A DNA stretch of 64,000 nt from an uncultured Roseburia sp. (lineage in GTDB: Bacteria; Bacillota; Clostridia; Lachnospirales; Lachnospiraceae). Numbering within the stretch: the stretch's first letter is position 1; every line of letters starts with the position of its first letter. The stretch is taken from positions 1 to 64,000 of the forward strand of contig CANSKO010000003.1 of the NCBI GenBank assembly GCA_947647505.1. Reading direction: 5' to 3'. The translations under genes and the position numbers were made by a program. Of the stretch, positions 1-64,000 are shown in pieces. The notes below the pieces were generated by a model. It saw only the letters and a program-made list of their open reading frames with translations. It had not been told where the DNA came from and did no database searches.

Positions 1-66
1 TGGATAATTCCTTACTGGCTGTAAGGGGCATTAACCATAAATACATTGTAGTAGAGAGGAATAAAA

Positions 67-546
67 ATGTATATTGAAAAATACTGGCATAATTATATCG
101 GCGGCACTGACGATAGCCTGACTTTGGCGGACTATCTCTATGATAAAGGTAAAACCGAACTTCCCCTGAGTGAAATATTTAGTGACACTGGTCTTGACAG
201 GTTGAATGGGAGCTTTCGTAGCTCATCCGATTTAGAATACACTGATTCTGAGGATGAATGCTACGAATTCTACTATGCCATTGATTTGATAACTGATTTG
301 GCGGCTCTTATTCTGGAAAGTAAAAAAAGTGGCGGATTTAACCTGAAAGATCTGTTTGATGAGGAAAACCAGGATCTGTTTATGAGAATCACTACTACGC
401 CGGAGGAGGATCAGGCAATGAATCGTGCTTTGGCGGACTTCTTCGCGGCCCCTTTTGAATATGACCTCCATGAAATGATGGATGATGAGGATATGCGGGA
501 GATGGCACAGGACTGTGAAAAGCTTCGCAGGGAACTGTTTGAATAA
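67..546 (+). CDS. hypothetical acidic protein (159 aa)
   Basis: Complete ORF with an upstream purine-rich RBS (agagaggaataaaa). Acidic, no recognised catalytic motif. Confidence 0.6.
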   Translation: MYIEKYWHNYIGGTDDSLTLADYLYDKGKTELPLSEIFSDTGLDRLNGSFRSSSDLEYTDSEDECYEFYYAIDLITDLAALILESKKSGGFNLKDLFDEENQDLFMRITTTPEEDQAMNRALADFFAAPFEYDLHEMMDDEDMREMAQDCEKLRRELFE

Positions 547-607
547 CTTTCGGCTTATCGCGGAAATCGGTCATGAGAGAAGGTTTTAGGAATCAACTTT
601 ATTTCAG

Positions 608-1226
608 ATGAAGCAGGGATTTCACTCTGGAATGGGAGAGTCAGAAATGAACAGGACTGCAGAAAGCGTATCCATCATAGGAGGAGCGGACGGACCTGCA
701 AGTGTTTTTATTGCAGGCGAAGCGGATCACTGCCAATTCCCACACGCCGGAAGAAGTTGCGGAACTGTTGAAAGAGAAGTATGGTGCGGTAGAGGCGTCG
801 CAGCAGTCTTATCATTATCTGGAACAAAAGAAGTGTCTAAAGGCGTCCCTTATTCTGCATTACCGCCCGGATTTGTTGGGGGATCTGGCGGATTTAAAGC
901 CGCCTGAAACAAGGGATATGGAAGCCTTAAAGGTGTTTTTGGAAGCAGATTCAGGAACGAAACGGGAGAGTGGAAGAAATAGCAGATGAGATTTTCCGAT
1001 GGATTTCCATATGTATGAGATCATATGGCCGGAAAACGGCAGAATACAGCTAGGAGTGGAAACTGTCTGGCAGATCCTTAACGGTTCATGCAGTGGGAAT
1101 AAGAAAAGCATAAAGCAGTTAAGGAAACTGTATAAAAAGATATATTTGCACTATGGCGTTACGGAGCAGGATATACAAAATGAGACGGAACGATATACTT
1201 CTCTTTTAGCTATATTATGTTCATAG
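608..1226 (+). pseudogene. remnant of a small protein carrying the sodium-pump decarboxylase beta-subunit motif (SVSIIGGADGPASVFIAGE), split over frames
   Basis: Frame 2 encodes SVSIIGGADGPASVFIAGEADH. Frame 3 continues with NSHTPEEVAELLKEKYGAVEASQQSYHYLE... and stops at 989. Coding-like text resumes at 999-1226 (MYEIIWPENGRIQLGVETVWQILNG...). Confidence 0.5.
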
Positions 1227-1236
1227 AGAATAGAAT

Positions 1237-1272
1237 AAGAGCCTTTCACGATCGCATCTGTGAAAGGCTCTT
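1237..1272. terminator. intrinsic terminator between converging transcription units
   Basis: aagagcctttcac-gatcgcatct-gtgaaaggctctt: perfect 13-bp stem followed by a T-rich tract. Confidence 0.85.
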
Positions 1273-1323
1273 TCTGTTCTTTTTTATTCTGACAGGCATT
1301 CTGATCTGTCAGCTTTCCGTATA

Positions 1324-4300
1324 TTATTTATCTGTAATTTCAGCATGAAATTCCTGCAAAGATTTCACAGGAAGCATTTGTTCCCGTCTGGCGGAGCGTA
1401 TGCCTTCGATCGTTGCTTTTGCCATCGCCATCGTCGTCATATATGGAATCTTGTTTTTAACGGCTGCTTTTCGGATGTAACTGTCATCGACAGCGCCTTT
1501 TTTACCAATTGGCGTATTGACGATCAGCTGGATTTTTCCGTTTGTAATCTTATCCAGAATATTTGGCCTGCCTTCGTTGATTTTGCAGACCTTTAATGCG
1601 GGAATGCCGGCGGCCTCGATCAGATCGCAGGTCCTTCCGGTTGCCATAATCGAAAATCCGCATGCGTAAAATCCCTTCGCAATGTCGGAGAGTTCCGCTT
1701 TGTCTCTGTCGTTGACGGAAATCAGCACGCAGCCTTTTGTTGGAATCTGGTTTTTCGTCGCTTCTTCCGCTTTGTAGAACGCATCGCCAAAGTCCTCAGA
1801 AAGTCCTAACACCTCTCCTGTAGAACGCATTTCCGGTCCAAGAATCGGGTCAACCTCCGGAAACATGTTGAATGGGAAAACAGCCTCTTTCACGCCGTAG
1901 TGTGCAAATTGCTTCTCTTTTAAATCCGGAACAGGGCTTTTGCGTCCTGTGAACGGCATCGTAATAATGTCGGTTGCAATCTGCACCATATTGATGCCGC
2001 AGACTTTGGATACAAGGGGCACCGTTCTGGATGCGCGTGGATTTGCTTCAATGACGAATACCTTTCCATCTTCAATGGCATACTGCATATTCATCAGTCC
2101 CGCTACATGTAATTCACTTGCAATTTTTCTTGTGTAATCTTTGATCGTTTCAATCTGTTCTTCCGTCAGGTCTTTGGGCGGAATGATGCATGCAGAATCG
2201 CCGGAATGAATGCCTGCTAATTCAATATGCTCCATAACGGACGGCACAAATACGGAAGTTCCGTCGCTGATAGCGTCCGCTTCACATTCCGTTGCCTGAT
2301 GCAGAAAACGATCAATCAGGATCGGGCGGTCGGGCGTTACGCCGACTGCCTGCTGCATATAAAAGGTCAGCGCTTCATCATCGTAGACGACTTCCATGCC
2401 GCGCCCGCCAAGCACATAGGAGGGGCGCACCATAACCGGGTAGCCAATCGAATGCGCGACGGAAAGGGCCTCCTCGATATTTACCGCCATGCCCGCTTCC
2501 GGCATCGGAATGGAAAGCTTTTCCATCATTTCCCGGAATAGATCGCGGTCTTCAGCGAGATTGATCGTCTCCGGCGTAGTGCCAAGAATGTTGACGCCAT
2601 ACTTTTTCAGATCTGCTGCAAGATTTAACGGCGTCTGTCCGCCGAATTGCGCAATCACGCCAATGGGCTGCTCTTTTTCATAAATGGCAAGCACGTCCTC
2701 AAGCGTCAGCGGTTCAAAATAGAGCTTGTCGGAAGTATCATAATCTGTAGAAACGGTTTCCGGGTTGCAGTTTACAATAATTGTGGAAAATCCAAGCGCC
2801 CGAAGCGCTTTTGCCGCATGGACGCAGCAGTAATCAAATTCAATGCCCTGTCCAATGCGGTTTGGCCCGCCGCCTAAAATCATGACTTTGGGTCGGTCTG
2901 TTTCCACAGGGCTTTGGTCTATGATATGGTAACTGGAATAATAATAGGCTCTGTCTTTTGTTCCGCTGACATGTACGCCCTCCCAGGCTTCTACAATATC
3001 GTTTGCAATTCGTTCCTTTCGAATTGCTTCTTCTGTTACGCCAAGCAGTCTGCTCAAATAGGAATCGGAAAATCCGTCCAGCTTTGCCTGTTTTAAATCT
3101 TCCGGAGAAGGAAGCGTTCCCGCATATTTTGCAGTCAGCATTTCCTCTTCTTCTACAAGCTCTTTCATCTGTTCAATAAAATAGGGCTTTACCTTTGTCA
3201 GATTGTGAATTTCTTCAACGGATGCGCCCTTGCGAAGCGCTTCGTACATAATAAAATGGGTTTCGCTGCACGGCGTTGCAAGCAAAACGAGCAGTTCTTT
3301 TTTGCTCATCTGATCAAACGTGCTGGCATGCCCCAGGCCGTAGCGGTTTTTTTCGAGAGAGCGGATCGCCTTCTGAAACGCTTCCTTGTAGGTTTTTCCA
3401 ATGCTCATTACTTCGCCGACGGCGCGCATCTGCGTTCCAAGCTTATCCTCTACGCCCTTGAATTTCTCAAAAGCCCATCTTGCGAATTTGATTACAACAT
3501 AGTCTCCGTCCGGAACGTATCGGTCCAGCGTGCCGTATTTTCCACACTCGATTTCATCCAGCGTCAGGCCGCTTGCCAGCATAGAGGAAACAAGCGCGAT
3601 CGGAAAGCCGGTTGCCTTGCTTGCCAGAGCCGAAGAGCGGGAGGTTCTTGGATTGATTTCAATGACGACGATGCGCCCGGAAACGGGATCATGCGCGAAC
3701 TGCACGTTTGTGCCGCCGATGACTTCAATGGCGTCTACAATTTTATAGGCCTGTTCCTGTAATTTTTTCTGCACGTCTTCGGAAATAGTAAGCATCGGAG
3801 CGGAGCAGAAGGAATCTCCGGTATGCACGCCGACCGGATCAATGTTCTCAATGAAGCAGACTGTAATCATATTGCCTTTGGCGTCGCGTACGACTTCAAG
3901 CTCCAGCTCTTCCCATCCAAGAATAGATTCTTCCACCAGAACCTGTCCGACAAGGCTTGCCTTTAAGCCTCTTGCACAGACGGTTTCCAGTTCTTCTTTA
4001 TTATACACGAGGCCGCCGCCGGCCCCGCCCATGGTATAGGCAGGACGCAGCACGACGGGATAGCCGAGGCGGTCTGCGATGGCAAGCGCTTCTTCGACGG
4101 AATAGGCGACGTCGCTTCGCGCCATTTCCACGCCAAGCGCGCGCATGGTGTTTTTGAATTCGATACGGTCTTCGCCCCGTTCGATCGCGTCCACCTGTAC
4201 GCCGATGACCTGTACGCCGTACTTATCCAGTACGCCGGCCGCCTTTAACTCAGAGCAAAGATTCAGCCCGGATTGTCCGCCAAGATTTGGCAGCAGCGCG

Positions 4301-4548
4301 TCCGGCCGTTCTCTGGCAATAATCTGTTCCAGACGCTGTACGTTTAATGGTTCAATGTAGGTAATGTCTGCCGTATCCGGATCAGTCATAATGGTGGCAG
4401 GATTGGAATTTACCAATACGATTTCATAACCAAGTTTTTTCAGCGCTTTACATGCCTGTGTGCCAGAATAATCGAACTCACATGCCTGTCCGATGATGAT
4501 GGGGCCTGAGCCGATAATCAGTACTTTGTGAATGTCCTGTCTTTTCAT
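1324..4548 (-). CDS. carB: carbamoyl-phosphate synthase large subunit
   Basis: 1074 aa; duplicated ATP-grasp halves (MKRQDIHKVLIIGSGPIIIGQACEFDYSGTQACKAL... and KVMILGGGPNRIGQGIEFDYCCVHA...). Confidence 0.98.
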   Translation of the reverse strand: MKRQDIHKVLIIGSGPIIIGQACEFDYSGTQACKALKKLGYEIVLVNSNPATIMTDPDTADITYIEPLNVQRLEQIIARERPDALLPNLGGQSGLNLCSELKAAGVLDKYGVQVIGVQVDAIERGEDRIEFKNTMRALGVEMARSDVAYSVEEALAIADRLGYPVVLRPAYTMGGAGGGLVYNKEELETVCARGLKASLVGQVLVEESILGWEELELEVVRDAKGNMITVCFIENIDPVGVHTGDSFCSAPMLTISEDVQKKLQEQAYKIVDAIEVIGGTNVQFAHDPVSGRIVVIEINPRTSRSSALASKATGFPIALVSSMLASGLTLDEIECGKYGTLDRYVPDGDYVVIKFARWAFEKFKGVEDKLGTQMRAVGEVMSIGKTYKEAFQKAIRSLEKNRYGLGHASTFDQMSKKELLVLLATPCSETHFIMYEALRKGASVEEIHNLTKVKPYFIEQMKELVEEEEMLTAKYAGTLPSPEDLKQAKLDGFSDSYLSRLLGVTEEAIRKERIANDIVEAWEGVHVSGTKDRAYYYSSYHIIDQSPVETDRPKVMILGGGPNRIGQGIEFDYCCVHAAKALRALGFSTIIVNCNPETVSTDYDTSDKLYFEPLTLEDVLAIYEKEQPIGVIAQFGGQTPLNLAADLKKYGVNILGTTPETINLAEDRDLFREMMEKLSIPMPEAGMAVNIEEALSVAHSIGYPVMVRPSYVLGGRGMEVVYDDEALTFYMQQAVGVTPDRPILIDRFLHQATECEADAISDGTSVFVPSVMEHIELAGIHSGDSACIIPPKDLTEEQIETIKDYTRKIASELHVAGLMNMQYAIEDGKVFVIEANPRASRTVPLVSKVCGINMVQIATDIITMPFTGRKSPVPDLKEKQFAHYGVKEAVFPFNMFPEVDPILGPEMRSTGEVLGLSEDFGDAFYKAEEATKNQIPTKGCVLISVNDRDKAELSDIAKGFYACGFSIMATGRTCDLIEAAGIPALKVCKINEGRPNILDKITNGKIQLIVNTPIGKKGAVDDSYIRKAAVKNKIPYMTTMAMAKATIEGIRSARREQMLPVKSLQEFHAEITDK

Positions 4549-4572
4549 AAATATAGATGTCCTTTCCTGGTG

Positions 4573-7500
4573 CTATTTCAGTATGACCTTTTTGCTGATT
4601 CCGGCTTTTTTCAGCTTCTTAAGAAGTTTGGAACGCTGTGCTGTTTTCATTTTCTTAGGAACGTTTACTGTTATCTTTGCCGATGTTTTTTTGAACGCGC
4701 CGGACGAAATTTCCGCTAGCGCTGTTCCTTTTAATTTGAGTTTTGATAACCGTTTACAATTGGTAAAGCACTGTTTTTCAATTGTTTTTACATAAGCGCC
4801 AAGTGTAACGGATTTTAATTTCTTACAGTTTTTGAATACGCTCGCACGGATCGTGACAACCTTGTATACAGAGCCGCCGATATTTATGGTATCTGGAATG
4901 CTAAGCGTTTTAGCCTTTTTGTTCTCAAATTTTGTGACGGCGGCCGTCTGTTCGGTTGCGCTTATCACCTGATACGTAATGCCGTTTGCGATGACAGTTT
5001 TCAAAGCAGGAGGCGGCGTACAGGTGGTATTGTCAGAAGGGACATTGCCTGCCGGCGGAAGACTGGCAAGGCCTGCCTTTGCATCCAGCAGTTTCTTTAA
5101 CAGCGCGCGCAGTGTTTCAACGGTTGCGTCTTCCGGAGGATTGCCCGCAGCTTCATAGGCGGCTTTAAAAGCGTCCCATGTAGCCTGTGAATAACCGTTT
5201 TGTCCGGCCTGATACAGAGCGGACGCGTCGGAAAGCGCGCTGGAAAGTTCATTCTCAGCCTGACTAAAAGCCAGAGCGTCTTTGAAATCGGTTACTTCTT
5301 TTAATGCATCCTGCAATGGCTTTAGCGCCTGCAACATGATTTCCGCTTTTTCTTCGTCTGTCAGATCGTTCGGAATCGTCTGGTCCGCATCTTCACAGGC
5401 ATGGATAAATTCGGTCCAGATATCGTCTGGAACCCCGCCCTGCTCCTGCGCTTCTTTTTTGGCCGCTGCAAGCGTTGCTTCAAATTCGGATTTCAGCGCG
5501 GAAAAATCTTTGATATGGAGCGATTTCTTTGCTTCTTCCAAATCAGCGGTGACGCGGTAAAATTCTGCACGCGCGGCGCCTTTTTGCGCAAGGATCTGTT
5601 CCGCCGTCTGTCGAAGCGCTTCGAGCGTTTCTGCATTTTCATACAAAGAAGCATATTCCAGGGGAATCTGTAATGCTTCATAGGCATCCAGAAAGAGCGA
5701 ATAAGCATACGCATAAATGACTTCTGTTTTCTTATGCGCGCTGTCCCGTTCACAGGTGTAAATTTTTTCACCATCGGACTCTCTTGTAACTTCTGCCGTT
5801 ATTTCGGCATTCTCTGTATCCCAGACATGTCCTCCCGGAATGGAACTGCCGGCTTCTATGATAGCGTTGCACTGACTGCAAATCGTATCGCCTGTGTAGC
5901 CATCGCTGTCGCAGGAAGCTGTTCTCTGGTTTTTCACGGATGTCTCTTCATGATTGCAGGAGGGATCCGGGTCCGGGTGTTCCTCTGTTACCTGAATGTC
6001 GTAGAGGGTTTTGTCGATGACAGCCTGTGTGCATCCTTCGCCAATTCCGCTTATGATAAGGTCTGTGCGTGCGGATACGTCGGACGGATCTGTCAGCTTT
6101 GTCATGCTATTCCAGTTTTCGCCCGGAAACAGCACGATTGCTTTATTGTCAACAAGATGCGCAATCAAATATTTTTTGCCTGAAACAATGCTGTCTGCTT
6201 TTTGATATCCCGGAATGAAGCCGTCTGTCGCAGAGGGATCTTTTTCCAGAAGCGAAAGCTCGTAGTTAAACCTTCCGGTATCGGAATTGTAGCCTGTATT
6301 GGCGTTGAAATTCATCTGATCCAGATAAAAGATCAGGTATCGGTCGGCTGGATTGCCCTGCGAGGTTCCGTTTTCGTTATGAATGCGAAACGTGTCGCTA
6401 TCTTCACTGCTCTTTTCAACGGTCATGTCGGAGGATGCATCTTCAAAGACGGGTTCTCCGCTGGAACGATTGGTCAGGTAAGTCTGCTCTGCTTCGTTAT
6501 AAATTGTCCATGTCGTGCCGCTGCCTGTAAATGTAAATTCTGCATGCTCCAGAAGAGCCGTTTCATTTTTTGTGGTGGAAAACGAGCTGAGGCTGTTTTT
6601 TACGGCAGAGCCGGAATGGTCGAAAACAGCAAATGAACTGTTTTCAGAAAATTCAATTTTAGCAATGTCGGCATCCGGTTCAACGGTGATGTTTTTTTCA
6701 CCCTGATAGTCTGTAATGACATGCGTCCCTTCTTTCTCAAGCATAACATCGACTGCGCTGCTTTGAGAATAAGGTGAAACTTCTCCTGTTTCGCTGATCT
6801 GGAAACGGTCGTAAAGGATTTCTTTATGACTTGGTTCCCATAAAAGGCCAATGGTACCGTCTTCAAGCTCTGTCAGACAGGAATAGACAAACGTTCCATA
6901 GCCGCCCTGTCCTCCCGGAACGGCAAAGCGATGCAGCTCTTCCATAGAACCGTCTGCGTTTATCGCAAGCGTTAAAATAACGCCGTTTGCACGCACGCCA
7001 GAAGGCGCGGAAACAAAAACGATCTGCCGGCCGTCTATTTTTTTGGAATAGGAGAGAGCGGATAAGTTGCAGCCTTTGTGAAGGGAAATGTCTGTCTGTA
7101 CGGCTGTGCCAAGCGCATATGTGCCGTCGTCCTGTAAGGTTGCGTCTACGTAGCAAAGATTTCCGACTGCGGCCTGATAGCCTCCATGCCGGAAAAACAT
7201 GCGCAGCGTGCCGTCCTCCAGTTCAATGATTTCGTTTTCGGAAGAAGTGTCAATCTCTGTACCTGAAACTGTCTGCATATCCTCCGTCCGTCTCCATGTG
7301 GAGCCATTATCTGTGGAGTATGCAATGCTGGCGGCTTCTCTGCCCGGTTTTGAATTATAAAAGCCGATCGCCATCGTTCCGGAATGAGTTGTGATGCCTT
7401 TTCCGGGGGAAACAAGAAGCGCTTTATCGTTGTCATCGTCGCTTCGTTTGATCTGTGGGTTTAAAATAACGGGATTTTTCCATGTGCGTCCATAGTCGGT

Positions 7501-8373
7501 AGAAACGACCATCCAGAGGTAGCCCGTCTCATAAACATGAAGTTCGGAACCTTCATAGAAGACGTTCTGCTGAATTTCCTGATCCGTATCAACCTGCGTC
7601 TGTTTCAGCTCCGTGCGCGTTCCGTCATTGTCTGTCCGGAACAGATTATACCAGTCGTCTACGCAGTATTCGGACGGAGAATCGTCGTTCATATGAAGAA
7701 CGGGCGCATAGCCGTCCTCGTAGTCGCCTACATAATACTCATACTCTGCGTCTTTGTCCGGCCGCTTCTTTGCTTTTCCGGCAAAATCCGCGGTCAGCGC
7801 AAGCCTCTCCGTTCCGTTGACGTTTACAAAACCGGTGCCATGCCCCGGCGCGCGGTAGCCGCCCATCGTCGTAACGCCGGTGGGATTGACGTCGGCAATG
7901 CAGTAAATCGTTCCATCCGGTCCTGCAATTACGCCGGGATCGATAATCGTAGTCGCTTTGTTTCCGGCATTTTGATTGCTGTCCGGAAAGTAAATTGGAA
8001 AGCTGTAATGCCATGTTTTTCCTCCGTCGCCGGAAACGGAAGCGATTGTATCAAGCCCTCCGCCGTCGGGAGAAGAGCCGTCGCCGGAAATTCTGTCATA
8101 TCTGGCGTCTGCAACAGCAAGAATTTCACCGTTTGCAAGTGTTGTAAGAGCAGGAATGCGAAAATGATCCGAACCTGCCGTCCCTTTCGGAAAAGGGCCT
8201 CCTTTTGTAAAATTCTGCATGCTGACGGGGATGCTGCCGGCCTTCATCAGCGTGGGCTTGTCCGTTGATTTTGCCGCAACGGAAAGCGGATAGGATGGGA
8301 GGGAGGAAATCGTTAAAATTCCTGCGACAGCAATGCTTATGCCGCGTTTGTAAAAAGATATGTTTTTTTTCAT
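4573..8373 (-). CDS. secreted exo-alpha-sialidase (GH33-like) with Cys/His module, helical repeats and C-terminal LRR_5/BspA-like module
   Basis: Signal peptide (MKKNISFYKRGISIAVAGILTISSLPSYPLSVAA); FRIPAL motif; Asp boxes SGDGGKTW, STDYGRTW and STDNGSTW. Start set at 8373, where AGGAGG precedes the ATG, rather than the ORF-track start at 8601. Confidence 0.9.
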   Translation of the reverse strand: MKKNISFYKRGISIAVAGILTISSLPSYPLSVAAKSTDKPTLMKAGSIPVSMQNFTKGGPFPKGTAGSDHFRIPALTTLANGEILAVADARYDRISGDGSSPDGGGLDTIASVSGDGGKTWHYSFPIYFPDSNQNAGNKATTIIDPGVIAGPDGTIYCIADVNPTGVTTMGGYRAPGHGTGFVNVNGTERLALTADFAGKAKKRPDKDAEYEYYVGDYEDGYAPVLHMNDDSPSEYCVDDWYNLFRTDNDGTRTELKQTQVDTDQEIQQNVFYEGSELHVYETGYLWMVVSTDYGRTWKNPVILNPQIKRSDDDNDKALLVSPGKGITTHSGTMAIGFYNSKPGREAASIAYSTDNGSTWRRTEDMQTVSGTEIDTSSENEIIELEDGTLRMFFRHGGYQAAVGNLCYVDATLQDDGTYALGTAVQTDISLHKGCNLSALSYSKKIDGRQIVFVSAPSGVRANGVILTLAINADGSMEELHRFAVPGGQGGYGTFVYSCLTELEDGTIGLLWEPSHKEILYDRFQISETGEVSPYSQSSAVDVMLEKEGTHVITDYQGEKNITVEPDADIAKIEFSENSSFAVFDHSGSAVKNSLSSFSTTKNETALLEHAEFTFTGSGTTWTIYNEAEQTYLTNRSSGEPVFEDASSDMTVEKSSEDSDTFRIHNENGTSQGNPADRYLIFYLDQMNFNANTGYNSDTGRFNYELSLLEKDPSATDGFIPGYQKADSIVSGKKYLIAHLVDNKAIVLFPGENWNSMTKLTDPSDVSARTDLIISGIGEGCTQAVIDKTLYDIQVTEEHPDPDPSCNHEETSVKNQRTASCDSDGYTGDTICSQCNAIIEAGSSIPGGHVWDTENAEITAEVTRESDGEKIYTCERDSAHKKTEVIYAYAYSLFLDAYEALQIPLEYASLYENAETLEALRQTAEQILAQKGAARAEFYRVTADLEEAKKSLHIKDFSALKSEFEATLAAAKKEAQEQGGVPDDIWTEFIHACEDADQTIPNDLTDEEKAEIMLQALKPLQDALKEVTDFKDALAFSQAENELSSALSDASALYQAGQNGYSQATWDAFKAAYEAAGNPPEDATVETLRALLKKLLDAKAGLASLPPAGNVPSDNTTCTPPPALKTVIANGITYQVISATEQTAAVTKFENKKAKTLSIPDTINIGGSVYKVVTIRASVFKNCKKLKSVTLGAYVKTIEKQCFTNCKRLSKLKLKGTALAEISSGAFKKTSAKITVNVPKKMKTAQRSKLLKKLKKAGISKKVILK

Positions 8374-8512
8374 ATTATACCTCCTGATTTTAATTGGTTT
8401 CTGTTTTTCATTATAGAAGAAAACAAAGAATCTTTCAATAAAAATGAAAGATATGGAAACAGAATTTTTATCCGAAAATAATGAATATTTAATTAAGATA
8501 TGATAAATCCTG

Positions 8513-8541
8513 TTGAGTATGGGGAAAGAAAAGAGTATACT
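8513..8541 (+). promoter_or_regulatory. sigma-A-type promoter for the PAP2/pssA/psd unit
   Basis: TTGAGT-17 nt-TATACT, about 30 nt upstream of the 8572 start. Confidence 0.6.
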
Positions 8542-8571
8542 TGTAACAAAACGACACATCGGGAGAAGTGA

Positions 8572-9237
8572 ATGAAAAAGGAACAAAAGCAAATCCTGCA
8601 CAGAATGCCGGCATATAGCGTTTATCCGCTTCTTTTTGCAGTTTTCTTCAATATGCTGGTTTATTTTGGATCACGATGCATTGCCGGAGGCTGGCATCAT
8701 TATAATATTGAAAGCCCGTTAGACAGACGGATTCCATTATGGGCTCCGTCCGTTGTAATTTATCTGGGATGCTATCTGTTCTGGGCGGCCAATTATATTC
8801 TGATTGCGCGGCGGGACAAAAAGGAAGTCTGTCAGTTCTTTTCCGCCGACTTTATATCCAGGATTGTCTGCCTGGCGTTTTACCTGTTATTTCCAACGAC
8901 GAATACAAGGCCTGTGATCGAGCCGGATGGCTTTTGGAACAGAGCGATGCTTTTTTTGTATCAGACGGATGCGGCGGATAATCTGTTTCCATCGATTCAC
9001 TGTCTCGTAAGCTGGTTTTGTTATATCGGGATACGCGGCAAAAAAGAGATACCCGTCTGGTATCGCGGCTTTTCCTGCATCATGGCAATTGCAGTCTGCA
9101 TGTCTACGCTGCTGACCAAACAGCATGTAATCATAGACGTGGCAGGAGGCATTTTGCTTGCAGAACTGTGTTTTTGGATTGGAAAACAGCCCGCAGTATG
9201 GGGCGCATACAAAAAGGTTCTGGACAGGCTGACATGA
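8572..9237 (+). CDS. PAP2-family membrane phosphatase
   Basis: Multi-TM; FPSIHCLVSWF and KQHVIIDVAGGILLAEL PAP2 motifs. Confidence 0.8.
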   Translation: MKKEQKQILHRMPAYSVYPLLFAVFFNMLVYFGSRCIAGGWHHYNIESPLDRRIPLWAPSVVIYLGCYLFWAANYILIARRDKKEVCQFFSADFISRIVCLAFYLLFPTTNTRPVIEPDGFWNRAMLFLYQTDAADNLFPSIHCLVSWFCYIGIRGKKEIPVWYRGFSCIMAIAVCMSTLLTKQHVIIDVAGGILLAELCFWIGKQPAVWGAYKKVLDRLT

Positions 9238-9256
9238 CAAAAGAGGAAGTGGAGCT

Positions 9257-10309
9257 ATGCAGACAAAGAAAAAAGCGATTGGAAATGTTGTTTTTTTGCT
9301 GACAGTGTTTCTTTTGACCCTGTACGGCGTTTTTCATGGAAAAAATCTGCGGGAAATGATGGAAGCGATCCGGAATGCGGATTTAAGATGGCTGCTGGTC
9401 GGCGTTTTTCTGGTAATTTTCTTTATCTGGGGAGAATCCATCATTATATGGTTTATGATGCGTTCCTTTGGAATTCGTTTGAAAAAGAGAATCTGTTTTT
9501 TGTTTTCGTCGGTTGGATTTTTCTTCAGCTGCATCACGCCTTCCGCGACCGGAGGGCAGCCGATGCAGATCTACTATATGAAAAAAGAAAAAATACCGAT
9601 TCCGTTTGCTACGGTAATACTGATGATTATCACGATCACGTATAAACTCGTTCTGGTTGTGATCGGACTTGGAATTTTGTTTTTTGCCAGTGGATTTATG
9701 CATTGCTATCTGACGCAGATTCTGCCGGTATTTTATCTGGGCATTCTGTTAAATGTGTTTTGCGTCGGATTTATGACGCTGCTTGTATTTCATCCGGCCC
9801 TTGCGGAACAGACACTGCTTCGGGGAATGGATCTTCTGGAATGGCTGCGTCTGCTTCGCCCCAAACAGGAGCGGCGAAAGAAGCTGCAGGACTCCATGCA
9901 GGTGTACAGGGAGACGGCGGCGTATCTGAAACACCATAAACGCGTGATTTTTTATGTGATTTTGATTACATTTATACAGAGACTGGCGTTGTTTGGCGTA
10001 ACGTATGCCGTTTATCTTGCATTTGGCCTGTCGGGAAGAGGCATGTGGGAGATTTTGTTTTTGCAGGCGGCAATTTCCATATCTGTTGACATGCTTCCGC
10101 TTCCGGGCGGGATGGGAATCAGTGAAAGCCTGTTTTTAAAAATATTTGTTCCGGTATTTGGGACGGTTACGCTTCCGGCCATGGTTGTTTCCAGAGGGCT
10201 TGGGTATTACAGCCAGCTTTTGATCAGCGCGCTGTTTACGGTTGTGGCGCAGATGCATTATACCTGGAAGCGGAATGAAACAGACAGTAATTTGGGAGGC
10301 CATTTATGA
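9257..10309 (+). CDS. lysylphosphatidylglycerol synthase TM-domain / flippase-like membrane protein (UPF0104 type)
   Basis: 350 aa, about 8 TM; PLPGGMGISESLFLKIF signature. Confidence 0.8.
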   Translation: MQTKKKAIGNVVFLLTVFLLTLYGVFHGKNLREMMEAIRNADLRWLLVGVFLVIFFIWGESIIIWFMMRSFGIRLKKRICFLFSSVGFFFSCITPSATGGQPMQIYYMKKEKIPIPFATVILMIITITYKLVLVVIGLGILFFASGFMHCYLTQILPVFYLGILLNVFCVGFMTLLVFHPALAEQTLLRGMDLLEWLRLLRPKQERRKKLQDSMQVYRETAAYLKHHKRVIFYVILITFIQRLALFGVTYAVYLAFGLSGRGMWEILFLQAAISISVDMLPLPGGMGISESLFLKIFVPVFGTVTLPAMVVSRGLGYYSQLLISALFTVVAQMHYTWKRNETDSNLGGHL

Positions 10310-10965
10310 TTGGATTTTGGGATTACACGGTGACGCTTACATATATCAGCTTTGCTTCTGCGACGATCGGCATTTTCTGCGCCATGTCGGGGCATCTGCA
10401 ATGGGCCGTCTTTTTTCTTGCATTTTCCGGTTTCTGTGACATGTTCGACGGAAAAATCGCGCGGACGAAAAAGAATCGCACACAAGAGGAGAAGAGCTTT
10501 GGCATTCAGATCGATTCGCTTTGCGATATCGTCTGCTTTGGCGTTCTTCCGATTATAATCTGTTATAAAACGGGCATGCGTCACATATACAGTATTGCAA
10601 TACTGATTTTATACGGGCTTGCAGGGCTGATCCGTCTGGCGTATTTTAATGTAATCGAGGAGAAGCGGCAGAATGGAACGGATGAAGCCCGCCAATATTA
10701 TCAGGGTCTGCCGATCACTTCTATGGCAATGGTGCTTCCGGTCCTGTTCGTCATTTCGCCGGTTTTTCAAAACGGCGATGTATTTCGGATTGTGCTGCAT
10801 GTTGTAGTGGCGCTCGTTGGGATTTTGTTTATTACGGATTTTAAATTTAAAAAGCCTACGACATTTGAAATTTTTATGCTTGTAGTGGCGATTGCGGCGG
10901 CCGTTTTGATTCTGCTCTTTGTAGAACGCGGTTTCTGGCAAATTTTCAGTATGCGCCACAGATAG
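10306..10965 (+). CDS. pssA: CDP-alcohol phosphatidyltransferase, probable CDP-diacylglycerol-serine O-phosphatidyltransferase
   Basis: DMFDGKIARTKKNRTQEEKSFGIQIDSLCD CDP-alcohol transferase motif; followed directly by psd. Confidence 0.85.
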   Translation: MIGFWDYTVTLTYISFASATIGIFCAMSGHLQWAVFFLAFSGFCDMFDGKIARTKKNRTQEEKSFGIQIDSLCDIVCFGVLPIIICYKTGMRHIYSIAILILYGLAGLIRLAYFNVIEEKRQNGTDEARQYYQGLPITSMAMVLPVLFVISPVFQNGDVFRIVLHVVVALVGILFITDFKFKKPTTFEIFMLVVAIAAAVLILLFVERGFWQIFSMRHR

Positions 10966-10974
10966 GAGGCAACG

Positions 10975-11853
10975 ATGCATCTTACCTCGGATCGAAAGGG
11001 AACGATTACAAAAGAAAATTCCATGCAGGACCGTCTGCTTTGCAGACTTTATGGTTCGTGCGCGGGACGGCTTCTGTTAAGGCCGCTGATTTCTCCTCCT
11101 GTTTCAAAAGCGGCGGGGAGATTTTTGGATTCTGGCGTTTCCAGAATGTTCATAGCGCCCTTTCTTCGCAGCCATTCCATTTGCATGCGGGAATTTGAGC
11201 ACAGAAGGTATCGTTCTTATAATGATTTTTTCAAACGAAAAATGCTGTTTGGAGCCAGAAAAATAGAACGGTCCGACGATGTACTGATCAGCCCCTGCGA
11301 CAGCAGGCTCAGCGTATATAACATCAGTCAAAAAAGCGTATTTTTCATAAAGCATACGCGCTATACGGTGCAAAGCCTGTTAAGGAGCAGAAAGCTGGCC
11401 GGAGAGTTTGCCGGCGGATATATCTGGATTTTTCGGCTGTGCGTTGAGGATTATCATCGTTATGTCTATGCAGACAGCGGATATGTATCAAAAAATTACA
11501 GGATACCGGGCGTTTTTCATACGGTAAACCCTGTGGCGAACGATCAGTTTCCGATTTATAAAGAGAACGAGAGGGAATTTGCGCTTTTGTCTTCCAGAAA
11601 TTTTGGAACCATGCTTCAGATGGAAGTCGGCGCTCTTCTGGTAGGAAAAATAGAAAATCGCCCGGGTGGACGGAAGGTAAAAAGAGGCGAGGAGAAAGGG
11701 AACTTTGCATTTGGAGGGTCTACTGTGATCCTTATGACAAAAAGGGGAGCAGTCTGTCCGGATCAGGATATTTTAGAGAGTTCCGCGCAGGGAATTGAAA
11801 CGAAAGTAAAATTGGGTGAACGCATCGGTATTGAAAAAAAAGTTGAAAAATAG
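10975..11853 (+). CDS. psd: phosphatidylserine decarboxylase proenzyme
   Basis: PCDSRLSVYNI, RDYHR-like VEDYHRYVYADSG, HTVNPVAN, and FGGST pyruvoyl-type processing site. Confidence 0.9.
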   Translation: MHLTSDRKGTITKENSMQDRLLCRLYGSCAGRLLLRPLISPPVSKAAGRFLDSGVSRMFIAPFLRSHSICMREFEHRRYRSYNDFFKRKMLFGARKIERSDDVLISPCDSRLSVYNISQKSVFFIKHTRYTVQSLLRSRKLAGEFAGGYIWIFRLCVEDYHRYVYADSGYVSKNYRIPGVFHTVNPVANDQFPIYKENEREFALLSSRNFGTMLQMEVGALLVGKIENRPGGRKVKRGEEKGNFAFGGSTVILMTKRGAVCPDQDILESSAQGIETKVKLGERIGIEKKVEK

Positions 11854-11896
11854 TATAATGAAAAAACGAATGCAAAGAGGGAGATAAGAAGAAATA

Positions 11897-14038
11897 ATGA
11901 AAACAGTTCTGAAAATGAATAACCTGAACCAACTGGAAAAAGATGCGGTTTTGTTTGAAAAGGGCCGGCCGATTCGCTGCATTGGCGCGCTGATTCAGGG
12001 AAGCGTGCGGATCGAAGGCGGCGGTATGAGCAGGATCGCAAGGAAAGGGTCCATGCTTGCCGTTTCGGATTTGTTTTTTGGGCAGTATACCGGCAACTAC
12101 ATTGTAGAAGAAAATGCAGTTGTCTATACATTTTCTGTGACGGATACGGCTTCGCTTGGAAAGTTTCTGGAGCAGAATGCGGATTATCGTGGGATTATCG
12201 TCCATTCTATTGCAGGAGATCTGCTGGAATATTTAAACGGACGGGAGCGTCTGCTTAAGTTTGCAGCGGAAGTCAGGGACTGTCTGGACGCAGACGATGG
12301 CAAAGGGCTTGCGGAAGAATGGTTTACATTGGAATGTGAGGAAGAGAAGCTTGCCAATTATCGTGAGTGCGCATCCGTCCCGCTTGATATTCATAAAAAA
12401 TACTATTATAACGGATTGTCCATGGGCTGGTATCAGACGAAAGAGATTGCCGGAATGATAAAAAGCGTTTTTGCTTCCTGTCAGCTCGTTTTAAAGAAAC
12501 TGGATGAGGTATACTGGAACGCGACAGGAGAGCTTTTTGATGAAGAGGAAGAGGCTTCGTTTGGTCTGGATGCATTGCGGGAAATGTTTGCACCGGTTCT
12601 GCATCCGCAGGAACACAGCGCAGAAAGCGCGCAGGAAGAAGCGCTTCTGGAGCGGATCGAACGTCCAATGGAGGTTCTCAAAGATTCCCTTATGCAGATC
12701 CTTCGTTTTTCCGGTCTTGAGAAAAAAGGGCAGAATGAGATCATTGACGCAATGAATGCGTTTGTCAATGCAAAAGATCGCCTGTCAACACAGGATGACA
12801 TGCGCAAGGTGAAAAAGCAGATTACGACGTATTTTTTCAAGCTGTATGAAAACTGTGTGTTCAAATGGTTTAAGGATCAGAATGTTCCGCTGGTAATCCG
12901 GCTGTTTTTAAATTATGGCTATATGGATGAGCGTCTGCTGGAAGAAGATCAGATTCGCTTTCTCTGCGACAGAATCATAGAGAAGGAAGAAAAAACAGCC
13001 TGCCGGATTTATACGATGGCGGAATGGCTGAGAGAAATTTACGAAGGCAGAAAGGAGCCTTCCAGAAACTCTTTTGAGCAGGATTACAGAGACGCTTTGC
13101 GTGAAGACAAACGTACCGGAAAAATTACGGAAAAGCAGGAAAAGGAATACCTTGAGGATAATGTAAGGAAAGTGCGCTTTGAACTGGAAAATATGTTTGT
13201 CAGCAACAATAAAATCGTAAACGGCAAGCTTTCCACGTATGTGCCTGTTCTGTATTCTGAAGAGATCTTTGGCCATATGGACCGGCTTTATCTCTCGAAG
13301 CAGAAGCTAAACGACGTGATTGTGGAACTGGAAAGAAAGGACTTTACGATATTTCAGAGAGAAGTGCTGTATACGAATCCCAAAATGGGCATAGAAAAAG
13401 AATATGTGTTAAAGCATGTATATCCGGACGTGATCTTGGCGCCGGTATATGGAACGGCTTCTTCCATGTGGCAGGAAATTACCGGAAAGAAACGCGATAC
13501 GCCAGGAAGGTTTATCTTCCCTGTTTTAACGGAGAATGAAGTTGATACGCTGGTGACGAAAGCGTTTGGACGGTTTCACTGGGAATATTGCAGGTGTGAG
13601 CAGGGGGCGTCCTGGAATAACATTCAGTATAAGTCGCTGACTTCCGAATACATGGATTATATTCAATATTACCGTAAGAATCGTGATCTGACGGAAGAAA
13701 AGAGGGAAAAGATCAAGGCGCAGATTTTAAAGGCGAGGAATAACAGCAGGGAGATTTTCCTGATCGATTATGAGTTATGGATGTACTATGAGTCGAAAGC
13801 CGCAATTAAGATGAATAAAGTCGCGCGACTGATATTGGCGACATATTGTCCGTTCAATAAGGAAATCAGAGAAATGCTCAAAACGAATGCGGCATTTGCG
13901 GAAGCGTTGACGGTGCATCAGAAAATTTTCGGAGAGAAAAAAAGAGAGTGGGAAATGCGTATCAAGCGGAGAGAAAATAAAAATCTTGAAATTCCGCAGG
14001 AATTTTACAATACGTATGAGTATTACGCCAACAATTAA
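11897..14038 (+). CDS. large protein with N-terminal cyclic-nucleotide-binding-like domain
   Basis: 713 aa; N-terminal cupin/cNMP-like text (VLFEKGRPIRCIGALIQGSVRIEGGGMSRIARKGSMLAVSDLFFGQYTGNYIVEENAVVYTF); long helical remainder. Confidence 0.65.
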   Translation: MKTVLKMNNLNQLEKDAVLFEKGRPIRCIGALIQGSVRIEGGGMSRIARKGSMLAVSDLFFGQYTGNYIVEENAVVYTFSVTDTASLGKFLEQNADYRGIIVHSIAGDLLEYLNGRERLLKFAAEVRDCLDADDGKGLAEEWFTLECEEEKLANYRECASVPLDIHKKYYYNGLSMGWYQTKEIAGMIKSVFASCQLVLKKLDEVYWNATGELFDEEEEASFGLDALREMFAPVLHPQEHSAESAQEEALLERIERPMEVLKDSLMQILRFSGLEKKGQNEIIDAMNAFVNAKDRLSTQDDMRKVKKQITTYFFKLYENCVFKWFKDQNVPLVIRLFLNYGYMDERLLEEDQIRFLCDRIIEKEEKTACRIYTMAEWLREIYEGRKEPSRNSFEQDYRDALREDKRTGKITEKQEKEYLEDNVRKVRFELENMFVSNNKIVNGKLSTYVPVLYSEEIFGHMDRLYLSKQKLNDVIVELERKDFTIFQREVLYTNPKMGIEKEYVLKHVYPDVILAPVYGTASSMWQEITGKKRDTPGRFIFPVLTENEVDTLVTKAFGRFHWEYCRCEQGASWNNIQYKSLTSEYMDYIQYYRKNRDLTEEKREKIKAQILKARNNSREIFLIDYELWMYYESKAAIKMNKVARLILATYCPFNKEIREMLKTNAAFAEALTVHQKIFGEKKREWEMRIKRRENKNLEIPQEFYNTYEYYANN

Positions 14039-14087
14039 TGTTTGAAAATCAAATTTGTTATGCTAAAATAAGAAACAACGAAACGAT

Positions 14088-15533
14088 ATGCAAAAGAAAA
14101 TGAAAAGGATGGTGTTTATGAAGGGGGAAAAAGAAACATTGGAGAAGAATGCATCCGGCAAGCTGCGCATGCGCATGCTGTTTGCCATCTTATGTCTGGC
14201 GGCGCTTTCGATTGTTGAGCTTTATCTGATGATGAATATGCCCAAAGGATATCTGTTTCTTGGAGTGGGAGGACTGGCGATTCTGTGCGTCGTATATCTG
14301 ATTACGGATTTGTTGTTTCGCATGCAGAATGAAAAGGAAGCGGCTCACGAAGCGGCATATGAGACGATTTATAAAGCGCAGAAGGTTTCTTATGTTTTCA
14401 TGAAGCAGGCGTTTTTGGATATGGAAAAGATTCTGGATAAGATCAAGGCGAATTCCGACGTGCCTGCCGATGAATTGATTCAGGCGCAGAAAGCAGTCGG
14501 AAAAGTGATTATTCAGCGTAACAGAGAAAATGCCCTGTCAATGATTCATTCCAATGAAAATCTGATGGAGCGGACGGAGGCGTTTGAAGAAAGTCTGAGA
14601 GAACTGCTTCAGAGCATGGAGAAGGCGGATGAGAAGGTCCCGTCTGTCAGCCGGCAGGATGTGACGGAGGCATTGGATGGCGTACAGGACTTTATGAAGA
14701 ACGGGCTGGCTGAATTTTCAGAGCAGATGGAAATGCGAATGCACGTTCTGGAAGATTCTCTTATGCAGAAGCTGGAAGAAATATATGGCATGGCCGTATC
14801 GAATTCACAGAAATGGACGGAACGGGAGCTTGCTTTTTCACAGCCGGAAACAACTATGCCGCAGCCAGAGATAACACAGCCGGAAGCAGCCGCGGAAATC
14901 GAAGCGGAGGCAGATGCATTACAGGAAGAGCCGGAAGCAGTAAATGCCGCGCCGGAGCCGGAAGCGTCTATGCCGCAGCCAGAGATAACGCAGCCGGAAG
15001 CAGCCGCGGAAATCGAAGCAGAGGCAGATGCATTACAGGAAGAGCCGGAAGCAGTAAATGCCGCGCCGGAGCCGGAAGCGTCTATGCCGCAGCCAGAGAT
15101 CATGCAGCCGGAAGCGGTTGCAGAAATCGAAGCAGAGGCAGATGTGTTGCAGGAAGAGCCGGAAGCGGTCGTAGAAATCGAAGCAGAGGCAGATGTGTTA
15201 CAGGAAGAGCCGGAAGGGTTCATAGAAAAAGAAGCGGAAGCAGTAAATGCTGCGCCGGAGCCGGAAGCGTCTATGCCGCAGCCGGAAGCAGCTTCGCCAC
15301 AGCCGGAGGAAGCCGCGTTACAGTCGCAGCCGGAGGAAATGGTGGAAAGCGGCCCCTCTTTGGAGCTGGAATCTGAAATGACGCCGGAAAAAATTGCGTC
15401 GCTTCTGGAGGCGGCCGACGAAACGGAAGAGACAGCGCCTTCTTTGGAGGAGAAGCCAGCGAAGCCGAACTATGCTGAACCGGGCCATGTTATGACGCCG
15501 GAAGAGATTGCGGCATTGTTAGACAGCATCTGA
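14088..15533 (+). CDS. membrane-anchored protein with Pro/Glu/Ala tandem repeats and C-terminal TPEEIAALL motifs
   Basis: Two N-terminal TM segments, then a coiled region, then 38-aa repeats, then EMTPEKIASLLEAA and VMTPEEIAALLDSI. Confidence 0.75.
   Translation: MQKKMKRMVFMKGEKETLEKNASGKLRMRMLFAILCLAALSIVELYLMMNMPKGYLFLGVGGLAILCVVYLITDLLFRMQNEKEAAHEAAYETIYKAQKVSYVFMKQAFLDMEKILDKIKANSDVPADELIQAQKAVGKVIIQRNRENALSMIHSNENLMERTEAFEESLRELLQSMEKADEKVPSVSRQDVTEALDGVQDFMKNGLAEFSEQMEMRMHVLEDSLMQKLEEIYGMAVSNSQKWTERELAFSQPETTMPQPEITQPEAAAEIEAEADALQEEPEAVNAAPEPEASMPQPEITQPEAAAEIEAEADALQEEPEAVNAAPEPEASMPQPEIMQPEAVAEIEAEADVLQEEPEAVVEIEAEADVLQEEPEGFIEKEAEAVNAAPEPEASMPQPEAASPQPEEAALQSQPEEMVESGPSLELESEMTPEKIASLLEAADETEETAPSLEEKPAKPNYAEPGHVMTPEEIAALLDSI
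14856..15330 (+). repeat. in-frame tandem repeat, 114-nt (38-aa) period with partial copies
   Basis: MPQPEITQPEAAAEIEAEADALQEEPEAVNAAPEPEAS begins at 14856, 14970 and 15084; a degenerate restart lies at 15273. Confidence 0.9.
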
Positions 15534-15554
15534 CTGCAAAAGAGCATGCATAGA

Positions 15555-15588
15555 AAAAAAAGGGATGCCCTGCGGCATTCCTTTTTTT
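15555..15588. terminator. intrinsic terminator (bidirectional)
   Basis: aaaaaaaagggatgccc-tgc-ggcattccttttttt. Confidence 0.8.
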
Positions 15589-15592
15589 ATGG

Positions 15593-16564
15593 TCAGGATT
15601 TTGCGCCGGCATTGGATATATGCAATCCATCCTCTTCGGGGGACTCTTCTGACATATCATGCAGGAGCAGCTTTCTATATTGGCTTGGGGGAAGGCCGAT
15701 AATGCTTCGAAACAGCTTGGAAAAATGCTGGGAATCTTTCAGGCCTACCTGTGTGGAGATGCTGGTCAGCGTAAGCGTTGCGTCTGACATCAGATCAATT
15801 GCCTGATTGATGCGGTATATATTGATATAGTTTAAAATCGTCAGGTTCATATGGTGAAAAAAGAGCTTACTCAGATAGCGGGCGGATATGTTCAGATGCG
15901 CGGCAATTTCCGGAATCAGGATTTTGCTCGCATAATGTTCATGAATGTAGGAAAGCGCATACGTAACATAGCGAATCTGTTCCGGCGCATGCGTCGCTTC
16001 ATCTGTAAGCTGCGCGTGATTTGGGCGGATCAGCTGAATCAGATAGAGCAGGAGTTCCGCCATATGCAGATTGGACATGGCGGAAGAAAGCAGGCTTTCT
16101 TCGTTTGTTTCTTCTATGATAGCATCGACCAGGAAAGAAATTTTTTTATCTGCGGCCATGTGAAGATAATAGTCGCAGGGAATCGTCAAAGCGCTTATGA
16201 GATCTAATGCATATGGATGGCCCTGGTCGAGATACCAGCGGGAATAAAAGGATGGTCCGAAATGAATGTGCCGGAACGCGCAGACGTCTGTTCTTTTCAG
16301 ATGAAACGAATGCACGGTATTTGGGTAGATCAGAATAAAGTCTTTTTCCTGAAAGAGAAAGGTTTTGTTATTAATATCCATTTCGCAGCAGCCGGAATCT
16401 ATCAGATAAATTTCAATCGTCCTGTGAATATGCTTTGCAAAGCTGTAGGGAGATTTGCGCACTTGTCGGGAGGCGCTGAGGATCGTTTGCGTTCCAAGAA
16501 AAACTTCGCCTGTGCCGACAGGGCTTTTTTTAGGAAAATATTGGGAATTTGCCATAAAGACCAC
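15593..16564 (-). CDS. AraC-family transcriptional regulator
   Basis: N-terminal cupin (HIHRTIEIYLIDSGCCEMDINNK); C-terminal double HTH (NISARYLSKLFFHHMNLTILNYINIYRINQAIDLM... VGLKDSQHFSKLFRSIIGLPPSQYRK). The start may be the internal ATG (MANSQYF). Confidence 0.92.
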   Translation of the reverse strand: MVFMANSQYFPKKSPVGTGEVFLGTQTILSASRQVRKSPYSFAKHIHRTIEIYLIDSGCCEMDINNKTFLFQEKDFILIYPNTVHSFHLKRTDVCAFRHIHFGPSFYSRWYLDQGHPYALDLISALTIPCDYYLHMAADKKISFLVDAIIEETNEESLLSSAMSNLHMAELLLYLIQLIRPNHAQLTDEATHAPEQIRYVTYALSYIHEHYASKILIPEIAAHLNISARYLSKLFFHHMNLTILNYINIYRINQAIDLMSDATLTLTSISTQVGLKDSQHFSKLFRSIIGLPPSQYRKLLLHDMSEESPEEDGLHISNAGAKS

Positions 16565-16699
16565 CTTTGTTCAGTTCCGAATTATACAAAAAATAACATA
16601 AAGAGGACGGTTTTTAACAAGAAATACGAGTAATCAAATGATATAATAAAATAGAGATAAAGTCAAATATCTTGTTTAAAATAGATAGGAGTTAAAGCA

Positions 16700-17752
16700 G
16701 TGAAGAAAAAAATCTGTATAATTAGTACAATAGTAATATTATCCGCACTTGTTTTTGCAGGAATTTATGTCAGTAAAAACAGGTTTTCTCTTACCATTAA
16801 CGGAAGCAAAATAGACAAAGAAGAATTTTTAGATGCGGCGCGAAGAAAGCAGTATGACGTGACAAGTTATTTCTCCGGAAAAAATGGGAGCAATGTAGAC
16901 GGCGGATTCTGGGAGCGGGAGATCGATGGCGAGACGCCTTATGAGAAGCTTGCAAAAGAAGCGCTGGAAGAATTGAAATATTTTCATGCGGTATACGGTC
17001 TGGCCGTTGAAAAAGGATATGTTGAAGACGACAGCTATGCGGCTTTTCTGAAACGCTGGGAAGCGGAAAACGCTCTCCGAAAAGAAAAGATAGAGAAAGG
17101 TGAGGTCGTATACGGATTGTCCGAGTATACGCTGGAGCTATATCGTGAATACGAAATGGACGTCATACAAAAGTCATATTGTCAGGATCTGGAAAATGAA
17201 GGAATGGAAATATCTGATGCGGACAGAGCGCAATATTACAGCGAACATGAAGCTTCTTACAAGCGTGAGGACGACCGGATACTGGATTATGTAAAAATAC
17301 CCTATGAAGAATATGGAATAGAAGAAGCCGAGACGAAGAAATTGAAAAAGCAGCTGACTGCGATTTACAAAAAGCTGGATGAAAGCAATTCCCTGGAAGC
17401 GCTTGCGAAGGAAGAGGCGTCTATTTCTCCGTGGCTGTATCATTCTGAGGTCAGAGAAGAGGAGCTGTCCATGCATTCCAGAATGATCAGCGATATACTC
17501 GAATATGCGTGGGATCTGGAAGAAGGGGAGTCTACGCCGGTTCTGGATGAAAACGGCTGCCTGTATCTGATCGCCTGTACCGAAAGAACGTCCAATGAGA
17601 AGACTTCTTTGGATGAAATGAAAGACAATATCAATAAAACGCTGCGGGAACAGCGCTATGATGCAATCATAGAACAGCGCGCAGCAGACAGCAAAGTGGA
17701 ATGCGACATGGAGCAGATTTATCTTTTTATGAAAAAGAATCTAAATAATTAA
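16700..17752 (+). CDS. membrane-anchored SurA/PrsA-like helical protein; candidate dedicated foldase (GH136-I/LnbY-like) for the downstream beta-helix enzymes
   Basis: N-terminal TM; LTINGSKIDKEEFLDAARRKQ (SurA_N-like); C-terminal parvulin-like text (ESTPVLDENGCLYLIACTERTSNEKTSLDEMKDNINKTL). GTG start with a GGAG RBS. Confidence 0.6.
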   Translation: MKKKICIISTIVILSALVFAGIYVSKNRFSLTINGSKIDKEEFLDAARRKQYDVTSYFSGKNGSNVDGGFWEREIDGETPYEKLAKEALEELKYFHAVYGLAVEKGYVEDDSYAAFLKRWEAENALRKEKIEKGEVVYGLSEYTLELYREYEMDVIQKSYCQDLENEGMEISDADRAQYYSEHEASYKREDDRILDYVKIPYEEYGIEEAETKKLKKQLTAIYKKLDESNSLEALAKEEASISPWLYHSEVREEELSMHSRMISDILEYAWDLEEGESTPVLDENGCLYLIACTERTSNEKTSLDEMKDNINKTLREQRYDAIIEQRAADSKVECDMEQIYLFMKKNLNN

Positions 17753-17770
17753 ATGCAGAGAGGAGAAAGA

Positions 17771-20245
17771 ATGAAAAAAAGAATGTTAGCGCTGTTATGC
17801 ACGGTGGCGATGGCGGGAATGAGCCTGCACTGTCTGCCGTCTGTGCCGGCGAAGGCTGCTGAGACAGGAAAAACCTATTATATCAGCAGCAAAAGGGGAG
17901 ACAATGCAAGAGCCGGGACTTCTCAGAGAGAGGCATGGGAAACGCTCGATAAGCTGAAAAGCGTAGATCTTCAGCCGGGAGACCGGGTGCTTTTGGAAAA
18001 AGGATCGGTGTTTTACGGATACATTCATCTTCAGGATGTGCATGGGACGGAAGAGGCGCCGATTCAGATTGGCAGTTATGGAACGTCGGAGAGCCGCCCG
18101 GTGATTCATGCAAACGGTCAGGGCGTCTGGCATCAGTCTTATGGAGGAGCGGTTGAAAATCAGAATCATCGATCCAGAGGATATGTATCTTCGGCCCTTT
18201 TGCTTTATGATGTGGATTTTGTAGAAGTAAGCGGACTGGAATTGACGAACGAATCGGATGATTTTGAATTTTTTAAAGGAGCGGCAGTAAGCGCATCGGA
18301 AATTGACAGCCGCATGGACCGCACCGGCGTGGCCGGCATTGCAAAAGACGGCGGCACAATGGAGCATATCTATCTGAATGATCTTTACATACACGACGTA
18401 GATGGCAATATCGAAGATAAACATATGAACAACGGGGGAATTCAGATGAACGTCCTTCCTCCGGAAAATGAAGCGGCTACCGGAATTGCCCGCTATCATG
18501 ACATAAAGATAACAAACTGCCACATAAAAGACGTTTCGCGGGCAGGCATCTGCGTGGGATATACGTACAACGGGAGTAAATTTGACGGGATGGCGATTGC
18601 AGACGAGACGGCGCAGACGTATGGGCACACAGATGTGCTGATCGAGGGGAATTATGTGCAGAATGCCGGCAACGACGGTATCGTTGCCATGTATGCGTAT
18701 CGGCCATTGATTCAGAGAAACGTTGCAGATAAGGCCGGAGCGGATCTTGAGACTTACAAGCCGGGCGAGCATCCGGAGTTCTGGCAGCCATTTTGCGCGG
18801 CAATCTGGCCCTGGAAGTGCAAAGACGCCGTTTTTCAGTATAACGAAGCGTTTGACATGGTGGAAAATCAGGATGGACAGCCGTGGGACGTTGACTGGTC
18901 GGACGGAACGGTATATCAGTATAACTACAGCCATAATAATGGCGGCGGATGCATTATGTTCTGTCTGGAAGAAGCGTATCAGGGCGTGTTTCGTTACAAT
19001 ATCAGCCAGAATGACCTGCGGGGCCTGATCGCATTGGACAACAATCCCAAAGCGGCAATTTATAACAATGTATTCTATATCGGAAAAGATCTGAGCACGA
19101 AGCTGTTTATGGATTCCAACCCGTTTATTCCCGGAAAAGACAGCTATACCGGCGCTGCGGATCTGAGAAACAATATTTTCTACAATGAAAGCACAAAGAA
19201 AAGCGAGGAAGAGACAATCGTAAGCGCCGGGCGCACATTCCAGAATAATATATTTTACGGATATGAAGGAAAGACGCTTCCGGAAGGCGCGATTACGTCT
19301 GATCCGAAACTAAAGGATCCGGGCGCGGCGCCGATTGCATCTTTATCTGGAAAAATACATGAAGACAAAGCTGTATTTGACGGTTATACGCTGCGGGAGG
19401 GATCGCCGGCAATCAATGCCGGGATTCTGGGAGAACGCAGCGCCAAATATGATTTCTTTGGCAATCCGGTGGGCGCGCAGCCGGATATCGGCGTTTTTGA
19501 ATCGGATGCAAAAGAGACGGTTCTGGCGCTTGGAGGAGATCGCGTAACAATAGAAAACGGAAAGATTACGCAGACGCCAAAAGGCATGAAAATAAAAGAA
19601 CTGAAAGAACAGCTTGTCTATGCCAGAGACGTTTCAATCCAGTTCATGAAAAATGGTCAGGAAGCGCAGGAAGAGGATGAAGTGACGTCGGATGTGACGG
19701 TTCGCATTTCAAGAGGCGGAGAGACGGTTTCCTATGCGGTTGAAATGGCAAGAAACATTACGTATGCAGATTACGAGCCGGACGCACAGATGCGGGCGTC
19801 TGTGCAGACAGGAAGCGAAGAGACGGGCGCTTCGGAGGGAGCCGCAGAATATCCAACGCCAGCGTCCAATGCGCTGGATGGCAATACCAGCACAATCTGG
19901 CATACACGGTGGGAAGGAACGGCACAGTCGGACGTATGGCTTCTGATTGATCTGGGAAGCAGCAAAAAAGCAGCCCGATTCACCTATATTCCAAGGCAGA
20001 ATAATAATACTGGAATTATCACGAAATACAAAATAGAAGTCAGCCAGGACGGGACAAACTGGACACAGGCGGCGGAAGGGACATGGAGCTCGGATGTGAC
20101 GACAAAATATGCGTTTTTTGATGAAGTGCAGACGCGGTATGTGAAACTGACAGGACTGGAGTCGCTGCCCATGGGAGGCGGCAAGCCGGCTGGCAGCGCT
20201 GCGGAAGTGCGTGTGGGCTACATAAAAAATATTTCGGATCAGTAA
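17771..20245 (+). CDS. secreted right-handed beta-helix enzyme A1 (GH136-like) with C-terminal F5/8C (CBM32-like) domain
   Basis: Signal peptide; TYYISSKRGDNARAGTSQREAWETLDKL...; conserved DGQPWDVDWSDGTVYQYNYSHNNGGG; C-terminal DGNTSTIWHTRWEG...VWLLIDLGSSKKAARFTYIPRQ. Start chosen at 17771 after GGAGAAAG. Confidence 0.8.
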   Translation: MKKRMLALLCTVAMAGMSLHCLPSVPAKAAETGKTYYISSKRGDNARAGTSQREAWETLDKLKSVDLQPGDRVLLEKGSVFYGYIHLQDVHGTEEAPIQIGSYGTSESRPVIHANGQGVWHQSYGGAVENQNHRSRGYVSSALLLYDVDFVEVSGLELTNESDDFEFFKGAAVSASEIDSRMDRTGVAGIAKDGGTMEHIYLNDLYIHDVDGNIEDKHMNNGGIQMNVLPPENEAATGIARYHDIKITNCHIKDVSRAGICVGYTYNGSKFDGMAIADETAQTYGHTDVLIEGNYVQNAGNDGIVAMYAYRPLIQRNVADKAGADLETYKPGEHPEFWQPFCAAIWPWKCKDAVFQYNEAFDMVENQDGQPWDVDWSDGTVYQYNYSHNNGGGCIMFCLEEAYQGVFRYNISQNDLRGLIALDNNPKAAIYNNVFYIGKDLSTKLFMDSNPFIPGKDSYTGAADLRNNIFYNESTKKSEEETIVSAGRTFQNNIFYGYEGKTLPEGAITSDPKLKDPGAAPIASLSGKIHEDKAVFDGYTLREGSPAINAGILGERSAKYDFFGNPVGAQPDIGVFESDAKETVLALGGDRVTIENGKITQTPKGMKIKELKEQLVYARDVSIQFMKNGQEAQEEDEVTSDVTVRISRGGETVSYAVEMARNITYADYEPDAQMRASVQTGSEETGASEGAAEYPTPASNALDGNTSTIWHTRWEGTAQSDVWLLIDLGSSKKAARFTYIPRQNNNTGIITKYKIEVSQDGTNWTQAAEGTWSSDVTTKYAFFDEVQTRYVKLTGLESLPMGGGKPAGSAAEVRVGYIKNISDQ

Positions 20246-20257
20246 AGAAGGAGGTTT

Positions 20258-22693
20258 ATGATGAGAAAAAGAGGATTTACCATTATCCTGTCGGCTGCGC
20301 TTTGTTGTTCTTTTGCAGCTCCGGCGCTGGAAATCGCAGCGGCGGAAAAAGCAGACGGCGCGCAGGGAACAACATATTACGTCAGTACGCTGCATGGAAA
20401 AGACAGAAATAACGGAACAAGCCGGCAGGAACCATTTTACAGTCTGCAAAAGATCAATGACCTGGATTTGCAGCCGGGCGATCGGATACTGCTGGAAAGT
20501 GGATCTGTGTTTGAAGACGGTTATCTGCACCTGTTTGGACAGAGCGGGAGTGAAGAGGCGCCAATTGTCATTGACCGGTATGGCGAGGGCGCAGATCCTT
20601 TGATTCGGACGAACGGGCAGGGCGTCTGGTATCAGAATTATGGAAAACAGTTAGACAGCGCGAGCCATGTTTTTCAGGGCTATGTATCATCCTCTGTTCT
20701 TTTGTATGATACGGAATATATCGAGATTCGAAATCTTGAGATCGAAAACAGGGCGCCGCGGGTTGATACGTTTTATAATGCGGCCGATGTCATGAATCGC
20801 ACCGGCGTAGCGGCTGTGGCGCAGGATAAAGGGACGATTGAGCATATTTATCTGGACGGGCTGAATATTCACGACGTCAACGGAAATGTCTACGACAAGC
20901 ACATGAACAACGGCGGAATTTATTTTACGGTGTTTATGCCGCATAATGAGCAGGATACGGGAATCGCCCGTTATGACGATGTGAAGATTGAGAACTGTTC
21001 CGTAATCAATACGAACCGCTGGGGCATTGCCGTAGGCTATACGGCGTATCACGATCAGTTCACGGGCAGGGAAATTTCGGATTCCGCGATCGCGCAGTAT
21101 GGCGCGACCAACGTGGTGGTTCGCAATAACTATGTAAAAGACGCCGGAGGAGACGGCATCACAATGATGTATTGCGACAGGCCGTTGGTGGAATATAACG
21201 TATCGGACGGCGTGGCAAAGCATATGAATACAGAAATTTATGCCAATCCGGGCAATCGGGGCGGAAGAGTGGCGGCCGCAGTCTGGCCGTGGAAATGCAA
21301 GGATGCGCTGTTCCAGTACAACGAAGTGTTTGACACGCAAAATGGCGCCAGCGGAAACGGGGATGCACAGGCATGGGACGCGGATTCCGGCGACGGCACG
21401 CTGTATCAGTACAATTACAGCCACGGCAATACGGGCGGCTGCGTTATGTTCTGTTATCCGCAGGCGTATCAAAACACATTCCGGTATAATATCAGTCAGG
21501 GAGATCTGATGGGAATGCTGGATGTTTCCAGTAATCCGGATGCGCATGTATACAACAATGTATTCTATATAGAAGGAGAAAACGTAAATTTTCTGCGCGC
21601 CGATCATGCGGACGGAAGCGCAAGGGTAGAGAATAATATTATTTATTATGCTGGAGAGGAGCCAAAAACGGAAAACTGGCAGAGGAATCCTGCAAGACAG
21701 ACTTATTCGAATAATTTGTATTATAATTACGCGAATGTGCCGGAAAGCGACGCCAATGCCGTTGCCGTAGAAAAAGGCGAGCCTGTTTTTGTAAATGCCG
21801 GAAGCGCGCCTGTATTTGCGTCGGGCGTAGCCCGTCTGCATTATAATCCGGGCGTACGAAGTGAATTTGACGGTTACAAGCTTGTGAAGGATTCGCCGGC
21901 AATCGGAGCGGGCATAAAGATTACGGATGCCAATGGAAAGGAACTGTGTCAGACAGATTTCTTTGGAAATGAAATATCAGCTTCGGAAACGCCGGATATT
22001 GGGGCGCATAAATATCAGTCGGAGGAAGGAATGCTGCCGCCGCCTGCGCCGCAGATCACGGAGGCTGCTGAAGCGACGGAGAATACGGTCGTCCTTTCCT
22101 GGCCGACAGTCGGAGAAATGGCGGGCGTAGCCGGGTATAAAATTATGAACGGCAGCCAGGAGCTGATGGATATTACGAATCCCGCGGATGTAACCGATTC
22201 CGAAAAAAATCTGATATCCGTTCGGCTGGAAAATCTGGAGCCTGGAACAACGTATACGATTTCCGTTGTCGCATACGATGCGGAAGGGACCAAATCAGAA
22301 CCGGCGGTCTTTACAGTAAAAACAGCGGGCAAAGAGGAAGAAAATCCCGGAGGGGATAATCCGCCGAATCCTCCTGTTGTAAATCCGGGCGATACGAATC
22401 AACCGAATCCCCCGGCTGTAACGCCAGGCGGCAACGATGCGGCAGGAACGGTAACGCCACCGGATGAGAAGCCAACGCTTAAAGTGAAAAAATCGCTGAC
22501 TGTCAAACGGGGCAAAAAGAAAAAACTGAATGTGAAGACGACTGCTAAAGGAAAAATCACATATAAAAGCAGCAATAAAAAGGTAGCGGCTGTGACAAAG
22601 AAAGGCGTTGTTACAGGAAAAAAGAAAGGCAGCTGTAAAATTACGATTCGCTGTGGAAGCCTGAAAGCGGTTGTAAAAGTAAAAGTCAAATAG
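20258..22693 (+). CDS. secreted beta-helix enzyme B1 (GH136-like) with Fn3 and Big2-like basic C-terminal domain
   Basis: Signal peptide; TYYVSTLHGKDRNNGTSRQEPFYSL...; GDAQAWDADSGDGTLYQYNYSHGNTGG; Fn3; tail KGKITYKSSNKKVAAVTKKGVVTGKKKGSCKITIRC...KVKVK. Confidence 0.8.
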   Translation: MMRKRGFTIILSAALCCSFAAPALEIAAAEKADGAQGTTYYVSTLHGKDRNNGTSRQEPFYSLQKINDLDLQPGDRILLESGSVFEDGYLHLFGQSGSEEAPIVIDRYGEGADPLIRTNGQGVWYQNYGKQLDSASHVFQGYVSSSVLLYDTEYIEIRNLEIENRAPRVDTFYNAADVMNRTGVAAVAQDKGTIEHIYLDGLNIHDVNGNVYDKHMNNGGIYFTVFMPHNEQDTGIARYDDVKIENCSVINTNRWGIAVGYTAYHDQFTGREISDSAIAQYGATNVVVRNNYVKDAGGDGITMMYCDRPLVEYNVSDGVAKHMNTEIYANPGNRGGRVAAAVWPWKCKDALFQYNEVFDTQNGASGNGDAQAWDADSGDGTLYQYNYSHGNTGGCVMFCYPQAYQNTFRYNISQGDLMGMLDVSSNPDAHVYNNVFYIEGENVNFLRADHADGSARVENNIIYYAGEEPKTENWQRNPARQTYSNNLYYNYANVPESDANAVAVEKGEPVFVNAGSAPVFASGVARLHYNPGVRSEFDGYKLVKDSPAIGAGIKITDANGKELCQTDFFGNEISASETPDIGAHKYQSEEGMLPPPAPQITEAAEATENTVVLSWPTVGEMAGVAGYKIMNGSQELMDITNPADVTDSEKNLISVRLENLEPGTTYTISVVAYDAEGTKSEPAVFTVKTAGKEEENPGGDNPPNPPVVNPGDTNQPNPPAVTPGGNDAAGTVTPPDEKPTLKVKKSLTVKRGKKKKLNVKTTAKGKITYKSSNKKVAAVTKKGVVTGKKKGSCKITIRCGSLKAVVKVKVK

Positions 22694-22727
22694 TCAGAAT
22701 TCTGACAAAGAGAGAAAGGAGTATACA

Positions 22728-25205
22728 ATGAAAAAGAAAATGTTGGCAGTTGCATGTATGCTGACTGTGGTGGGGACCGGGATCGGATTTCCACTCGCCG
22801 GAACAGATGTTGCAGAAGCGGCGGAAACAGGCACGACGTACTATATCAGCAGCATTCATGGCGATAATGCAAAGCGTGGAACATCGGCGTCCGAGGCATG
22901 GGAGACGCTGGATAAGCTGATCGAGGATGTGAAATTAAAGCCGGGTGATTCGGTGCTGCTGGAAAAGGGGTCAGTGTTTAATGATGCCTATATTCATTTG
23001 TATGATGTGCATGGAACGGCGGACGCGCCGATTGTCATCAGCAGCTATGGCGAAGGAAACAAGCCAGTCATCAATGCAAACGGACAGGGCGTGTGGTATC
23101 AGTCTTATGAAAAAAGAACGATAAATGAGGATGGAAGCATTACGACGAACGTCATGATGGACAATTCCAATCACAAGTATAAGGGCTATGTGTCATCCGC
23201 TATTTTGCTTTATGATGTGGATTTTGTGGAAATCAGCGATCTGGAAATTACAAATGAATCGGATGATTTCGATTATTTTAAGGGCGCCGCAAGCAGCGTC
23301 AGTGAAACAAGCGGACGTATGGACCGCACCGGCGTATCGGGAATCGCAAAAGACGGCGGCACAAGCGAGCATATCTATCTGGACAATCTGTATATTCATG
23401 ATGTCGATGGCAATATCGAAGATAAGCATATGAATAACGGCGGAATTCAGATGAACGTCATACCGCCCAAAGATGAGGCGGCTACCGGAATTGCAAAATA
23501 TCACGATGTAAAGATTACAAACTGTTATGTCAGGAAGGTTTCAAGAGCCGGCATCTGCGTAGGATATTCCTATCAGAACGCAAAATTCAACGGAGCGGCA
23601 ATTTCCGACGAGGCGGCGCAGAAATATGGGCAGACGGATCTGGTTATTGAGAACAATTACGTAAAAGACATCGGAAATGATGCGATTGTGGCGATGTATT
23701 CGTACCGTCCGCTTGTGCAGTACAATATATCCGACCGGTCCGGCGCCGATATGGATATGTCCGACGGAGGCTATGCAAGCCATTGGCAGCATTTGTGCGC
23801 GGCAGTCTGGCCGTGGAAATGCAAGGACGGCGTGTTCCAGTACAATGAAGTGTTTGACACGGTAGGAGACAACAATCAGGACGCGCAGGCGTGGGACATC
23901 GACTATTCGGATGGAACGGTGTACCAGTACAATTACAGCCATAATAATGGCGGCGGAGCAATTATGTTCTGTGGCGGCGAAGCGTACAACGGCGTATTCC
24001 GTTATAATATCAGCCAGAATGATCTGCGGCATCTGATGCATCTGGCCGGAAATCCAAATGGCGAAGTTTATAACAACGTATTTTATATTGACGGAGAGCT
24101 GGATACGCAGCTTGTCAGCGGCGCAGGGCCGACAACGATCAGAAATAATATTTTCTATAATATCAGCAGTGGAAGAAAGGCGGATGAAACGATCGTACAT
24201 GACAGCCGCACATACTCCAACAACATATTCTATGGCTACGATGGCATTACGCTGCCGGAGGGATCTATTACAGAGGATCCGAAGTTTGCAGATCCGGGTA
24301 AGGCGCCAAACGGAGTGCTGGGAGAAGACAGAGCTACACTGCATGAAAGAAGCGTTTACAATGGCTATAAACTGCAAAGCGATTCGCCCGCGATCAATGC
24401 CGGCGTTTTCGTGGAAGGCGCGCCAAAATATGACTTCTTTGGAAACAGAGTCGGTCTTGTGCCGGATATTGGAGCATTTGAATCCAATGCAGCAGAGCCA
24501 GAGCTGGGCGTGAAAGCAGTTGGAAAGGCAGCCGTTATCGTTTCGGATACGAAGATTTCGGAAGCGCCTTCCGGCATGACGGTAAAAGAGCTGGAAGAGC
24601 AGCTGATCTATGCACAGGATGTTACATTTAAAGTATTAAACGGCGGACAGGAAGCAGGTCCGGAAGATGTGCTTACAAATTCGATGCAGGTGCAGGTTGC
24701 AAGAGGCGGCGAGACGAAATCCTACACGCTCGAGATCGCAAAAGAGTATAAAGAGTACGATCCGTCCACAACGACTGCAACGGCAGGAAGCGCAGAGACG
24801 AGTCAGGGAGAAGTTGCCGCAAAGGTATGCGACGGTGACATAAGCACAATCTGGCATACGGCATATGCGGGATGCGAGCAGAGTCAGGTCTGGGTTGAGC
24901 TGGATCTTGGAGAAGTAAAACCGGTAGCCATGGTGAAATACGTTTCAAGGTCGACAGGCGGAGCAAACGGCGTATTCCGGGATTATAAAGTGCAGGTGCG
25001 CAGCGCGGAGACAGAGGAATGGCAGACGGTGGACGCCGGAACCTGGAGTAAATCGAGTGTAGGCAGCGTGGAATATTCGAAATTTGATACGGTAAATGCG
25101 CGCTACGTAAGGCTTGAAGGCACGAAAACGCTGACAGCGCCGGGCAGCGAAAATAAAGTTTTTGGTTCTGCCTCGGAAATTCATGTTGGCTATGAAGTGA
25201 AATAA
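22728..25205 (+). CDS. secreted beta-helix enzyme A2 (GH136-like) with C-terminal F5/8C (CBM32-like) domain
   Basis: Paralog of A1; QDAQAWDIDYSDGTVYQYNYSHNNGGG; C-terminal CDGDISTIWHTAYAGCEQSQVWVELDLGEVKPVAMVKYVSR. Confidence 0.8.
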   Translation: MKKKMLAVACMLTVVGTGIGFPLAGTDVAEAAETGTTYYISSIHGDNAKRGTSASEAWETLDKLIEDVKLKPGDSVLLEKGSVFNDAYIHLYDVHGTADAPIVISSYGEGNKPVINANGQGVWYQSYEKRTINEDGSITTNVMMDNSNHKYKGYVSSAILLYDVDFVEISDLEITNESDDFDYFKGAASSVSETSGRMDRTGVSGIAKDGGTSEHIYLDNLYIHDVDGNIEDKHMNNGGIQMNVIPPKDEAATGIAKYHDVKITNCYVRKVSRAGICVGYSYQNAKFNGAAISDEAAQKYGQTDLVIENNYVKDIGNDAIVAMYSYRPLVQYNISDRSGADMDMSDGGYASHWQHLCAAVWPWKCKDGVFQYNEVFDTVGDNNQDAQAWDIDYSDGTVYQYNYSHNNGGGAIMFCGGEAYNGVFRYNISQNDLRHLMHLAGNPNGEVYNNVFYIDGELDTQLVSGAGPTTIRNNIFYNISSGRKADETIVHDSRTYSNNIFYGYDGITLPEGSITEDPKFADPGKAPNGVLGEDRATLHERSVYNGYKLQSDSPAINAGVFVEGAPKYDFFGNRVGLVPDIGAFESNAAEPELGVKAVGKAAVIVSDTKISEAPSGMTVKELEEQLIYAQDVTFKVLNGGQEAGPEDVLTNSMQVQVARGGETKSYTLEIAKEYKEYDPSTTTATAGSAETSQGEVAAKVCDGDISTIWHTAYAGCEQSQVWVELDLGEVKPVAMVKYVSRSTGGANGVFRDYKVQVRSAETEEWQTVDAGTWSKSSVGSVEYSKFDTVNARYVRLEGTKTLTAPGSENKVFGSASEIHVGYEVK

Positions 25206-25218
25206 GAAGGAGAAGTCT

Positions 25219-27660
25219 ATGATGAAGAAAAAGATTTTAGCAGTCGTTGCCGCCGTCGCGATGCTCTTCTCTGTTGCAGCGCCGGATATCGAAGCTGACG
25301 CCGCTGTAGACAGAACGGGCGCCGTGGGCACGACGTATTATGTCAGCACGCTTCGTGGAAAAGACAGCAACAGTGGCACGAGTAAAAATGAACCGTTTTA
25401 CAGTCTGAGAAAAATCAATGAGCTGCAATTACAACCAGGCGATCAGATTCTTTTAGAATGCGGCTCCGTATTTAAGAATGGCTATCTGCATTTGTTTGGA
25501 CAGTCAGGAAGCGCAGAGGCGCCAATCGTCATTGACCAGTACGGCGAAGGGGCGGACCCCATCATTGATACGAACGGGCAGGGCGTGTGGTATCAGAATT
25601 ATGGAAAACGCCTCGATAATAACTGGCATAAGTATCAGGGCTATGTATCGTCCTCCATTCTGCTGTATGATTCCGAATATATTGAAATAAGGAATCTGGA
25701 GATAGTCAATCAGTCTCCAAAGGTCGATAATTATTACAATGCTGCGGATATGATGGACCGTACCGGCGTTGCAGCCGTAGCGCAGGATAAGGGAACGATC
25801 GACCATATCTATTTGCAGGGACTGAATGTGCACGATATCATTGGAAATGTATACAACAAGCATATGAACAACGGAGGCATTTATTTTACGGTGTATGAGC
25901 CGCATAACGAAGAAGCGACGGGCGTGTCCCGTTACGATGACGTGCGGATTGAAAATTGCAGCGTAACCAACACGAATCGTTGGGGAATTGCAGTTGGATA
26001 TACGACCAAATGGGACAGATTTCAGGGCAGCGTAATTTCAGACGAAACGATTCAGACATACGGCTCCACAAATGTTACGATTCAGAACAACTATGTCAAA
26101 GACGCCGGAGGCGACGCGATTACGCTGATGTATTGCGACAGACCGCTGGTGCAGTATAATGTGTCAGACGGTGCGGGAAGACAGATGCATACGGCGGATT
26201 ATCTGCCTTCTGTAGATGGCTCACAGAGATTTTCAGCGGGCATCTGGCCGTGGAAATGTAAAGACGGCTTATTCCAGTATAACGAAGTATTTGACATGCA
26301 GAACATCAACGGTGAAAACGGAGATGGCCAGGCATGGGATGCGGACTGGACGGATGGAACGATTTACCAGTATAACTACAGCCATAACAACGGAGGCGGC
26401 TGTCTGATGGTTTGTCTGTCAGAAGCATATCGGACGACGTTCCGCTATAATATCAGCCAGAATGACTTAAAAGGCGTGCTCTGTATTTTCTCAAGCCCGA
26501 AAGCGCACATTTACAACAATGTCTTTTATGTGCAGGAAGACGTGCCGATTCATCGTGAGCAAAAGAGCGGAGGCGAGGCGCTGCTTGAGAACAATATCTT
26601 CTACTATACAGGTGAAACGCCAAGAACAGAAGACTGGACCGTAGGCAATAATAAGACGTATAACAATAACCTGTATTACAACTATGCAAACACGCCGACC
26701 GATGCAGGCGCGGTTGTTGTAGAAAAAGGCGATCCGGTCTTTGTCAATGCCGGAAGCGCGCCGCAAATGACGACGGGATCTGTGCGGCTGCATGAGGATC
26801 CAAACGTCAGAAGTCCATTTGACGGATATAAGCTGGCAGAGGGTTCCGCAGCGATTGGAGCAGGAAAAGTCGTTACGGACGCCAATGGCATGGATATGTG
26901 CGAAAAAGATTTCTTTGGCAACGCAATTTCAGCGGAAGAGACGCCGGATATCGGGGTGCACAAGTATCAGGAAAATGAGAATCCGACGATTCCTTCCATG
27001 CCGGACAGAGCGGAAATAAACGAAACAACGGAAAATTCGGCGTCCATCAGCTGGCCTGTTTTATGGGATACAGAGGGAATTGCCGGTTATAAGATCATGG
27101 ACGGCGATCGGGTTTTGCTTGATATTGACGATCTGGATGCAGCGATGGATCCGGATACGCAGATGATTACCGTTTCCTTTACCAACTTGCAGCCGAATAC
27201 GAGATATACGATGTCTGTTGTCGCATATGATGTAAACGGCGTGGAATCAGAGCCGCAGCAGTTTACATTTGTGACGGCAGGTCAGCCGAAGCAGGATGAA
27301 AAACCGGACGACGGCAATAATCCGGGCGGCAACGAAACGCCGGCGCCCACGCCGGACACTCCGGGTGGCGGGCAGCCGCCTGTAGTGGAAAATCCACCGG
27401 GCAATACGGGTTCACAGGGCGAAGAAATCAGCAATAAACAGAAAATAACGGTTAAGAAATCGATTACCGTAAAGAGGGGCAAGAAAGTAAAACTGAAAGT
27501 GACGGTAAAGCCCAAAGGCAAGATCACGTATAAGAGCAGCAATAAGAAAGTCGCTTCCGTCAATAAAAAAGGCGTAATCACAGGCAAGAAGAAGGGAAGC
27601 TGCAAGATTACGGTGAAATGCAACGGAGCGAAGAAAACCGTAAAAGTAAAGGTAAAATAA
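25219..27660 (+). CDS. secreted beta-helix enzyme B2 (GH136-like) with Fn3 and Big2-like basic C-terminal domain
   Basis: Paralog of B1; GDGQAWDADWTDGTIYQYNYSHNNGGG; Fn3; tail KGKITYKSSNKKVASVNKKGVITGKKKGSCKITVKCNGAKKTVKVKVK. Confidence 0.8.
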   Translation: MMKKKILAVVAAVAMLFSVAAPDIEADAAVDRTGAVGTTYYVSTLRGKDSNSGTSKNEPFYSLRKINELQLQPGDQILLECGSVFKNGYLHLFGQSGSAEAPIVIDQYGEGADPIIDTNGQGVWYQNYGKRLDNNWHKYQGYVSSSILLYDSEYIEIRNLEIVNQSPKVDNYYNAADMMDRTGVAAVAQDKGTIDHIYLQGLNVHDIIGNVYNKHMNNGGIYFTVYEPHNEEATGVSRYDDVRIENCSVTNTNRWGIAVGYTTKWDRFQGSVISDETIQTYGSTNVTIQNNYVKDAGGDAITLMYCDRPLVQYNVSDGAGRQMHTADYLPSVDGSQRFSAGIWPWKCKDGLFQYNEVFDMQNINGENGDGQAWDADWTDGTIYQYNYSHNNGGGCLMVCLSEAYRTTFRYNISQNDLKGVLCIFSSPKAHIYNNVFYVQEDVPIHREQKSGGEALLENNIFYYTGETPRTEDWTVGNNKTYNNNLYYNYANTPTDAGAVVVEKGDPVFVNAGSAPQMTTGSVRLHEDPNVRSPFDGYKLAEGSAAIGAGKVVTDANGMDMCEKDFFGNAISAEETPDIGVHKYQENENPTIPSMPDRAEINETTENSASISWPVLWDTEGIAGYKIMDGDRVLLDIDDLDAAMDPDTQMITVSFTNLQPNTRYTMSVVAYDVNGVESEPQQFTFVTAGQPKQDEKPDDGNNPGGNETPAPTPDTPGGGQPPVVENPPGNTGSQGEEISNKQKITVKKSITVKRGKKVKLKVTVKPKGKITYKSSNKKVASVNKKGVITGKKKGSCKITVKCNGAKKTVKVKVK

Positions 27661-27668
27661 TCGGATTC

Positions 27669-27706
27669 CAAAAAGCGCGCGGCCGACAGGCCTGCGCGCT
27701 TTTTTA
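27669..27706 (+). terminator. intrinsic terminator ending the beta-helix operon
   Basis: aaaagcgcgcggcc-gaca-ggcctgcgcgctttttt, one bulge. Confidence 0.85.
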
Positions 27707-27744
27707 TGAAAATAAAATTTTTATAAAAAAAATGAAAATTTCGC

Positions 27745-27773
27745 TTGCATTTTATAAAATAATCGTATATAAT
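27745..27773 (+). promoter_or_regulatory. promoter for tRNA-Lys
   Basis: TTGCAT-17 nt-TATAAT, 23 nt before the tRNA 5' end. Confidence 0.7.
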
Positions 27774-27796
27774 TTAATTCGTTGTTAGAGAAATAA

Positions 27797-27869
27797 GCGC
27801 CATTAGCTCAGCTGGAAGAGCACCTGACTCTTAATCAGGGTGTCCAGGGTTCGAGCCCCTGATGGCGTA
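27797..27869 (+). tRNA. tRNA-Lys (anticodon CTT)
   Basis: gcgccat...tagctcagctggaagagca...cctga-ctCTTaa-tcagg...ccaggggttcgagccccTG-type T arm...atggcgt; 7-bp acceptor with one G-U; CCA not encoded. Confidence 0.95.
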
Positions 27870-27957
27870 CTGATAAGCACTGATTTTGCGGACGAAAGAG
27901 CCGCGGGGTCGGTGTTTTATTTTTGGAACAAAAGAAAGGAAAGAACGGAGGCGCTTT

Positions 27958-28623
27958 ATGGCAAAAATACAGGCGGTTATATTTGATTTGGATGGAACGC
28001 TGCTGAATACGTTAGAAGATCTGACAGACAGCGTCAATGCTGCGCTGAAGCAGTATGGCCATCCGTGCAGGACGATTGATCAGGTGCGCGCAGACGTAGG
28101 GAACGGGATTCGCAGCCTGATGATCCGCAGCGTAGAAAATGGTGAAGCGCACCCGGATTTTGAAGCCGTTTTTCAGGCGTTTCGGGAATGCTATGCATCC
28201 AACAGCCAGAATAAGACAAAGCCCTATCCGGGCATAAGAAAACTTTTGTCCGAATTGAAAGAAGACGGCATGCAGCTGGCCGTCGTGTCGAATAAAGCGG
28301 ATTTTGCAGTGAAAGCGTTAAATGCGCATTATTTTGGCGATTTACATATGACGGCCATTGGGGAGCGGGAGGGAATTGCAAGAAAGCCAAAGCCGGACGC
28401 TGTTTTTGAAGCATTGCGCGCGCTTTCCGTACAGCCGGAATGCGCGATTTACGTCGGAGATTCCGAAGTGGACGTAGAGACGGCGCGCAATGCCGGTATG
28501 CCATGCATCAGCGTGCTGTGGGGATTTCGAAGCAAAGAAACGCTTCAGGCGCATGGCGCGCAGCTTTTTGCTGAAACGGCGGATGAGGCGCTTGGTCGGA
28601 TCCGGATGATGGGAAAAGAATAG
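27958..28623 (+). CDS. HAD-family phosphatase, phosphoglycolate phosphatase-like
   Basis: DLDGTLLNT, VVSNKADFAVKAL and YVGDSEVDVETARNAGM HAD motifs. Start chosen at 27958 (cggaggcgctttATG). Confidence 0.9.
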   Translation: MAKIQAVIFDLDGTLLNTLEDLTDSVNAALKQYGHPCRTIDQVRADVGNGIRSLMIRSVENGEAHPDFEAVFQAFRECYASNSQNKTKPYPGIRKLLSELKEDGMQLAVVSNKADFAVKALNAHYFGDLHMTAIGEREGIARKPKPDAVFEALRALSVQPECAIYVGDSEVDVETARNAGMPCISVLWGFRSKETLQAHGAQLFAETADEALGRIRMMGKE

Positions 28624-28791
28624 AATCCGAACAGACAAAGACCATCGCCTGCCTGCATCAGAAATTCAGCAATGCGCAGATATCCCGAAAGGACTGTCGG
28701 ATGCATTTCATTTTTCGCGGTATCCAGCAATGCCTATAAAAGAAGCGGCAGCAGCGCTTCGAATGGCAGCAGCATTTTCGCCCCATAAAAA

Positions 28792-28836
28792 AGCCTCCCA
28801 ACGCATTTTTTTATCCTATGCAGGGAGGCTCTTTTT
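28792..28836. terminator. intrinsic terminator
   Basis: agcctccc...gggaggct followed by cttttttg on + and by an A-run upstream, so it can work for trmB on -. Confidence 0.75.
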
Positions 28837-28840
28837 TGTT

Positions 28841-29509
28841 CTATGAAGGGTCTTTGGCATTCTGAGATACCGGAATGGAAGCGATCAGCTTGCAGATGGG
28901 ATTGCCAAGCGATGAAAATTTTTCTTCGTATTCTGTCATAATATTCTCTGCATTCATGGCGCCGTCATGGTGCAGGTCATATGTGTGCGCCTGAATCCGC
29001 CAGCCCGCAGCCGGGATTTCCTGTAGAGAAAAGTCAAACAATCCCCGGTTATCCGTTTTAAATTCCAGATGGCCCGCCGGCGATAAGATCTGGCGATATC
29101 GATCCAGAAAGGCCTTTGAGGTCAGACGACGGGCGGCATGGCGGTCTTTGGGCCAGGGATCGGAAAAATTCAGATAAATCCGATCCACTTCGCCGCCGGC
29201 AAAGACGTCGGAAAGCAGCAGCGCGTCCATGCACAGAAAGCGGACATTGGGCAGCGGCGTCTGTTCCATCTTTTGCAGCGCGCGGTAGAGGACGCTTTCG
29301 TAACGCTCAATGCCGATATAGCTGATCTGTGGATTTCTGGCCGCAAGCGTCATGAGAAAACGGCCCTTTCCCATGCCAATTTCAATATGGATTGGCCCGT
29401 CGCATGCAAATGCCGTACGCCAGGCGCCTTTTAACTGTTCCGACGGGGGGATGCAGAACGGACTTTCCAGTACGGCGGCGTCCGCTCCTTTTATTTTTCG
29501 TAAACGCAT
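28841..29509 (-). CDS. trmB: tRNA (guanine-N7)-methyltransferase
   Basis: IHIEIGMGKGRFLMTLA, YIGIERYESVLYRAL, RIYLNFSDPWPKDRHAARRLT. Confidence 0.96.
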   Translation of the reverse strand: MRLRKIKGADAAVLESPFCIPPSEQLKGAWRTAFACDGPIHIEIGMGKGRFLMTLAARNPQISYIGIERYESVLYRALQKMEQTPLPNVRFLCMDALLLSDVFAGGEVDRIYLNFSDPWPKDRHAARRLTSKAFLDRYRQILSPAGHLEFKTDNRGLFDFSLQEIPAAGWRIQAHTYDLHHDGAMNAENIMTEYEEKFSSLGNPICKLIASIPVSQNAKDPS

Positions 29510-29667
29510 AGAGTGCTCCTTATTTCGTGATACTAATTACAAACAATTCAACTATACTAAAAAAGAGGGAGATTGTAAATAATTATTGCACATCCTCAAG
29601 GGGAAGTCTATACTATAATCAGACAAGAAAAGACAAGATGATACAAAGATAAAAGAGAGGTATTCTT

Positions 29668-31107
29668 TTGAAGCGATATAAGAAAACAGTCTTCCTGTTG
29701 GGCGTGGCAGTCTGCGTACTGGCGGCGGCTTCGCCGACATGGGCCAAAAAAGGAAAAAACAGTCAATACTGGCCGGCCGGACCTGAGATTGTTTCCGCAT
29801 CCGGAATCGTTATAGAGGTTGACACAGGGACGATTCTTTATGAAAAAAATGTGCATGACGCATATTATCCGGCAAGCATTACGAAGATTTTGACGACGCT
29901 TCTGGCGATAGAAAACAGCGGCATGGATGAAGTCGTCACATTTTCCAGCGACGCTGTGCATAAGACGGAAGGGTCGGGCATTGCGCGCGATGTCGGAGAA
30001 GAGATGACGATGGAGCAGTGCCTGTACGGCGTTATGCTGGCCTCTTCGAATGAATGCGCCTATGCGGTGGCAGAGCATGTGACGGGAGGGGCGATCGATG
30101 CGTTCATTCAGATGATGAACGAACGGGCTGTGCAGATTGGCTGTAAGAACACGCATTTTACAAACTGCCACGGACTGCCGGATGAGCAGCATTATACGAG
30201 CGCTTACGACATGGCGCTGATTGCGCAGGAAGCCTATAAAAATGAAACGTTTCGCATTATCTGCGGAACGAAGACGTATACGATTCCATTTACGAACAAG
30301 CATACCGATGAAGAGACGTATCTGCAAAATCATCACCAGATGCTGTATCCGTACCGGACGAGAAAATATCTCTATGACTATTGTCTGGGCGGCAAGACAG
30401 GCTATACGATTGCCGCAAAAAATACGCTCGTCACATATGCGGAAAAAGACGGCATGACGTTAATCTGCGTCGTGATGAACGCGCAGAGCGGGCATTATGA
30501 CGATACGAGGGCATTATTTGATTTTTGCTTTGACAATTTTAAGCAGGTGAATGTTTCGGAGCATGAGACGGCGTATGCGCAGCAGGACCAGGAGAGCGAA
30601 AGCATTCAGGAGAACAGTCCGCCGTTTGTGGAAATTGACCGGTCCAGCCGTATTATTCTGCCGATTACCGCAGAATTTTCAGATGCAAAATCCAAAATCG
30701 TATACAATGATACAGATTCTGATGTGCTGGGAAGTATAGAGTATAAGTATGCGAAGCGTGCCGTTGGAAAAGCGGATATTACGGCTACAAATGCAGCAGT
30801 CGATGTATTTCCGTTTCAGGATGGAATGGAAGGAGAGGCGTCTTATAAGGAAACGGACGAGCAGCCAAAAGCGGAAACGGACGGGCAGCAAAAAAATCCC
30901 ATTCGGATCAATTTTGGTCTGATTGCCAGGATACTGGCGGCTGTCGCTGCGGTTGCGGCGCTTCTGATCGTTGGATGGAAAGCGTTTGACCGTTTGCGTG
31001 GGATGCGTCTGCGGCGCGGACTTCATTTTGGAAAAAAGGAGCGGTCGCCGTATAAGACGATCCGGCAGAATAAGATGTGGAGAAAGCACAGGAAGTGGTT
31101 TCGATAA
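29668..31107 (+). CDS. serine-type D-alanyl-D-alanine carboxypeptidase (peptidase S11)
   Basis: SITKIL (SxxK), SSNECA (SxN), GGKTGYT (KTG); signal peptide; C-terminal TM anchor. TTG start. Confidence 0.93.
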   Translation: MKRYKKTVFLLGVAVCVLAAASPTWAKKGKNSQYWPAGPEIVSASGIVIEVDTGTILYEKNVHDAYYPASITKILTTLLAIENSGMDEVVTFSSDAVHKTEGSGIARDVGEEMTMEQCLYGVMLASSNECAYAVAEHVTGGAIDAFIQMMNERAVQIGCKNTHFTNCHGLPDEQHYTSAYDMALIAQEAYKNETFRIICGTKTYTIPFTNKHTDEETYLQNHHQMLYPYRTRKYLYDYCLGGKTGYTIAAKNTLVTYAEKDGMTLICVVMNAQSGHYDDTRALFDFCFDNFKQVNVSEHETAYAQQDQESESIQENSPPFVEIDRSSRIILPITAEFSDAKSKIVYNDTDSDVLGSIEYKYAKRAVGKADITATNAAVDVFPFQDGMEGEASYKETDEQPKAETDGQQKNPIRINFGLIARILAAVAAVAALLIVGWKAFDRLRGMRLRRGLHFGKKERSPYKTIRQNKMWRKHRKWFR

Positions 31108-31136
31108 CCCATGCATCAGGAACAGGAGGAGATGAG

Positions 31137-34100
31137 ATGAAACGATTCAAACGGGTAGCGGCGCTGATTTTGGCCGGAGCGTTATGCATTGGCGGCATGC
31201 CGGCTTTTGAGGCGAGAGCGGCGGCAAGCATGGAAACGGGATTGCAGTATGGAGCGGATGATTTTTCCGGGACGACGTTTCAGGGTTCGGACGTATTTAC
31301 TGTTTCCGATAATGATGCGGGTCTGTTCAAAGACAATGTCAGGACGGCAAATGCGCTGGATATTTCCATTCGGTTTAAGGTAAACCGCGCGGCGAAAGAG
31401 CGAATCAGCCTGATTGAGATATATGATAAGGGGAAGAATGCGTCGTCTGCGTCGTCTGTACAGTCTACGATTGCCGTGGGCGTTTCCGGGACGGGCAGGG
31501 TATTTCTGGAAACGGGCGCAGATCGGACCGGAACAGACTGGCAGGCGGATACCGGCATAGCGGTAGAGGATGGAAACTTTCATACGTTGCAGCTGCGCGT
31601 ATCTGCGAACGGGATGAAATGCAGGATGGACGCGTCTGCGGAATTGGAAGTGACGGCGGACGGAGAAAAGAAGACGAAAGCGTATATGGAGGCGTTTTTC
31701 GGCAAAGCGTCGGAACGCTATCAGGACTGGCGGACGGGCATCAATGCCGTTGCATTTGGAGGGCTTTCTGCAAACAGCTATCTGAAAGGAGATCTGCGCT
31801 GTAATTTGGACGGAGAAATTGCAGAAGCGTCCATTTCCGGCGTCAACGAGTCGCAAATTGCAGGAGACGGCGTAGCGGCCGGCATGTTTGCGCCGGAGAG
31901 CCTGGACAATACGTGGCTGTTTGGCGGCGGTGTGGAAACGCAGGGAAGGTTTGAGGAAATTGGAGGCGTCCGCAATTACATTGGACAGTTTGAAGAGTAC
32001 GTCCGCTGGGTAAAGCGGGTAAACGGCGTTCTGGAAGGCATGCAGCGCTATACAATAAATGTCGGAAAGGCGGGAGAAGACGCCGTCGCATTTGCGGAAA
32101 AGTTGGACGAGTGCATTGCAAGGGCGCAGCCAAAGGCAGTTGCGTATCTGATCGGACCGGAAGATTATGAAAAAGGCGAGGACGGAATCGAAGCGTTCCG
32201 AAAAGCGCTTGCAGCAATTATAAATACGTCACTTGCAATGAAAGAAGACGGCGGCTATGTCGTCATTCAGCTCCCGCATGCCAGAAAAGAAAGAGAGGCG
32301 GATGCGCGCGCCGCACTGTATGCGGAGGCGGCGAAAGCAGTTGCAAACGAAGTGGCGGAGGATCCCCAAAAAGCGAATCGGATGGCAATTGCAGATCACA
32401 GGAGCCAGACGGCAAATGACGCGTTTAAAAATACAATGCTTACAGAAAACGGCCTGTTGAATGCCGATGGGCATTATGAGATCGCAAAACAGTTTTCCGA
32501 GGCGGTTTATGGTTCTCTGGATGGCTTTACGGCAAATATCAGCATATCGCATGACTGGCGTATGGAAGACGGGCCAGAGCAGTGTCTTCGCATACGTCCG
32601 GAAGCAACGGCCGCGGCAGACAGTCTGCGGGTTCTGGTTCCGGATACGGAAGCAACGGAGTGGCGGTATGTGCTTGATATGCAGGATATGGAGCTGTCCG
32701 GGACGGCCTGTGGAAATCCATTTACAATAGAAGGGCTGCCGCAGGATACAACGTATGCGCTTCATGTTTTAACCGGAGACGGCAAGGTGCAGTATGGCGC
32801 AGTGGCCGGAAGCATTACAGAAGGGGATGTGGGAAAAGCGCCGGAGCCGGACGACGGGCTGCAAAAAGAGATTCGGACAAAAACGGAACAGGAAGAGCCG
32901 CTGACATGGCTTTTTATGGGAGATTCCATTACGCACGCGGCGGCGCATACGCAGGGACATGACGGCATCGCGCAGATTTTCGAGAAATACCTCAAAGAGG
33001 ATTTGCATCGTGCGGACGATCTTGTTGTGAATACGGCTGTTTCGGGCGCGACGACAGATCGGACGCTTGCACATATACAGGAACGCATGGAAAAATACAG
33101 GCCGGATATTGTATCCGTCATGCTTGGAACGAACGACGCGGGCAAACTGTCTGTAGAGGCGTATAAGAATAATCTGAAAGAAATTGCGAATAAAATTCGT
33201 CAGGCCAATCCGGACGCAACGATTATTTTCCGATCGCCAACGGCGGCGACCGGAGGCTGGAAGCGTGCGGGAGAGCTTGTTCTTCCAATGAAGGAAGCTG
33301 CCAAGGAAGATGGAGAAATTTTATTTATCGACCAGTATGAAGAGTGGGAGCGGAAGTTTACCGCGTATCCATACATGGCGTCCCGCTCGTTTTATCTGGG
33401 AGACGGCACGGTGCATCCGGGCGCGGCCGGACAGCTTTGGATGGCGCAGAAATTCATTCAGGCGTGCGGATTGGATGCGGATACAAAGATTGCGCAGGCG
33501 TCGTATGCGTTTGCGTATGAACAAGAGGAAAGCGATATTTTGCCGGAAGCGGCGCTTTCCGTATCCGACGGTACGGTAACGATTTCAAAAAGCGCGCTGA
33601 ATGCGGCGTATTCGGGCGGAGAGATCGGTGAAATGACGGTTGCCATGACAGACGCTGCGGGCAGAACGTATACAAAACAGGCGGATCTTGCGCAGGAGGA
33701 AGTCTGTTTGCAGCTTCCCGCCGGCAGGCGTTATACAACGACAGTTTCTGCGACGATAAAGGGCAATACGGCAAAGCAGGTTACATTTGCAAAGCAGGAG
33801 CTGGTTTTATCTGACGGGGAGGCGACAGAAGAGGATTTACAGGCGGCTTCCGATGCGGAAGAAAAGCTGCTTGCGCTTTCCGGTTTTTCCGATACGGCCG
33901 CAGACAGGAGAAAAGCAAAGACAGCCAGAGCCGCCTATGACGCGTTGAGCGAAGCGCAGAAACGGCTGGTTGCAAACGCTGCCGTATGGATGCTGACAGA
34001 AGCGGAGGCAATCATCGACCGAAATACGGCGCAGTCAGTGGCGGATAAAATCGACGCTGCCTGTGAGCAGGAAGATTACGAGATCCGGCGCACGGCCTTA

Positions 34101-34955
34101 CAGGAGGCGAAGGCGGCATATGAAAAACTGACGGAAGCGCAGAAAAAGAGGATTTCGTCTGTAAAACAGAAAAAGCTGACAGAAGCGCTGCGGCAGATCG
34201 ATCAGGATGCGGCGGACGCGGTGGTGGCGCAGATTGAGGCGATCGGCACGGTCTCTTATACGGAGGAATGCAGACAGAAAATAGAAGCGGCGAACGCAGC
34301 GTATCAGGCGTTGACAGAAGCGCAAAAGCAATTTGTGCAAAAGAGCGCGCTTGCGATTCTGACAGAAGCGCAGACGCAGTATGAAACGCTTGCAAAACAG
34401 GCGGAGGATGCGGCGAAGCAGCCGCCTGTGGACGGGCAGACACAGCAGCCGTCCGGTCCGAAGGAAGGAAGCGTCCATGAAGATAATGGGCTTCGTTATC
34501 GGATCGTAAGCGCTGCAAAGCAGACGGTGGAGCTGATCGGAAGCGATGTGCAGTCTACCAGGCTTCTGATTCCCGATTCGGTTGTTATAGGAGGCGCAGC
34601 CTATCAGGTGACGGCGATTGGCGCATCTGCATGCTCGAATCAGAAAAAGCTGACAGGCGTCGTAATTGGAAAAAACGTTGTGACAATCGGAAACGGCGCA
34701 TTTGCAGGATGCGGCAAGCTGAAAACCGTTCTTATCAAGAGCAGTAAGCTGAAAACAATTGGGAGCAAGGCGTTTTTGGGCTGCAAAGCCTTAAAGAAAA
34801 TAACGATCAAAAGTAAAGCGCTGACAGGCGTCGGCGCAAATGCGTACAGGGGAATTCACAAAAAAGCAGTGATAAAGGTTCCTTCCTCCTGTCGGAAAAA
34901 GTATAAAAAGCTGCTGGCAAAGAAAGGGCAGAGCAAAACGGTTCAGATAAAATAG
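31137..34955 (+). CDS. secreted multidomain SGNH/GDSL esterase: sialidase-N-like LamG domain, degenerate SGNH, active SGNH, helical repeats, LRR_5 module
   Basis: Signal peptide; WLFMGDSITHAAAHTQGHDG, LGTNDAG, DGTVHPG (GDS/GxND/DxxH). Upstream homologous stretch WLFGGGVETQGRF, LIGPEDY. Start chosen at 31137. Confidence 0.85.
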   Translation: MKRFKRVAALILAGALCIGGMPAFEARAAASMETGLQYGADDFSGTTFQGSDVFTVSDNDAGLFKDNVRTANALDISIRFKVNRAAKERISLIEIYDKGKNASSASSVQSTIAVGVSGTGRVFLETGADRTGTDWQADTGIAVEDGNFHTLQLRVSANGMKCRMDASAELEVTADGEKKTKAYMEAFFGKASERYQDWRTGINAVAFGGLSANSYLKGDLRCNLDGEIAEASISGVNESQIAGDGVAAGMFAPESLDNTWLFGGGVETQGRFEEIGGVRNYIGQFEEYVRWVKRVNGVLEGMQRYTINVGKAGEDAVAFAEKLDECIARAQPKAVAYLIGPEDYEKGEDGIEAFRKALAAIINTSLAMKEDGGYVVIQLPHARKEREADARAALYAEAAKAVANEVAEDPQKANRMAIADHRSQTANDAFKNTMLTENGLLNADGHYEIAKQFSEAVYGSLDGFTANISISHDWRMEDGPEQCLRIRPEATAAADSLRVLVPDTEATEWRYVLDMQDMELSGTACGNPFTIEGLPQDTTYALHVLTGDGKVQYGAVAGSITEGDVGKAPEPDDGLQKEIRTKTEQEEPLTWLFMGDSITHAAAHTQGHDGIAQIFEKYLKEDLHRADDLVVNTAVSGATTDRTLAHIQERMEKYRPDIVSVMLGTNDAGKLSVEAYKNNLKEIANKIRQANPDATIIFRSPTAATGGWKRAGELVLPMKEAAKEDGEILFIDQYEEWERKFTAYPYMASRSFYLGDGTVHPGAAGQLWMAQKFIQACGLDADTKIAQASYAFAYEQEESDILPEAALSVSDGTVTISKSALNAAYSGGEIGEMTVAMTDAAGRTYTKQADLAQEEVCLQLPAGRRYTTTVSATIKGNTAKQVTFAKQELVLSDGEATEEDLQAASDAEEKLLALSGFSDTAADRRKAKTARAAYDALSEAQKRLVANAAVWMLTEAEAIIDRNTAQSVADKIDAACEQEDYEIRRTALQEAKAAYEKLTEAQKKRISSVKQKKLTEALRQIDQDAADAVVAQIEAIGTVSYTEECRQKIEAANAAYQALTEAQKQFVQKSALAILTEAQTQYETLAKQAEDAAKQPPVDGQTQQPSGPKEGSVHEDNGLRYRIVSAAKQTVELIGSDVQSTRLLIPDSVVIGGAAYQVTAIGASACSNQKKLTGVVIGKNVVTIGNGAFAGCGKLKTVLIKSSKLKTIGSKAFLGCKALKKITIKSKALTGVGANAYRGIHKKAVIKVPSSCRKKYKKLLAKKGQSKTVQIK

Positions 34956-34959
34956 AGTA

Positions 34960-35001
34960 GCATACGAAATAGAGCGGCATATGCCGCTCTATTTCGTATG
35001 C
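34960..35001. repeat. 42-bp perfect palindrome between converging genes
   Basis: gcatacgaaatagagcggcat|atgccgctctatttcgtatgc: two 21-nt arms, no mismatch, no spacer. Confidence 0.95.
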
Positions 35002-35567
35002 CGGTACAATGCGCCGGAAATTTTGATCGAAATCAGATTTGCCGCTATAGCAGTCAAAGCGACGGCAGGAAGCAGATAAGCGGAATGGAGCTTTAACAGG
35101 GGAGAGATGCTTTTCAGGCTGAACAGGACAGATGACGAGCATATCATCAGCAGCAGATACAAAAGCCGTCCTTTTTCCGCGCCAATCCAAAACATAAGTG
35201 GAAGCTCGATCGATTGCAGGATCAGGGCGGTGCATGCCGTCAGCAACATGACGGACAGATTGTCAAATGACGCGCGCCCAATCTGGCATGCGGTTAAAAG
35301 GCAGGTCGTTCCGCCGGTGCAGAGAAAACCAAGCAGATATTTGCTTCCTACAAGCTGTTCCGCGGTAAAGGGCAGCATATCCGCAAGCTTGTGCCATTTG
35401 GAGCGTTCGTCGTAGCCTAACGCCGCAATGGGCAGCGCGGACATGTATACGATGCAGAATGCATACAGAAAATCGTTTCGGACGAAACAGGTGACAAGCA
35501 GCAGGATCAGAGCGTAATAAAATTCGGAACGCAGGATGGAAATGTCTTTTTGCAGTAATCCGGTCAT
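34989..35567 (-). CDS. ABC-2-type membrane protein (putative permease)
   Basis: Multi-TM protein directly downstream of an ABC ATPase gene in the same unit. Confidence 0.65.
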   Translation of the reverse strand: MTGLLQKDISILRSEFYYALILLLVTCFVRNDFLYAFCIVYMSALPIAALGYDERSKWHKLADMLPFTAEQLVGSKYLLGFLCTGGTTCLLTACQIGRASFDNLSVMLLTACTALILQSIELPLMFWIGAEKGRLLYLLLMICSSSVLFSLKSISPLLKLHSAYLLPAVALTAIAANLISIKISGALYRHTK

Positions 35568-35570
35568 AGG

Positions 35571-36416
35571 TCAGGCCTCCTTTTTTGCATAATACAGCAT
35601 GATTTGTTCTATATTCGCCGGTTCGACTTCAAACGCATCAGAGACGGCAGTGCGCCGGACAAAGAGCTCGGTGGCATACAGGCTTTCTTTGCGGAAAAGA
35701 ATGGCGTCTTCCGGCACGTCCTTTGCCATAGCTTTTGTAACGTGCAAAATGCCGTATTTTTCCAGAAGCAAATCTTTTTCTTCACAGAATAAAAGCTTCC
35801 CATGATGCAGATACGCGATATAGTCGCTGATTTTTTCCAGATCGCTTAAAATATGCGAGGAAATCAGCATAGAATGCGACGGATCTTTTGTAAAGTCATG
35901 AAACAGGTCGATAATTTCGTTGCGGACGATGGGATCAAGGCCGCTTGTCGGTTCATCCAGAATCAGAAGCTTCGGCTGGTGCGACAGGGCGGCTGCAATG
36001 GAAAGCTCCATCTTCATGCCTTTGGAATATTCTTTAAACGCTTTGGTTTCCGGGAGCGAAAAACGTCTGATATAGTCGAAAAAGAGATCCTCCTGCCAGT
36101 TTTTATAGGCGCAGGCCATCAGCCTGTTAATTTTTCTGACGTTTAACGCGCCTGGAAAGCAGGCTTCGTCCAAAACGACGCCAATGTCTTCTTTTGTATG
36201 CAGAAAGCCATCCTCTTCGTTATTCGTTCCCAGAATGTGGATTTCGCCGGCGTCTTTTTGAATGGCATGCATCAAAAGGCCGATGGTCGTGCTTTTGCCC
36301 GCGCCGTTTTCCCCGATCAGGCCCAGAATGCATCCGCACGGAAGCGTTAAGGTAACATCTTCCAGTGTAAAAGAGGGATATGTTTTGGTAACATGTTTCA
36401 TTTCAATTGCATTCAT
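35571..36416 (-). CDS. ABC transporter ATP-binding protein
   Basis: Walker A GENGAGKST; EYSKGMKMELSIAAAL signature; LLILDEPTSGLDP Walker B. Start chosen at 36416. Confidence 0.92.
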   Translation of the reverse strand: MNAIEMKHVTKTYPSFTLEDVTLTLPCGCILGLIGENGAGKSTTIGLLMHAIQKDAGEIHILGTNNEEDGFLHTKEDIGVVLDEACFPGALNVRKINRLMACAYKNWQEDLFFDYIRRFSLPETKAFKEYSKGMKMELSIAAALSHQPKLLILDEPTSGLDPIVRNEIIDLFHDFTKDPSHSMLISSHILSDLEKISDYIAYLHHGKLLFCEEKDLLLEKYGILHVTKAMAKDVPEDAILFRKESLYATELFVRRTAVSDAFEVEPANIEQIMLYYAKKEA

Positions 36417-36787
36417 TCTTCTGCCTCCGTAAGTTGATAGATTTCCATCAGTTCCTGCTTTGTAATGCCGCAGCATTTCGCAAGGCTGCGGATGCATTGC
36501 ATATGCTCTTCTATTTTCTTTAAATTCTCCTCCCGTATCAGCTCGCGGTTCGTACCTGCGACAAAGCAGCCTTTGCCGCCTACGGTATGTACGAAGCCTC
36601 CCTTTTCCAGCTCGTCATAAGCGCGCTTCGTCGTAATGACGCTGATGCGCAGATCCTTTGCCAGCCCCCGGATAGATGGAAGCATTTCGCCCTCGGCAAG
36701 CGTGCCGTTTAAAATCATATCCCGGATCTGCGTATAGATCTGTTCATAGATGGGCTGGCTGCTGGAATTTCGTATGAGAACTTCCAT
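36413..36787 (-). CDS. GntR-family (YtrA-like) transcriptional regulator
   Basis: PIYEQIYTQIRDMILNGTLAEGEMLPSIRGLAKDLRISVITTKRAYDELEKGGFV wHTH. Overlaps the ATPase start by 4 nt. Confidence 0.92.
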   Translation of the reverse strand: MEVLIRNSSSQPIYEQIYTQIRDMILNGTLAEGEMLPSIRGLAKDLRISVITTKRAYDELEKGGFVHTVGGKGCFVAGTNRELIREENLKKIEEHMQCIRSLAKCCGITKQELMEIYQLTEAEE

Positions 36788-36934
36788 GGATTCACCACCT
36801 CTCTGTATATGAACAGTATATACAGTATAATCAGATATGTCAAGAGGAAGATAAAAAAATAAGCATTTATCGGATGATGCGGATAAAATGCTTATTTTCA
36901 TTGAAGGGATTCGATTGTCGCAAGAATGGAATGC

Positions 36935-37945
36935 TTACAGCGCTTTCTCGCTTGATACGATGGAGATAGCGCTGCAAATGCCGCCAAAGAGGATGCCGGC
37001 AATCGGCCAGACTACCCATGTCATACCCCAGTTCATGCTGAAGAAGCTCCACCCCAGATAAAGAGCCGTTATAATCGGCCAGTAAATGGAAGCGACCAGA
37101 GAGATGCGCCTGTCTTTTTTCGAGTGGAAAGGCTTCTGTGCGGCCTTGCCCTTTCCAAGCAGCGTTTCATATGCGCTCTGCCGCATGCCGGAGGTAATGA
37201 ATAAAAAGACGGCGATGGCAACGCAGAGGAACAGGAAAAGCGCAGTCGTATCTTCCAGCCATGCATACGACGTGTCTTTGAGGAGCCAGTCTGTAAAGAG
37301 AATGGGAATCAAAGAGACGATGCATAAGATAACGCCGGCCGCAATCCGTCTGCCGTATGCAGTCTGCCAGCTTTCGTATTCCCCGGTCAGCTTTTTTTGG
37401 GCGGCTGCATCCAGAAGGATTTGTTTTTTTTCGTAATCTTCGTATTTTCCCATTGCAATTCCGTTTGTAATAAAAATGCCGACGGCCAGCGCGACCATAA
37501 GAAACAGGGGTACGGCGCCCAACAGCTCGGAAAGTGAGGCCGTCAGAAATCCTCCGTCGTATAAGCTTTCCGTCAGAATGGCCGGGGTTGGCGAAAGGAC
37601 GCAAAGCGCTACGCCAAAGGCGATCTTTATGCCGAAGGAAATGCGGGTGTCAAGATATTCCTGCGCCTGTTTTAAGTTCAGCCGTATCGTCTCCTGTGAA
37701 TGGCCGGAAAGCGGAGGCTTTGCATGCAGAGACTTGTCGCTGTCTAATGCAAACGCAATTTCGTCCATGCTGCCAAATTCGGAGATGACGATGCCAATGG
37801 CTTCATTTTCGGATTTGCCTTCGGATTTTAATTCATGGTATTTGTCTTCCATCAGCGCAAGCAGCTCTTCCTTTGCCTTGCGTACGTTTGGCGTATTGGG
37901 ATAGCTGAGAAACAGGTTTTCAATATAGTTCAGGATGGTTTCCAT
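36935..37945 (-). CDS. permease-prefix (HAAS/DUF1700-like) membrane protein
   Basis: N-terminal METILNYIENLFLSYPNTPNVRKAKEELLALMEDKYHELKSEGKSENEAIGIVISEFGSMDEI, then TM segments. Overlaps the PadR gene end. Confidence 0.8.
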   Translation of the reverse strand: METILNYIENLFLSYPNTPNVRKAKEELLALMEDKYHELKSEGKSENEAIGIVISEFGSMDEIAFALDSDKSLHAKPPLSGHSQETIRLNLKQAQEYLDTRISFGIKIAFGVALCVLSPTPAILTESLYDGGFLTASLSELLGAVPLFLMVALAVGIFITNGIAMGKYEDYEKKQILLDAAAQKKLTGEYESWQTAYGRRIAAGVILCIVSLIPILFTDWLLKDTSYAWLEDTTALFLFLCVAIAVFLFITSGMRQSAYETLLGKGKAAQKPFHSKKDRRISLVASIYWPIITALYLGWSFFSMNWGMTWVVWPIAGILFGGICSAISIVSSEKAL

Positions 37946-38280
37946 AGCGATTCCTCCCCATTTTTCATAAATTTGTCTACGATTTCTTTTGTTGCATGCC
38001 ATTCTTCGCATTTTTCCTGGTAAAAAACTTTGCCCTTTTCTGTGATCTGATAGTACGTTCTGCGTCTTCCGTTTGTCTCGCTTCCATAAAAAGAAGAGAT
38101 ATAACCGCTTTTTTCAAGACGTGTAAAGGCGGAATAGAGCGTCGTTTCCTTCATAATGTATCGTTCGGCGGTTCGCAGTTTGATCTCTCTGGAGATTTCA
38201 TATCCGTACGAGGGCTTTTCCAGAAGCAGACAAAGAAGGATCATGTCGTTGTAGCCGCGAATGCCGTCGCTGCTGATCAT
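37930..38280 (-). CDS. PadR-family transcriptional regulator
   Basis: LLCLLLEKPSYGYEISREI...YSAFTRLEKSGYISSFYGSETNGRRRTYYQITEKGK. Confidence 0.92.
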   Translation of the reverse strand: MISSDGIRGYNDMILLCLLLEKPSYGYEISREIKLRTAERYIMKETTLYSAFTRLEKSGYISSFYGSETNGRRRTYYQITEKGKVFYQEKCEEWHATKEIVDKFMKNGEESLWKPS

Positions 38281-38306
38281 GCCGTCACCTCCTGTATGTA
38301 TTACGA

Positions 38307-38348
38307 CTGTCGTAGTAATAAAATAGCACAATTACTACGACAGGTCAA
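38307..38348 (-). promoter_or_regulatory. promoter plus 13-bp inverted-repeat operator of the padR unit
   Basis: On -: TTGACC-17 nt-TATTTT. CTGTCGTAGTAAT (38307-38319) / ATTACTACGACAG (38331-38343) is a perfect inverted repeat overlapping it. Confidence 0.75.
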
Positions 38349-38355
38349 GTAATTT

Positions 38356-40521
38356 TTAAAAATTCATATGTCGGATATACAGATCATGGAAATTGGCTTC
38401 TTTTGCAAGCGTAATTTCCTCTGCCAGCGTCTGGATGCGCAGCAGGGGCGCCGGATTCTGCGCGGCGAGGTAGCGTATGGCGCCGAGCAGAGACGTATTT
38501 CCGGCCGCCGTGGTTTTTGCGGCAAGCGCTTCTGGCAGCAGTCCGACGGCCGCGGCCGTATCGCGGTTTAAAAAGTAGCCGAAGCCGCCGGCGAGATATA
38601 CGCGCGCAATATCCCCGTAATGCAAGCCGGAATGCAGCAGCAGAAGCTCTATGCCGGCGCGTATGGCGGCTTTTGCCATCTGGATTTCCCGAATATCCTG
38701 CTGCAAAAGAAGAATTGTTTCTCCGCTTTCTGTCTTTGCAAGCGGATATCCATGCTTAAAATAGGGTTCTGACAGCTTTCCGGTCGAATCGATCAGGCGC
38801 GCGGCGAGCAGCTCGGCCGTTGCTTCCAGGACTCCCGTTCCGCAGATTCCAAGAGGCGGCTGATCGCCGATCGTCTTGATTTTTGGCGTTGAACCGGAAA
38901 GCGTGACGCCGGAAATTGCGCCGGGAATGCTGCCGACGCCCCATCGAATGCCGCCTCCTTCCAGCGCGGGACCGGCGGCGGCAGAGGCGACAAAAAGGCG
39001 TTCGCCGGTCCAGAGGGCCATTTCCCCGTTGGTGCCAAGATCCAGAAACAGCGTCGGCTGCGTTTCATTTAAGATATCACAGGCGTAGAGGCCAGCGACA
39101 ATGTCTGCGCCCACGAAGGCGGAAATGCCCGGAAGCAGCGTAATATCGGGCGGGATGTCCCGTGCGCATGGCGCCTGCATCAGCGCTTCATAAGAAAGCG
39201 TTTCCGGAGCGAGCGTCACCGGCGTAAAGGGGTCACGGCAGAAGCCCGCGCAGGAATAGCCGCGCAGCAGATGCAGCAGAACCGTGTTGGCCGCAATGAC
39301 GATATGGCGCAAAACGTCCGTGGACGAAAGATGTCTGCTTACAAGCGTCTTTATGCCGTCGGCAAGGTCCTGTTGCAGACAGCGGCGCAGTGCGTCCTGT
39401 TTTCCGCGTTCGGCCGCCTGTATCCGGCTGATCACGTCTGCGCCATAGGCGCGCTGCGCATTGCTTCTGGTGCAGGTGTCCAAAAGAGCGCCGGTTTTTC
39501 GGGAAAGAAGGGAGAAGGCAAGCGTCGTCGTGCCAATATCAATGGCGATGCCATACTCGTTTGCATTGTGTGCGCCGGATATCATTTCCGGTAGAAGCTG
39601 GAACGTTTCGCTTCCTAAAGCGGCAAATGTATGCGAATTCTGGTTCCGCTGCGGAAGGGAAATCGAAAGATCCTGTTCCAAAATGGCTCTGCATGCAAGG
39701 CGCATGCCGTCCGCGCGTTCCTCCTCTGTAAAACGAACCGTATCTTCCGGCGTTACGGGAAGCCATCCCTTTGTGACGCGGACGGCGCATTTGCCGCACG
39801 TTCCTCTGCCGCCACAGTCCGCAGGGAAAAGGATATGATGCGTTTGCAGCACAGTAAAAAGCGCGTCTCCCTTATGGCAGGAGAGCTCGGTCGGGGGCGC
39901 GCCGGGCGCCGTTTCAACGGAAAGCAGAAGCCGCCCGTTTTTTCGCATGGAACAGTCGGGGGCGCTGCAGGATGGACAGGCATGCGCCGCGTGGCGCTGC
40001 GTCACGTCATCGGTCAGCGCAAATACAAGCGTCATGCTTTTGACGGGATGCAGCATATAGCCGGAGGTCATGGAAAGCCCAAGCGTGCGGTCCGCTTCTA
40101 CGGCGTCAAATGCCGCCGTGCGTTCTTCGGAAGGCAGGTCGTCCGGGATTTCATACCTTTTGGCAATGCCGAAGCCCTCTTCCAGACAAATCGTTTCTAT
40201 AGCGGGCAGAAGCTGTTCCTCCAGTGCGAACAGGCAGCTGTCGGCCATGGCGTTTAGAGTTGCCGCCGCAAGCATATCGTTTTGTTTCTGAAAGGCTTCG
40301 ATGCGTCGTTCGATATTGCCGCCGATTGTAAGGAGCGCATACAGAAAGTATGAGTTGTTTTGCCGCTTCTTAATGCAAATAGCGGCTTTTGTCTGTATTC
40401 GAAGCCGGATTTCCGGAAGCAGTTTTTCAAAGAGGCCGGCCGTATCCGAACCGAGGAGGGCCGTTACGGTTTCTTTGGAGGGGGTGATGCGCGTTCCTGT
40501 TAAAATTCGAATGTCATGCAT
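38356..40521 (-). CDS. ASKHA-domain [2Fe-2S] corrinoid-protein reductive activase (RamA/DUF4445-like)
   Basis: CGGRGTCGKCAVRV ferredoxin motif; YGIAIDIGTTTLAFSLLSRKTG and FLDLGTNGEMALW ASKHA motifs. Confidence 0.85.
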   Translation of the reverse strand: MHDIRILTGTRITPSKETVTALLGSDTAGLFEKLLPEIRLRIQTKAAICIKKRQNNSYFLYALLTIGGNIERRIEAFQKQNDMLAAATLNAMADSCLFALEEQLLPAIETICLEEGFGIAKRYEIPDDLPSEERTAAFDAVEADRTLGLSMTSGYMLHPVKSMTLVFALTDDVTQRHAAHACPSCSAPDCSMRKNGRLLLSVETAPGAPPTELSCHKGDALFTVLQTHHILFPADCGGRGTCGKCAVRVTKGWLPVTPEDTVRFTEEERADGMRLACRAILEQDLSISLPQRNQNSHTFAALGSETFQLLPEMISGAHNANEYGIAIDIGTTTLAFSLLSRKTGALLDTCTRSNAQRAYGADVISRIQAAERGKQDALRRCLQQDLADGIKTLVSRHLSSTDVLRHIVIAANTVLLHLLRGYSCAGFCRDPFTPVTLAPETLSYEALMQAPCARDIPPDITLLPGISAFVGADIVAGLYACDILNETQPTLFLDLGTNGEMALWTGERLFVASAAAGPALEGGGIRWGVGSIPGAISGVTLSGSTPKIKTIGDQPPLGICGTGVLEATAELLAARLIDSTGKLSEPYFKHGYPLAKTESGETILLLQQDIREIQMAKAAIRAGIELLLLHSGLHYGDIARVYLAGGFGYFLNRDTAAAVGLLPEALAAKTTAAGNTSLLGAIRYLAAQNPAPLLRIQTLAEEITLAKEANFHDLYIRHMNF

Positions 40522-40542
40522 AAGAGATCCTTTCCTTATTAA

Positions 40543-40572
40543 AAGAAAAAGCTGCCTTTTGACAGGCAGCTC
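40543..40572 (-). terminator. intrinsic terminator downstream of the trpB2-like gene
   Basis: agctgcct-tttgac-aggcagct with a T-rich run on -. Confidence 0.75.
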
Positions 40573-40583
40573 GTTTCGTTTTG

Positions 40584-41957
40584 TTAATCGAGATCCGGGA
40601 GGGAGGCAAAGCCCGGTTCAAGGTCTTTGTCCGTCGGGATAAAATCCGACATGGCGCCGTCGTTGTATTTTTGGTAGGCGACCATATCAAAATATCCCGT
40701 TCCGGTCAGGCCGAAGACAATTGTTTTGGCTTCGCCCGTTTCTTTGCACTTGATCGCTTCGTCGATTGCGGCGCGGATGGCGTGCGCGCTTTCCGGCGCG
40801 GGCAGAATGCCTTCCACTCGTGCAAATTGTTCTGCCGCTTCAAATACGGCGTTCTGCTCCACGGCGCGCGCTTCCATATAGCCGTCATGGTACAGCTGCG
40901 ACAGCACGGAGCTCATGCCGTGGTAGCGAAGGCCGCCGGCATGATTGGCAGATGGAATAAAGCCGCTGCCCAATGTATACATTTTTGCCAGCGGACATAC
41001 GTTTCCGGTGTCGCAGAAGTCGTATGCAAATTTTCCTCTGGTAAAGCTGGGGCAGGAAGCCGGTTCTACCGCAATAAAACGGTAATCCTTCTCGCCGCGC
41101 AGCTTCTCGCCCATAAACGGAGCGATTAAGCCGCCGAGGTTGGAGCCGCCTCCGGCGCAGCCGATAATCATATCCGGCACGATGCCATATTTATCCAGCG
41201 CGGCCTTTGTCTCAAGCCCGATGATTGACTGATGCAAAAGCACCTGATTGAGCACGCTTCCAAGCACATAGCGGTAGCCTTCGGTCGTCGTCGCGGCTTC
41301 AACCGCTTCGGAAATGGCGCAGCCAAGACTTCCGGTTGTTCCCGGATGCTCCTGTAAGATCTTGCGGCCGATCGCCGTCGTATCGGATGGAGACGGCGTT
41401 ACGCTTGCGCCGTACGTGCGCATGACTTCGCGTCGGAACGGCTTCTGCTCATAGGAGACCTTTACCATATAGACCCTGCAGTCGAGATCAAAATAAGAGC
41501 ATGCCATAGAAAGCGCGGTGCCCCACTGACCGGCTCCGGTCTCTGTGGTAACGCCTTTTAAGCCCTGCTTTTTCGCGTAATAGGCCTGTGCGATCGCGGA
41601 GTTTAGCTTGTGGCTGCCGCTGGTGTTGTTGCCTTCAAATTTGTAGTAGATGTTCGCCGGCGTCTTCAGCTTTTCTTCCAGGCAGTAGGCGCGTACGAGC
41701 GGCGAAGGACGGTACATTTTATAAAATTTTAAAATTTCCTCTGGAATATCAACGTAAGGAGTCGCTTCATCCAGCTCCTGCCGCGCAAGCTCCGTACAGA
41801 ATACGCCGGACAGCTCTTCTAACGTCATAGGCTGTTTCGTCCCTGGATTTAAAAGCGGCGCCGGTTTCTTTTGCATGTCAGCGCGCATATTGTACCATTG
41901 TCCTGGCATCTCGTGTTCATGCAGATAGATTTTGTAGGGTATTGCCGGATTGTTCAT
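40584..41957 (-). CDS. TrpB-like pyridoxal-phosphate enzyme (TrpB2 type)
   Basis: EGNNTSGSHKLNSAIAQAYYAKKQG PLP-Lys motif; VTTETGAGQWGTALSMA; IGCAGGGSNLGGL; length and N-terminus are TrpB2-like. Confidence 0.9.
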   Translation of the reverse strand: MNNPAIPYKIYLHEHEMPGQWYNMRADMQKKPAPLLNPGTKQPMTLEELSGVFCTELARQELDEATPYVDIPEEILKFYKMYRPSPLVRAYCLEEKLKTPANIYYKFEGNNTSGSHKLNSAIAQAYYAKKQGLKGVTTETGAGQWGTALSMACSYFDLDCRVYMVKVSYEQKPFRREVMRTYGASVTPSPSDTTAIGRKILQEHPGTTGSLGCAISEAVEAATTTEGYRYVLGSVLNQVLLHQSIIGLETKAALDKYGIVPDMIIGCAGGGSNLGGLIAPFMGEKLRGEKDYRFIAVEPASCPSFTRGKFAYDFCDTGNVCPLAKMYTLGSGFIPSANHAGGLRYHGMSSVLSQLYHDGYMEARAVEQNAVFEAAEQFARVEGILPAPESAHAIRAAIDEAIKCKETGEAKTIVFGLTGTGYFDMVAYQKYNDGAMSDFIPTDKDLEPGFASLPDLD

Positions 41958-42043
41958 AGTCGCGTTCTCCTTTTTTTCTTTTTAAACTATCACTTCATGC
42001 GGGTTCTGTCAATAAAAAAATGGAAGGGGGGATTTGATAAAAA

Positions 42044-42072
42044 TTGACTTTTCATTTGGAAAATGGTATAGT
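42044..42072 (+). promoter_or_regulatory. sigma-A-type promoter for the Big2 surface protein
   Basis: TTGACT-17 nt-TATAGT, 35 nt before the ATG at 42108. Confidence 0.65.
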
Positions 42073-42107
42073 TTGCGGTGAAAAAATTTAGAAAAAGGAG
42101 AGATTTT

Positions 42108-45100
42108 ATGAAAAGTGCGAGAAAATTATGGCTTGCAGCGCTGCTTCTTTTGCTTGTAATCGGGCAGTGCGCGGATGTGTCGGCAGGGGCAAAATCATCC
42201 TCAGGAAAGTATGAGGTGAAGCTGAATAAGAGCGTCTGCACGGTGAAAAAGGGGAAGACGGTCCGGCTAAAGGCCGTATTGAGCAAGGCGGCAAAAGGAA
42301 AAAAGGTAGAGTGGTCGTCAAGCAACCGGAAGGTGGCGGATGTTAAGCCAAACGGCAGCGTAAAAGCGAAGAAGAACGGAAAAACCACGATTACGGCGAA
42401 AATTGCAGGGACGAAGGCGAAAGCAAGCTGTAAGCTTACCGTGGGCACGCCGGTGCAGGGCATTCAATTGTCGCAGACGTCTGTTTCTTTAGAGCCGGGC
42501 GCGACGTTTGCTTTAAAGGCAACCGTATCGCCAAAGAAGCCGTCGAATAAAAAAATAGCGTTTGCGTCGGACAACAGTCAGGTTGTTTCGGTTTCGTCCA
42601 AAGGCGTTTTGACGGCAAAGCAGGAAGGGACGGCGAAAATTACCGTAGCGTCCGTAGACGGTTCGGATAAAAAGGCAGTTTGTCAGGTGACAGTTTCCAA
42701 AAAAGAAATTCTTATTACACAGCTGACGTTAAACGCTTCCGAGGCGGCGCTTGTGCCGGGAGAGCAGATACAGCTGTCCGCATCGGTTCAGCCGGAAAAT
42801 GCGACAAATCCAACGGTTCAATGGACTTCCAGCAATGCAGGCGTAGCGGCGGTCGGTCCGTCCGGACTGGTGCATGCGTCGGGAGAAGGCATTGCGACGG
42901 TATACGCAACATCGGCAAATGGCGTGCGCGCGGCATGTGACGTCAGGGTATCTTACAAAGGAGACGTCAGCAGTCAGGCGGAGCTTGCACTGGCGCTGTC
43001 CAGTAAAATGGTTACAAATATTCGTTATACCTCAAATCAGGCGGGAGAAATTATAATTCCGGCTGGCGATTACAGCAGAAAGACGCTGGAAATTCATGCT
43101 CCAAATGCGGAAGTGATCAATCGCGGGCGTTTTGCGAAAGTAAAGATTTCAGCAATTGCAGAGCGCACATATACGGAATGCGGGAACAACGTGATTGATT
43201 TTCACGCGGCAAACGGCCGTATCGTAGTGGAAGAAGGGGGCATCGCCGCTATTTGTCTTTCTGATGCGGGCAATCAGAGCGTTCAGCTGGAAAATAACGG
43301 ACTGGTGCAGAACTTGCAGGTTCCGGCGAAAGCGCGTCTGGCGATTGCCGGACAAAATGCGGTGCCGGTGTCGCTTGGCGCGGGCGCGGCAGGTACGGAG
43401 GTTATAACGGAAGCGGAGCTGTCGATTCGCGCGTCGGCATCGTGGGATATGACGATATTGCCCGGCGGCGAAAACACGAAAGCGACGATTGACGACCGCC
43501 TCTGCATGCCTTCCATTACAGGGATTGGCTGTATTCCGGTTGTAGTCAGTGCGGAACAGGACGTCGTTCATATTCCGGCAGAGATGAAAGACGGGATCGA
43601 AATTGACCAGAGCGTTGCCGTTTCCGGAACGATTCAGGAATATGATCTGGAAGAAGACGCGCCGGATCTGAGTGCCGAAGCGGTTTTGGACGAAACGGAT
43701 GGAAGCTATCATGTGAAGAATCAGGCTTCTGTGGGAACTTCCATTTATATGCTGCCGTATCAGGCGTCCAATTCCGATATGCATGCAGAAAATTACGAAG
43801 ATTATATAGAGGGGCTTTCCGCAGCCGCTGTTTCGGATGAAGCGGGAAATTATGAAATTCCGGACGTCAGGATCGGCAATTACTGGCTGATTGTGCAAAA
43901 AGAAGGCTATGCGCCTGTAATACAGAATCTGTTTATTACCAGCTTCCAGACCGAAACGTATGCGAATAATCAGATTGACCTGTTGAGCGATGCATTTGCA
44001 GGAATTCCGAATACGGAAGAAATTTCCGGCACGATTGTGGATGGCCTGACCGGGGAATCGGTCAATGCGGAAGGGCTTATCATAAAACTGAGGACGGGAA
44101 GCAACAGCATTGCAAAAGCTGCGGAGCAGACGGCAGTGACGGATGAAGACGGCAGATACCGCTTTGAGGATATTCCTGCGGGCGTATATACGATCGAAGC
44201 CATAGACGTCAGAGAAGGTCTCTCAGAAGATGCGATTCGGTACAATCCTGCCTACACGACGATTATAGTGGCGGCGCCATATTTAAGCAGCGATCGTTAC
44301 AATCTGATTGTAAACCAGAGGATGCAGAGCATTACCGGAAGCGGTCTGGTGCAGTTTACGCTGGAATGGGGGACGGAAGAGTCCGGAGCAAGCGCGGATA
44401 TTGACTCGCATCTGATTGGGCCGTCTGCGGATGGAGACGGCACGTTCCATGTCTATTACAGCGATCAGACGTATGAAATCTGGGATGATGAAGAGTATGA
44501 ATATATCCGGTATGCGGATCTGGATGTAGACGATACGGATTACGAAGGACCGGAGCATACGACGATTTATCAGGAAACGCCGGGCATTTACCGGTTTTAC
44601 ATTCATAACTTTTCAGAGCGCAGTTCCGACAATTCCGACAGAATGGCAAAATCATCTGTCAGAGTAACGATTACGATCGGGTCCAGCGCGTATACGTACT
44701 ATTGTCCGAATCAAACGGGAAATTTATGGTATGTGTGCGATTATAATTCCATGACGCATACGATTGTTCCCAAAAATATTGTAAGTACATTTTTGGAAGA
44801 CGAATCCATGATTGGAATGTCGGAAGAAGAGCTGAACGAACGCTATCTGGAATCGGCGAAGCAGTCGGCTCTGGATGCGGCGGATACGTTTGAAGATTAT
44901 CTGGCGTATTTCAACGACGGCGCGGCAAAAGAAGCATACATGGAACAGATTTTAAGCTGGAAAAATCAGATTTCATTGCTGACGGATTATCAGGAGGCGA
45001 GACGGCTTTCCACTGTGATACAGGAAGCTTATGACGAAATGGAATACGCCATAGAGCATCCGTGGATTGTGGCGGATAATTTACTCGATTATGAAATGGG

Positions 45101-45839
45101 CAGCGTAGAAGAGGACGGGACAGGACGGCGATTCCGGGAATTTATATGTCAGGTTCTGTCTGGGGAAGAGCTGGAAAATCTGAGCGTATCTTATGATGGA
45201 GAGGAAGAAGCGGAATATGAGATAGAAACGATGCCGGATGATTCGAAGGGTTATCGCTATGTCCTCCATATGAGCTATGCCAATGGATTATCCTGTGATT
45301 ACAGGATTCGATGCGTCGATGGAAGCGATCTTATTGCTTCTACGATTTTGAATTATGTGCGTGAATGCAATTATATTCTGGATATGTTTGAAGAATGTGA
45401 AGACATACGAAACAGCAGAGCCGAGGTGTCCAGATTGCAGCAGCAGGGACTTGCCGTAACGTCGAGGTCTGAGCTTTCGGAGATCTGTTATCAGATCGAA
45501 GAGATTAGAGAACGCTATCGGTATGAAATTTCCATAGGTTCTGTCCGGGCGGAAGGACTGGAAGACTGGTGGGAAACGATAATCGAGGAAACAGACGAAG
45601 ACGACGAGGTCATTGGCAAAAAATCCGTACTTCGTCTGGATCGTGACGAGGATGTAACGGATGCGGAAATTCTGAGCAAGCTTATCATTGAATTTGAGGC
45701 GTATGAAGAGTCGGAGCTTCCGATTACGTATGAGCTCATAAAACTGGAAGCAGACGCTTCTTATCAGGCGCTTTTGAAAATTACGAATCCGGCGACGGGG
45801 CATATCCGGAACACGTATATTCGGATTACAGAATATTGA
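42108..45839 (+). CDS. large secreted protein with Big2 Ig-like repeats, carboxypeptidase-regulatory-like domains and a YfaP-like domain
   Basis: Signal peptide; VTVSKKEILITQLTLNASEAALVPGEQIQLSASVQPENATNPTVQWTSSNAGVAAV; SGTIVDGLTGESVNAEG...VTDEDGRYRFEDIPAGVYTIEA; VQFTLEWGTEESGASADIDSHLIGPS. Confidence 0.85.
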   Translation: MKSARKLWLAALLLLLVIGQCADVSAGAKSSSGKYEVKLNKSVCTVKKGKTVRLKAVLSKAAKGKKVEWSSSNRKVADVKPNGSVKAKKNGKTTITAKIAGTKAKASCKLTVGTPVQGIQLSQTSVSLEPGATFALKATVSPKKPSNKKIAFASDNSQVVSVSSKGVLTAKQEGTAKITVASVDGSDKKAVCQVTVSKKEILITQLTLNASEAALVPGEQIQLSASVQPENATNPTVQWTSSNAGVAAVGPSGLVHASGEGIATVYATSANGVRAACDVRVSYKGDVSSQAELALALSSKMVTNIRYTSNQAGEIIIPAGDYSRKTLEIHAPNAEVINRGRFAKVKISAIAERTYTECGNNVIDFHAANGRIVVEEGGIAAICLSDAGNQSVQLENNGLVQNLQVPAKARLAIAGQNAVPVSLGAGAAGTEVITEAELSIRASASWDMTILPGGENTKATIDDRLCMPSITGIGCIPVVVSAEQDVVHIPAEMKDGIEIDQSVAVSGTIQEYDLEEDAPDLSAEAVLDETDGSYHVKNQASVGTSIYMLPYQASNSDMHAENYEDYIEGLSAAAVSDEAGNYEIPDVRIGNYWLIVQKEGYAPVIQNLFITSFQTETYANNQIDLLSDAFAGIPNTEEISGTIVDGLTGESVNAEGLIIKLRTGSNSIAKAAEQTAVTDEDGRYRFEDIPAGVYTIEAIDVREGLSEDAIRYNPAYTTIIVAAPYLSSDRYNLIVNQRMQSITGSGLVQFTLEWGTEESGASADIDSHLIGPSADGDGTFHVYYSDQTYEIWDDEEYEYIRYADLDVDDTDYEGPEHTTIYQETPGIYRFYIHNFSERSSDNSDRMAKSSVRVTITIGSSAYTYYCPNQTGNLWYVCDYNSMTHTIVPKNIVSTFLEDESMIGMSEEELNERYLESAKQSALDAADTFEDYLAYFNDGAAKEAYMEQILSWKNQISLLTDYQEARRLSTVIQEAYDEMEYAIEHPWIVADNLLDYEMGSVEEDGTGRRFREFICQVLSGEELENLSVSYDGEEEAEYEIETMPDDSKGYRYVLHMSYANGLSCDYRIRCVDGSDLIASTILNYVRECNYILDMFEECEDIRNSRAEVSRLQQQGLAVTSRSELSEICYQIEEIRERYRYEISIGSVRAEGLEDWWETIIEETDEDDEVIGKKSVLRLDRDEDVTDAEILSKLIIEFEAYEESELPITYELIKLEADASYQALLKITNPATGHIRNTYIRITEY

Positions 45840-45860
45840 TTGTAAAAATTTGATAAGAAA

Positions 45861-45892
45861 CGCCAGGCGCTTTCGGGCGTCTGGCGCTTTTT
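45861..45892 (+). terminator. intrinsic terminator
   Basis: cgccaggcgc-tttcgg-gcgtctggcg followed by cttttt. Confidence 0.85.
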
Positions 45893-46048
45893 ATCGTCCG
45901 GCGGGCGCCGGGCGCTTTGAGCCTGTAAAATGCGCAGGGTAAGCCAGAGGTCTGATTTCTGTTGCAATTTTAGATTGTTATTGCAGAGGACATAGTGTTA
46001 TAATGCATTACGGAGGCAGCGAGTAACAGGAGGATAGGAGGTAGCTCT

Positions 46049-46852
46049 ATGAATGTTATAATTCAAAATGATGTTGCATCCGCAACGTGTCAGACGCACG
46101 GGGCGGAACTGATATCGTATCGGACGGCCGAGGGAAAAGAATACATGTGGCAGAAGGACGCCGCATATTGGGCCAAATGCGCGCCGACGCTTTTTCCGTA
46201 TGTCGGACCCGTTTCATCTCCGGTTACGATTCGGGGCGCAGCATGCGGCGTCCCCCGTCATGGATTTGTAAAAGATGTGGAATTTGAAATTGAGGAAAAA
46301 GGAAGCGATTATGTTGTACTGAAAACGGCGGCGGACGCGGATACGCGCGCGATGTATCCCTATGCATTTTCGTTTACCGTTACATTTCGGCTGCGCGGCG
46401 CAGTTTTGGACGTCATATACGGCGTTTCGAATGCGGGCAAAGAGGAAATGCCGTTTTTGATTGGCGGACATCCGGGATTTTTCTGCCCGATGGAGGAAGG
46501 GGCGCAGTTTACAGATTATGTGATTCATTTTGAAGGCGGAGAAAGAGAAGATGTGCCGCTAAGCTATCCGTTATTTGATAACGACGCTATTTTCTTTGAA
46601 GATCTTAAGCAGAGGAGCATTACGCTTGTGCATAAGGATACGAAAAAGGGGCTGCGGTTTGCGTTTCCGGATTATCCGTCCGTGGCGTTCTGGACGCCGA
46701 TTGGAAAAGAAGCGCCGTTTCTCTGCATTGAGCCGTGGTGCGCCGGGACGCTTGAGCAGGTGCCGGATACCGAAATGACGGCGAAGAAATACGTACAGTA
46801 TCTTTCGGCGGGCGCATCCTGCGCATATCGGTTTTCCTTTGCGCCATGTTAG
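46049..46852 (+). CDS. aldose 1-epimerase family protein (LacX-like)
   Basis: HGAELISYRTAEGKEYMWQKDAAYWAKCAPTLFPYVG; GGHPGFFCPM; CIEPWCAGTLEQ. Confidence 0.88.
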   Translation: MNVIIQNDVASATCQTHGAELISYRTAEGKEYMWQKDAAYWAKCAPTLFPYVGPVSSPVTIRGAACGVPRHGFVKDVEFEIEEKGSDYVVLKTAADADTRAMYPYAFSFTVTFRLRGAVLDVIYGVSNAGKEEMPFLIGGHPGFFCPMEEGAQFTDYVIHFEGGEREDVPLSYPLFDNDAIFFEDLKQRSITLVHKDTKKGLRFAFPDYPSVAFWTPIGKEAPFLCIEPWCAGTLEQVPDTEMTAKKYVQYLSAGASCAYRFSFAPC

Positions 46853-46996
46853 CGGCTGTCCGGTTTTGGGACATGCGCTTACGCATCAGGCAGGAGGAAG
46901 GAAATTTGCAGATCTGGCGTATGGGAAGGGATTACAGAAGGAGAATTTGCCTATACTAACAATATATGGAGGAACAGGCGATTTTTGGAGGTGGCA

Positions 46997-48769
46997 ATGG
47001 ATATATTTGGCATATTGACAATGGCCGGTGGGCTGGCGATGTTTTTATATGGAATGAGCGTGATGGGCGGCGGGCTGGAAAAAGTTTCCGGCGGTAGACT
47101 GGAGCAGCTTTTGGAGAAGCTGACGTCGAATCCGCTTAAGGCCGTGCTGCTTGGCGCGGGCGTTACGGCGGTGATTCAGTCGTCTTCCGCAACAACCGTA
47201 ATGGTCGTGGGATTTGTTAATTCCGGCATTATGAAGCTTTCACAGGCGATTGGCATTATTATGGGCGCCAATATCGGAACGACGGTGACGTCCTGGATTT
47301 TAAGCCTTGCCGGGATTGAAGGGGAAAGCATATGGATTCGGCTTTTGAAGCCGTCGTCGTTTTCTCCGGTACTGGCCTGCATCGGCATTGTTTTGTATAT
47401 GTCCGGAAAGAACAATCGGAAAAAGGACGCGGGAGAAATCCTGCTGGGATTTGCCATTCTGATGTTTGGCATGGAAACGATGAGCGGCGCAGTAAAGCCG
47501 CTGGCGAACGTACCGGAGTTTACAGGGATTCTCACGATGTTTCGCAATCCTTTGGCGGGCGTGCTGGCTGGCGCCGTGCTGACGGCGGTGATCCAGTCGT
47601 CTTCCGCGTCCGTCGGTATTTTACAGGCCCTTTCCGTAACAGGGGCGTTTACGTATGCATCCGTTATTCCCATTATTATGGGGCAGAATATTGGCACCTG
47701 CGTAACGGCGATGCTTTCCGCGATCGGCGCGAATAAGAGCGCGCGGCGGACGGCGTTTGTGCATCTGTATTTTAACGTGATCGGCGCGGCAGTCTTTATG
47801 CTGCTGTATTTCAGCTTAAATGCGCTGATTGGATTTTCGTTTTCCGGCCTGACGGTCGGCGCGCCGGGGATTGCGCTGATTCACAGCGTGTTTAATATAT
47901 TTACGACGCTGATCCTGCTGCCGTTTACCCGCGTTCTCGAAAAAATGGCATATCTTACGATTCCGGCTTCCGAGGAGGAAAAGCAGCCGGTGGAGGACAT
48001 GGAATTTCAGATTCTGGACGATCGTTTTTTGCAGACGCCGGGATTTGCGATTGAGCAGTGCAGAAGCCTGGCAAACCGAATGGCGGAATTGTCGAAGGAA
48101 TGCTTTTTAAAAGCAATGGGGTCCGTGCAGGCGTATACGGATCAGGCGTTGGACGACGTCATTGCGCTGGAAAACCGCATTGACGTCTATCAGGATAAGC
48201 TAAGCCGCTACCTTACCCGGTTAAATGGGGCAAATCTGGCTTATAACGACAGCCAGAACGTGTCTACGCTGCTGCATTGCATCACGGATCTGGAACGTAT
48301 TTCCGATCATGCGGTCAACGTTGCAGAGGCGGCGCAGCAGATGCAGAAAAAGAAGCTGTCTTTTTCCAAAAAGGCAACGGAGGAAATGGCAGTTTACAGC
48401 AGCGCCGTGGAAGAAATACTGGAGCGGGCCGTTGGCGCGTTCGTGCATGGCAGCGAACGGCAGGCGCTTGGCGTGGAGCCGCTGGAAGAAGTGATCGACG
48501 AGCTGAATAAAAATGTGAAAAAACGGCATATCAAACGGCTGCGCAAAGGCAAATGCACGATAGAGCTGGGGCTTTTGCTGTCGGATCTGGCGACGAATTA
48601 TGAAAGGGTGGCAGATCACTGCTCCAACATTGCCGTCTGTCTGATTCAGGAGCAGGACGCGCATCTGGAGGCGCACAGCTATATCAATCATCTGAGGGAG
48701 GGAGACCTCTCGTTTGAACGGCAGGTGGAGATTTTGCAGGGGACATACAGTCTGCCCAAAAGCAAGTAG
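46997..48769 (+). CDS. Na+/phosphate cotransporter family protein with PhoU-like C-terminus
   Basis: Two QSSSA repeats (GAGVTAVIQSSSATTVMVVGFVNSG; GAVLTAVIQSSSASVGILQAL). Start chosen at 46997 (ggaggtggcaATG). Confidence 0.93.
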   Translation: MDIFGILTMAGGLAMFLYGMSVMGGGLEKVSGGRLEQLLEKLTSNPLKAVLLGAGVTAVIQSSSATTVMVVGFVNSGIMKLSQAIGIIMGANIGTTVTSWILSLAGIEGESIWIRLLKPSSFSPVLACIGIVLYMSGKNNRKKDAGEILLGFAILMFGMETMSGAVKPLANVPEFTGILTMFRNPLAGVLAGAVLTAVIQSSSASVGILQALSVTGAFTYASVIPIIMGQNIGTCVTAMLSAIGANKSARRTAFVHLYFNVIGAAVFMLLYFSLNALIGFSFSGLTVGAPGIALIHSVFNIFTTLILLPFTRVLEKMAYLTIPASEEEKQPVEDMEFQILDDRFLQTPGFAIEQCRSLANRMAELSKECFLKAMGSVQAYTDQALDDVIALENRIDVYQDKLSRYLTRLNGANLAYNDSQNVSTLLHCITDLERISDHAVNVAEAAQQMQKKKLSFSKKATEEMAVYSSAVEEILERAVGAFVHGSERQALGVEPLEEVIDELNKNVKKRHIKRLRKGKCTIELGLLLSDLATNYERVADHCSNIAVCLIQEQDAHLEAHSYINHLREGDLSFERQVEILQGTYSLPKSK

Positions 48770-48838
48770 GCCGTACGGCCGCATGCCGGCAGAAGAGACT
48801 GCATATATCATATATATAATAGGAAAGGAGATTTCAGA

Positions 48839-49264
48839 ATGGCTTTTTTTGAAAAATTAGGAGATACGATTGTAAGCGTGGGCAAGGATGTGACGCAGAA
48901 AGCGAAAGACGTATCGGGGATTGCGAAGCTGCGTCTGGATATCAAATCGAAGGAGGATTTTATCAGGGAGCAGTATCAGGAGATCGGCAGGGCGTATTTT
49001 GAAGCCCACAGAGGCGAAGCCGTCCAGGAACAGGCGCAGTTTGACCGGATCGAGGAGGCGATGGAGGCCGTTGCGCAGATGGAGCAGAAGATTCTGGAGC
49101 TGAAAAAGGTAAGAGTTTGTCAGGAATGCGGCGCAGAAGCGGCGGATACGGCGGATTTTTGCAGCGTCTGTGGCGCGCGGCTTGTGATTGTCGCAGAAGA
49201 TGCGTTCTATGAAGAAGCGGATACAAAAGAGCAGAAGAAGGAAGACGACATACAGATTCCCTGA
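48839..49264 (+). CDS. zinc-ribbon domain protein
   Basis: CQECGAEAADTADFCSVCGARL; helical N-terminus. Confidence 0.8.
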   Translation: MAFFEKLGDTIVSVGKDVTQKAKDVSGIAKLRLDIKSKEDFIREQYQEIGRAYFEAHRGEAVQEQAQFDRIEEAMEAVAQMEQKILELKKVRVCQECGAEAADTADFCSVCGARLVIVAEDAFYEEADTKEQKKEDDIQIP

Positions 49265-49294
49265 CGGATGCAAGGCAGGCAAAAGGAGGAAGCA

Positions 49295-51259
49295 ATGAGC
49301 AGCAAAGGAAAATTTTATATGACGACGGCGATCGCCTATACGTCCGGCAAGCCGCACATTGGCAATACGTACGAGATTGTGCTTGCGGATGCGATTGCGC
49401 GTTTCAAACGGCAGCAGGGATATGACGTATATTTTCAGACCGGTACGGACGAGCATGGACAGAAAATTCAGGAAAAAGCGGAAGCGGCAGGGATTACGCC
49501 CAAAGAACACGTCGATCGTATTGCGGGCGAAGTAAAGCGGATCTGGGATTTGATGAATACGTCGTACGACGGCTTTGTCCGCACGACGGATGCAGACCAT
49601 GAGAAGCAGGTGCAGAAGATTTTTAAAAAACTGTACAATCAGGGAGATATTTACAAAGGGTCCTACGAAGGGCTTTACTGCACGCCCTGCGAATCGTTCT
49701 GGACGCAGTCGCAGCTTGTGGATGGAAAATGCCCGGACTGCGGACGCGAGGTAACGCCGGCGAAGGAAGAGGCATACTTCTTTCAGATGAGCAAATATGC
49801 GGACAGGCTGATTGCGCATATCAATGCGCATCCCGAATTTATTCAGCCCGTTTCCCGCAAAAATGAGATGATGAATAACTTTCTGCTGCCGGGCTTACAG
49901 GACCTGTGCGTGTCCAGGACGTCATTTCGCTGGGGAATCCCGGTGGATTTTGATCCGAAGCACGTTGTATACGTGTGGCTGGACGCGCTGACAAACTATA
50001 TTACGAAAATCGGTTATGACGCAGATGGAAACTCAGCGGAGCAGTTTGGGAAGAACTGGCCGGCCGATCTGCATCTGATTGGAAAAGATATCATTCGATT
50101 CCATACGATTTACTGGCCGATTTTTCTGATGGCGCTCGATCTTCCGCTGCCAAAACAGATTTTCGGGCATCCCTGGCTTTTGCAGGGCGATGGAAAAATG
50201 AGCAAGTCGAAAGGCAACGTCCTGTACGCAGATGAGCTGGCAGAGTTTTTCGGCGTAGACGCGGTGCGTTATTTCGTGCTGCATGAAATGCCGTTTGACA
50301 ACGACGGCGTCATTACCTGGGAGCTGATGGTTGAGCGGATGAATGCGGATCTTGCCAATACGCTTGGAAATCTTGTCAATCGCACCATTTCTATGAGCAA
50401 TAAATATTTTGACGGCGTTGTAGAGGACGGCGGCGCGCCGGAGGCGGTGGATGAAGACTTAAAAGCAGTTGTAACGAAAACGGCGGCTTTGGTGGAGGCC
50501 AAAATGGAAGAGCTTCGCGTTGCGGACGCTATGACGGAGATTTTTCACCTGTTTAAACGCTGCAACAAATATATCGACGAGACGACGCCGTGGATTCTTG
50601 CCAAAGACGAAGCGACGCAGCCAAGACTTAAGACGGTGTTGTATCATCTGGTGGACAGCATCTGCATCGGCGCGTCCCTGCTTAAGAGCTTTATGCCGCA
50701 GACGGCCGAAAACATACTGGCGCAGATGCATGCGAAAGAGATTCCCTTTGAAGAGCTGCATCGGTTTGGACATTATGAAAACGGCGGCAGGGTGACAGAG
50801 CATCCTGAAATTCTGTTTGCAAGGTTAGATCTTGACGAAGTTCTGAAAAAAGCAGAAGCGCGATATCCGTCTGCGCCGGAGGAAGGAACCGGGGAAGCGC
50901 AGGAAGAAACGGGAATCGACATAGAGCCAAAAGCGGAAATTTCGTTTGACGATTTTATGAAAATGCAGTTTCAGGTCGGTGAGATCATCGCATGCAAAGC
51001 CGTGGAGAAATCCAAAAAGCTGCTCTGTTCTCAGGTGAAGATCGGAAGCCAGGTAAAGCAGATTGTCTCCGGCATTCGCAAACACTATACGCCGGAGGAA
51101 ATGGTTGGCAAAAAGGTCATGGTTCTTGTGAACTTAAAGCCCGCAAAGCTGGCCGGCGTGCTGTCGGAAGGGATGCTTCTGTGCGCGGAAGATGAAAACG
51201 GAACGCTTGCGCTTCTTGTGCCGGAGAAGGAGATGCCGTCCGGAGCGGAGATCTGTTAA
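49295..51259 (+). CDS. metG: methionyl-tRNA synthetase with C-terminal tRNA-binding domain
   Basis: AYTSGKPHIGNTYE HIGH-like; KMSKSKGN KMSKS; YCTPCESFW...CPDCGREV zinc site; C-terminal FMKMQFQVGEIIACKAVEKSKKLL. Confidence 0.97.
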   Translation: MSSKGKFYMTTAIAYTSGKPHIGNTYEIVLADAIARFKRQQGYDVYFQTGTDEHGQKIQEKAEAAGITPKEHVDRIAGEVKRIWDLMNTSYDGFVRTTDADHEKQVQKIFKKLYNQGDIYKGSYEGLYCTPCESFWTQSQLVDGKCPDCGREVTPAKEEAYFFQMSKYADRLIAHINAHPEFIQPVSRKNEMMNNFLLPGLQDLCVSRTSFRWGIPVDFDPKHVVYVWLDALTNYITKIGYDADGNSAEQFGKNWPADLHLIGKDIIRFHTIYWPIFLMALDLPLPKQIFGHPWLLQGDGKMSKSKGNVLYADELAEFFGVDAVRYFVLHEMPFDNDGVITWELMVERMNADLANTLGNLVNRTISMSNKYFDGVVEDGGAPEAVDEDLKAVVTKTAALVEAKMEELRVADAMTEIFHLFKRCNKYIDETTPWILAKDEATQPRLKTVLYHLVDSICIGASLLKSFMPQTAENILAQMHAKEIPFEELHRFGHYENGGRVTEHPEILFARLDLDEVLKKAEARYPSAPEEGTGEAQEETGIDIEPKAEISFDDFMKMQFQVGEIIACKAVEKSKKLLCSQVKIGSQVKQIVSGIRKHYTPEEMVGKKVMVLVNLKPAKLAGVLSEGMLLCAEDENGTLALLVPEKEMPSGAEIC

Positions 51260-51270
51260 GAAGAAATGGG

Positions 51271-51540
51271 ATGCTTTACATGGGAAAAAGTATGTTTACG
51301 ATAAAAGGCAATCTATGCTCCGAAAGAGTAAGGCTGGGAAGAGCATTGCAAAAACCGCCGATCACGCAAGAGGAGCTTGCGAAGAAAATACAGTTTATGG
51401 GCATGGAAGACATGACGGCTCTGATTATTTCCAGAATTGAAAAAAATCAACGCCATGTATGCGATGCGGAGCTTCTTTATCTTGCAAGAGCGCTGCATGT
51501 CACGATGGACTGGTTAGTTGGCGAAAGTGACGTTAGATAA
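51271..51540 (+). CDS. small XRE-family HTH regulator
   Basis: RLGRALQKPPITQEELAKKIQFMGMEDMTALIISRIEKNQRHVCDAELLYLARALHVTMDWLVGE. Confidence 0.85.
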   Translation: MLYMGKSMFTIKGNLCSERVRLGRALQKPPITQEELAKKIQFMGMEDMTALIISRIEKNQRHVCDAELLYLARALHVTMDWLVGESDVR

Positions 51541-51588
51541 GAATCATTTTTAAAAATCTTTTCCGTGTATTGCAGGAAAGCAAAGACC

Positions 51589-51624
51589 AAATCCCCCGGC
51601 CGTGGTGCAACGGTCGGGGGATTT
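51589..51624. terminator. intrinsic terminator between converging units
   Basis: aaatcccccggccg-tggtgcaa-cggtcgggggattt then gtttt. Confidence 0.85.
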
Positions 51625-51660
51625 GTTTTCGTTTATACGGGCAGAGCGCCGGATTAGACG

Positions 51661-52836
51661 TTATGCTTTTTTTCCTGCGCTTTTATATTTTGAGATGGCA
51701 AGCGCAACGGAGAACATGGCAAAGCTGTAGAGCGCCAGTATGCCGATATGCTTTCCGTACGCGTGCAGCGTAAACGCCTCTTTGCCAAACCCGGAGATCA
51801 GGTCATTGTTTTTGACGTACCAGTAGAGCGGCAGATATTTGGAAAAGGCCAGCACCTGTTGGCCCAGGATCTGCTGTGGAATAAAAATGCCGCACAGAAA
51901 GCTCATGCCAAGCGTTACAATATTGTTTATCATGTTGATGGCGTTGCCCGAAGGCGAAAAACAGCCGATGATAAGCGAGATGGAGACGCCGACCGGCAGC
52001 AGCAGAAAGCTGTTTGCAATGCACAAAAGTCCACGTTCTGAAAATACGGCCGGGCCATATAAGACGCGGGACGTCAGGATAAACAAAATCCAGACAAGGA
52101 GGCAGTAAAGCGCGCTGCCCAAAGCAATTTGCAGGTTGCGTCCAAGCAGGCTTGCAGAGGAGCAGGAGGTCCGCCGCGCCAGATTTTCTTCCTGAAAAAT
52201 AGTCAGAATGGGCGTCAGGCCCGTTAAGATCATGCTGATGATAATATAGGCCAGAAACTGGTAGAAATAAAACACGGACGTCAGCGTGGAATCGGCGGGA
52301 CGGTCTGTTTCAGATTCCAGTATCTGCACCTGATTGGACGCGCTGGCAAGCGTTTCGGCGGTCATGGAGCATGCGTCATCCAGAGAAAGGCCTCCGGCAA
52401 GACAGAGCCGGAGCGCTTTTAAGTAGGAATTGATCTGTTCGTCTACAAACGCGCTGCTAAAGACGCCCGGAATCTGGACCGTTTCATATAAATGCTCTTC
52501 TTCCTGATCGGACAGCCGTTCTTCAAATCCGTCCGGCAGAATCAGCGCATAGTCAAGGGTGCGGTAAAACAGGCCGTCGAGCAGCGCTTCCCTGTCGTGC
52601 GTAAGCGGCGTAAGCGTATGCAGCGTGCTTAAGTAGTCGCAGAGGGCTTTGGACGCGCCAGAGCCGTCCTCGTCGATCACGCCAACCGTAAGCGAGACGG
52701 TTTGAAACGAAGCCGTTTCGTCCTCGATATTAAATTTTGTGGCGGCAACGGCAATGGAACAGAAAATAACAAAGTAGAGCAGGTTGACCGGCAGAAATTT
52801 TCTGGCGGACCGCAAAAACGCTTTAAAGACTTGCAT
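51661..52836 (-). CDS. ABC-2 type permease
   Basis: N-terminal TM, large extracellular loop, C-terminal multi-TM; overlaps the next permease gene. Confidence 0.85.
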   Translation of the reverse strand: MQVFKAFLRSARKFLPVNLLYFVIFCSIAVAATKFNIEDETASFQTVSLTVGVIDEDGSGASKALCDYLSTLHTLTPLTHDREALLDGLFYRTLDYALILPDGFEERLSDQEEEHLYETVQIPGVFSSAFVDEQINSYLKALRLCLAGGLSLDDACSMTAETLASASNQVQILESETDRPADSTLTSVFYFYQFLAYIIISMILTGLTPILTIFQEENLARRTSCSSASLLGRNLQIALGSALYCLLVWILFILTSRVLYGPAVFSERGLLCIANSFLLLPVGVSISLIIGCFSPSGNAINMINNIVTLGMSFLCGIFIPQQILGQQVLAFSKYLPLYWYVKNNDLISGFGKEAFTLHAYGKHIGILALYSFAMFSVALAISKYKSAGKKA

Positions 52837-53986
52837 AAGTTTTCCTCCTTATCAGCAGGCAGCCGGAAACGGCAAACAGGATAGCGATCAGCAGCAGCGT
52901 AAACAGGTTTGAGCCGTATCTTGCGGATACGCCATAGATGTTTAACGTCAGAAAGCTGTCGGAAATTAAAACGGCAGGGTTGATGTCGTTTATGAGCGGA
53001 CAGAAATCCTCGATCAGCATACGCATATTGTCAATCATAAGCCCGCTTAAAAAACAGAAGAGCAGCGAGACAGAGACCATAATGCCGCTTTTTGCGGCTT
53101 CGCTGACGCGGCCGATGCTGCCGATGAAAAAGCCAAAGCAAACGCCGAGAATGCATCCGATGAAAGCAGTCAGAAGGATCATAGGCAAGGATGTGCCAAA
53201 GTCTGCTTTTATCACATAAACGAGATACGCTACGTTTACGGCCACGCAGAAAAACTGTGATAACAGGCAGGAGAGCAGCTGCGCTCCGACCGAGAGGAAT
53301 TTGCTGTTTGGAGAGACGCATTTTCTGGCGCCAAGCGCAGAAAGGTTTGCCTGATGATGCATGGCGACGTAGGAGCCGGCAAAGGAAGTAAACAGACATG
53401 CCATTGCGATCAGGTTAAAATAATATTGTATTACAAAGTCCATATTGCCGGGCGTAAGGGAGAGCGCCGTTCCATACGAGGCGTCGGACTGCGTCAGGGA
53501 AATAAGCTCCGGCAGCTTTTCCGGCGACGTTTGCGCAATCCTCGTAAGAATGTCTGCGTTTGTATGGTACTGGCGTACAATCGTTTCCAGAATGCTCTGC
53601 TCGAGAGCAAGCGTCGCAGCCGCGTCATTTTCGTTAGGCGCGCAGTGCAGCGTAACGTCTTCTCCGACGCGAAAAATGCCGCGTACGGAATCTTCCTTCA
53701 GAAGCGATGCGGCTTCCTCCCAGTCGGCATACGTCGGCTTTAAAAGAGGCGTATCCTCATCCTGACTTAACGTGTCTAAAACCGTCTGAAACGCTTCGTT
53801 TTTCTGGTCTGATTCCAGACAGACGGCGACGGGAATGGTGTGAAAGCTTTCGGTTGCGCGATTCAGATTGCCGAGGGCGAGATGAAACATCGTTCCTAAA
53901 AGCATGGGGAACAATAAGACCCAGAACAATTCTTCTTTCTGCCGCAGCACGCGGATCAGTTCATACTTAAATTCATGTAAAAACAT
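52823..53986 (-). CDS. ABC-2 type permease
   Basis: Same topology as its neighbour. Start chosen at 53986 (aggagggccgacATG). Confidence 0.85.
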   Translation of the reverse strand: MFLHEFKYELIRVLRQKEELFWVLLFPMLLGTMFHLALGNLNRATESFHTIPVAVCLESDQKNEAFQTVLDTLSQDEDTPLLKPTYADWEEAASLLKEDSVRGIFRVGEDVTLHCAPNENDAAATLALEQSILETIVRQYHTNADILTRIAQTSPEKLPELISLTQSDASYGTALSLTPGNMDFVIQYYFNLIAMACLFTSFAGSYVAMHHQANLSALGARKCVSPNSKFLSVGAQLLSCLLSQFFCVAVNVAYLVYVIKADFGTSLPMILLTAFIGCILGVCFGFFIGSIGRVSEAAKSGIMVSVSLLFCFLSGLMIDNMRMLIEDFCPLINDINPAVLISDSFLTLNIYGVSARYGSNLFTLLLIAILFAVSGCLLIRRKTYASL

Positions 53987-53999
53987 GTCGGCCCTCCTT

Positions 54000-54947
54000 T
54001 TATGCATGATCGCGAAGTTCTTTGCCGGTCATTTCCAGGAACACGTCGTTTAACGTTGGAAGCTCAGAATAAACCCGGTCAAACGAAAGGCCCTGCCGCT
54101 GTAAGTATTCCAATATATGCACCAGATTGTGTCTGCCTCCGGAGCACTGGATATTCAACTGGCCGTCCGCGTAGCTGACATGCAATATGTGAGGAAGCAG
54201 ACGTATGTCTTCCAGATGCGTTTCGGAAAGCATGGGAACCTCAATTTTGATTTTTTCGCTTTTTTTAATCATCTGTTTTAATTCGTCGGCGGAGCCTGCG
54301 GCAATGTTTTTGCCGCCGTCCATGATGGCGATCCGCGTGCAGATCTGTTCCACCTCTTCCATGTAATGGGACGTATAGATGATGGTGGCGCCTTTTTTAT
54401 TCAGATCCACGATGCCCTCCAGTATTTTATTCCGGCTTTGCGGATCGACGGCGACGGTTGGCTCGTCTAAGATGATGAGCTTCGGCTTATGCGCAATGCC
54501 GCATGCGATATTTAAGCGGCGCAGCAGACCGCCGGAAAGCTTTTTGGGGTAAAATTTTCGAAACGGCTCCAGCTCGACAAAGGCAAGCGCCTCTTCGACG
54601 TATTTTTTCCGAAGCTGCTTCTCTTTTACATATAGCCCACAAAAGTAGTCGATGTTTTCATAGACGGTCAGCGTGTTGAAAACAGCGACGTTTTGCATGA
54701 CGATTCCGATCTGGCGTTTTAAATCATAGCTGTCGGGACGCATGGTTTTGCCGAAGACTTCAATGGTTCCCTTGTCAAAGGAGAGCAGGGAAAGTATGCA
54801 GTTGATTGTTGTCGTCTTGCCGGAGCCGTTGGGTCCGAGAAGGCCGAAGATCTCTCCTTCACGAATTTCAATGTTAAAGTGGTCTATGGCGATCAGGTCT
54901 TTGTAACGTTTTACAAGGTTTTCAATTTTAATGACTGGCGTTTGCAT
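54000..54947 (-). CDS. ABC transporter ATP-binding protein
   Basis: GLLGPNGSGKTTTINCI; LSGGLLRRLNIACGI; LIILDEPTVAVDP. Confidence 0.95.
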   Translation of the reverse strand: MQTPVIKIENLVKRYKDLIAIDHFNIEIREGEIFGLLGPNGSGKTTTINCILSLLSFDKGTIEVFGKTMRPDSYDLKRQIGIVMQNVAVFNTLTVYENIDYFCGLYVKEKQLRKKYVEEALAFVELEPFRKFYPKKLSGGLLRRLNIACGIAHKPKLIILDEPTVAVDPQSRNKILEGIVDLNKKGATIIYTSHYMEEVEQICTRIAIMDGGKNIAAGSADELKQMIKKSEKIKIEVPMLSETHLEDIRLLPHILHVSYADGQLNIQCSGGRHNLVHILEYLQRQGLSFDRVYSELPTLNDVFLEMTGKELRDHA

Positions 54948-55123
54948 AGGCGCTTCCTTTCTTTTTGTATTCTGCTCCTACTATATAGAATCTGACAGGA
55001 AAAGAGAAGTGAACGGAATCATAAAAAAATGTGATAATTGTCATTTGCCCTTGTAAATAAACGGCAATCTTCTATAATAGAATATTGAATGGAACATCCG
55101 GTAAGCCGCGAAGGAGGAATTTT

Positions 55124-56203
55124 ATGCATGAGCTTATGGATAAATGCATATTGCTTTGTTTTGGCATATTCCTTTTGGCGGGCGCAGACGGAGCGGCGTC
55201 GGTGATTGCGCTGCTTCTTGCAGTCGCAGCGGCGGCGATGGGGTATTATATAGAAGAAAAAGCGCAGTTTTGCATTCTGGCGGCTCTGTTTTTTCTGGCT
55301 GGCTGGATCTGGCCCGTTACGGTTTGCTTTTTTCCGCTGCTGCTGTATGATCTGCTGCGCAGAAAATGTTATGTGGCAATGCCGCCGTTTCTGGCTTTTT
55401 TTGCTGCGTATCAGGATATGGAGCTGCAGCAGCGCGCGTTGCTTTTGCTGACAATGCTGCTTGCCGCGCTGTTAGCTTACAAGACGGAGCGGGAGCGGTT
55501 TTTGCGCATGGAGAGGATTCGAATCCGTGACAGCGGCGTAGAGCAGAACCGGATGCTGATGGAGCAGAACCGGAACCTGATGGAGCTTTCGGATTATGAA
55601 ATTCATCTGGCGACGCTAAAAGAGCGGAATCGGATTGCAAGGGAGATTCATGACAATGTGGGGCATATGCTGACCCGGTCGATTCTGATGACGGGCGCGC
55701 TGCTGACGCTGGAAAAGGAAGGCGCGGCGCACAGCGGCCTGATGGATTTAAAAGATACGCTGAATCAGGCGATGGACAGCATTCGAAAAAGCGTGCATAA
55801 TTTGCATGAGGAATCGCTGGATCTGAAAAAGGCGGTTTATGAAATTGTGGAGCCGATGCAGACGAAATTTCATGTAGATGTAGAATATGATATGGCAAAA
55901 GAGACGCCGGGGAAAGTGAAATACTGTCTGATTGCAGTTACAAAAGAGGCCGTATCCAATATTTTGAAGCATAGCGGCGGAGATCGCGTGGAACTGAGCG
56001 TTCGGGAGCATCCGGGATTTTACCGTTTGTTGATCCGGGATAATGGCGTGGCAAAAGAGACGCAAAAGGCGCGGGGGATGGGGCTGCGAAATATGAAGGA
56101 CCGCGCGGATGCGCTGGGCGGAACGCTGCGTATTTACACAGAGCAGGGATTTTCTATATTTCTTACGATTCCAAAAGCGGAGGATGGCAGATGCGAATTG
56201 TGA
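55124..56203 (+). CDS. sensor histidine kinase (HisKA_3/NarX-like)
   Basis: RIAREIHDNVGHMLTRSILMTGALL H-box; KGMGLRNMKDRADALGG-type G-box; multi-TM N-terminus. Start at 55124 after ggaggaatttt. Confidence 0.92.
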   Translation: MHELMDKCILLCFGIFLLAGADGAASVIALLLAVAAAAMGYYIEEKAQFCILAALFFLAGWIWPVTVCFFPLLLYDLLRRKCYVAMPPFLAFFAAYQDMELQQRALLLLTMLLAALLAYKTERERFLRMERIRIRDSGVEQNRMLMEQNRNLMELSDYEIHLATLKERNRIAREIHDNVGHMLTRSILMTGALLTLEKEGAAHSGLMDLKDTLNQAMDSIRKSVHNLHEESLDLKKAVYEIVEPMQTKFHVDVEYDMAKETPGKVKYCLIAVTKEAVSNILKHSGGDRVELSVREHPGFYRLLIRDNGVAKETQKARGMGLRNMKDRADALGGTLRIYTEQGFSIFLTIPKAEDGRCEL

Positions 56204-56844
56204 TTGTAGACGATGATAAACTGGTTGCAATTTCTTTACAGACAATTCTGGAAGCGGATGAAGAAATTACAGTGGCCGGACTGGGAGGCTGCGGAGAAGA
56301 CGCCGTCGCATTGTATGAACGGGAACGGCCGGATATTTTGCTGATGGACATTCGAATGAATGGAATGTCCGGGTTAGAAGCTGCGGAGCGGATTTTAAAG
56401 ACGGATGCTGAGGCGAAAATACTGTTTCTGACGACATTTTCGGACGATGCATATATTATAAAAGCCCTGCGGATGGGGGCGAAAGGGTATCTGTTAAAAC
56501 AGGATTTTGAAAGCATCCTTCCGGCGCTGAAAGCCGTTTTGGGCGGACAGACGGTGTTTGGAGGCGATGTTGCCGGAAAAATCCCGCTGCTTATGCAGAC
56601 GCCGGAGCGCTTTGATTATGCGGAATATGGAATTGCGGAAAAGGAGAAGAGCATTTTGGAGGCTGTTGCGCTGGGATTGAGCAATCGGGAAATTGCCCGG
56701 AAGCTGTTTTTAAGCGAAGGGACCGTTCGCAATTACGTCAGTGTGATTCTGGAAAAATTGCATTTGAGGGACAGGACGCAGCTTGCCGTATTTTATTACA
56801 GGCAGATCGAGGGTATTCAGAGAGGAGAAGAACATGATTTTTGA
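56191..56844 (+). CDS. NarL/FixJ-family response regulator
   Basis: IVIVDDDKLVAISLQ, ILLMDIRMNGMSG; LuxR HTH EKSILEAVALGLSNREIARKLFLSEGTVRNYVSVILEKL. Confidence 0.96.
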   Translation: MRIVIVDDDKLVAISLQTILEADEEITVAGLGGCGEDAVALYERERPDILLMDIRMNGMSGLEAAERILKTDAEAKILFLTTFSDDAYIIKALRMGAKGYLLKQDFESILPALKAVLGGQTVFGGDVAGKIPLLMQTPERFDYAEYGIAEKEKSILEAVALGLSNREIARKLFLSEGTVRNYVSVILEKLHLRDRTQLAVFYYRQIEGIQRGEEHDF

Positions 56845-57625
56845 AACGCATGCGCATTATGACGATGCGAGCTTTGACAATGACAGAGATTTGCTGATGC
56901 AAAATCTGTTGAGCGATAAAATCAGCGCAATACTAAACGTGGGGGCTTCTATTGAGAGCACGAAACGTACGATTGCGCTTGCAGAAAAATATGATGCGGT
57001 TTACGCGGCGGTGGGCGTGCATCCGGGTGAGATTGGAGATTGGAAGGAGGAGAGCATTCACTGGCTGCGGGAACAGGCCAGGCATCCGAAAGTGGTTGCG
57101 ATTGGAGAAATCGGGCTGGATTATCATTGGGAAAAAGATCCTGTGGCGCAGCAAAAGCAGAGGCAGTGTTTTGCGCAGCAGATGGAGCTTGCAAAGGAGC
57201 GTCGTCTTCCCGTTATCATACATTCAAGAGACGCGGCGGAGGATACGATGCAGATCATGAAAAGCGTTCATGCCGATGAAATTCCGGGCGTCGTGCACTG
57301 CTACTCTTATTCGCCCGAGCTTGCGGCGGAATTTTTGAAAATGGGTTATTATATCGGCGTGGGCGGCGTTGTTACATTTAAAAATGCAAAAAAGTTAAAA
57401 GAAGTCGTGCGCCAGGTTCCGCTTGAGAAGATTCTTCTGGAAACGGATGCGCCTTATATGGCGCCGGAACCGTTTCGCGGCAAACGAAACGATTCTTCTC
57501 TGCTTGTGTACGTGGCGGAGGCGATTGCCGAATTAAGGGGAATTTCGAAGGAAGAAGTCGAACGGGTGACAATGGAAAATGCCTGCAGGCTGTTTTTGCC
57601 GCAGACGGTGAAAGAGGTGTCTTGA
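56834..57625 (+). CDS. tatD: TatD-family deoxyribonuclease
   Basis: FETHAHYDDASFDNDRD; IGEIGLDYHW; LETDAPYMAPEPFRGKRND. Start at 56834. Confidence 0.95.
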   Translation: MIFETHAHYDDASFDNDRDLLMQNLLSDKISAILNVGASIESTKRTIALAEKYDAVYAAVGVHPGEIGDWKEESIHWLREQARHPKVVAIGEIGLDYHWEKDPVAQQKQRQCFAQQMELAKERRLPVIIHSRDAAEDTMQIMKSVHADEIPGVVHCYSYSPELAAEFLKMGYYIGVGGVVTFKNAKKLKEVVRQVPLEKILLETDAPYMAPEPFRGKRNDSSLLVYVAEAIAELRGISKEEVERVTMENACRLFLPQTVKEVS

Positions 57626-57650
57626 CAGGAGAAGAGAACCATGTTAGAAT
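57622..57650 (+). promoter_or_regulatory. promoter of the ABC-F leader
   Basis: TTGACA-17 nt-TAGAAT; the -35 overlaps the tatD stop codon. Confidence 0.8.
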
Positions 57651-57664
57651 GATGCCATTAAAAC

Positions 57665-57772
57665 GAGAGAGGTGAAAGGATGAAGAAATAATCTGCTTTT
57701 TGTATGCATGCATAACGACATTGTTTTATCATGCTGCCGAAAGTGGATGATTTCTCATCACCTCTCTTTTTT
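57665..57772 (+). promoter_or_regulatory. candidate ribosome-mediated attenuator (uORF MKK* at 57680-57691 plus long-range terminator)
   Basis: agagaggtga (57666-57675, SD of the uORF) is complementary to tcacctctct (57758-57767), which is followed by a T run. Confidence 0.75.
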
Positions 57773-57858
57773 GTGTGCAAAAATTCCGGACACGGCGCAA
57801 AAGGGAGGCGTTTTGGTGGAGGGAAACCTGAAAGCGGCAGCCGAAGGGAGGAATTTTT

Positions 57859-59421
57859 ATGGCACAGATTCGCGTAAATCATCTGACGTTTTCTTATGAA
57901 GGAAGTTTTGACAATATTTTTGAAGACGTTTCGTTTTCCATCGATACGGGATGGAAGCTGGGATTTCTTGGGAGGAACGGAAAAGGCAAGACGACGTTTC
58001 TGAATCTTCTGATGGGAAAGGAGGCGTATGCGGGAAGCATCTGCGCGCCGGGCGCGTTTGACTGTTTTCCATATGCGCTGACAGAGGAGCAGATGCAGAG
58101 GCCGGCGGCGGAATTTGCGGATCAGATCAAGCCGCAGAGCGAGCAATGGCGCATTCTGCGCGAAATGGAGCGGATGCAGGAAAATGTGGAGCTGCTCTAT
58201 CGACCGTTTCATACGTTAAGTCCCGGGGAGCGCACGAAGATCCTTCTGGCAATTTTATTTTCGGGAGAAGAGCAGGACTTTCTTCTGATTGACGAGCCGA
58301 CGAATCATCTGGACTGGGCTGCGCGAGATAAGGTCAGACAGTACCTGTCATCCAAAAAAAGCTTTCTTCTCGTTTCGCACGACAGAGATTTGCTGGATGC
58401 GTGCGTAGACCACGTGCTTGTGCTGAACCGGAAGACCATCGAAGTGCAGAGCGGTAATTTTTCCAGCTGGTGGGAGAATAAGCGGCGAAAGGATCAGTTC
58501 GCGAAAGCGGAAAATGAAAAGCATCGGAAGGAAATTGAAGCATTAAAAAGGGCGGCGGCGCAGACGGTGCGCTGGGCGGATAAAAACGAAGCGACGAAAA
58601 TTGGCTATCACCCGATCAAAGAAGACCGGTTTATCGGCACCCGGGCGTATATTGGCGCGAAGACGAAGAAAATGCAAAGCCGCGCAAAACAAATAGAAAA
58701 GAGAATGCATCGCCAGATTGAGGAAAAAGAAGGCCTTCTGGTCGATCTGGAAGAGGTGGCGGACTTAAAGCTTATGCCGCTTTCCCATCCCAAAAAGGTT
58801 CTGGTAAACGTGAAAGATTACAGCGTGACGTATCCCAATGCGAAACAGCCGGCGTTTGCGGGCCTGACGTGTTCCGTTTCGCAGGGTGAGCGCATTGCGC
58901 TGCATGGCGGGAACGGCTGCGGAAAATCGACGCTGCTGAAAATGATTTTGCAGCATGCAGGGGTGGAGCAGGAGCAGATGACAGTTTCAGAAAGCGGAAT
59001 CTGTGAAACGGCGTCGGGGCTTATCATTTCATACGTCAGTCAGGATACGTCTGCGCTGCATGGCGGAATCTCTGATTTTTGCGCGAAGCGCAATCTGGAG
59101 GAGGGCCTTTACTGTGCGGTGTTGCGGCAGCTTGCCGTGGAGCGGGAGCAGTTTGGGAAAGACTTAAGCGCGTTTTCCGAAGGGCAGAAGAAAAAGGCGT
59201 TGCTTGCCGCGAGTCTGCTTACGCCCGCGCATTTGTATATCTGGGATGAACCGTTGAACTATATAGACGTATTTTCCAGGATGCAGCTGGAGGCGCTGCT
59301 GCGCTCCGTTTGTCTGACGCTGTTATTTGTGGAACATGACGCCCGATTTCGTAAGGCGGTCGCAACGGGAGAGATTGCGTTGCAGAGAAAAGAGATTGGT
59401 CTGCGGCGGCAGATGTGGTAA
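57859..59421 (+). CDS. ABC-F ATPase, Lsa-like putative ribosomal protection protein
   Basis: Two ABC cassettes (GRNGKGKTTFLNLL; GGNGCGKSTLLKMI), no TM; LLIDEPTNHLD and IWDEPLNYID; interdomain linker VRWADKNEATKIGYHPIKEDRFIGTRAYIGAKTKKMQSRAKQIEKR. Confidence 0.88.
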   Translation: MAQIRVNHLTFSYEGSFDNIFEDVSFSIDTGWKLGFLGRNGKGKTTFLNLLMGKEAYAGSICAPGAFDCFPYALTEEQMQRPAAEFADQIKPQSEQWRILREMERMQENVELLYRPFHTLSPGERTKILLAILFSGEEQDFLLIDEPTNHLDWAARDKVRQYLSSKKSFLLVSHDRDLLDACVDHVLVLNRKTIEVQSGNFSSWWENKRRKDQFAKAENEKHRKEIEALKRAAAQTVRWADKNEATKIGYHPIKEDRFIGTRAYIGAKTKKMQSRAKQIEKRMHRQIEEKEGLLVDLEEVADLKLMPLSHPKKVLVNVKDYSVTYPNAKQPAFAGLTCSVSQGERIALHGGNGCGKSTLLKMILQHAGVEQEQMTVSESGICETASGLIISYVSQDTSALHGGISDFCAKRNLEEGLYCAVLRQLAVEREQFGKDLSAFSEGQKKKALLAASLLTPAHLYIWDEPLNYIDVFSRMQLEALLRSVCLTLLFVEHDARFRKAVATGEIALQRKEIGLRRQMW

Positions 59422-59470
59422 ACTATGAACAGAACGAAGAAACAGAAAACGCAGGGAGGAACGACAGAAA

Positions 59471-60073
59471 ATGGAAGAAAATGTGCTGGTAATTGAAAAA
59501 GACAGGATTGGCGCAGTATATGGCGCCAGTGCGCAACATGTGATAGAGGCGGAAGAAGAAGCGCTGCTTGCATTTGTGGATGCGCACGGTCAGTTTATGC
59601 CAAGAAACCGGGCAGAAACAGATTTTGACAAAAAACAGATTATTTCTTACTGCATGATTGTCTGCGAGAATCACATTTTTGTAACGCACCGGTCAAAAAA
59701 GCAGACGGAACAGAGGCTTCACAACATGTATTCCGTCGGCGTCGGCGGACATATCTGTACAGACGATTTGGGCGGGGCGGGGATCATGGAGCAGGGAATG
59801 CTGCGGGAGCTGCATGAAGAAGTGCATATTTCAGAACATGCGCCGCGCCGTTTTTATGGACTGATTAATGACGACAGCACGGAGGTTGGCCGCGTGCATG
59901 CGGGCGTCTGCTATGTGATAGAGGCAGAGGACTTTGCGTGCAGCGTAAAGGAGACGGATAAAATGACGGGGGAATGGGTGGCTATTTCCAATATGAGGGA
60001 ATATTATGAGCAAATGGAGGGGTGGTCGCAGATTTTTCTGGCGTCTTATCTCAACGTTCCTGCTTCCAGATAG
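59471..60073 (+). CDS. NUDIX-like hydrolase
   Basis: Nudix-like GGHICTDDLGGAGIMEQGMLRELHEEVHI. Confidence 0.75.
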   Translation: MEENVLVIEKDRIGAVYGASAQHVIEAEEEALLAFVDAHGQFMPRNRAETDFDKKQIISYCMIVCENHIFVTHRSKKQTEQRLHNMYSVGVGGHICTDDLGGAGIMEQGMLRELHEEVHISEHAPRRFYGLINDDSTEVGRVHAGVCYVIEAEDFACSVKETDKMTGEWVAISNMREYYEQMEGWSQIFLASYLNVPASR

Positions 60074-60169
60074 AAATAAACGCATGACAGGAATAAAATA
60101 GGCTGGAAAAGTCGAATTTCGTGTGGTATACTGAAACTATCTTTAATTAAAGGAGAAAGGGGTTTTCCA

Positions 60170-63100
60170 ATGAGGGCAAAGACGATTTCAAAAGTGATAT
60201 CGGCAGTTTTATCCGCGTCGATGCTGATGACGTTGATACCGGCGGCATCGGTTGCGGCTCCGGTGGAAGCGACCGGAGCGGAAGAGAATCTGCTGAAGCT
60301 ATGGTACGATAAGCCGGCCAGCAGAGGTACGAACATACTAAGCGCCGGGGCTGGAAGGACGGAAGAAGATAATCGCTGGCAGCAGCAGACGCTTCCGATC
60401 GGTAACAGTTTTATGGGGGCAAATATCTATGGAGAAGTCGGCGAGGAATGGCTGACGTTCAACCAGAAGACGCTCTGGAATGGCGGACCAAGCACGAAGC
60501 GGCCGAATTACAACGGCGGAAATAAAGAAAATATGGTAAGCGTTTACCAGAATATCGTGCAGAAGTTCAAGGAGGGCAAGGATGCGGAAGCAAGCAATCT
60601 CTGCGGTTCTCTGACCGGTTTAAGCGATGGATACGGCGCGTATCAGGCATGGGGAAATATCTACCTGAAGTACAATGGACTGCCGGGATCGGAGCAGACG
60701 ACGAATTATTCAGATTATGAGCGTAATCTGGATCTTTCGGAAGGCGTTGCGAATGTAGATTTTACGGTGGGCGGCACAAAATATCACAGAGAATATTTTG
60801 TCAGCTATCCGGACAATGTCCTTGCTATGAAGCTGACGGCGGAAGGCGGCAGCAAGATGAATATCAATGTCTGCTTTCCGATTGACAACGGAGAGGAATC
60901 CGAAATCAAAAGCGTGAAAAATGGCGGAAACGGCAAAGAAGTCACGTATACGACGGAAGCGTCCGGCAATGCCGGTACGATTGTAACGTCCGGCGAAATG
61001 CAGGATAACCAGATGAAGTTAAACTCCATATTGAAGGTGGAGACAAAAGACGGCACGGTGGAAAAAGGGGAAGACCGGACGTTTGGCACGGATGCGACGG
61101 TAAATGAGAAGACAAAGACGCTGGACGTCAAAGGCGCATCGGAAGTTATCATTTATATTGCCGCAGATACGGATTATCTAAATGATTATCCGGTTTACCG
61201 CACCGGAGAGACGGATGCGCAGCTTGCGGAAAGCGTAAAGGCTGTTTTGGATGCGGCAGTGGAAAAAGGATACGACGAAGTCAAAGCAAGCCACCTTGCA
61301 GACTATAAAGAGTTGTATGACAGAGTGGACCTGGATCTTGGCCAGGCAGCGTCAGATAAGCCGACGGATGCGCTTTTAAAAGCTTATAAGGACAAGACGG
61401 CTTCCGCTTCAGAGCAGCGTCTGCTGGAAGTGATCTTATATCAGTATGGCAGATATTTAACGATTGCGTCGTCCAGAGAAGGCGATCTGCCATCGAATCT
61501 GCAGGGCGTGTGGCAGAACTGTTCAGGGCCATCCGGCCGTATCCCATGGGCCAGTGATTATCATATGAACGTCAATCTGCAGATGAATTACTGGCCGACG
61601 TATTCCGCAAATCTGGCGGAATGCGCGACGCCGTTGATTGAGTATGTGGATTCGCTTCGGGAGCCGGGGCGCGTGACCGCAGAGAAGTACTTTGGCATCA
61701 AGAGCGAAGAGGGAGAGGAAAACGGCTTTTCCGCGCATACGCAGAATACGCCGTTTGGCTGGACCTGTCCGGGCTGGTCCTTCTCCTGGGGATGGTCGCC
61801 GGCTGCTGTGCCCTGGATTTTGCAGAACTGCTGGGAGCATTATGAATATACGGGCGATCTGGAATATATGCGGGAGCATATTTATCCAATGCTTCGGGAA
61901 GAGGCGATTCTTTACGATCAGATTCTGATCGACAGCGGCAAAGAGATTATGCTGGAAGACGGGACGATGAGCACCCGCCTGGTATCGGCGCCGGCATATT
62001 CGCCGGAGCATGGGCCGTATACGATGGGAAATGTATATGAACAGGTTCTGATCTGGCAGTTGTATGAAGATGCTGCAACGGCGGCGGAGCTTTTGGGCGT
62101 GGATGCGACGCTTGCGGCAAACTGGAAAAAGAATCAGAGCAGACTGGCGCCGATTGAGATCGGAGACAGCGGACAGCTCAAGGAATGGTTTCATGAGACG
62201 ACGCTTGGAAGCGTAGGCGCAAAAGGACATCGCCATATGTCGCATTTGCTTGGGATGTTCCCGGGCGACCTTGTTTCTGTAGAAAATGAGAGCTATATGG
62301 ATGCGGCCATCATGTGTCTGGAAGATCGTGGATATACGAGTACCGGATGGGGTATGGGACAGAGGATCAATTCATGGGCAAGAACCGGAAGGGGCAATAC
62401 GGCGCATCTTCTGATTCAGAACCTGTTCCGCGACGGCATTTATCCCAATCTCTGGGATGCGCATGCGCCGTTCCAGATTGACGGTAATTTCGGTTATACG
62501 GCCGGCGTCAATGAGATGCTGATGCAGAGCAACGTGGGATATATCAACATTCTTCCATCGCTTCCGGATGTCTGGGCGTCTGGTTCCGTAAATGGCATTA
62601 TAACGAGAGGGAACTTTGAGCTTGACATGGAATGGGCGGAAGGAAAGGTGACGAATATCAGCCTTCTTTCCAACAACGGCGGAGAATGCGTCGTGCAGGC
62701 GGCCGGAATCAAAGCAGACGCCGTAACGGTAAAAGATTCCAAAGGCGCTGCGGTAAGCGTAACGAAGCATGCAGAGAAAGAGCGGATTACGTTTGCGACG
62801 ACAAAAGGCGAGACGTATACGATTGAAGGATTCGGAGAAGCGGAAGAAAAAGAAGAACGCCCCAACGCTCCAACCAATGTAAAAGCAGAAGAAGGCGATG
62901 CGGCTGTAACCATTACATGGAATGCCGTGCCGGAAGCGGATTCTTATAACGTATATCGCAGAATCGGCGCAGATTATGTGAAGATCAATGGAAATGCAGT
63001 AATGAAATCTCCGTATATGGACGCGGATGGCGTCGGTCTTGACGAGGCGGCGAAATACCGCGTCACGGCAGTGAGAAACGGAGTGGAAAGCAAGCAGTCC

Positions 63101-64000
63101 AATATTGCGACGGCAGATCGCTCCAAGCTGGACCGTTCCATTACAATCACGTATGACTCGGAAAAAGAAGTAGTTGGATCGCTTCCGGTGGATGCGACGG
63201 CAAAGAGCGGAACGACGGTTACGCTTGCGGAATGCGATGCAGTGTTGTCCGGTTATCAGTTTGTGGGCTGGAGCGACGGCAAGAGAACGTACGCAGGAGG
63301 GAGCGAATATGTCGCGCCTTATCGGAATATTACGTTGACGGCAGTCTGGGAGCCGGCGGTCGGATGGGTGAAGCTTCTCAAAAATAAATGGTCGGCGGTT
63401 GCCGGCAGTGAAGAGGGCAAAGGAAACGATGGTCCTGCGTCTGCGGCAATTGACGATGATGAGGGCACGAAATGGCACAGCAATTATTCAGGCGCAAGCG
63501 ACAAGCAGCCCGTAATCGGTGAAACGGGAGAGAGAAACGAGTTTACCATAGATTTTGGGGAAACAGTTTCCATCGGCAGATTTGAGTATGTGCCGCAGGC
63601 ATCGGCTGTAAACGGGACAATCACCGGATATCAGCTTTATTACAGCGAAACGGAAGACGGCGATGATTTTAAGCTGATTGAAAAAGGGACCTGGGCGAAC
63701 AACAAAGAGAAAAAGACAGTGGAATTCAGCGGCTCGATTTCCATGCGCAGAATTCAGCTGCGCGCCACAGCGACAGCGGGAAATCCAAATAACAAATATA
63801 TTCATGCCGCAGAATTCAATGTATACAGCATGAACGAGGATGAATCCGTCGTGATGCCGGAAGAGGTGGTCGTAGACGAGACCATGACTTTGATACAGGG
63901 AGAAAGCAGGCAGCTTCAGGCATCCGTACTGCCGGTTGAAGCGACGTATCAGGAGCTGACGTATGAAAGCTCCGACCGTCAGATTGCAACTGTTTCGGAG
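60170..64000 (+). CDS. secreted GH95-like alpha-L-fucosidase with Fn3, InlB-like repeat, F5/8C and Big2 domains (partial, runs off the window)
   Basis: Open to the window end, so absent from the ORF track. Signal peptide MRAKTISKVISAVLSASMLMTLIPAASVAA; LPIGNSFMGANIYGEVGEEWLTFNQKTLWNGGPS; SDYHMNVNLQMNYWPTYSANLAECATPLIEY; LWDAHAPFQIDGNFGYTAGVNEMLMQS. Confidence 0.92.
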   Translation, partial: MRAKTISKVISAVLSASMLMTLIPAASVAAPVEATGAEENLLKLWYDKPASRGTNILSAGAGRTEEDNRWQQQTLPIGNSFMGANIYGEVGEEWLTFNQKTLWNGGPSTKRPNYNGGNKENMVSVYQNIVQKFKEGKDAEASNLCGSLTGLSDGYGAYQAWGNIYLKYNGLPGSEQTTNYSDYERNLDLSEGVANVDFTVGGTKYHREYFVSYPDNVLAMKLTAEGGSKMNINVCFPIDNGEESEIKSVKNGGNGKEVTYTTEASGNAGTIVTSGEMQDNQMKLNSILKVETKDGTVEKGEDRTFGTDATVNEKTKTLDVKGASEVIIYIAADTDYLNDYPVYRTGETDAQLAESVKAVLDAAVEKGYDEVKASHLADYKELYDRVDLDLGQAASDKPTDALLKAYKDKTASASEQRLLEVILYQYGRYLTIASSREGDLPSNLQGVWQNCSGPSGRIPWASDYHMNVNLQMNYWPTYSANLAECATPLIEYVDSLREPGRVTAEKYFGIKSEEGEENGFSAHTQNTPFGWTCPGWSFSWGWSPAAVPWILQNCWEHYEYTGDLEYMREHIYPMLREEAILYDQILIDSGKEIMLEDGTMSTRLVSAPAYSPEHGPYTMGNVYEQVLIWQLYEDAATAAELLGVDATLAANWKKNQSRLAPIEIGDSGQLKEWFHETTLGSVGAKGHRHMSHLLGMFPGDLVSVENESYMDAAIMCLEDRGYTSTGWGMGQRINSWARTGRGNTAHLLIQNLFRDGIYPNLWDAHAPFQIDGNFGYTAGVNEMLMQSNVGYINILPSLPDVWASGSVNGIITRGNFELDMEWAEGKVTNISLLSNNGGECVVQAAGIKADAVTVKDSKGAAVSVTKHAEKERITFATTKGETYTIEGFGEAEEKEERPNAPTNVKAEEGDAAVTITWNAVPEADSYNVYRRIGADYVKINGNAVMKSPYMDADGVGLDEAAKYRVTAVRNGVESKQSNIATADRSKLDRSITITYDSEKEVVGSLPVDATAKSGTTVTLAECDAVLSGYQFVGWSDGKRTYAGGSEYVAPYRNITLTAVWEPAVGWVKLLKNKWSAVAGSEEGKGNDGPASAAIDDDEGTKWHSNYSGASDKQPVIGETGERNEFTIDFGETVSIGRFEYVPQASAVNGTITGYQLYYSETEDGDDFKLIEKGTWANNKEKKTVEFSGSISMRRIQLRATATAGNPNNKYIHAAEFNVYSMNEDESVVMPEEVVVDETMTLIQGESRQLQASVLPVEATYQELTYESSDRQIATVSE

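Follow-up and report, generated by a model that had tools for sequence, protein, structure and literature searches.

The window, a stretch of 64,000 nucleotides from an uncultured Roseburia sp. (contig CANSKO010000003.1), encodes on its forward strand a 350-residue protein (16700..17752; GTG start at 16700, stop at 17752), behind which follow four genes for GH136 beta-helix enzymes in the order A1, B1, A2 and B2, separated from one another by 12 to 34 nt. A1 (17771..20245, + strand) carries a signal peptide and an F5/8C (CBM32-type) domain beside its beta-helix, and A2 (22728..25205, +) an F5/8C domain, while B1 (20258..22693, +) and B2 (25219..27660, +) each combine the beta-helix with Fn3 and Big_2 domains. 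All four matched the LnbX profile at E values of 1e-121 to 1e-163 (A1 6e-126, B1 1.6e-163, A2 2.3e-121, B2 5.1e-159), and PDB entry 7v6m matched A1 at 1e-132 and B1 at 8e-187. An earlier reading of this stretch from its letters alone (the sequence-only reading) had recognized the 350-residue frame and placed its end 18 nt before A1; both are correct, the latter with ATG 17771 as the start of A1, which lies behind GAGGAG and is a better start than the first one of that open reading frame (ATG 17753).

The catalytic aspartate pair, D568 and D575 in the numbering of Eubacterium ramulus Lnb136 (PMC7335108), was intact in all four enzymes, with D369 and D376 as the pair in B1. The enzymes have signal peptides, and neither an LPxTG motif nor a C-terminal transmembrane (TM) helix was present in them. 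A1 and A2 carry an alanine where the B-type and E. ramulus enzymes have tryptophan (RWGIAVGY to RAGICVGY), possibly reflecting an altered substrate pocket. Within an assembly that is approximately 87% complete, these were the only GH136 catalytic domains found, and 16700..17752 was the only LnbY-type gene, although further copies may exist.

A divergently oriented AraC-family regulator gene (15593..16564, - strand; HTH_18 6e-18, AraC_binding 1e-11) precedes the operon and probably controls it. Scans for promoters and terminators gave matches at chance level. A large BNR-repeat sialidase-like protein and a large GDSL-esterase protein are encoded nearby (4573-8601 and 31077-34955), and each carries BspA-type leucine-rich repeats; this neighbourhood suggests host-glycan use.

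Architecture and identity of the 350-residue protein

The AlphaFold model of the 350-residue protein (mean pLDDT 93.6, pTM 0.79) ran from a TM helix through an N-lobe and a helical core to a parvulin domain of mixed alpha/beta build, and closed with a long C-terminal helix. The N-terminal anchor proposed in the sequence-only reading was borne out by a predicted helix at residues 2-26 (16703..16777, +) with a mean hydropathy of 2.5; it is a TM helix with no lipobox, so a PrsA-type lipoprotein anchor is absent. The N-lobe (residues 28-90; 16781..16969, +), which includes NGSKIDKEEF, had been described as SurA_N-like: structure comparison with Foldseek agreed, but the Pfam SurA_N_3 match (E 0.016) fell under the cut-off. 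It is followed by the helical core (residues 91-188; 16970..17263, +), which is common to all GH136-I forms and holds conserved residues. What had been taken for a parvulin-like C-terminus is indeed parvulin, but as a whole domain (approximately residues 189-300; 17264..17599, +), behind which comes a long helix with its tail (residues 301-350; 17600..17749, +), including R316 and Y320; this helix occurs in all forms. Pfam Rotamase_2 matched above its cut-off of 27 bits (29.4 bits, E 1.6e-6), and a match to PRK00059 was also obtained.

The proposed placement of the protein in the LnbY/GH136-I class, as a divergent member, was upheld by several comparisons. The LnbY profile (NCBIfam NF047894) matched at E 1.2e-40 (140 bits) in two stretches, residues 30-184 (profile 43-197) and 299-345 (profile 204-250), which are nearly adjacent in LnbY; the parvulin domain fills the gap between them, and a parvulin-less relative, here called a short form, matched the same profile in one piece. 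The score misses the LnbY equivalog cut-off of 400 bits, and the protein is therefore not named an LnbY equivalog; since clear short forms reach only 146-175 bits, this cut-off marks near-orthologues of LnbY rather than the class. The structural comparison with the E. ramulus Lnb136 helical domain that the sequence-only reading had proposed found 6kqt with a Foldseek probability of 1.00 (rmsd 6.4, TMq 0.33, E only 0.064), behind SurA/PrsA-type structures at the top ranks (3nrk at 1e-8, SurA, PrsA). For the model of a short form (pLDDT 91.3), 6kqt and 6kqs ranked first and second, ahead of SurA.

A profile built only from GH136-adjacent relatives that retain the parvulin domain (long forms) matched PDB 6kqs, hence the E. 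ramulus helical domain, at 8e-7 and matched no PrsA. The match was split in three; its second and third pieces are contiguous in the crystal sequence, whereas in the profile the parvulin domain comes between them. PrsA/SurA matches of a mixed alignment (A3) were discounted because it contained true PrsA rows; the repeat alignment restricted to long forms (A6) matched 6kqs and no PrsA. A single-sequence PDB search with the 350-residue protein returned nothing useful, and no relatives were found in the viral contigs searched. Together with the co-encoded GH136 enzymes and their intact aspartate pairs, these matches place the protein in the LnbY/GH136-I class. The compact, PPIase-less build of the described members was not what we found; as a whole parvulin domain is present, we term the protein a long-form variant rather than a plain GH136-I member. 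The absence of this domain from known LnbY and GH136-I proteins is the main novelty here, and was overlooked in the sequence-only reading.

Relatives of the partner and fate of its parvulin domain

Scanning 85,488 genomes with the four window enzymes yielded 77 named loci. With the window included, a GH136-I-like relative adjoined or was fused to the enzyme in 59 of 78 loci, the exceptions being nearly all cytosolic enzymes or cut contigs. As the same kind of gene adjoins GH136 genes in many unrelated Bacillota, the arrangement in the window is not a matter of chance. The GH136-I-like proteins sorted into four forms. Long forms (approximately 350 aa, with TM or lipid anchor, SurA-like N-lobe, helical core, parvulin domain and C-terminal helix) included, besides the window protein, about 25 relatives from Hominisplanchenecus, Clostridium, Robinsoniella, Anaerobium, Streptococcus suis, Paraliobacillus and others. 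Short forms (approximately 250 aa), for example in an exported system of E. ramulus, are anchored and have no parvulin domain; minimal forms (150-220 aa) have no TM helix, and fused forms are joined to the enzyme. A hydrophobic anchor was present in all 43 long and short forms and in none of the 17 minimal and fused forms, and client location matched, being exported or cytosolic accordingly.

At least 55 of 60 GH136-I proteins share G134, Y138-G139, Y151-E152 and Y180, and Y138-G139, Y151-E152, Y180 and Y320 are common to all forms. The stretch missing from short, minimal and fused forms is the parvulin domain only (approximately residues 200-302 of the window protein), after which the C-terminal helix resumes. 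The excision point corresponds to LFTRYHGD in E. ramulus, the tyrosine of which is Y145, a residue that lines and helps form the active site of Lnb136 (PMC7335108) and has no clear counterpart in the 350-residue protein. Two further observations concern outlying relatives. At one locus (L078, 191-1021), a normal short form is preceded at a distance of approximately 2.4 kb by a second, very divergent LnbY-like gene of 276 aa. In three others (L145, L146, L148), the LnbY-like protein has a parvulin domain devoid of the histidines; the locus is conserved, glgC-like genes adjoin, and no neighbour encodes a beta-helix.

In agreement with the suggestion that an active PPIase core is lacking, the two parvulin histidine columns are occupied by tyrosine in the window protein (Y197 at 17288-17290 and Y289 at 17564-17566, +). 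Across 27 long forms, the first column held 22 Tyr and 5 Phe and the second 21 Tyr, 5 Phe and 1 Val, against His in 6/6 and 4/6 PrsA rows. On these residues, catalysis by the long-form domain is unlikely, and the aromatic side chains at both columns may mark a repurposed pocket. Conservation of the domain came close to that of the core (2.40 versus 2.68 bits per column), so that it probably does something; its probable role is to bind clients, not to isomerise prolyl bonds. The missing histidines alone were rejected as a sign of dedication, given that they are likewise absent from two other parvulins encoded in this genome.

In trees rooted on PrsA, long forms were paraphyletic, short forms formed one clade (98/89), and minimal and fused forms another (100/100); the topology was similar after removal of unstable rows. 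This reads as long forms being ancestral and the parvulin domain having been lost once or twice. A single loss was not rejected (AU p 0.085), hence we do not claim two. With long forms ancestral under this rooting, we read the GH136-I helical subunit, which had been reported to have a new fold and no more than weak PPIase similarity (PMC7335108), as a PrsA/SurA foldase stripped of its parvulin domain. Partner and client distances correlated at r 0.77-0.79, a value that carries no species-tree control.

Where enough flank was available, at least two GH136 ORFs, a few of them fragments, followed the long form in 15 cases and a single one in 6 others, while none of 23 parvulin-less forms preceded more than one. 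As only two phylogenetically independent contrasts underlie it, the association of long forms with several clients is a lead, not a result. Approximately 14 cytosolic single-domain GH136 enzymes in two clades (L099, L102, L105-L108, L110-L112, L116, L120, L122, L126) had no adjoining partner gene, and in 11 of 13 such genomes none was found anywhere. These clades have apparently dispensed with the partner, so that a partner is not required for GH136 folding in every case. A column contrast between partnered and partner-less enzymes revealed no clear partner signature. In the opposite direction, distant GH136-like beta-helix proteins (L139-L144) keep the aspartate pair, have no WPWKCK substrate motif and each adjoin a more distant LnbY-like gene, indicating that the pairing is broader than lacto-N-biosidases.

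Three GH136 genes with neighbouring locus tags in Limousia pullorum ET540 are induced 2.7-3.8 log2 on mucin (PMC12997984). In its close relative An172 (L082), a long form is accompanied by at least two GH136 genes, from which long-form operons are probably used on mucin, and by extension the window operon may be as well. One client of another long-form partner carries a dockerin (L072, 8004-10643) and may join a mucinolysome (cf. PMC12997984).

Proposed function and comparison with known systems

Taken together, the 350-residue protein is very likely a membrane-anchored extracytoplasmic foldase or subunit of PrsA/SurA descent dedicated to the four GH136 lacto-N-biosidase-like clients, so that the interpretation offered in the sequence-only reading is supported overall. 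That the protein folds its clients, and that one protein serves all four, is what we infer. For LnbX of Bifidobacterium longum and GH136-II of R. hominis and R. inulinivorans, the partner is required for activity (PMC7335108, PMC8106489). The protein would act outside the membrane on A1, B1, A2 and B2: after their export, its helical core (residues 91-188) and the helix at 301-330 would embrace the beta-helix, as the helical domain does in E. ramulus Lnb136, and let it fold into an active enzyme, with the parvulin domain serving to bind and not to isomerise. Weighing against this account are the LnbY score below the equivalog cut-off, the lack of a clear counterpart of Y145, the partner-less cytosolic enzymes and the missing partner signature in the column contrast.

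A PrsA-type foldase of general use after translocation, standing in front of GH136 genes by accident, would account for the PrsA/SurA fold found by Foldseek and for the Rotamase_2 and PRK00059 matches. It is nevertheless very improbable: the genome encodes three other parvulin-type proteins, one of them a lipoprotein resembling PrsA, encoded next to an mfd-like gene; close relatives of the window protein adjoin GH136 genes and not the mfd-prsA-spoVT locus, which lies elsewhere than at this gene; and in the tree the protein falls inside the GH136-partner clade, apart from PrsA (96/92). A generic catalytic PPIase was the outcome that the sequence-only reading had set against its own proposal; the fold is indeed PrsA/SurA-like, yet both catalytic histidines are gone. 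A second alternative keeps the partnership but narrows it to some clients, for example the B type, with the A type folding alone or having another function. In its favour, the GH136 enzymes paired with short, minimal and fused forms all lie outside the A-type clade; the clade itself (17 enzymes, including A1 and A2) was nevertheless confined to loci with a long form and to contigs that break off ahead of the partner gene, and no second partner gene was found in the approximately 87% complete genome, which leaves this restricted role unlikely.

Dedication to all four enzymes is also compatible with the protein remaining bound as a permanent subunit, one anchored protein that forms four alternative heterodimers and tethers the enzymes to the membrane. 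The window clients, with their signal peptides and no LPxTG or C-terminal TM helix of their own, would suit such a tether; in E. ramulus the corresponding part is a permanent domain, its interface measuring approximately 1618 square angstroms, and a TM helix is likewise present in RiGH136-I (PMC7335108). It is a poor fit to other long-form systems, some clients of which bring their own LPxTG, C-terminal TM helix or, in L072, dockerin, and we regard this version as possible but not the favoured one.

On a broader and rather doubtful reading, GH136 partners would record a foldase turning into an enzyme subunit. The long form would be a reusable anchored foldase for several paralogous enzymes, with a dead parvulin domain binding unfolded clients; in a lineage with a single enzyme, the domain would have been excised at a loop that then joined the active site; and the resulting one-to-one subunit would have become cytosolic and been fused to its enzyme, and been dispensed with in two cytosolic lineages. 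Long forms as such are a missing link, a GH136 subunit with the entire PrsA/SurA body still attached, and this origin would explain the chaperone behaviour of an enzyme subunit. The natural pairs with and without the parvulin domain offer test material for such a transition and, in practical terms, expression of these mucin and milk-sugar enzymes should include the co-expressed 350-residue gene.

Among known systems, LnbY of B. longum, the designated chaperone of LnbX, is homologous to the window protein over residues 30-184 and 299-345, and both stand beside an LnbX-type GH136 gene. Unlike the window protein, LnbY has no parvulin domain, as read from its 253-position profile NF047894, and it is described with one LnbX, whereas four GH136 genes follow the window gene. 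ErLnb136-I of E. ramulus (PDB 6kqs/6kqt) and RhLnb136-I share the helical core, the C-terminal helix and a GH136 beta-helix partner, but have neither TM helix nor parvulin domain; in ErLnb136-I the active-site loop with Y145 occupies the place of that domain. RiGH136-I of Roseburia inulinivorans, compared by its description (PMC7335108), is like the window protein a TM-anchored partner of an exported GH136-II. PrsA, SurA and HP0175 display the same N-lobe, parvulin domain and C-terminal helix by Foldseek, but the long forms have the histidine pair replaced by Tyr/Phe (one Val), and the window operon is dedicated to GH136. The lipase-specific foldase Lif, likewise a helical steric chaperone anchored in the membrane, with its gene next to that of its client, would work alike; we know of no sequence relation between Lif and the window protein, and Lif serves one client, of a different fold.

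Follow-up and report, generated by a model that had tools for sequence, protein, structure and literature searches.

A three-codon uORF and a strand-sharing terminator hairpin in the leader of an Lsa-like ABC-F gene of an uncultured Roseburia: a probable ribosome-mediated attenuator

The leader of an Lsa-like ABC-F gene in an uncultured Roseburia sp. contains a 3-codon uORF buried in a hairpin that ends in a U-tract. It is probably a ribosome-mediated transcription attenuator of this intrinsic Lsa-type gene, in which the 3′ strand of the hairpin is relayed to a downstream partner. The window analyzed here is a stretch of 64,000 nt (contig CANSKO010000003.1), and direct reading of the sequence places the leader at nucleotides 57622–57858. 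The leader parts and the ABC-F gene described below are on the + strand.

The ABC-F ribosome-protection gene follows at 57859–59421, starts with ATG, and encodes 520 aa. The best match of the product is the NCBIfam Lsa model NF000167, with 587 bits, under the curated cut-off of 750. The generic ribosome-protection ABC-F model is matched at 411 bits, over its cut-off of 380, and the nearest solved protein is Lsa(A) (E 6e-105). Based on these matches, the product is Lsa-like, as initially annotated, lies outside the curated Lsa membership, and is a predicted ARE-type ABC-F. The Shine-Dalgarno (SD) sequence of the gene, GGGAGG, is read at 57846–57851. At the other end of the leader, a scan finds a sigma-70-type promoter at 57622–57650, with 11/12 consensus nucleotides and a TG before the −10 box. 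Its boxes, TTGACA (57622–57627) and TAGAAT (57645–57650), are separated by 17 nt, as the initial annotation had described.

The uORF, ATG AAG AAA TAA (Met-Lys-Lys), was reported at 57680–57691 and is read at those positions; its assignment is based on sequence and conservation. The SD region of the uORF, GAGAGAGGUGA (57665–57675), pairs with 57758–57768 and forms the 5′ arm of the outer helix of the hairpin, here called T1. Within it, AGAGAGGTGA (57666–57675) is the exact reverse complement of TCACCTCTCT (57758–57767), so that the 10-nt complement noticed earlier is real. The 10-mer was said to stand immediately before TTTTTT. The six T are there, at 57767–57772, but the run shares its first T with the end of the 10-mer. 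The additional ATGA/TCAT pairing proposed to bury the start codon extends even through the stop codon: T1 continues via UGA.UCA (start codon), GAAAU.AUUUC (coding part and stop), and AUCUGCUUUU.GAAAGUGGAU. The last pairing, together with an inner hairpin, makes up the folded inner stem-loop at 57691–57748, in which CUUUUG.CAAAAG is near-invariant in homologs. T1 is thus a single hairpin of ~104 nt, in which the SD, start, and stop of the uORF are all buried, with six U at its end. Its folding energy is −45.1 kcal/mol versus −24.5 ± 3.2 for dinucleotide shuffles (z −6.5), and none of 200 shuffles is equally stable. T1 is not seen by a simple terminator scan because its loop exceeds the length rule of the scan. 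When the uORF arm is removed, the 3′ strand of T1 is left unpaired in the fold. The folding model suggests that a ribosome bound to the uORF would exclude the formation of T1.

Related ABC-F genes with upstream DNA are available for 109 loci; named genomes supply 80 of these, and sampled genomes of the family the other 29. The SD, the 3-codon uORF, and a CUUUU element are found together in 85 of these 109 upstream regions. The selection of leaders used only these three features of the 5′ side. The uORF peptide of the relatives is mostly Met-Arg/Lys-X, with Arg or Lys as the second residue for 74 of the 79 unique leaders. Lys is written as AAR, while Arg is spelled AGA, AGG, CGA, or CGG. The varied Arg codons at a basic codon 2 point to selection not just for the pairing but also for the peptide or the tRNA. 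Of 78 homologous leaders, 64 have promoter-like −35/−10 boxes no more than 75 nt before the uORF, versus 0 of 32 control stretches.

The pairing of T1 is conserved as well. In an alignment of 40 leaders, on which covariation was measured, 94.0% of the cells are paired, and 16 of 35 pairs are changed on both sides. Doubly changed cells number 44, versus 16.1 ± 3.2 in shuffles, and this count is reached in 0 of 500 shuffles. The outer helix taken separately is 94.9% paired, with five of its eight pairs changed on both sides, while slid controls reduce pairing in T1 to 44–61%. RNAalifold alone recovers most T1 helices from the same alignment. Examples of compensation are AAG-AGA in the uORF with UCUUCAU in the 3′ strand (L045 and L063), and AUGCG with CGCAU (L033). 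Across homologs, the duplex between the uORF arm and the 3′ strand is more stable with native than with swapped partners (−37.6 versus −34.5, z −11.0). On free folding, T1 forms in all 84 leaders. A U-run directly after the T1 stem is present in nearly all aligned leaders, like the U-tract of the window (57767–57772), which follows the same strand. Conservation of the U-tract rests better on this alignment than on T-counts behind the duplex, whose signal is modest because the end of the duplex runs into the U-tract. The uORF and the pairing noted in the initial annotation are thus kept in homologs, together with the SD, the U-tract, and the promoter, and with compensatory changes.

Based on this anatomy, a sequence of events can be proposed, in which uORF translation, drug stalling, termination, readthrough, and induction are predicted steps. 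When no drug is present, ribosomes would complete the 3-codon uORF and depart. The arm containing the SD and the uORF would pair with the strand made ~80–90 nt later, the hairpin before the U-tract would form, and RNA polymerase would stop. A drug of the peptidyl-transferase center (lincosamide, pleuromutilin, or streptogramin A) would hold the ribosome on the uORF at translation start. These three classes act at the first codons (PMC9226507, PMC10201436). The held ribosome would cover the 5′ arm, T1 would be prevented, and transcription would go on. The freed 3′ strand of T1 would then pair just before the ABC-F gene and prevent a second lock. This second lock would be a second terminator in most relatives, and in some probably a hairpin over the SD of the ABC-F gene. 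Homologs give the freed 3′ strand another conserved partner further downstream, which makes a two-lock switch the most likely mechanism.

The 3′ strand of T1 (strand B, 57729–57766 in the window) is a shared strand, whose partner is either the uORF arm or the downstream region C, based on partner-specific pairing in homologs. In 84 homologs, the duplex between strand B and the downstream region has a native mean of −30.9 kcal/mol versus −26.7 for swapped partners (z −12.8). Doubly changed cells in this B:C duplex number 39, versus 19.2 ± 3.9 with a maximum of 35 in 1000 whole-row permutations. In strand B, 25 columns take part in both duplexes, pairing with each of the two partners in 74% of their cells. 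This double pairing possibly explains the conserved UGUUGCC, which is partly in the internal loop of T1. With the uORF blocked, at least 15 B:C pairs form in 56 of 84 leaders, versus 34 of 84 with shuffled C. In about one third of the leaders, the minimum free energy fold with the uORF blocked is not in favor of B:C, and the second terminator (T2) and local hairpins are strong competitors. The thermodynamic signal of B:C is clear, not overwhelming, so timing during transcription presumably decides.

T2 is an element of the form ..TGAGGTTATAG..GGAACTGTTTGGCAACAAACGGTTCC-T6.. between T1 and the ABC-F gene, seen in 60 of 110 leaders. In its typical form, TGAGGTTATAGTATGTAATGGAACTGTTTGGCAACAAACGGTTCC stands before a T-run. 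Successive segments of the 5′ part of T2 are complementary to the 3′ strand of T1: GAGGUUAU/AUAACCUC, GGAAC/GUUC, and UUUGGCAACA/UGUUGCCAAA. Judged from these pairings, the 3′ strand of T1 probably has two alternative uses, one with the uORF arm in the stop signal and the other with the downstream region. The reading of T2 as a second translated ORF (ATG GAA CTG TTT GGC..) was rejected, because L010 and other relatives lack the ATG and the changes suit a hairpin.

The attenuation logic put forward in the initial annotation matches published systems with 3-codon uORFs. It was drawn as a one-step block, however, and so omits the second downstream partner of the 3′ strand. A one-step attenuator, in which the uORF ribosome simply blocks the 5′ arm of T1 and the downstream complementarity has no role, is somewhat unlikely. 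T1 is the sole clear terminator in the window, where the second lock is weakly supported, and msrD offers a precedent for a stalled ribosome that directly obstructs a terminator (PMC10314930). Yet the 3′ strand of T1 and the region before the ABC-F gene are complementary and covary in the 84 homologs, and a one-step block would leave the second terminator closed in ~60 relatives.

In the window itself, the relay of the two-lock switch is less distinct. Folding by RNAfold with the uORF footprint blocked predicts that strand B and the U-tract, once the uORF arm is occupied, pair with region C at 57796–57839. The pairing segments are GGGAGG, GGUGG, GGGAAA, and CGGCA, with 13 + 5 + 6 + 5 pairs and a short helix. 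The B:C duplex of the window has −30.1 kcal/mol versus −23.1 ± 3.4 for shuffled C, which is marginal, as 17 of 500 shuffles are as good. Its mean pairing probability is 0.38 with the uORF blocked. No U-rich T2 is visible between T1 and the ABC-F gene in the window. A second lock at this locus would be likely by descent, yet it is uncertain, and T1 and the uORF are what can safely be stated.

A possible anti-SD sequence in the window, AAAAAUUCC (57779–57787), makes nine perfect pairs with GGAAUUUUU (57850–57858) in the free fold and covers the end of the ABC-F SD. This pairing, together with apparent SD-sequestering versions in some relatives (for example L067 and L075), would suit a purely translational regulator, in which the ABC-F SD is sequestered and transcription termination has no role. 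Such a regulator is very unlikely, as the fold over the window SD is no better than shuffles (z −0.27), and the U-tract of T1 is conserved. Blocking the uORF is not predicted to make the SD freer either (unpaired 0.57 free, 0.40 blocked). An SD-sequestering second lock within the proposed attenuator is likewise uncertain for the window.

Some relatives show other arrangements in front of the ABC-F gene. In the last 130 nt before the gene in L067, L075, L086, L106, and L111, the 3′ arm of T2 is seemingly swapped for the ABC-F SD. The GAGGUUAU-like and UUUGGC-like elements are retained, and the terminator has apparently become an SD lock. L096 (G060:C35, ~27017–27145, − strand) is without the 3′ arm of T1, and the ABC-F start is directly behind. 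Its ABC-F SD, AAAAGGAG, is at the site of the CAAAAG : CUUUUG pairing with the uORF arm, which would make it a purely translational version.

By analogy with vmlR, cplR, and msrD, the principle is ribosome-mediated attenuation, which is already known. The vmlR leader of Bacillus subtilis, lincomycin-induced in published tests, contains a tested 3-codon uORF, MIN, with the natural variants MDN, MDK, and MRK (PMC9226507). It shares with the present leader an ARE-ABCF gene, a 3-codon uORF buried in a hairpin, and, as judged across relatives, an antiterminator that would form when that hairpin is prevented. It also has a downstream terminator and an SD-sequestering hairpin, comparable to the second lock in relatives. 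It differs in gene subfamily (VmlR versus Lsa) and in uORF consensus. The variant MRK placed in vmlR is a weaker inducer (PMC9226507), which is a point against the proposed attenuator. The cplR leader of Clostridioides difficile and other clostridia contains a tested 3-codon uORF with the consensus MR[I/M] (PMC10201436), close to M[R/K]X. It has a uORF hairpin followed by a terminator hairpin and belongs to Clostridia, as here. However, CplR is of a different ABC-F group, and the terminator hairpin of cplR itself contains the SD of the gene.

The uORF hairpin of vmlR (SL-1) is described only as an anti-antiterminator, and that of cplR is not described as a terminator, whereas the U-tract at the end of T1 is conserved and gives this hairpin the look of a terminator. 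As the topology is the same (uORF hairpin, antiterminator, terminator), T1 could also be merely an anti-antiterminator with an incidental U-tract, and the real termination would occur at T2 alone. This is improbable, since almost every aligned leader keeps the U-run right behind the T1 stem; moreover, with no T2 visible in the window, T1 would be the only terminator there. T1 as the first lock of an attenuator is the reading retained here.

Other ABC-F leaders are more distant. In msrD (MsrDL), a ribosome stalled on a short uORF likewise obstructs the intrinsic terminator of an ABC-F gene (PMC10314930). The uORF of msrD has six codons, MYLIFM, and its stall is macrolide- and sequence-specific and occurs at termination (PMC10314930), whereas the uORF here has three codons and the stall would come at translation start. 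The leader of lsaA belongs to the nearest characterized gene family (Lsa), but its uORF has four codons, MAGN, and another consensus (PMC10201436). The lincomycin-induced lmo0919/vgaL of Listeria monocytogenes (PMC6310831), named in the initial annotation, is compared by its gene type (ABC-F). Similar leaders are found at are5sc/tiaA of Streptomyces.

Over the whole window, the only Rfam match at gathering score is to a tRNA. At the leader of the window, Rfam gives only sub-threshold matches, the best with E 0.043 on the other strand, and the homologous leaders tested have no match at gathering score. The matches to rliI (19.9 bits) and tfoR (17.9 bits) near the leader are far under their gathering scores and were discarded. 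A published description of the leader was not found in the literature searched, whose coverage mostly excluded subscription papers. The RNA family and the reused strand look undescribed. Judged by sequence comparison, what would be new here is a uORF hairpin that is itself a U-tract terminator, the Lsa-like gene, and a distinct conserved RNA family.

The distribution was searched with a covariance model of T1. In the family of the window, Lachnospiraceae, the leader is present in 50 of 397 sampled genomes. Protein and leader matches read together place 43 of the 50 leaders directly upstream of an Lsa-like ABC-F gene. The class-level sample contains the leader in 2 of 391 genomes, both in the family of the window. 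In the order-level sample, 19 of 392 genomes have it, again all listed as Lachnospiraceae. Outside the family, it occurs at a few named loci, such as Ruminococcus flavefaciens ND2009 (L038). A search of plasmids and phages with one representative leader (L109) gave no match. This distribution suggests a chromosomal, family-centered cassette, occasionally serving other genes. In G143, another sampled genome of the same genus with ~98% completeness, neither an Lsa-like ABC-F (E ≤ 1e-100) nor the leader is matched.

The settings of the other seven leaders (L120–L126) vary. The leader precedes a GNAT acetyltransferase gene in L121 (2054–2530, −) and a PRK06761-like P-loop protein fused to GNAT in L122 (293–1564, +). 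A divergent ABC-F follows it in L125 (303–2690, +), with a PRK06761-like gene next, and in L126 (778–2310, −). Because of the shared leader, the GNAT, the P-loop/GNAT fusion, and the divergent ABC-Fs are candidate drug-inducible resistance genes. In L123, the leader precedes a truncated Lsa-like gene. In L124 (G334:C26), it is followed by only the first ABC-F codons (MAQIDVNNLTF..) and then by a MATE transporter gene, so that the gene behind the leader was apparently replaced. L120 has no gene close behind.

The hairpin lies 40 nt behind a TatD-type gene (56783–57625), and could be taken for the plain intergenic terminator of this gene, with a short ATG..TAA inside by chance. This is hardly credible, as a 3-codon uORF with an SD and a basic codon 2 is conserved across many genera, and a promoter is located just before the uORF in 64 of 78 leaders. 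Strand B also pairs in a partner-specific way with the ABC-F side, and the leader precedes other genes elsewhere.

Two further types of leaders are seen upstream of related genes. A second class (L130, L131, L136, L138, L140–L143, and L145–L148) is found upstream of Lsa-like ABC-Fs that are 47–54% identical. The uORF of this class is longer, mostly 6–8 codons, and (S/A/T)C or (S/A/T)C(R/K) is conserved towards its end; examples are MIIISCR, MINFSCR, MRIDACR, and MRTASC. In these leaders, a TTTCTTGCAG-like stretch has its complement further downstream, in a CTGCAGGAAA-like one, and a terminator-like hairpin follows later. The divergent ABC-F leaders of L149 and L150 contain 4-codon uORFs (MRNR and MINR), and L149 has a T2-like hairpin, ..GTCTGTTTTCGG..GAAGACAGACTTTTTT. 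These two are possibly a third relative of the leader.

Taken together, it is somewhat more probable than its opposite that the leader represents an undescribed, Lachnospiraceae-centered family of cis-regulatory RNAs, in which a strand is handed over from T1 to disarm T2 or an SD lock, and which acts as a portable drug-sensing cassette. If so, the shared-strand design would be a clean case of two serial terminators governed by one ribosome event. The GNAT, the P-loop/GNAT fusion, and the divergent ABC-Fs would then be candidates for inducible resistance to these drug classes. The covariance model would offer a route to further genes under the same drugs, with no prior knowledge of their sequences. 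Lachnospiraceae are dominant gut bacteria and are exposed to drugs such as clindamycin. With the leader in 50 of 397 genomes, ribosome protection that is silent until induced by a drug would be widespread in this family, and such protection would be absent from expression data collected without drug.
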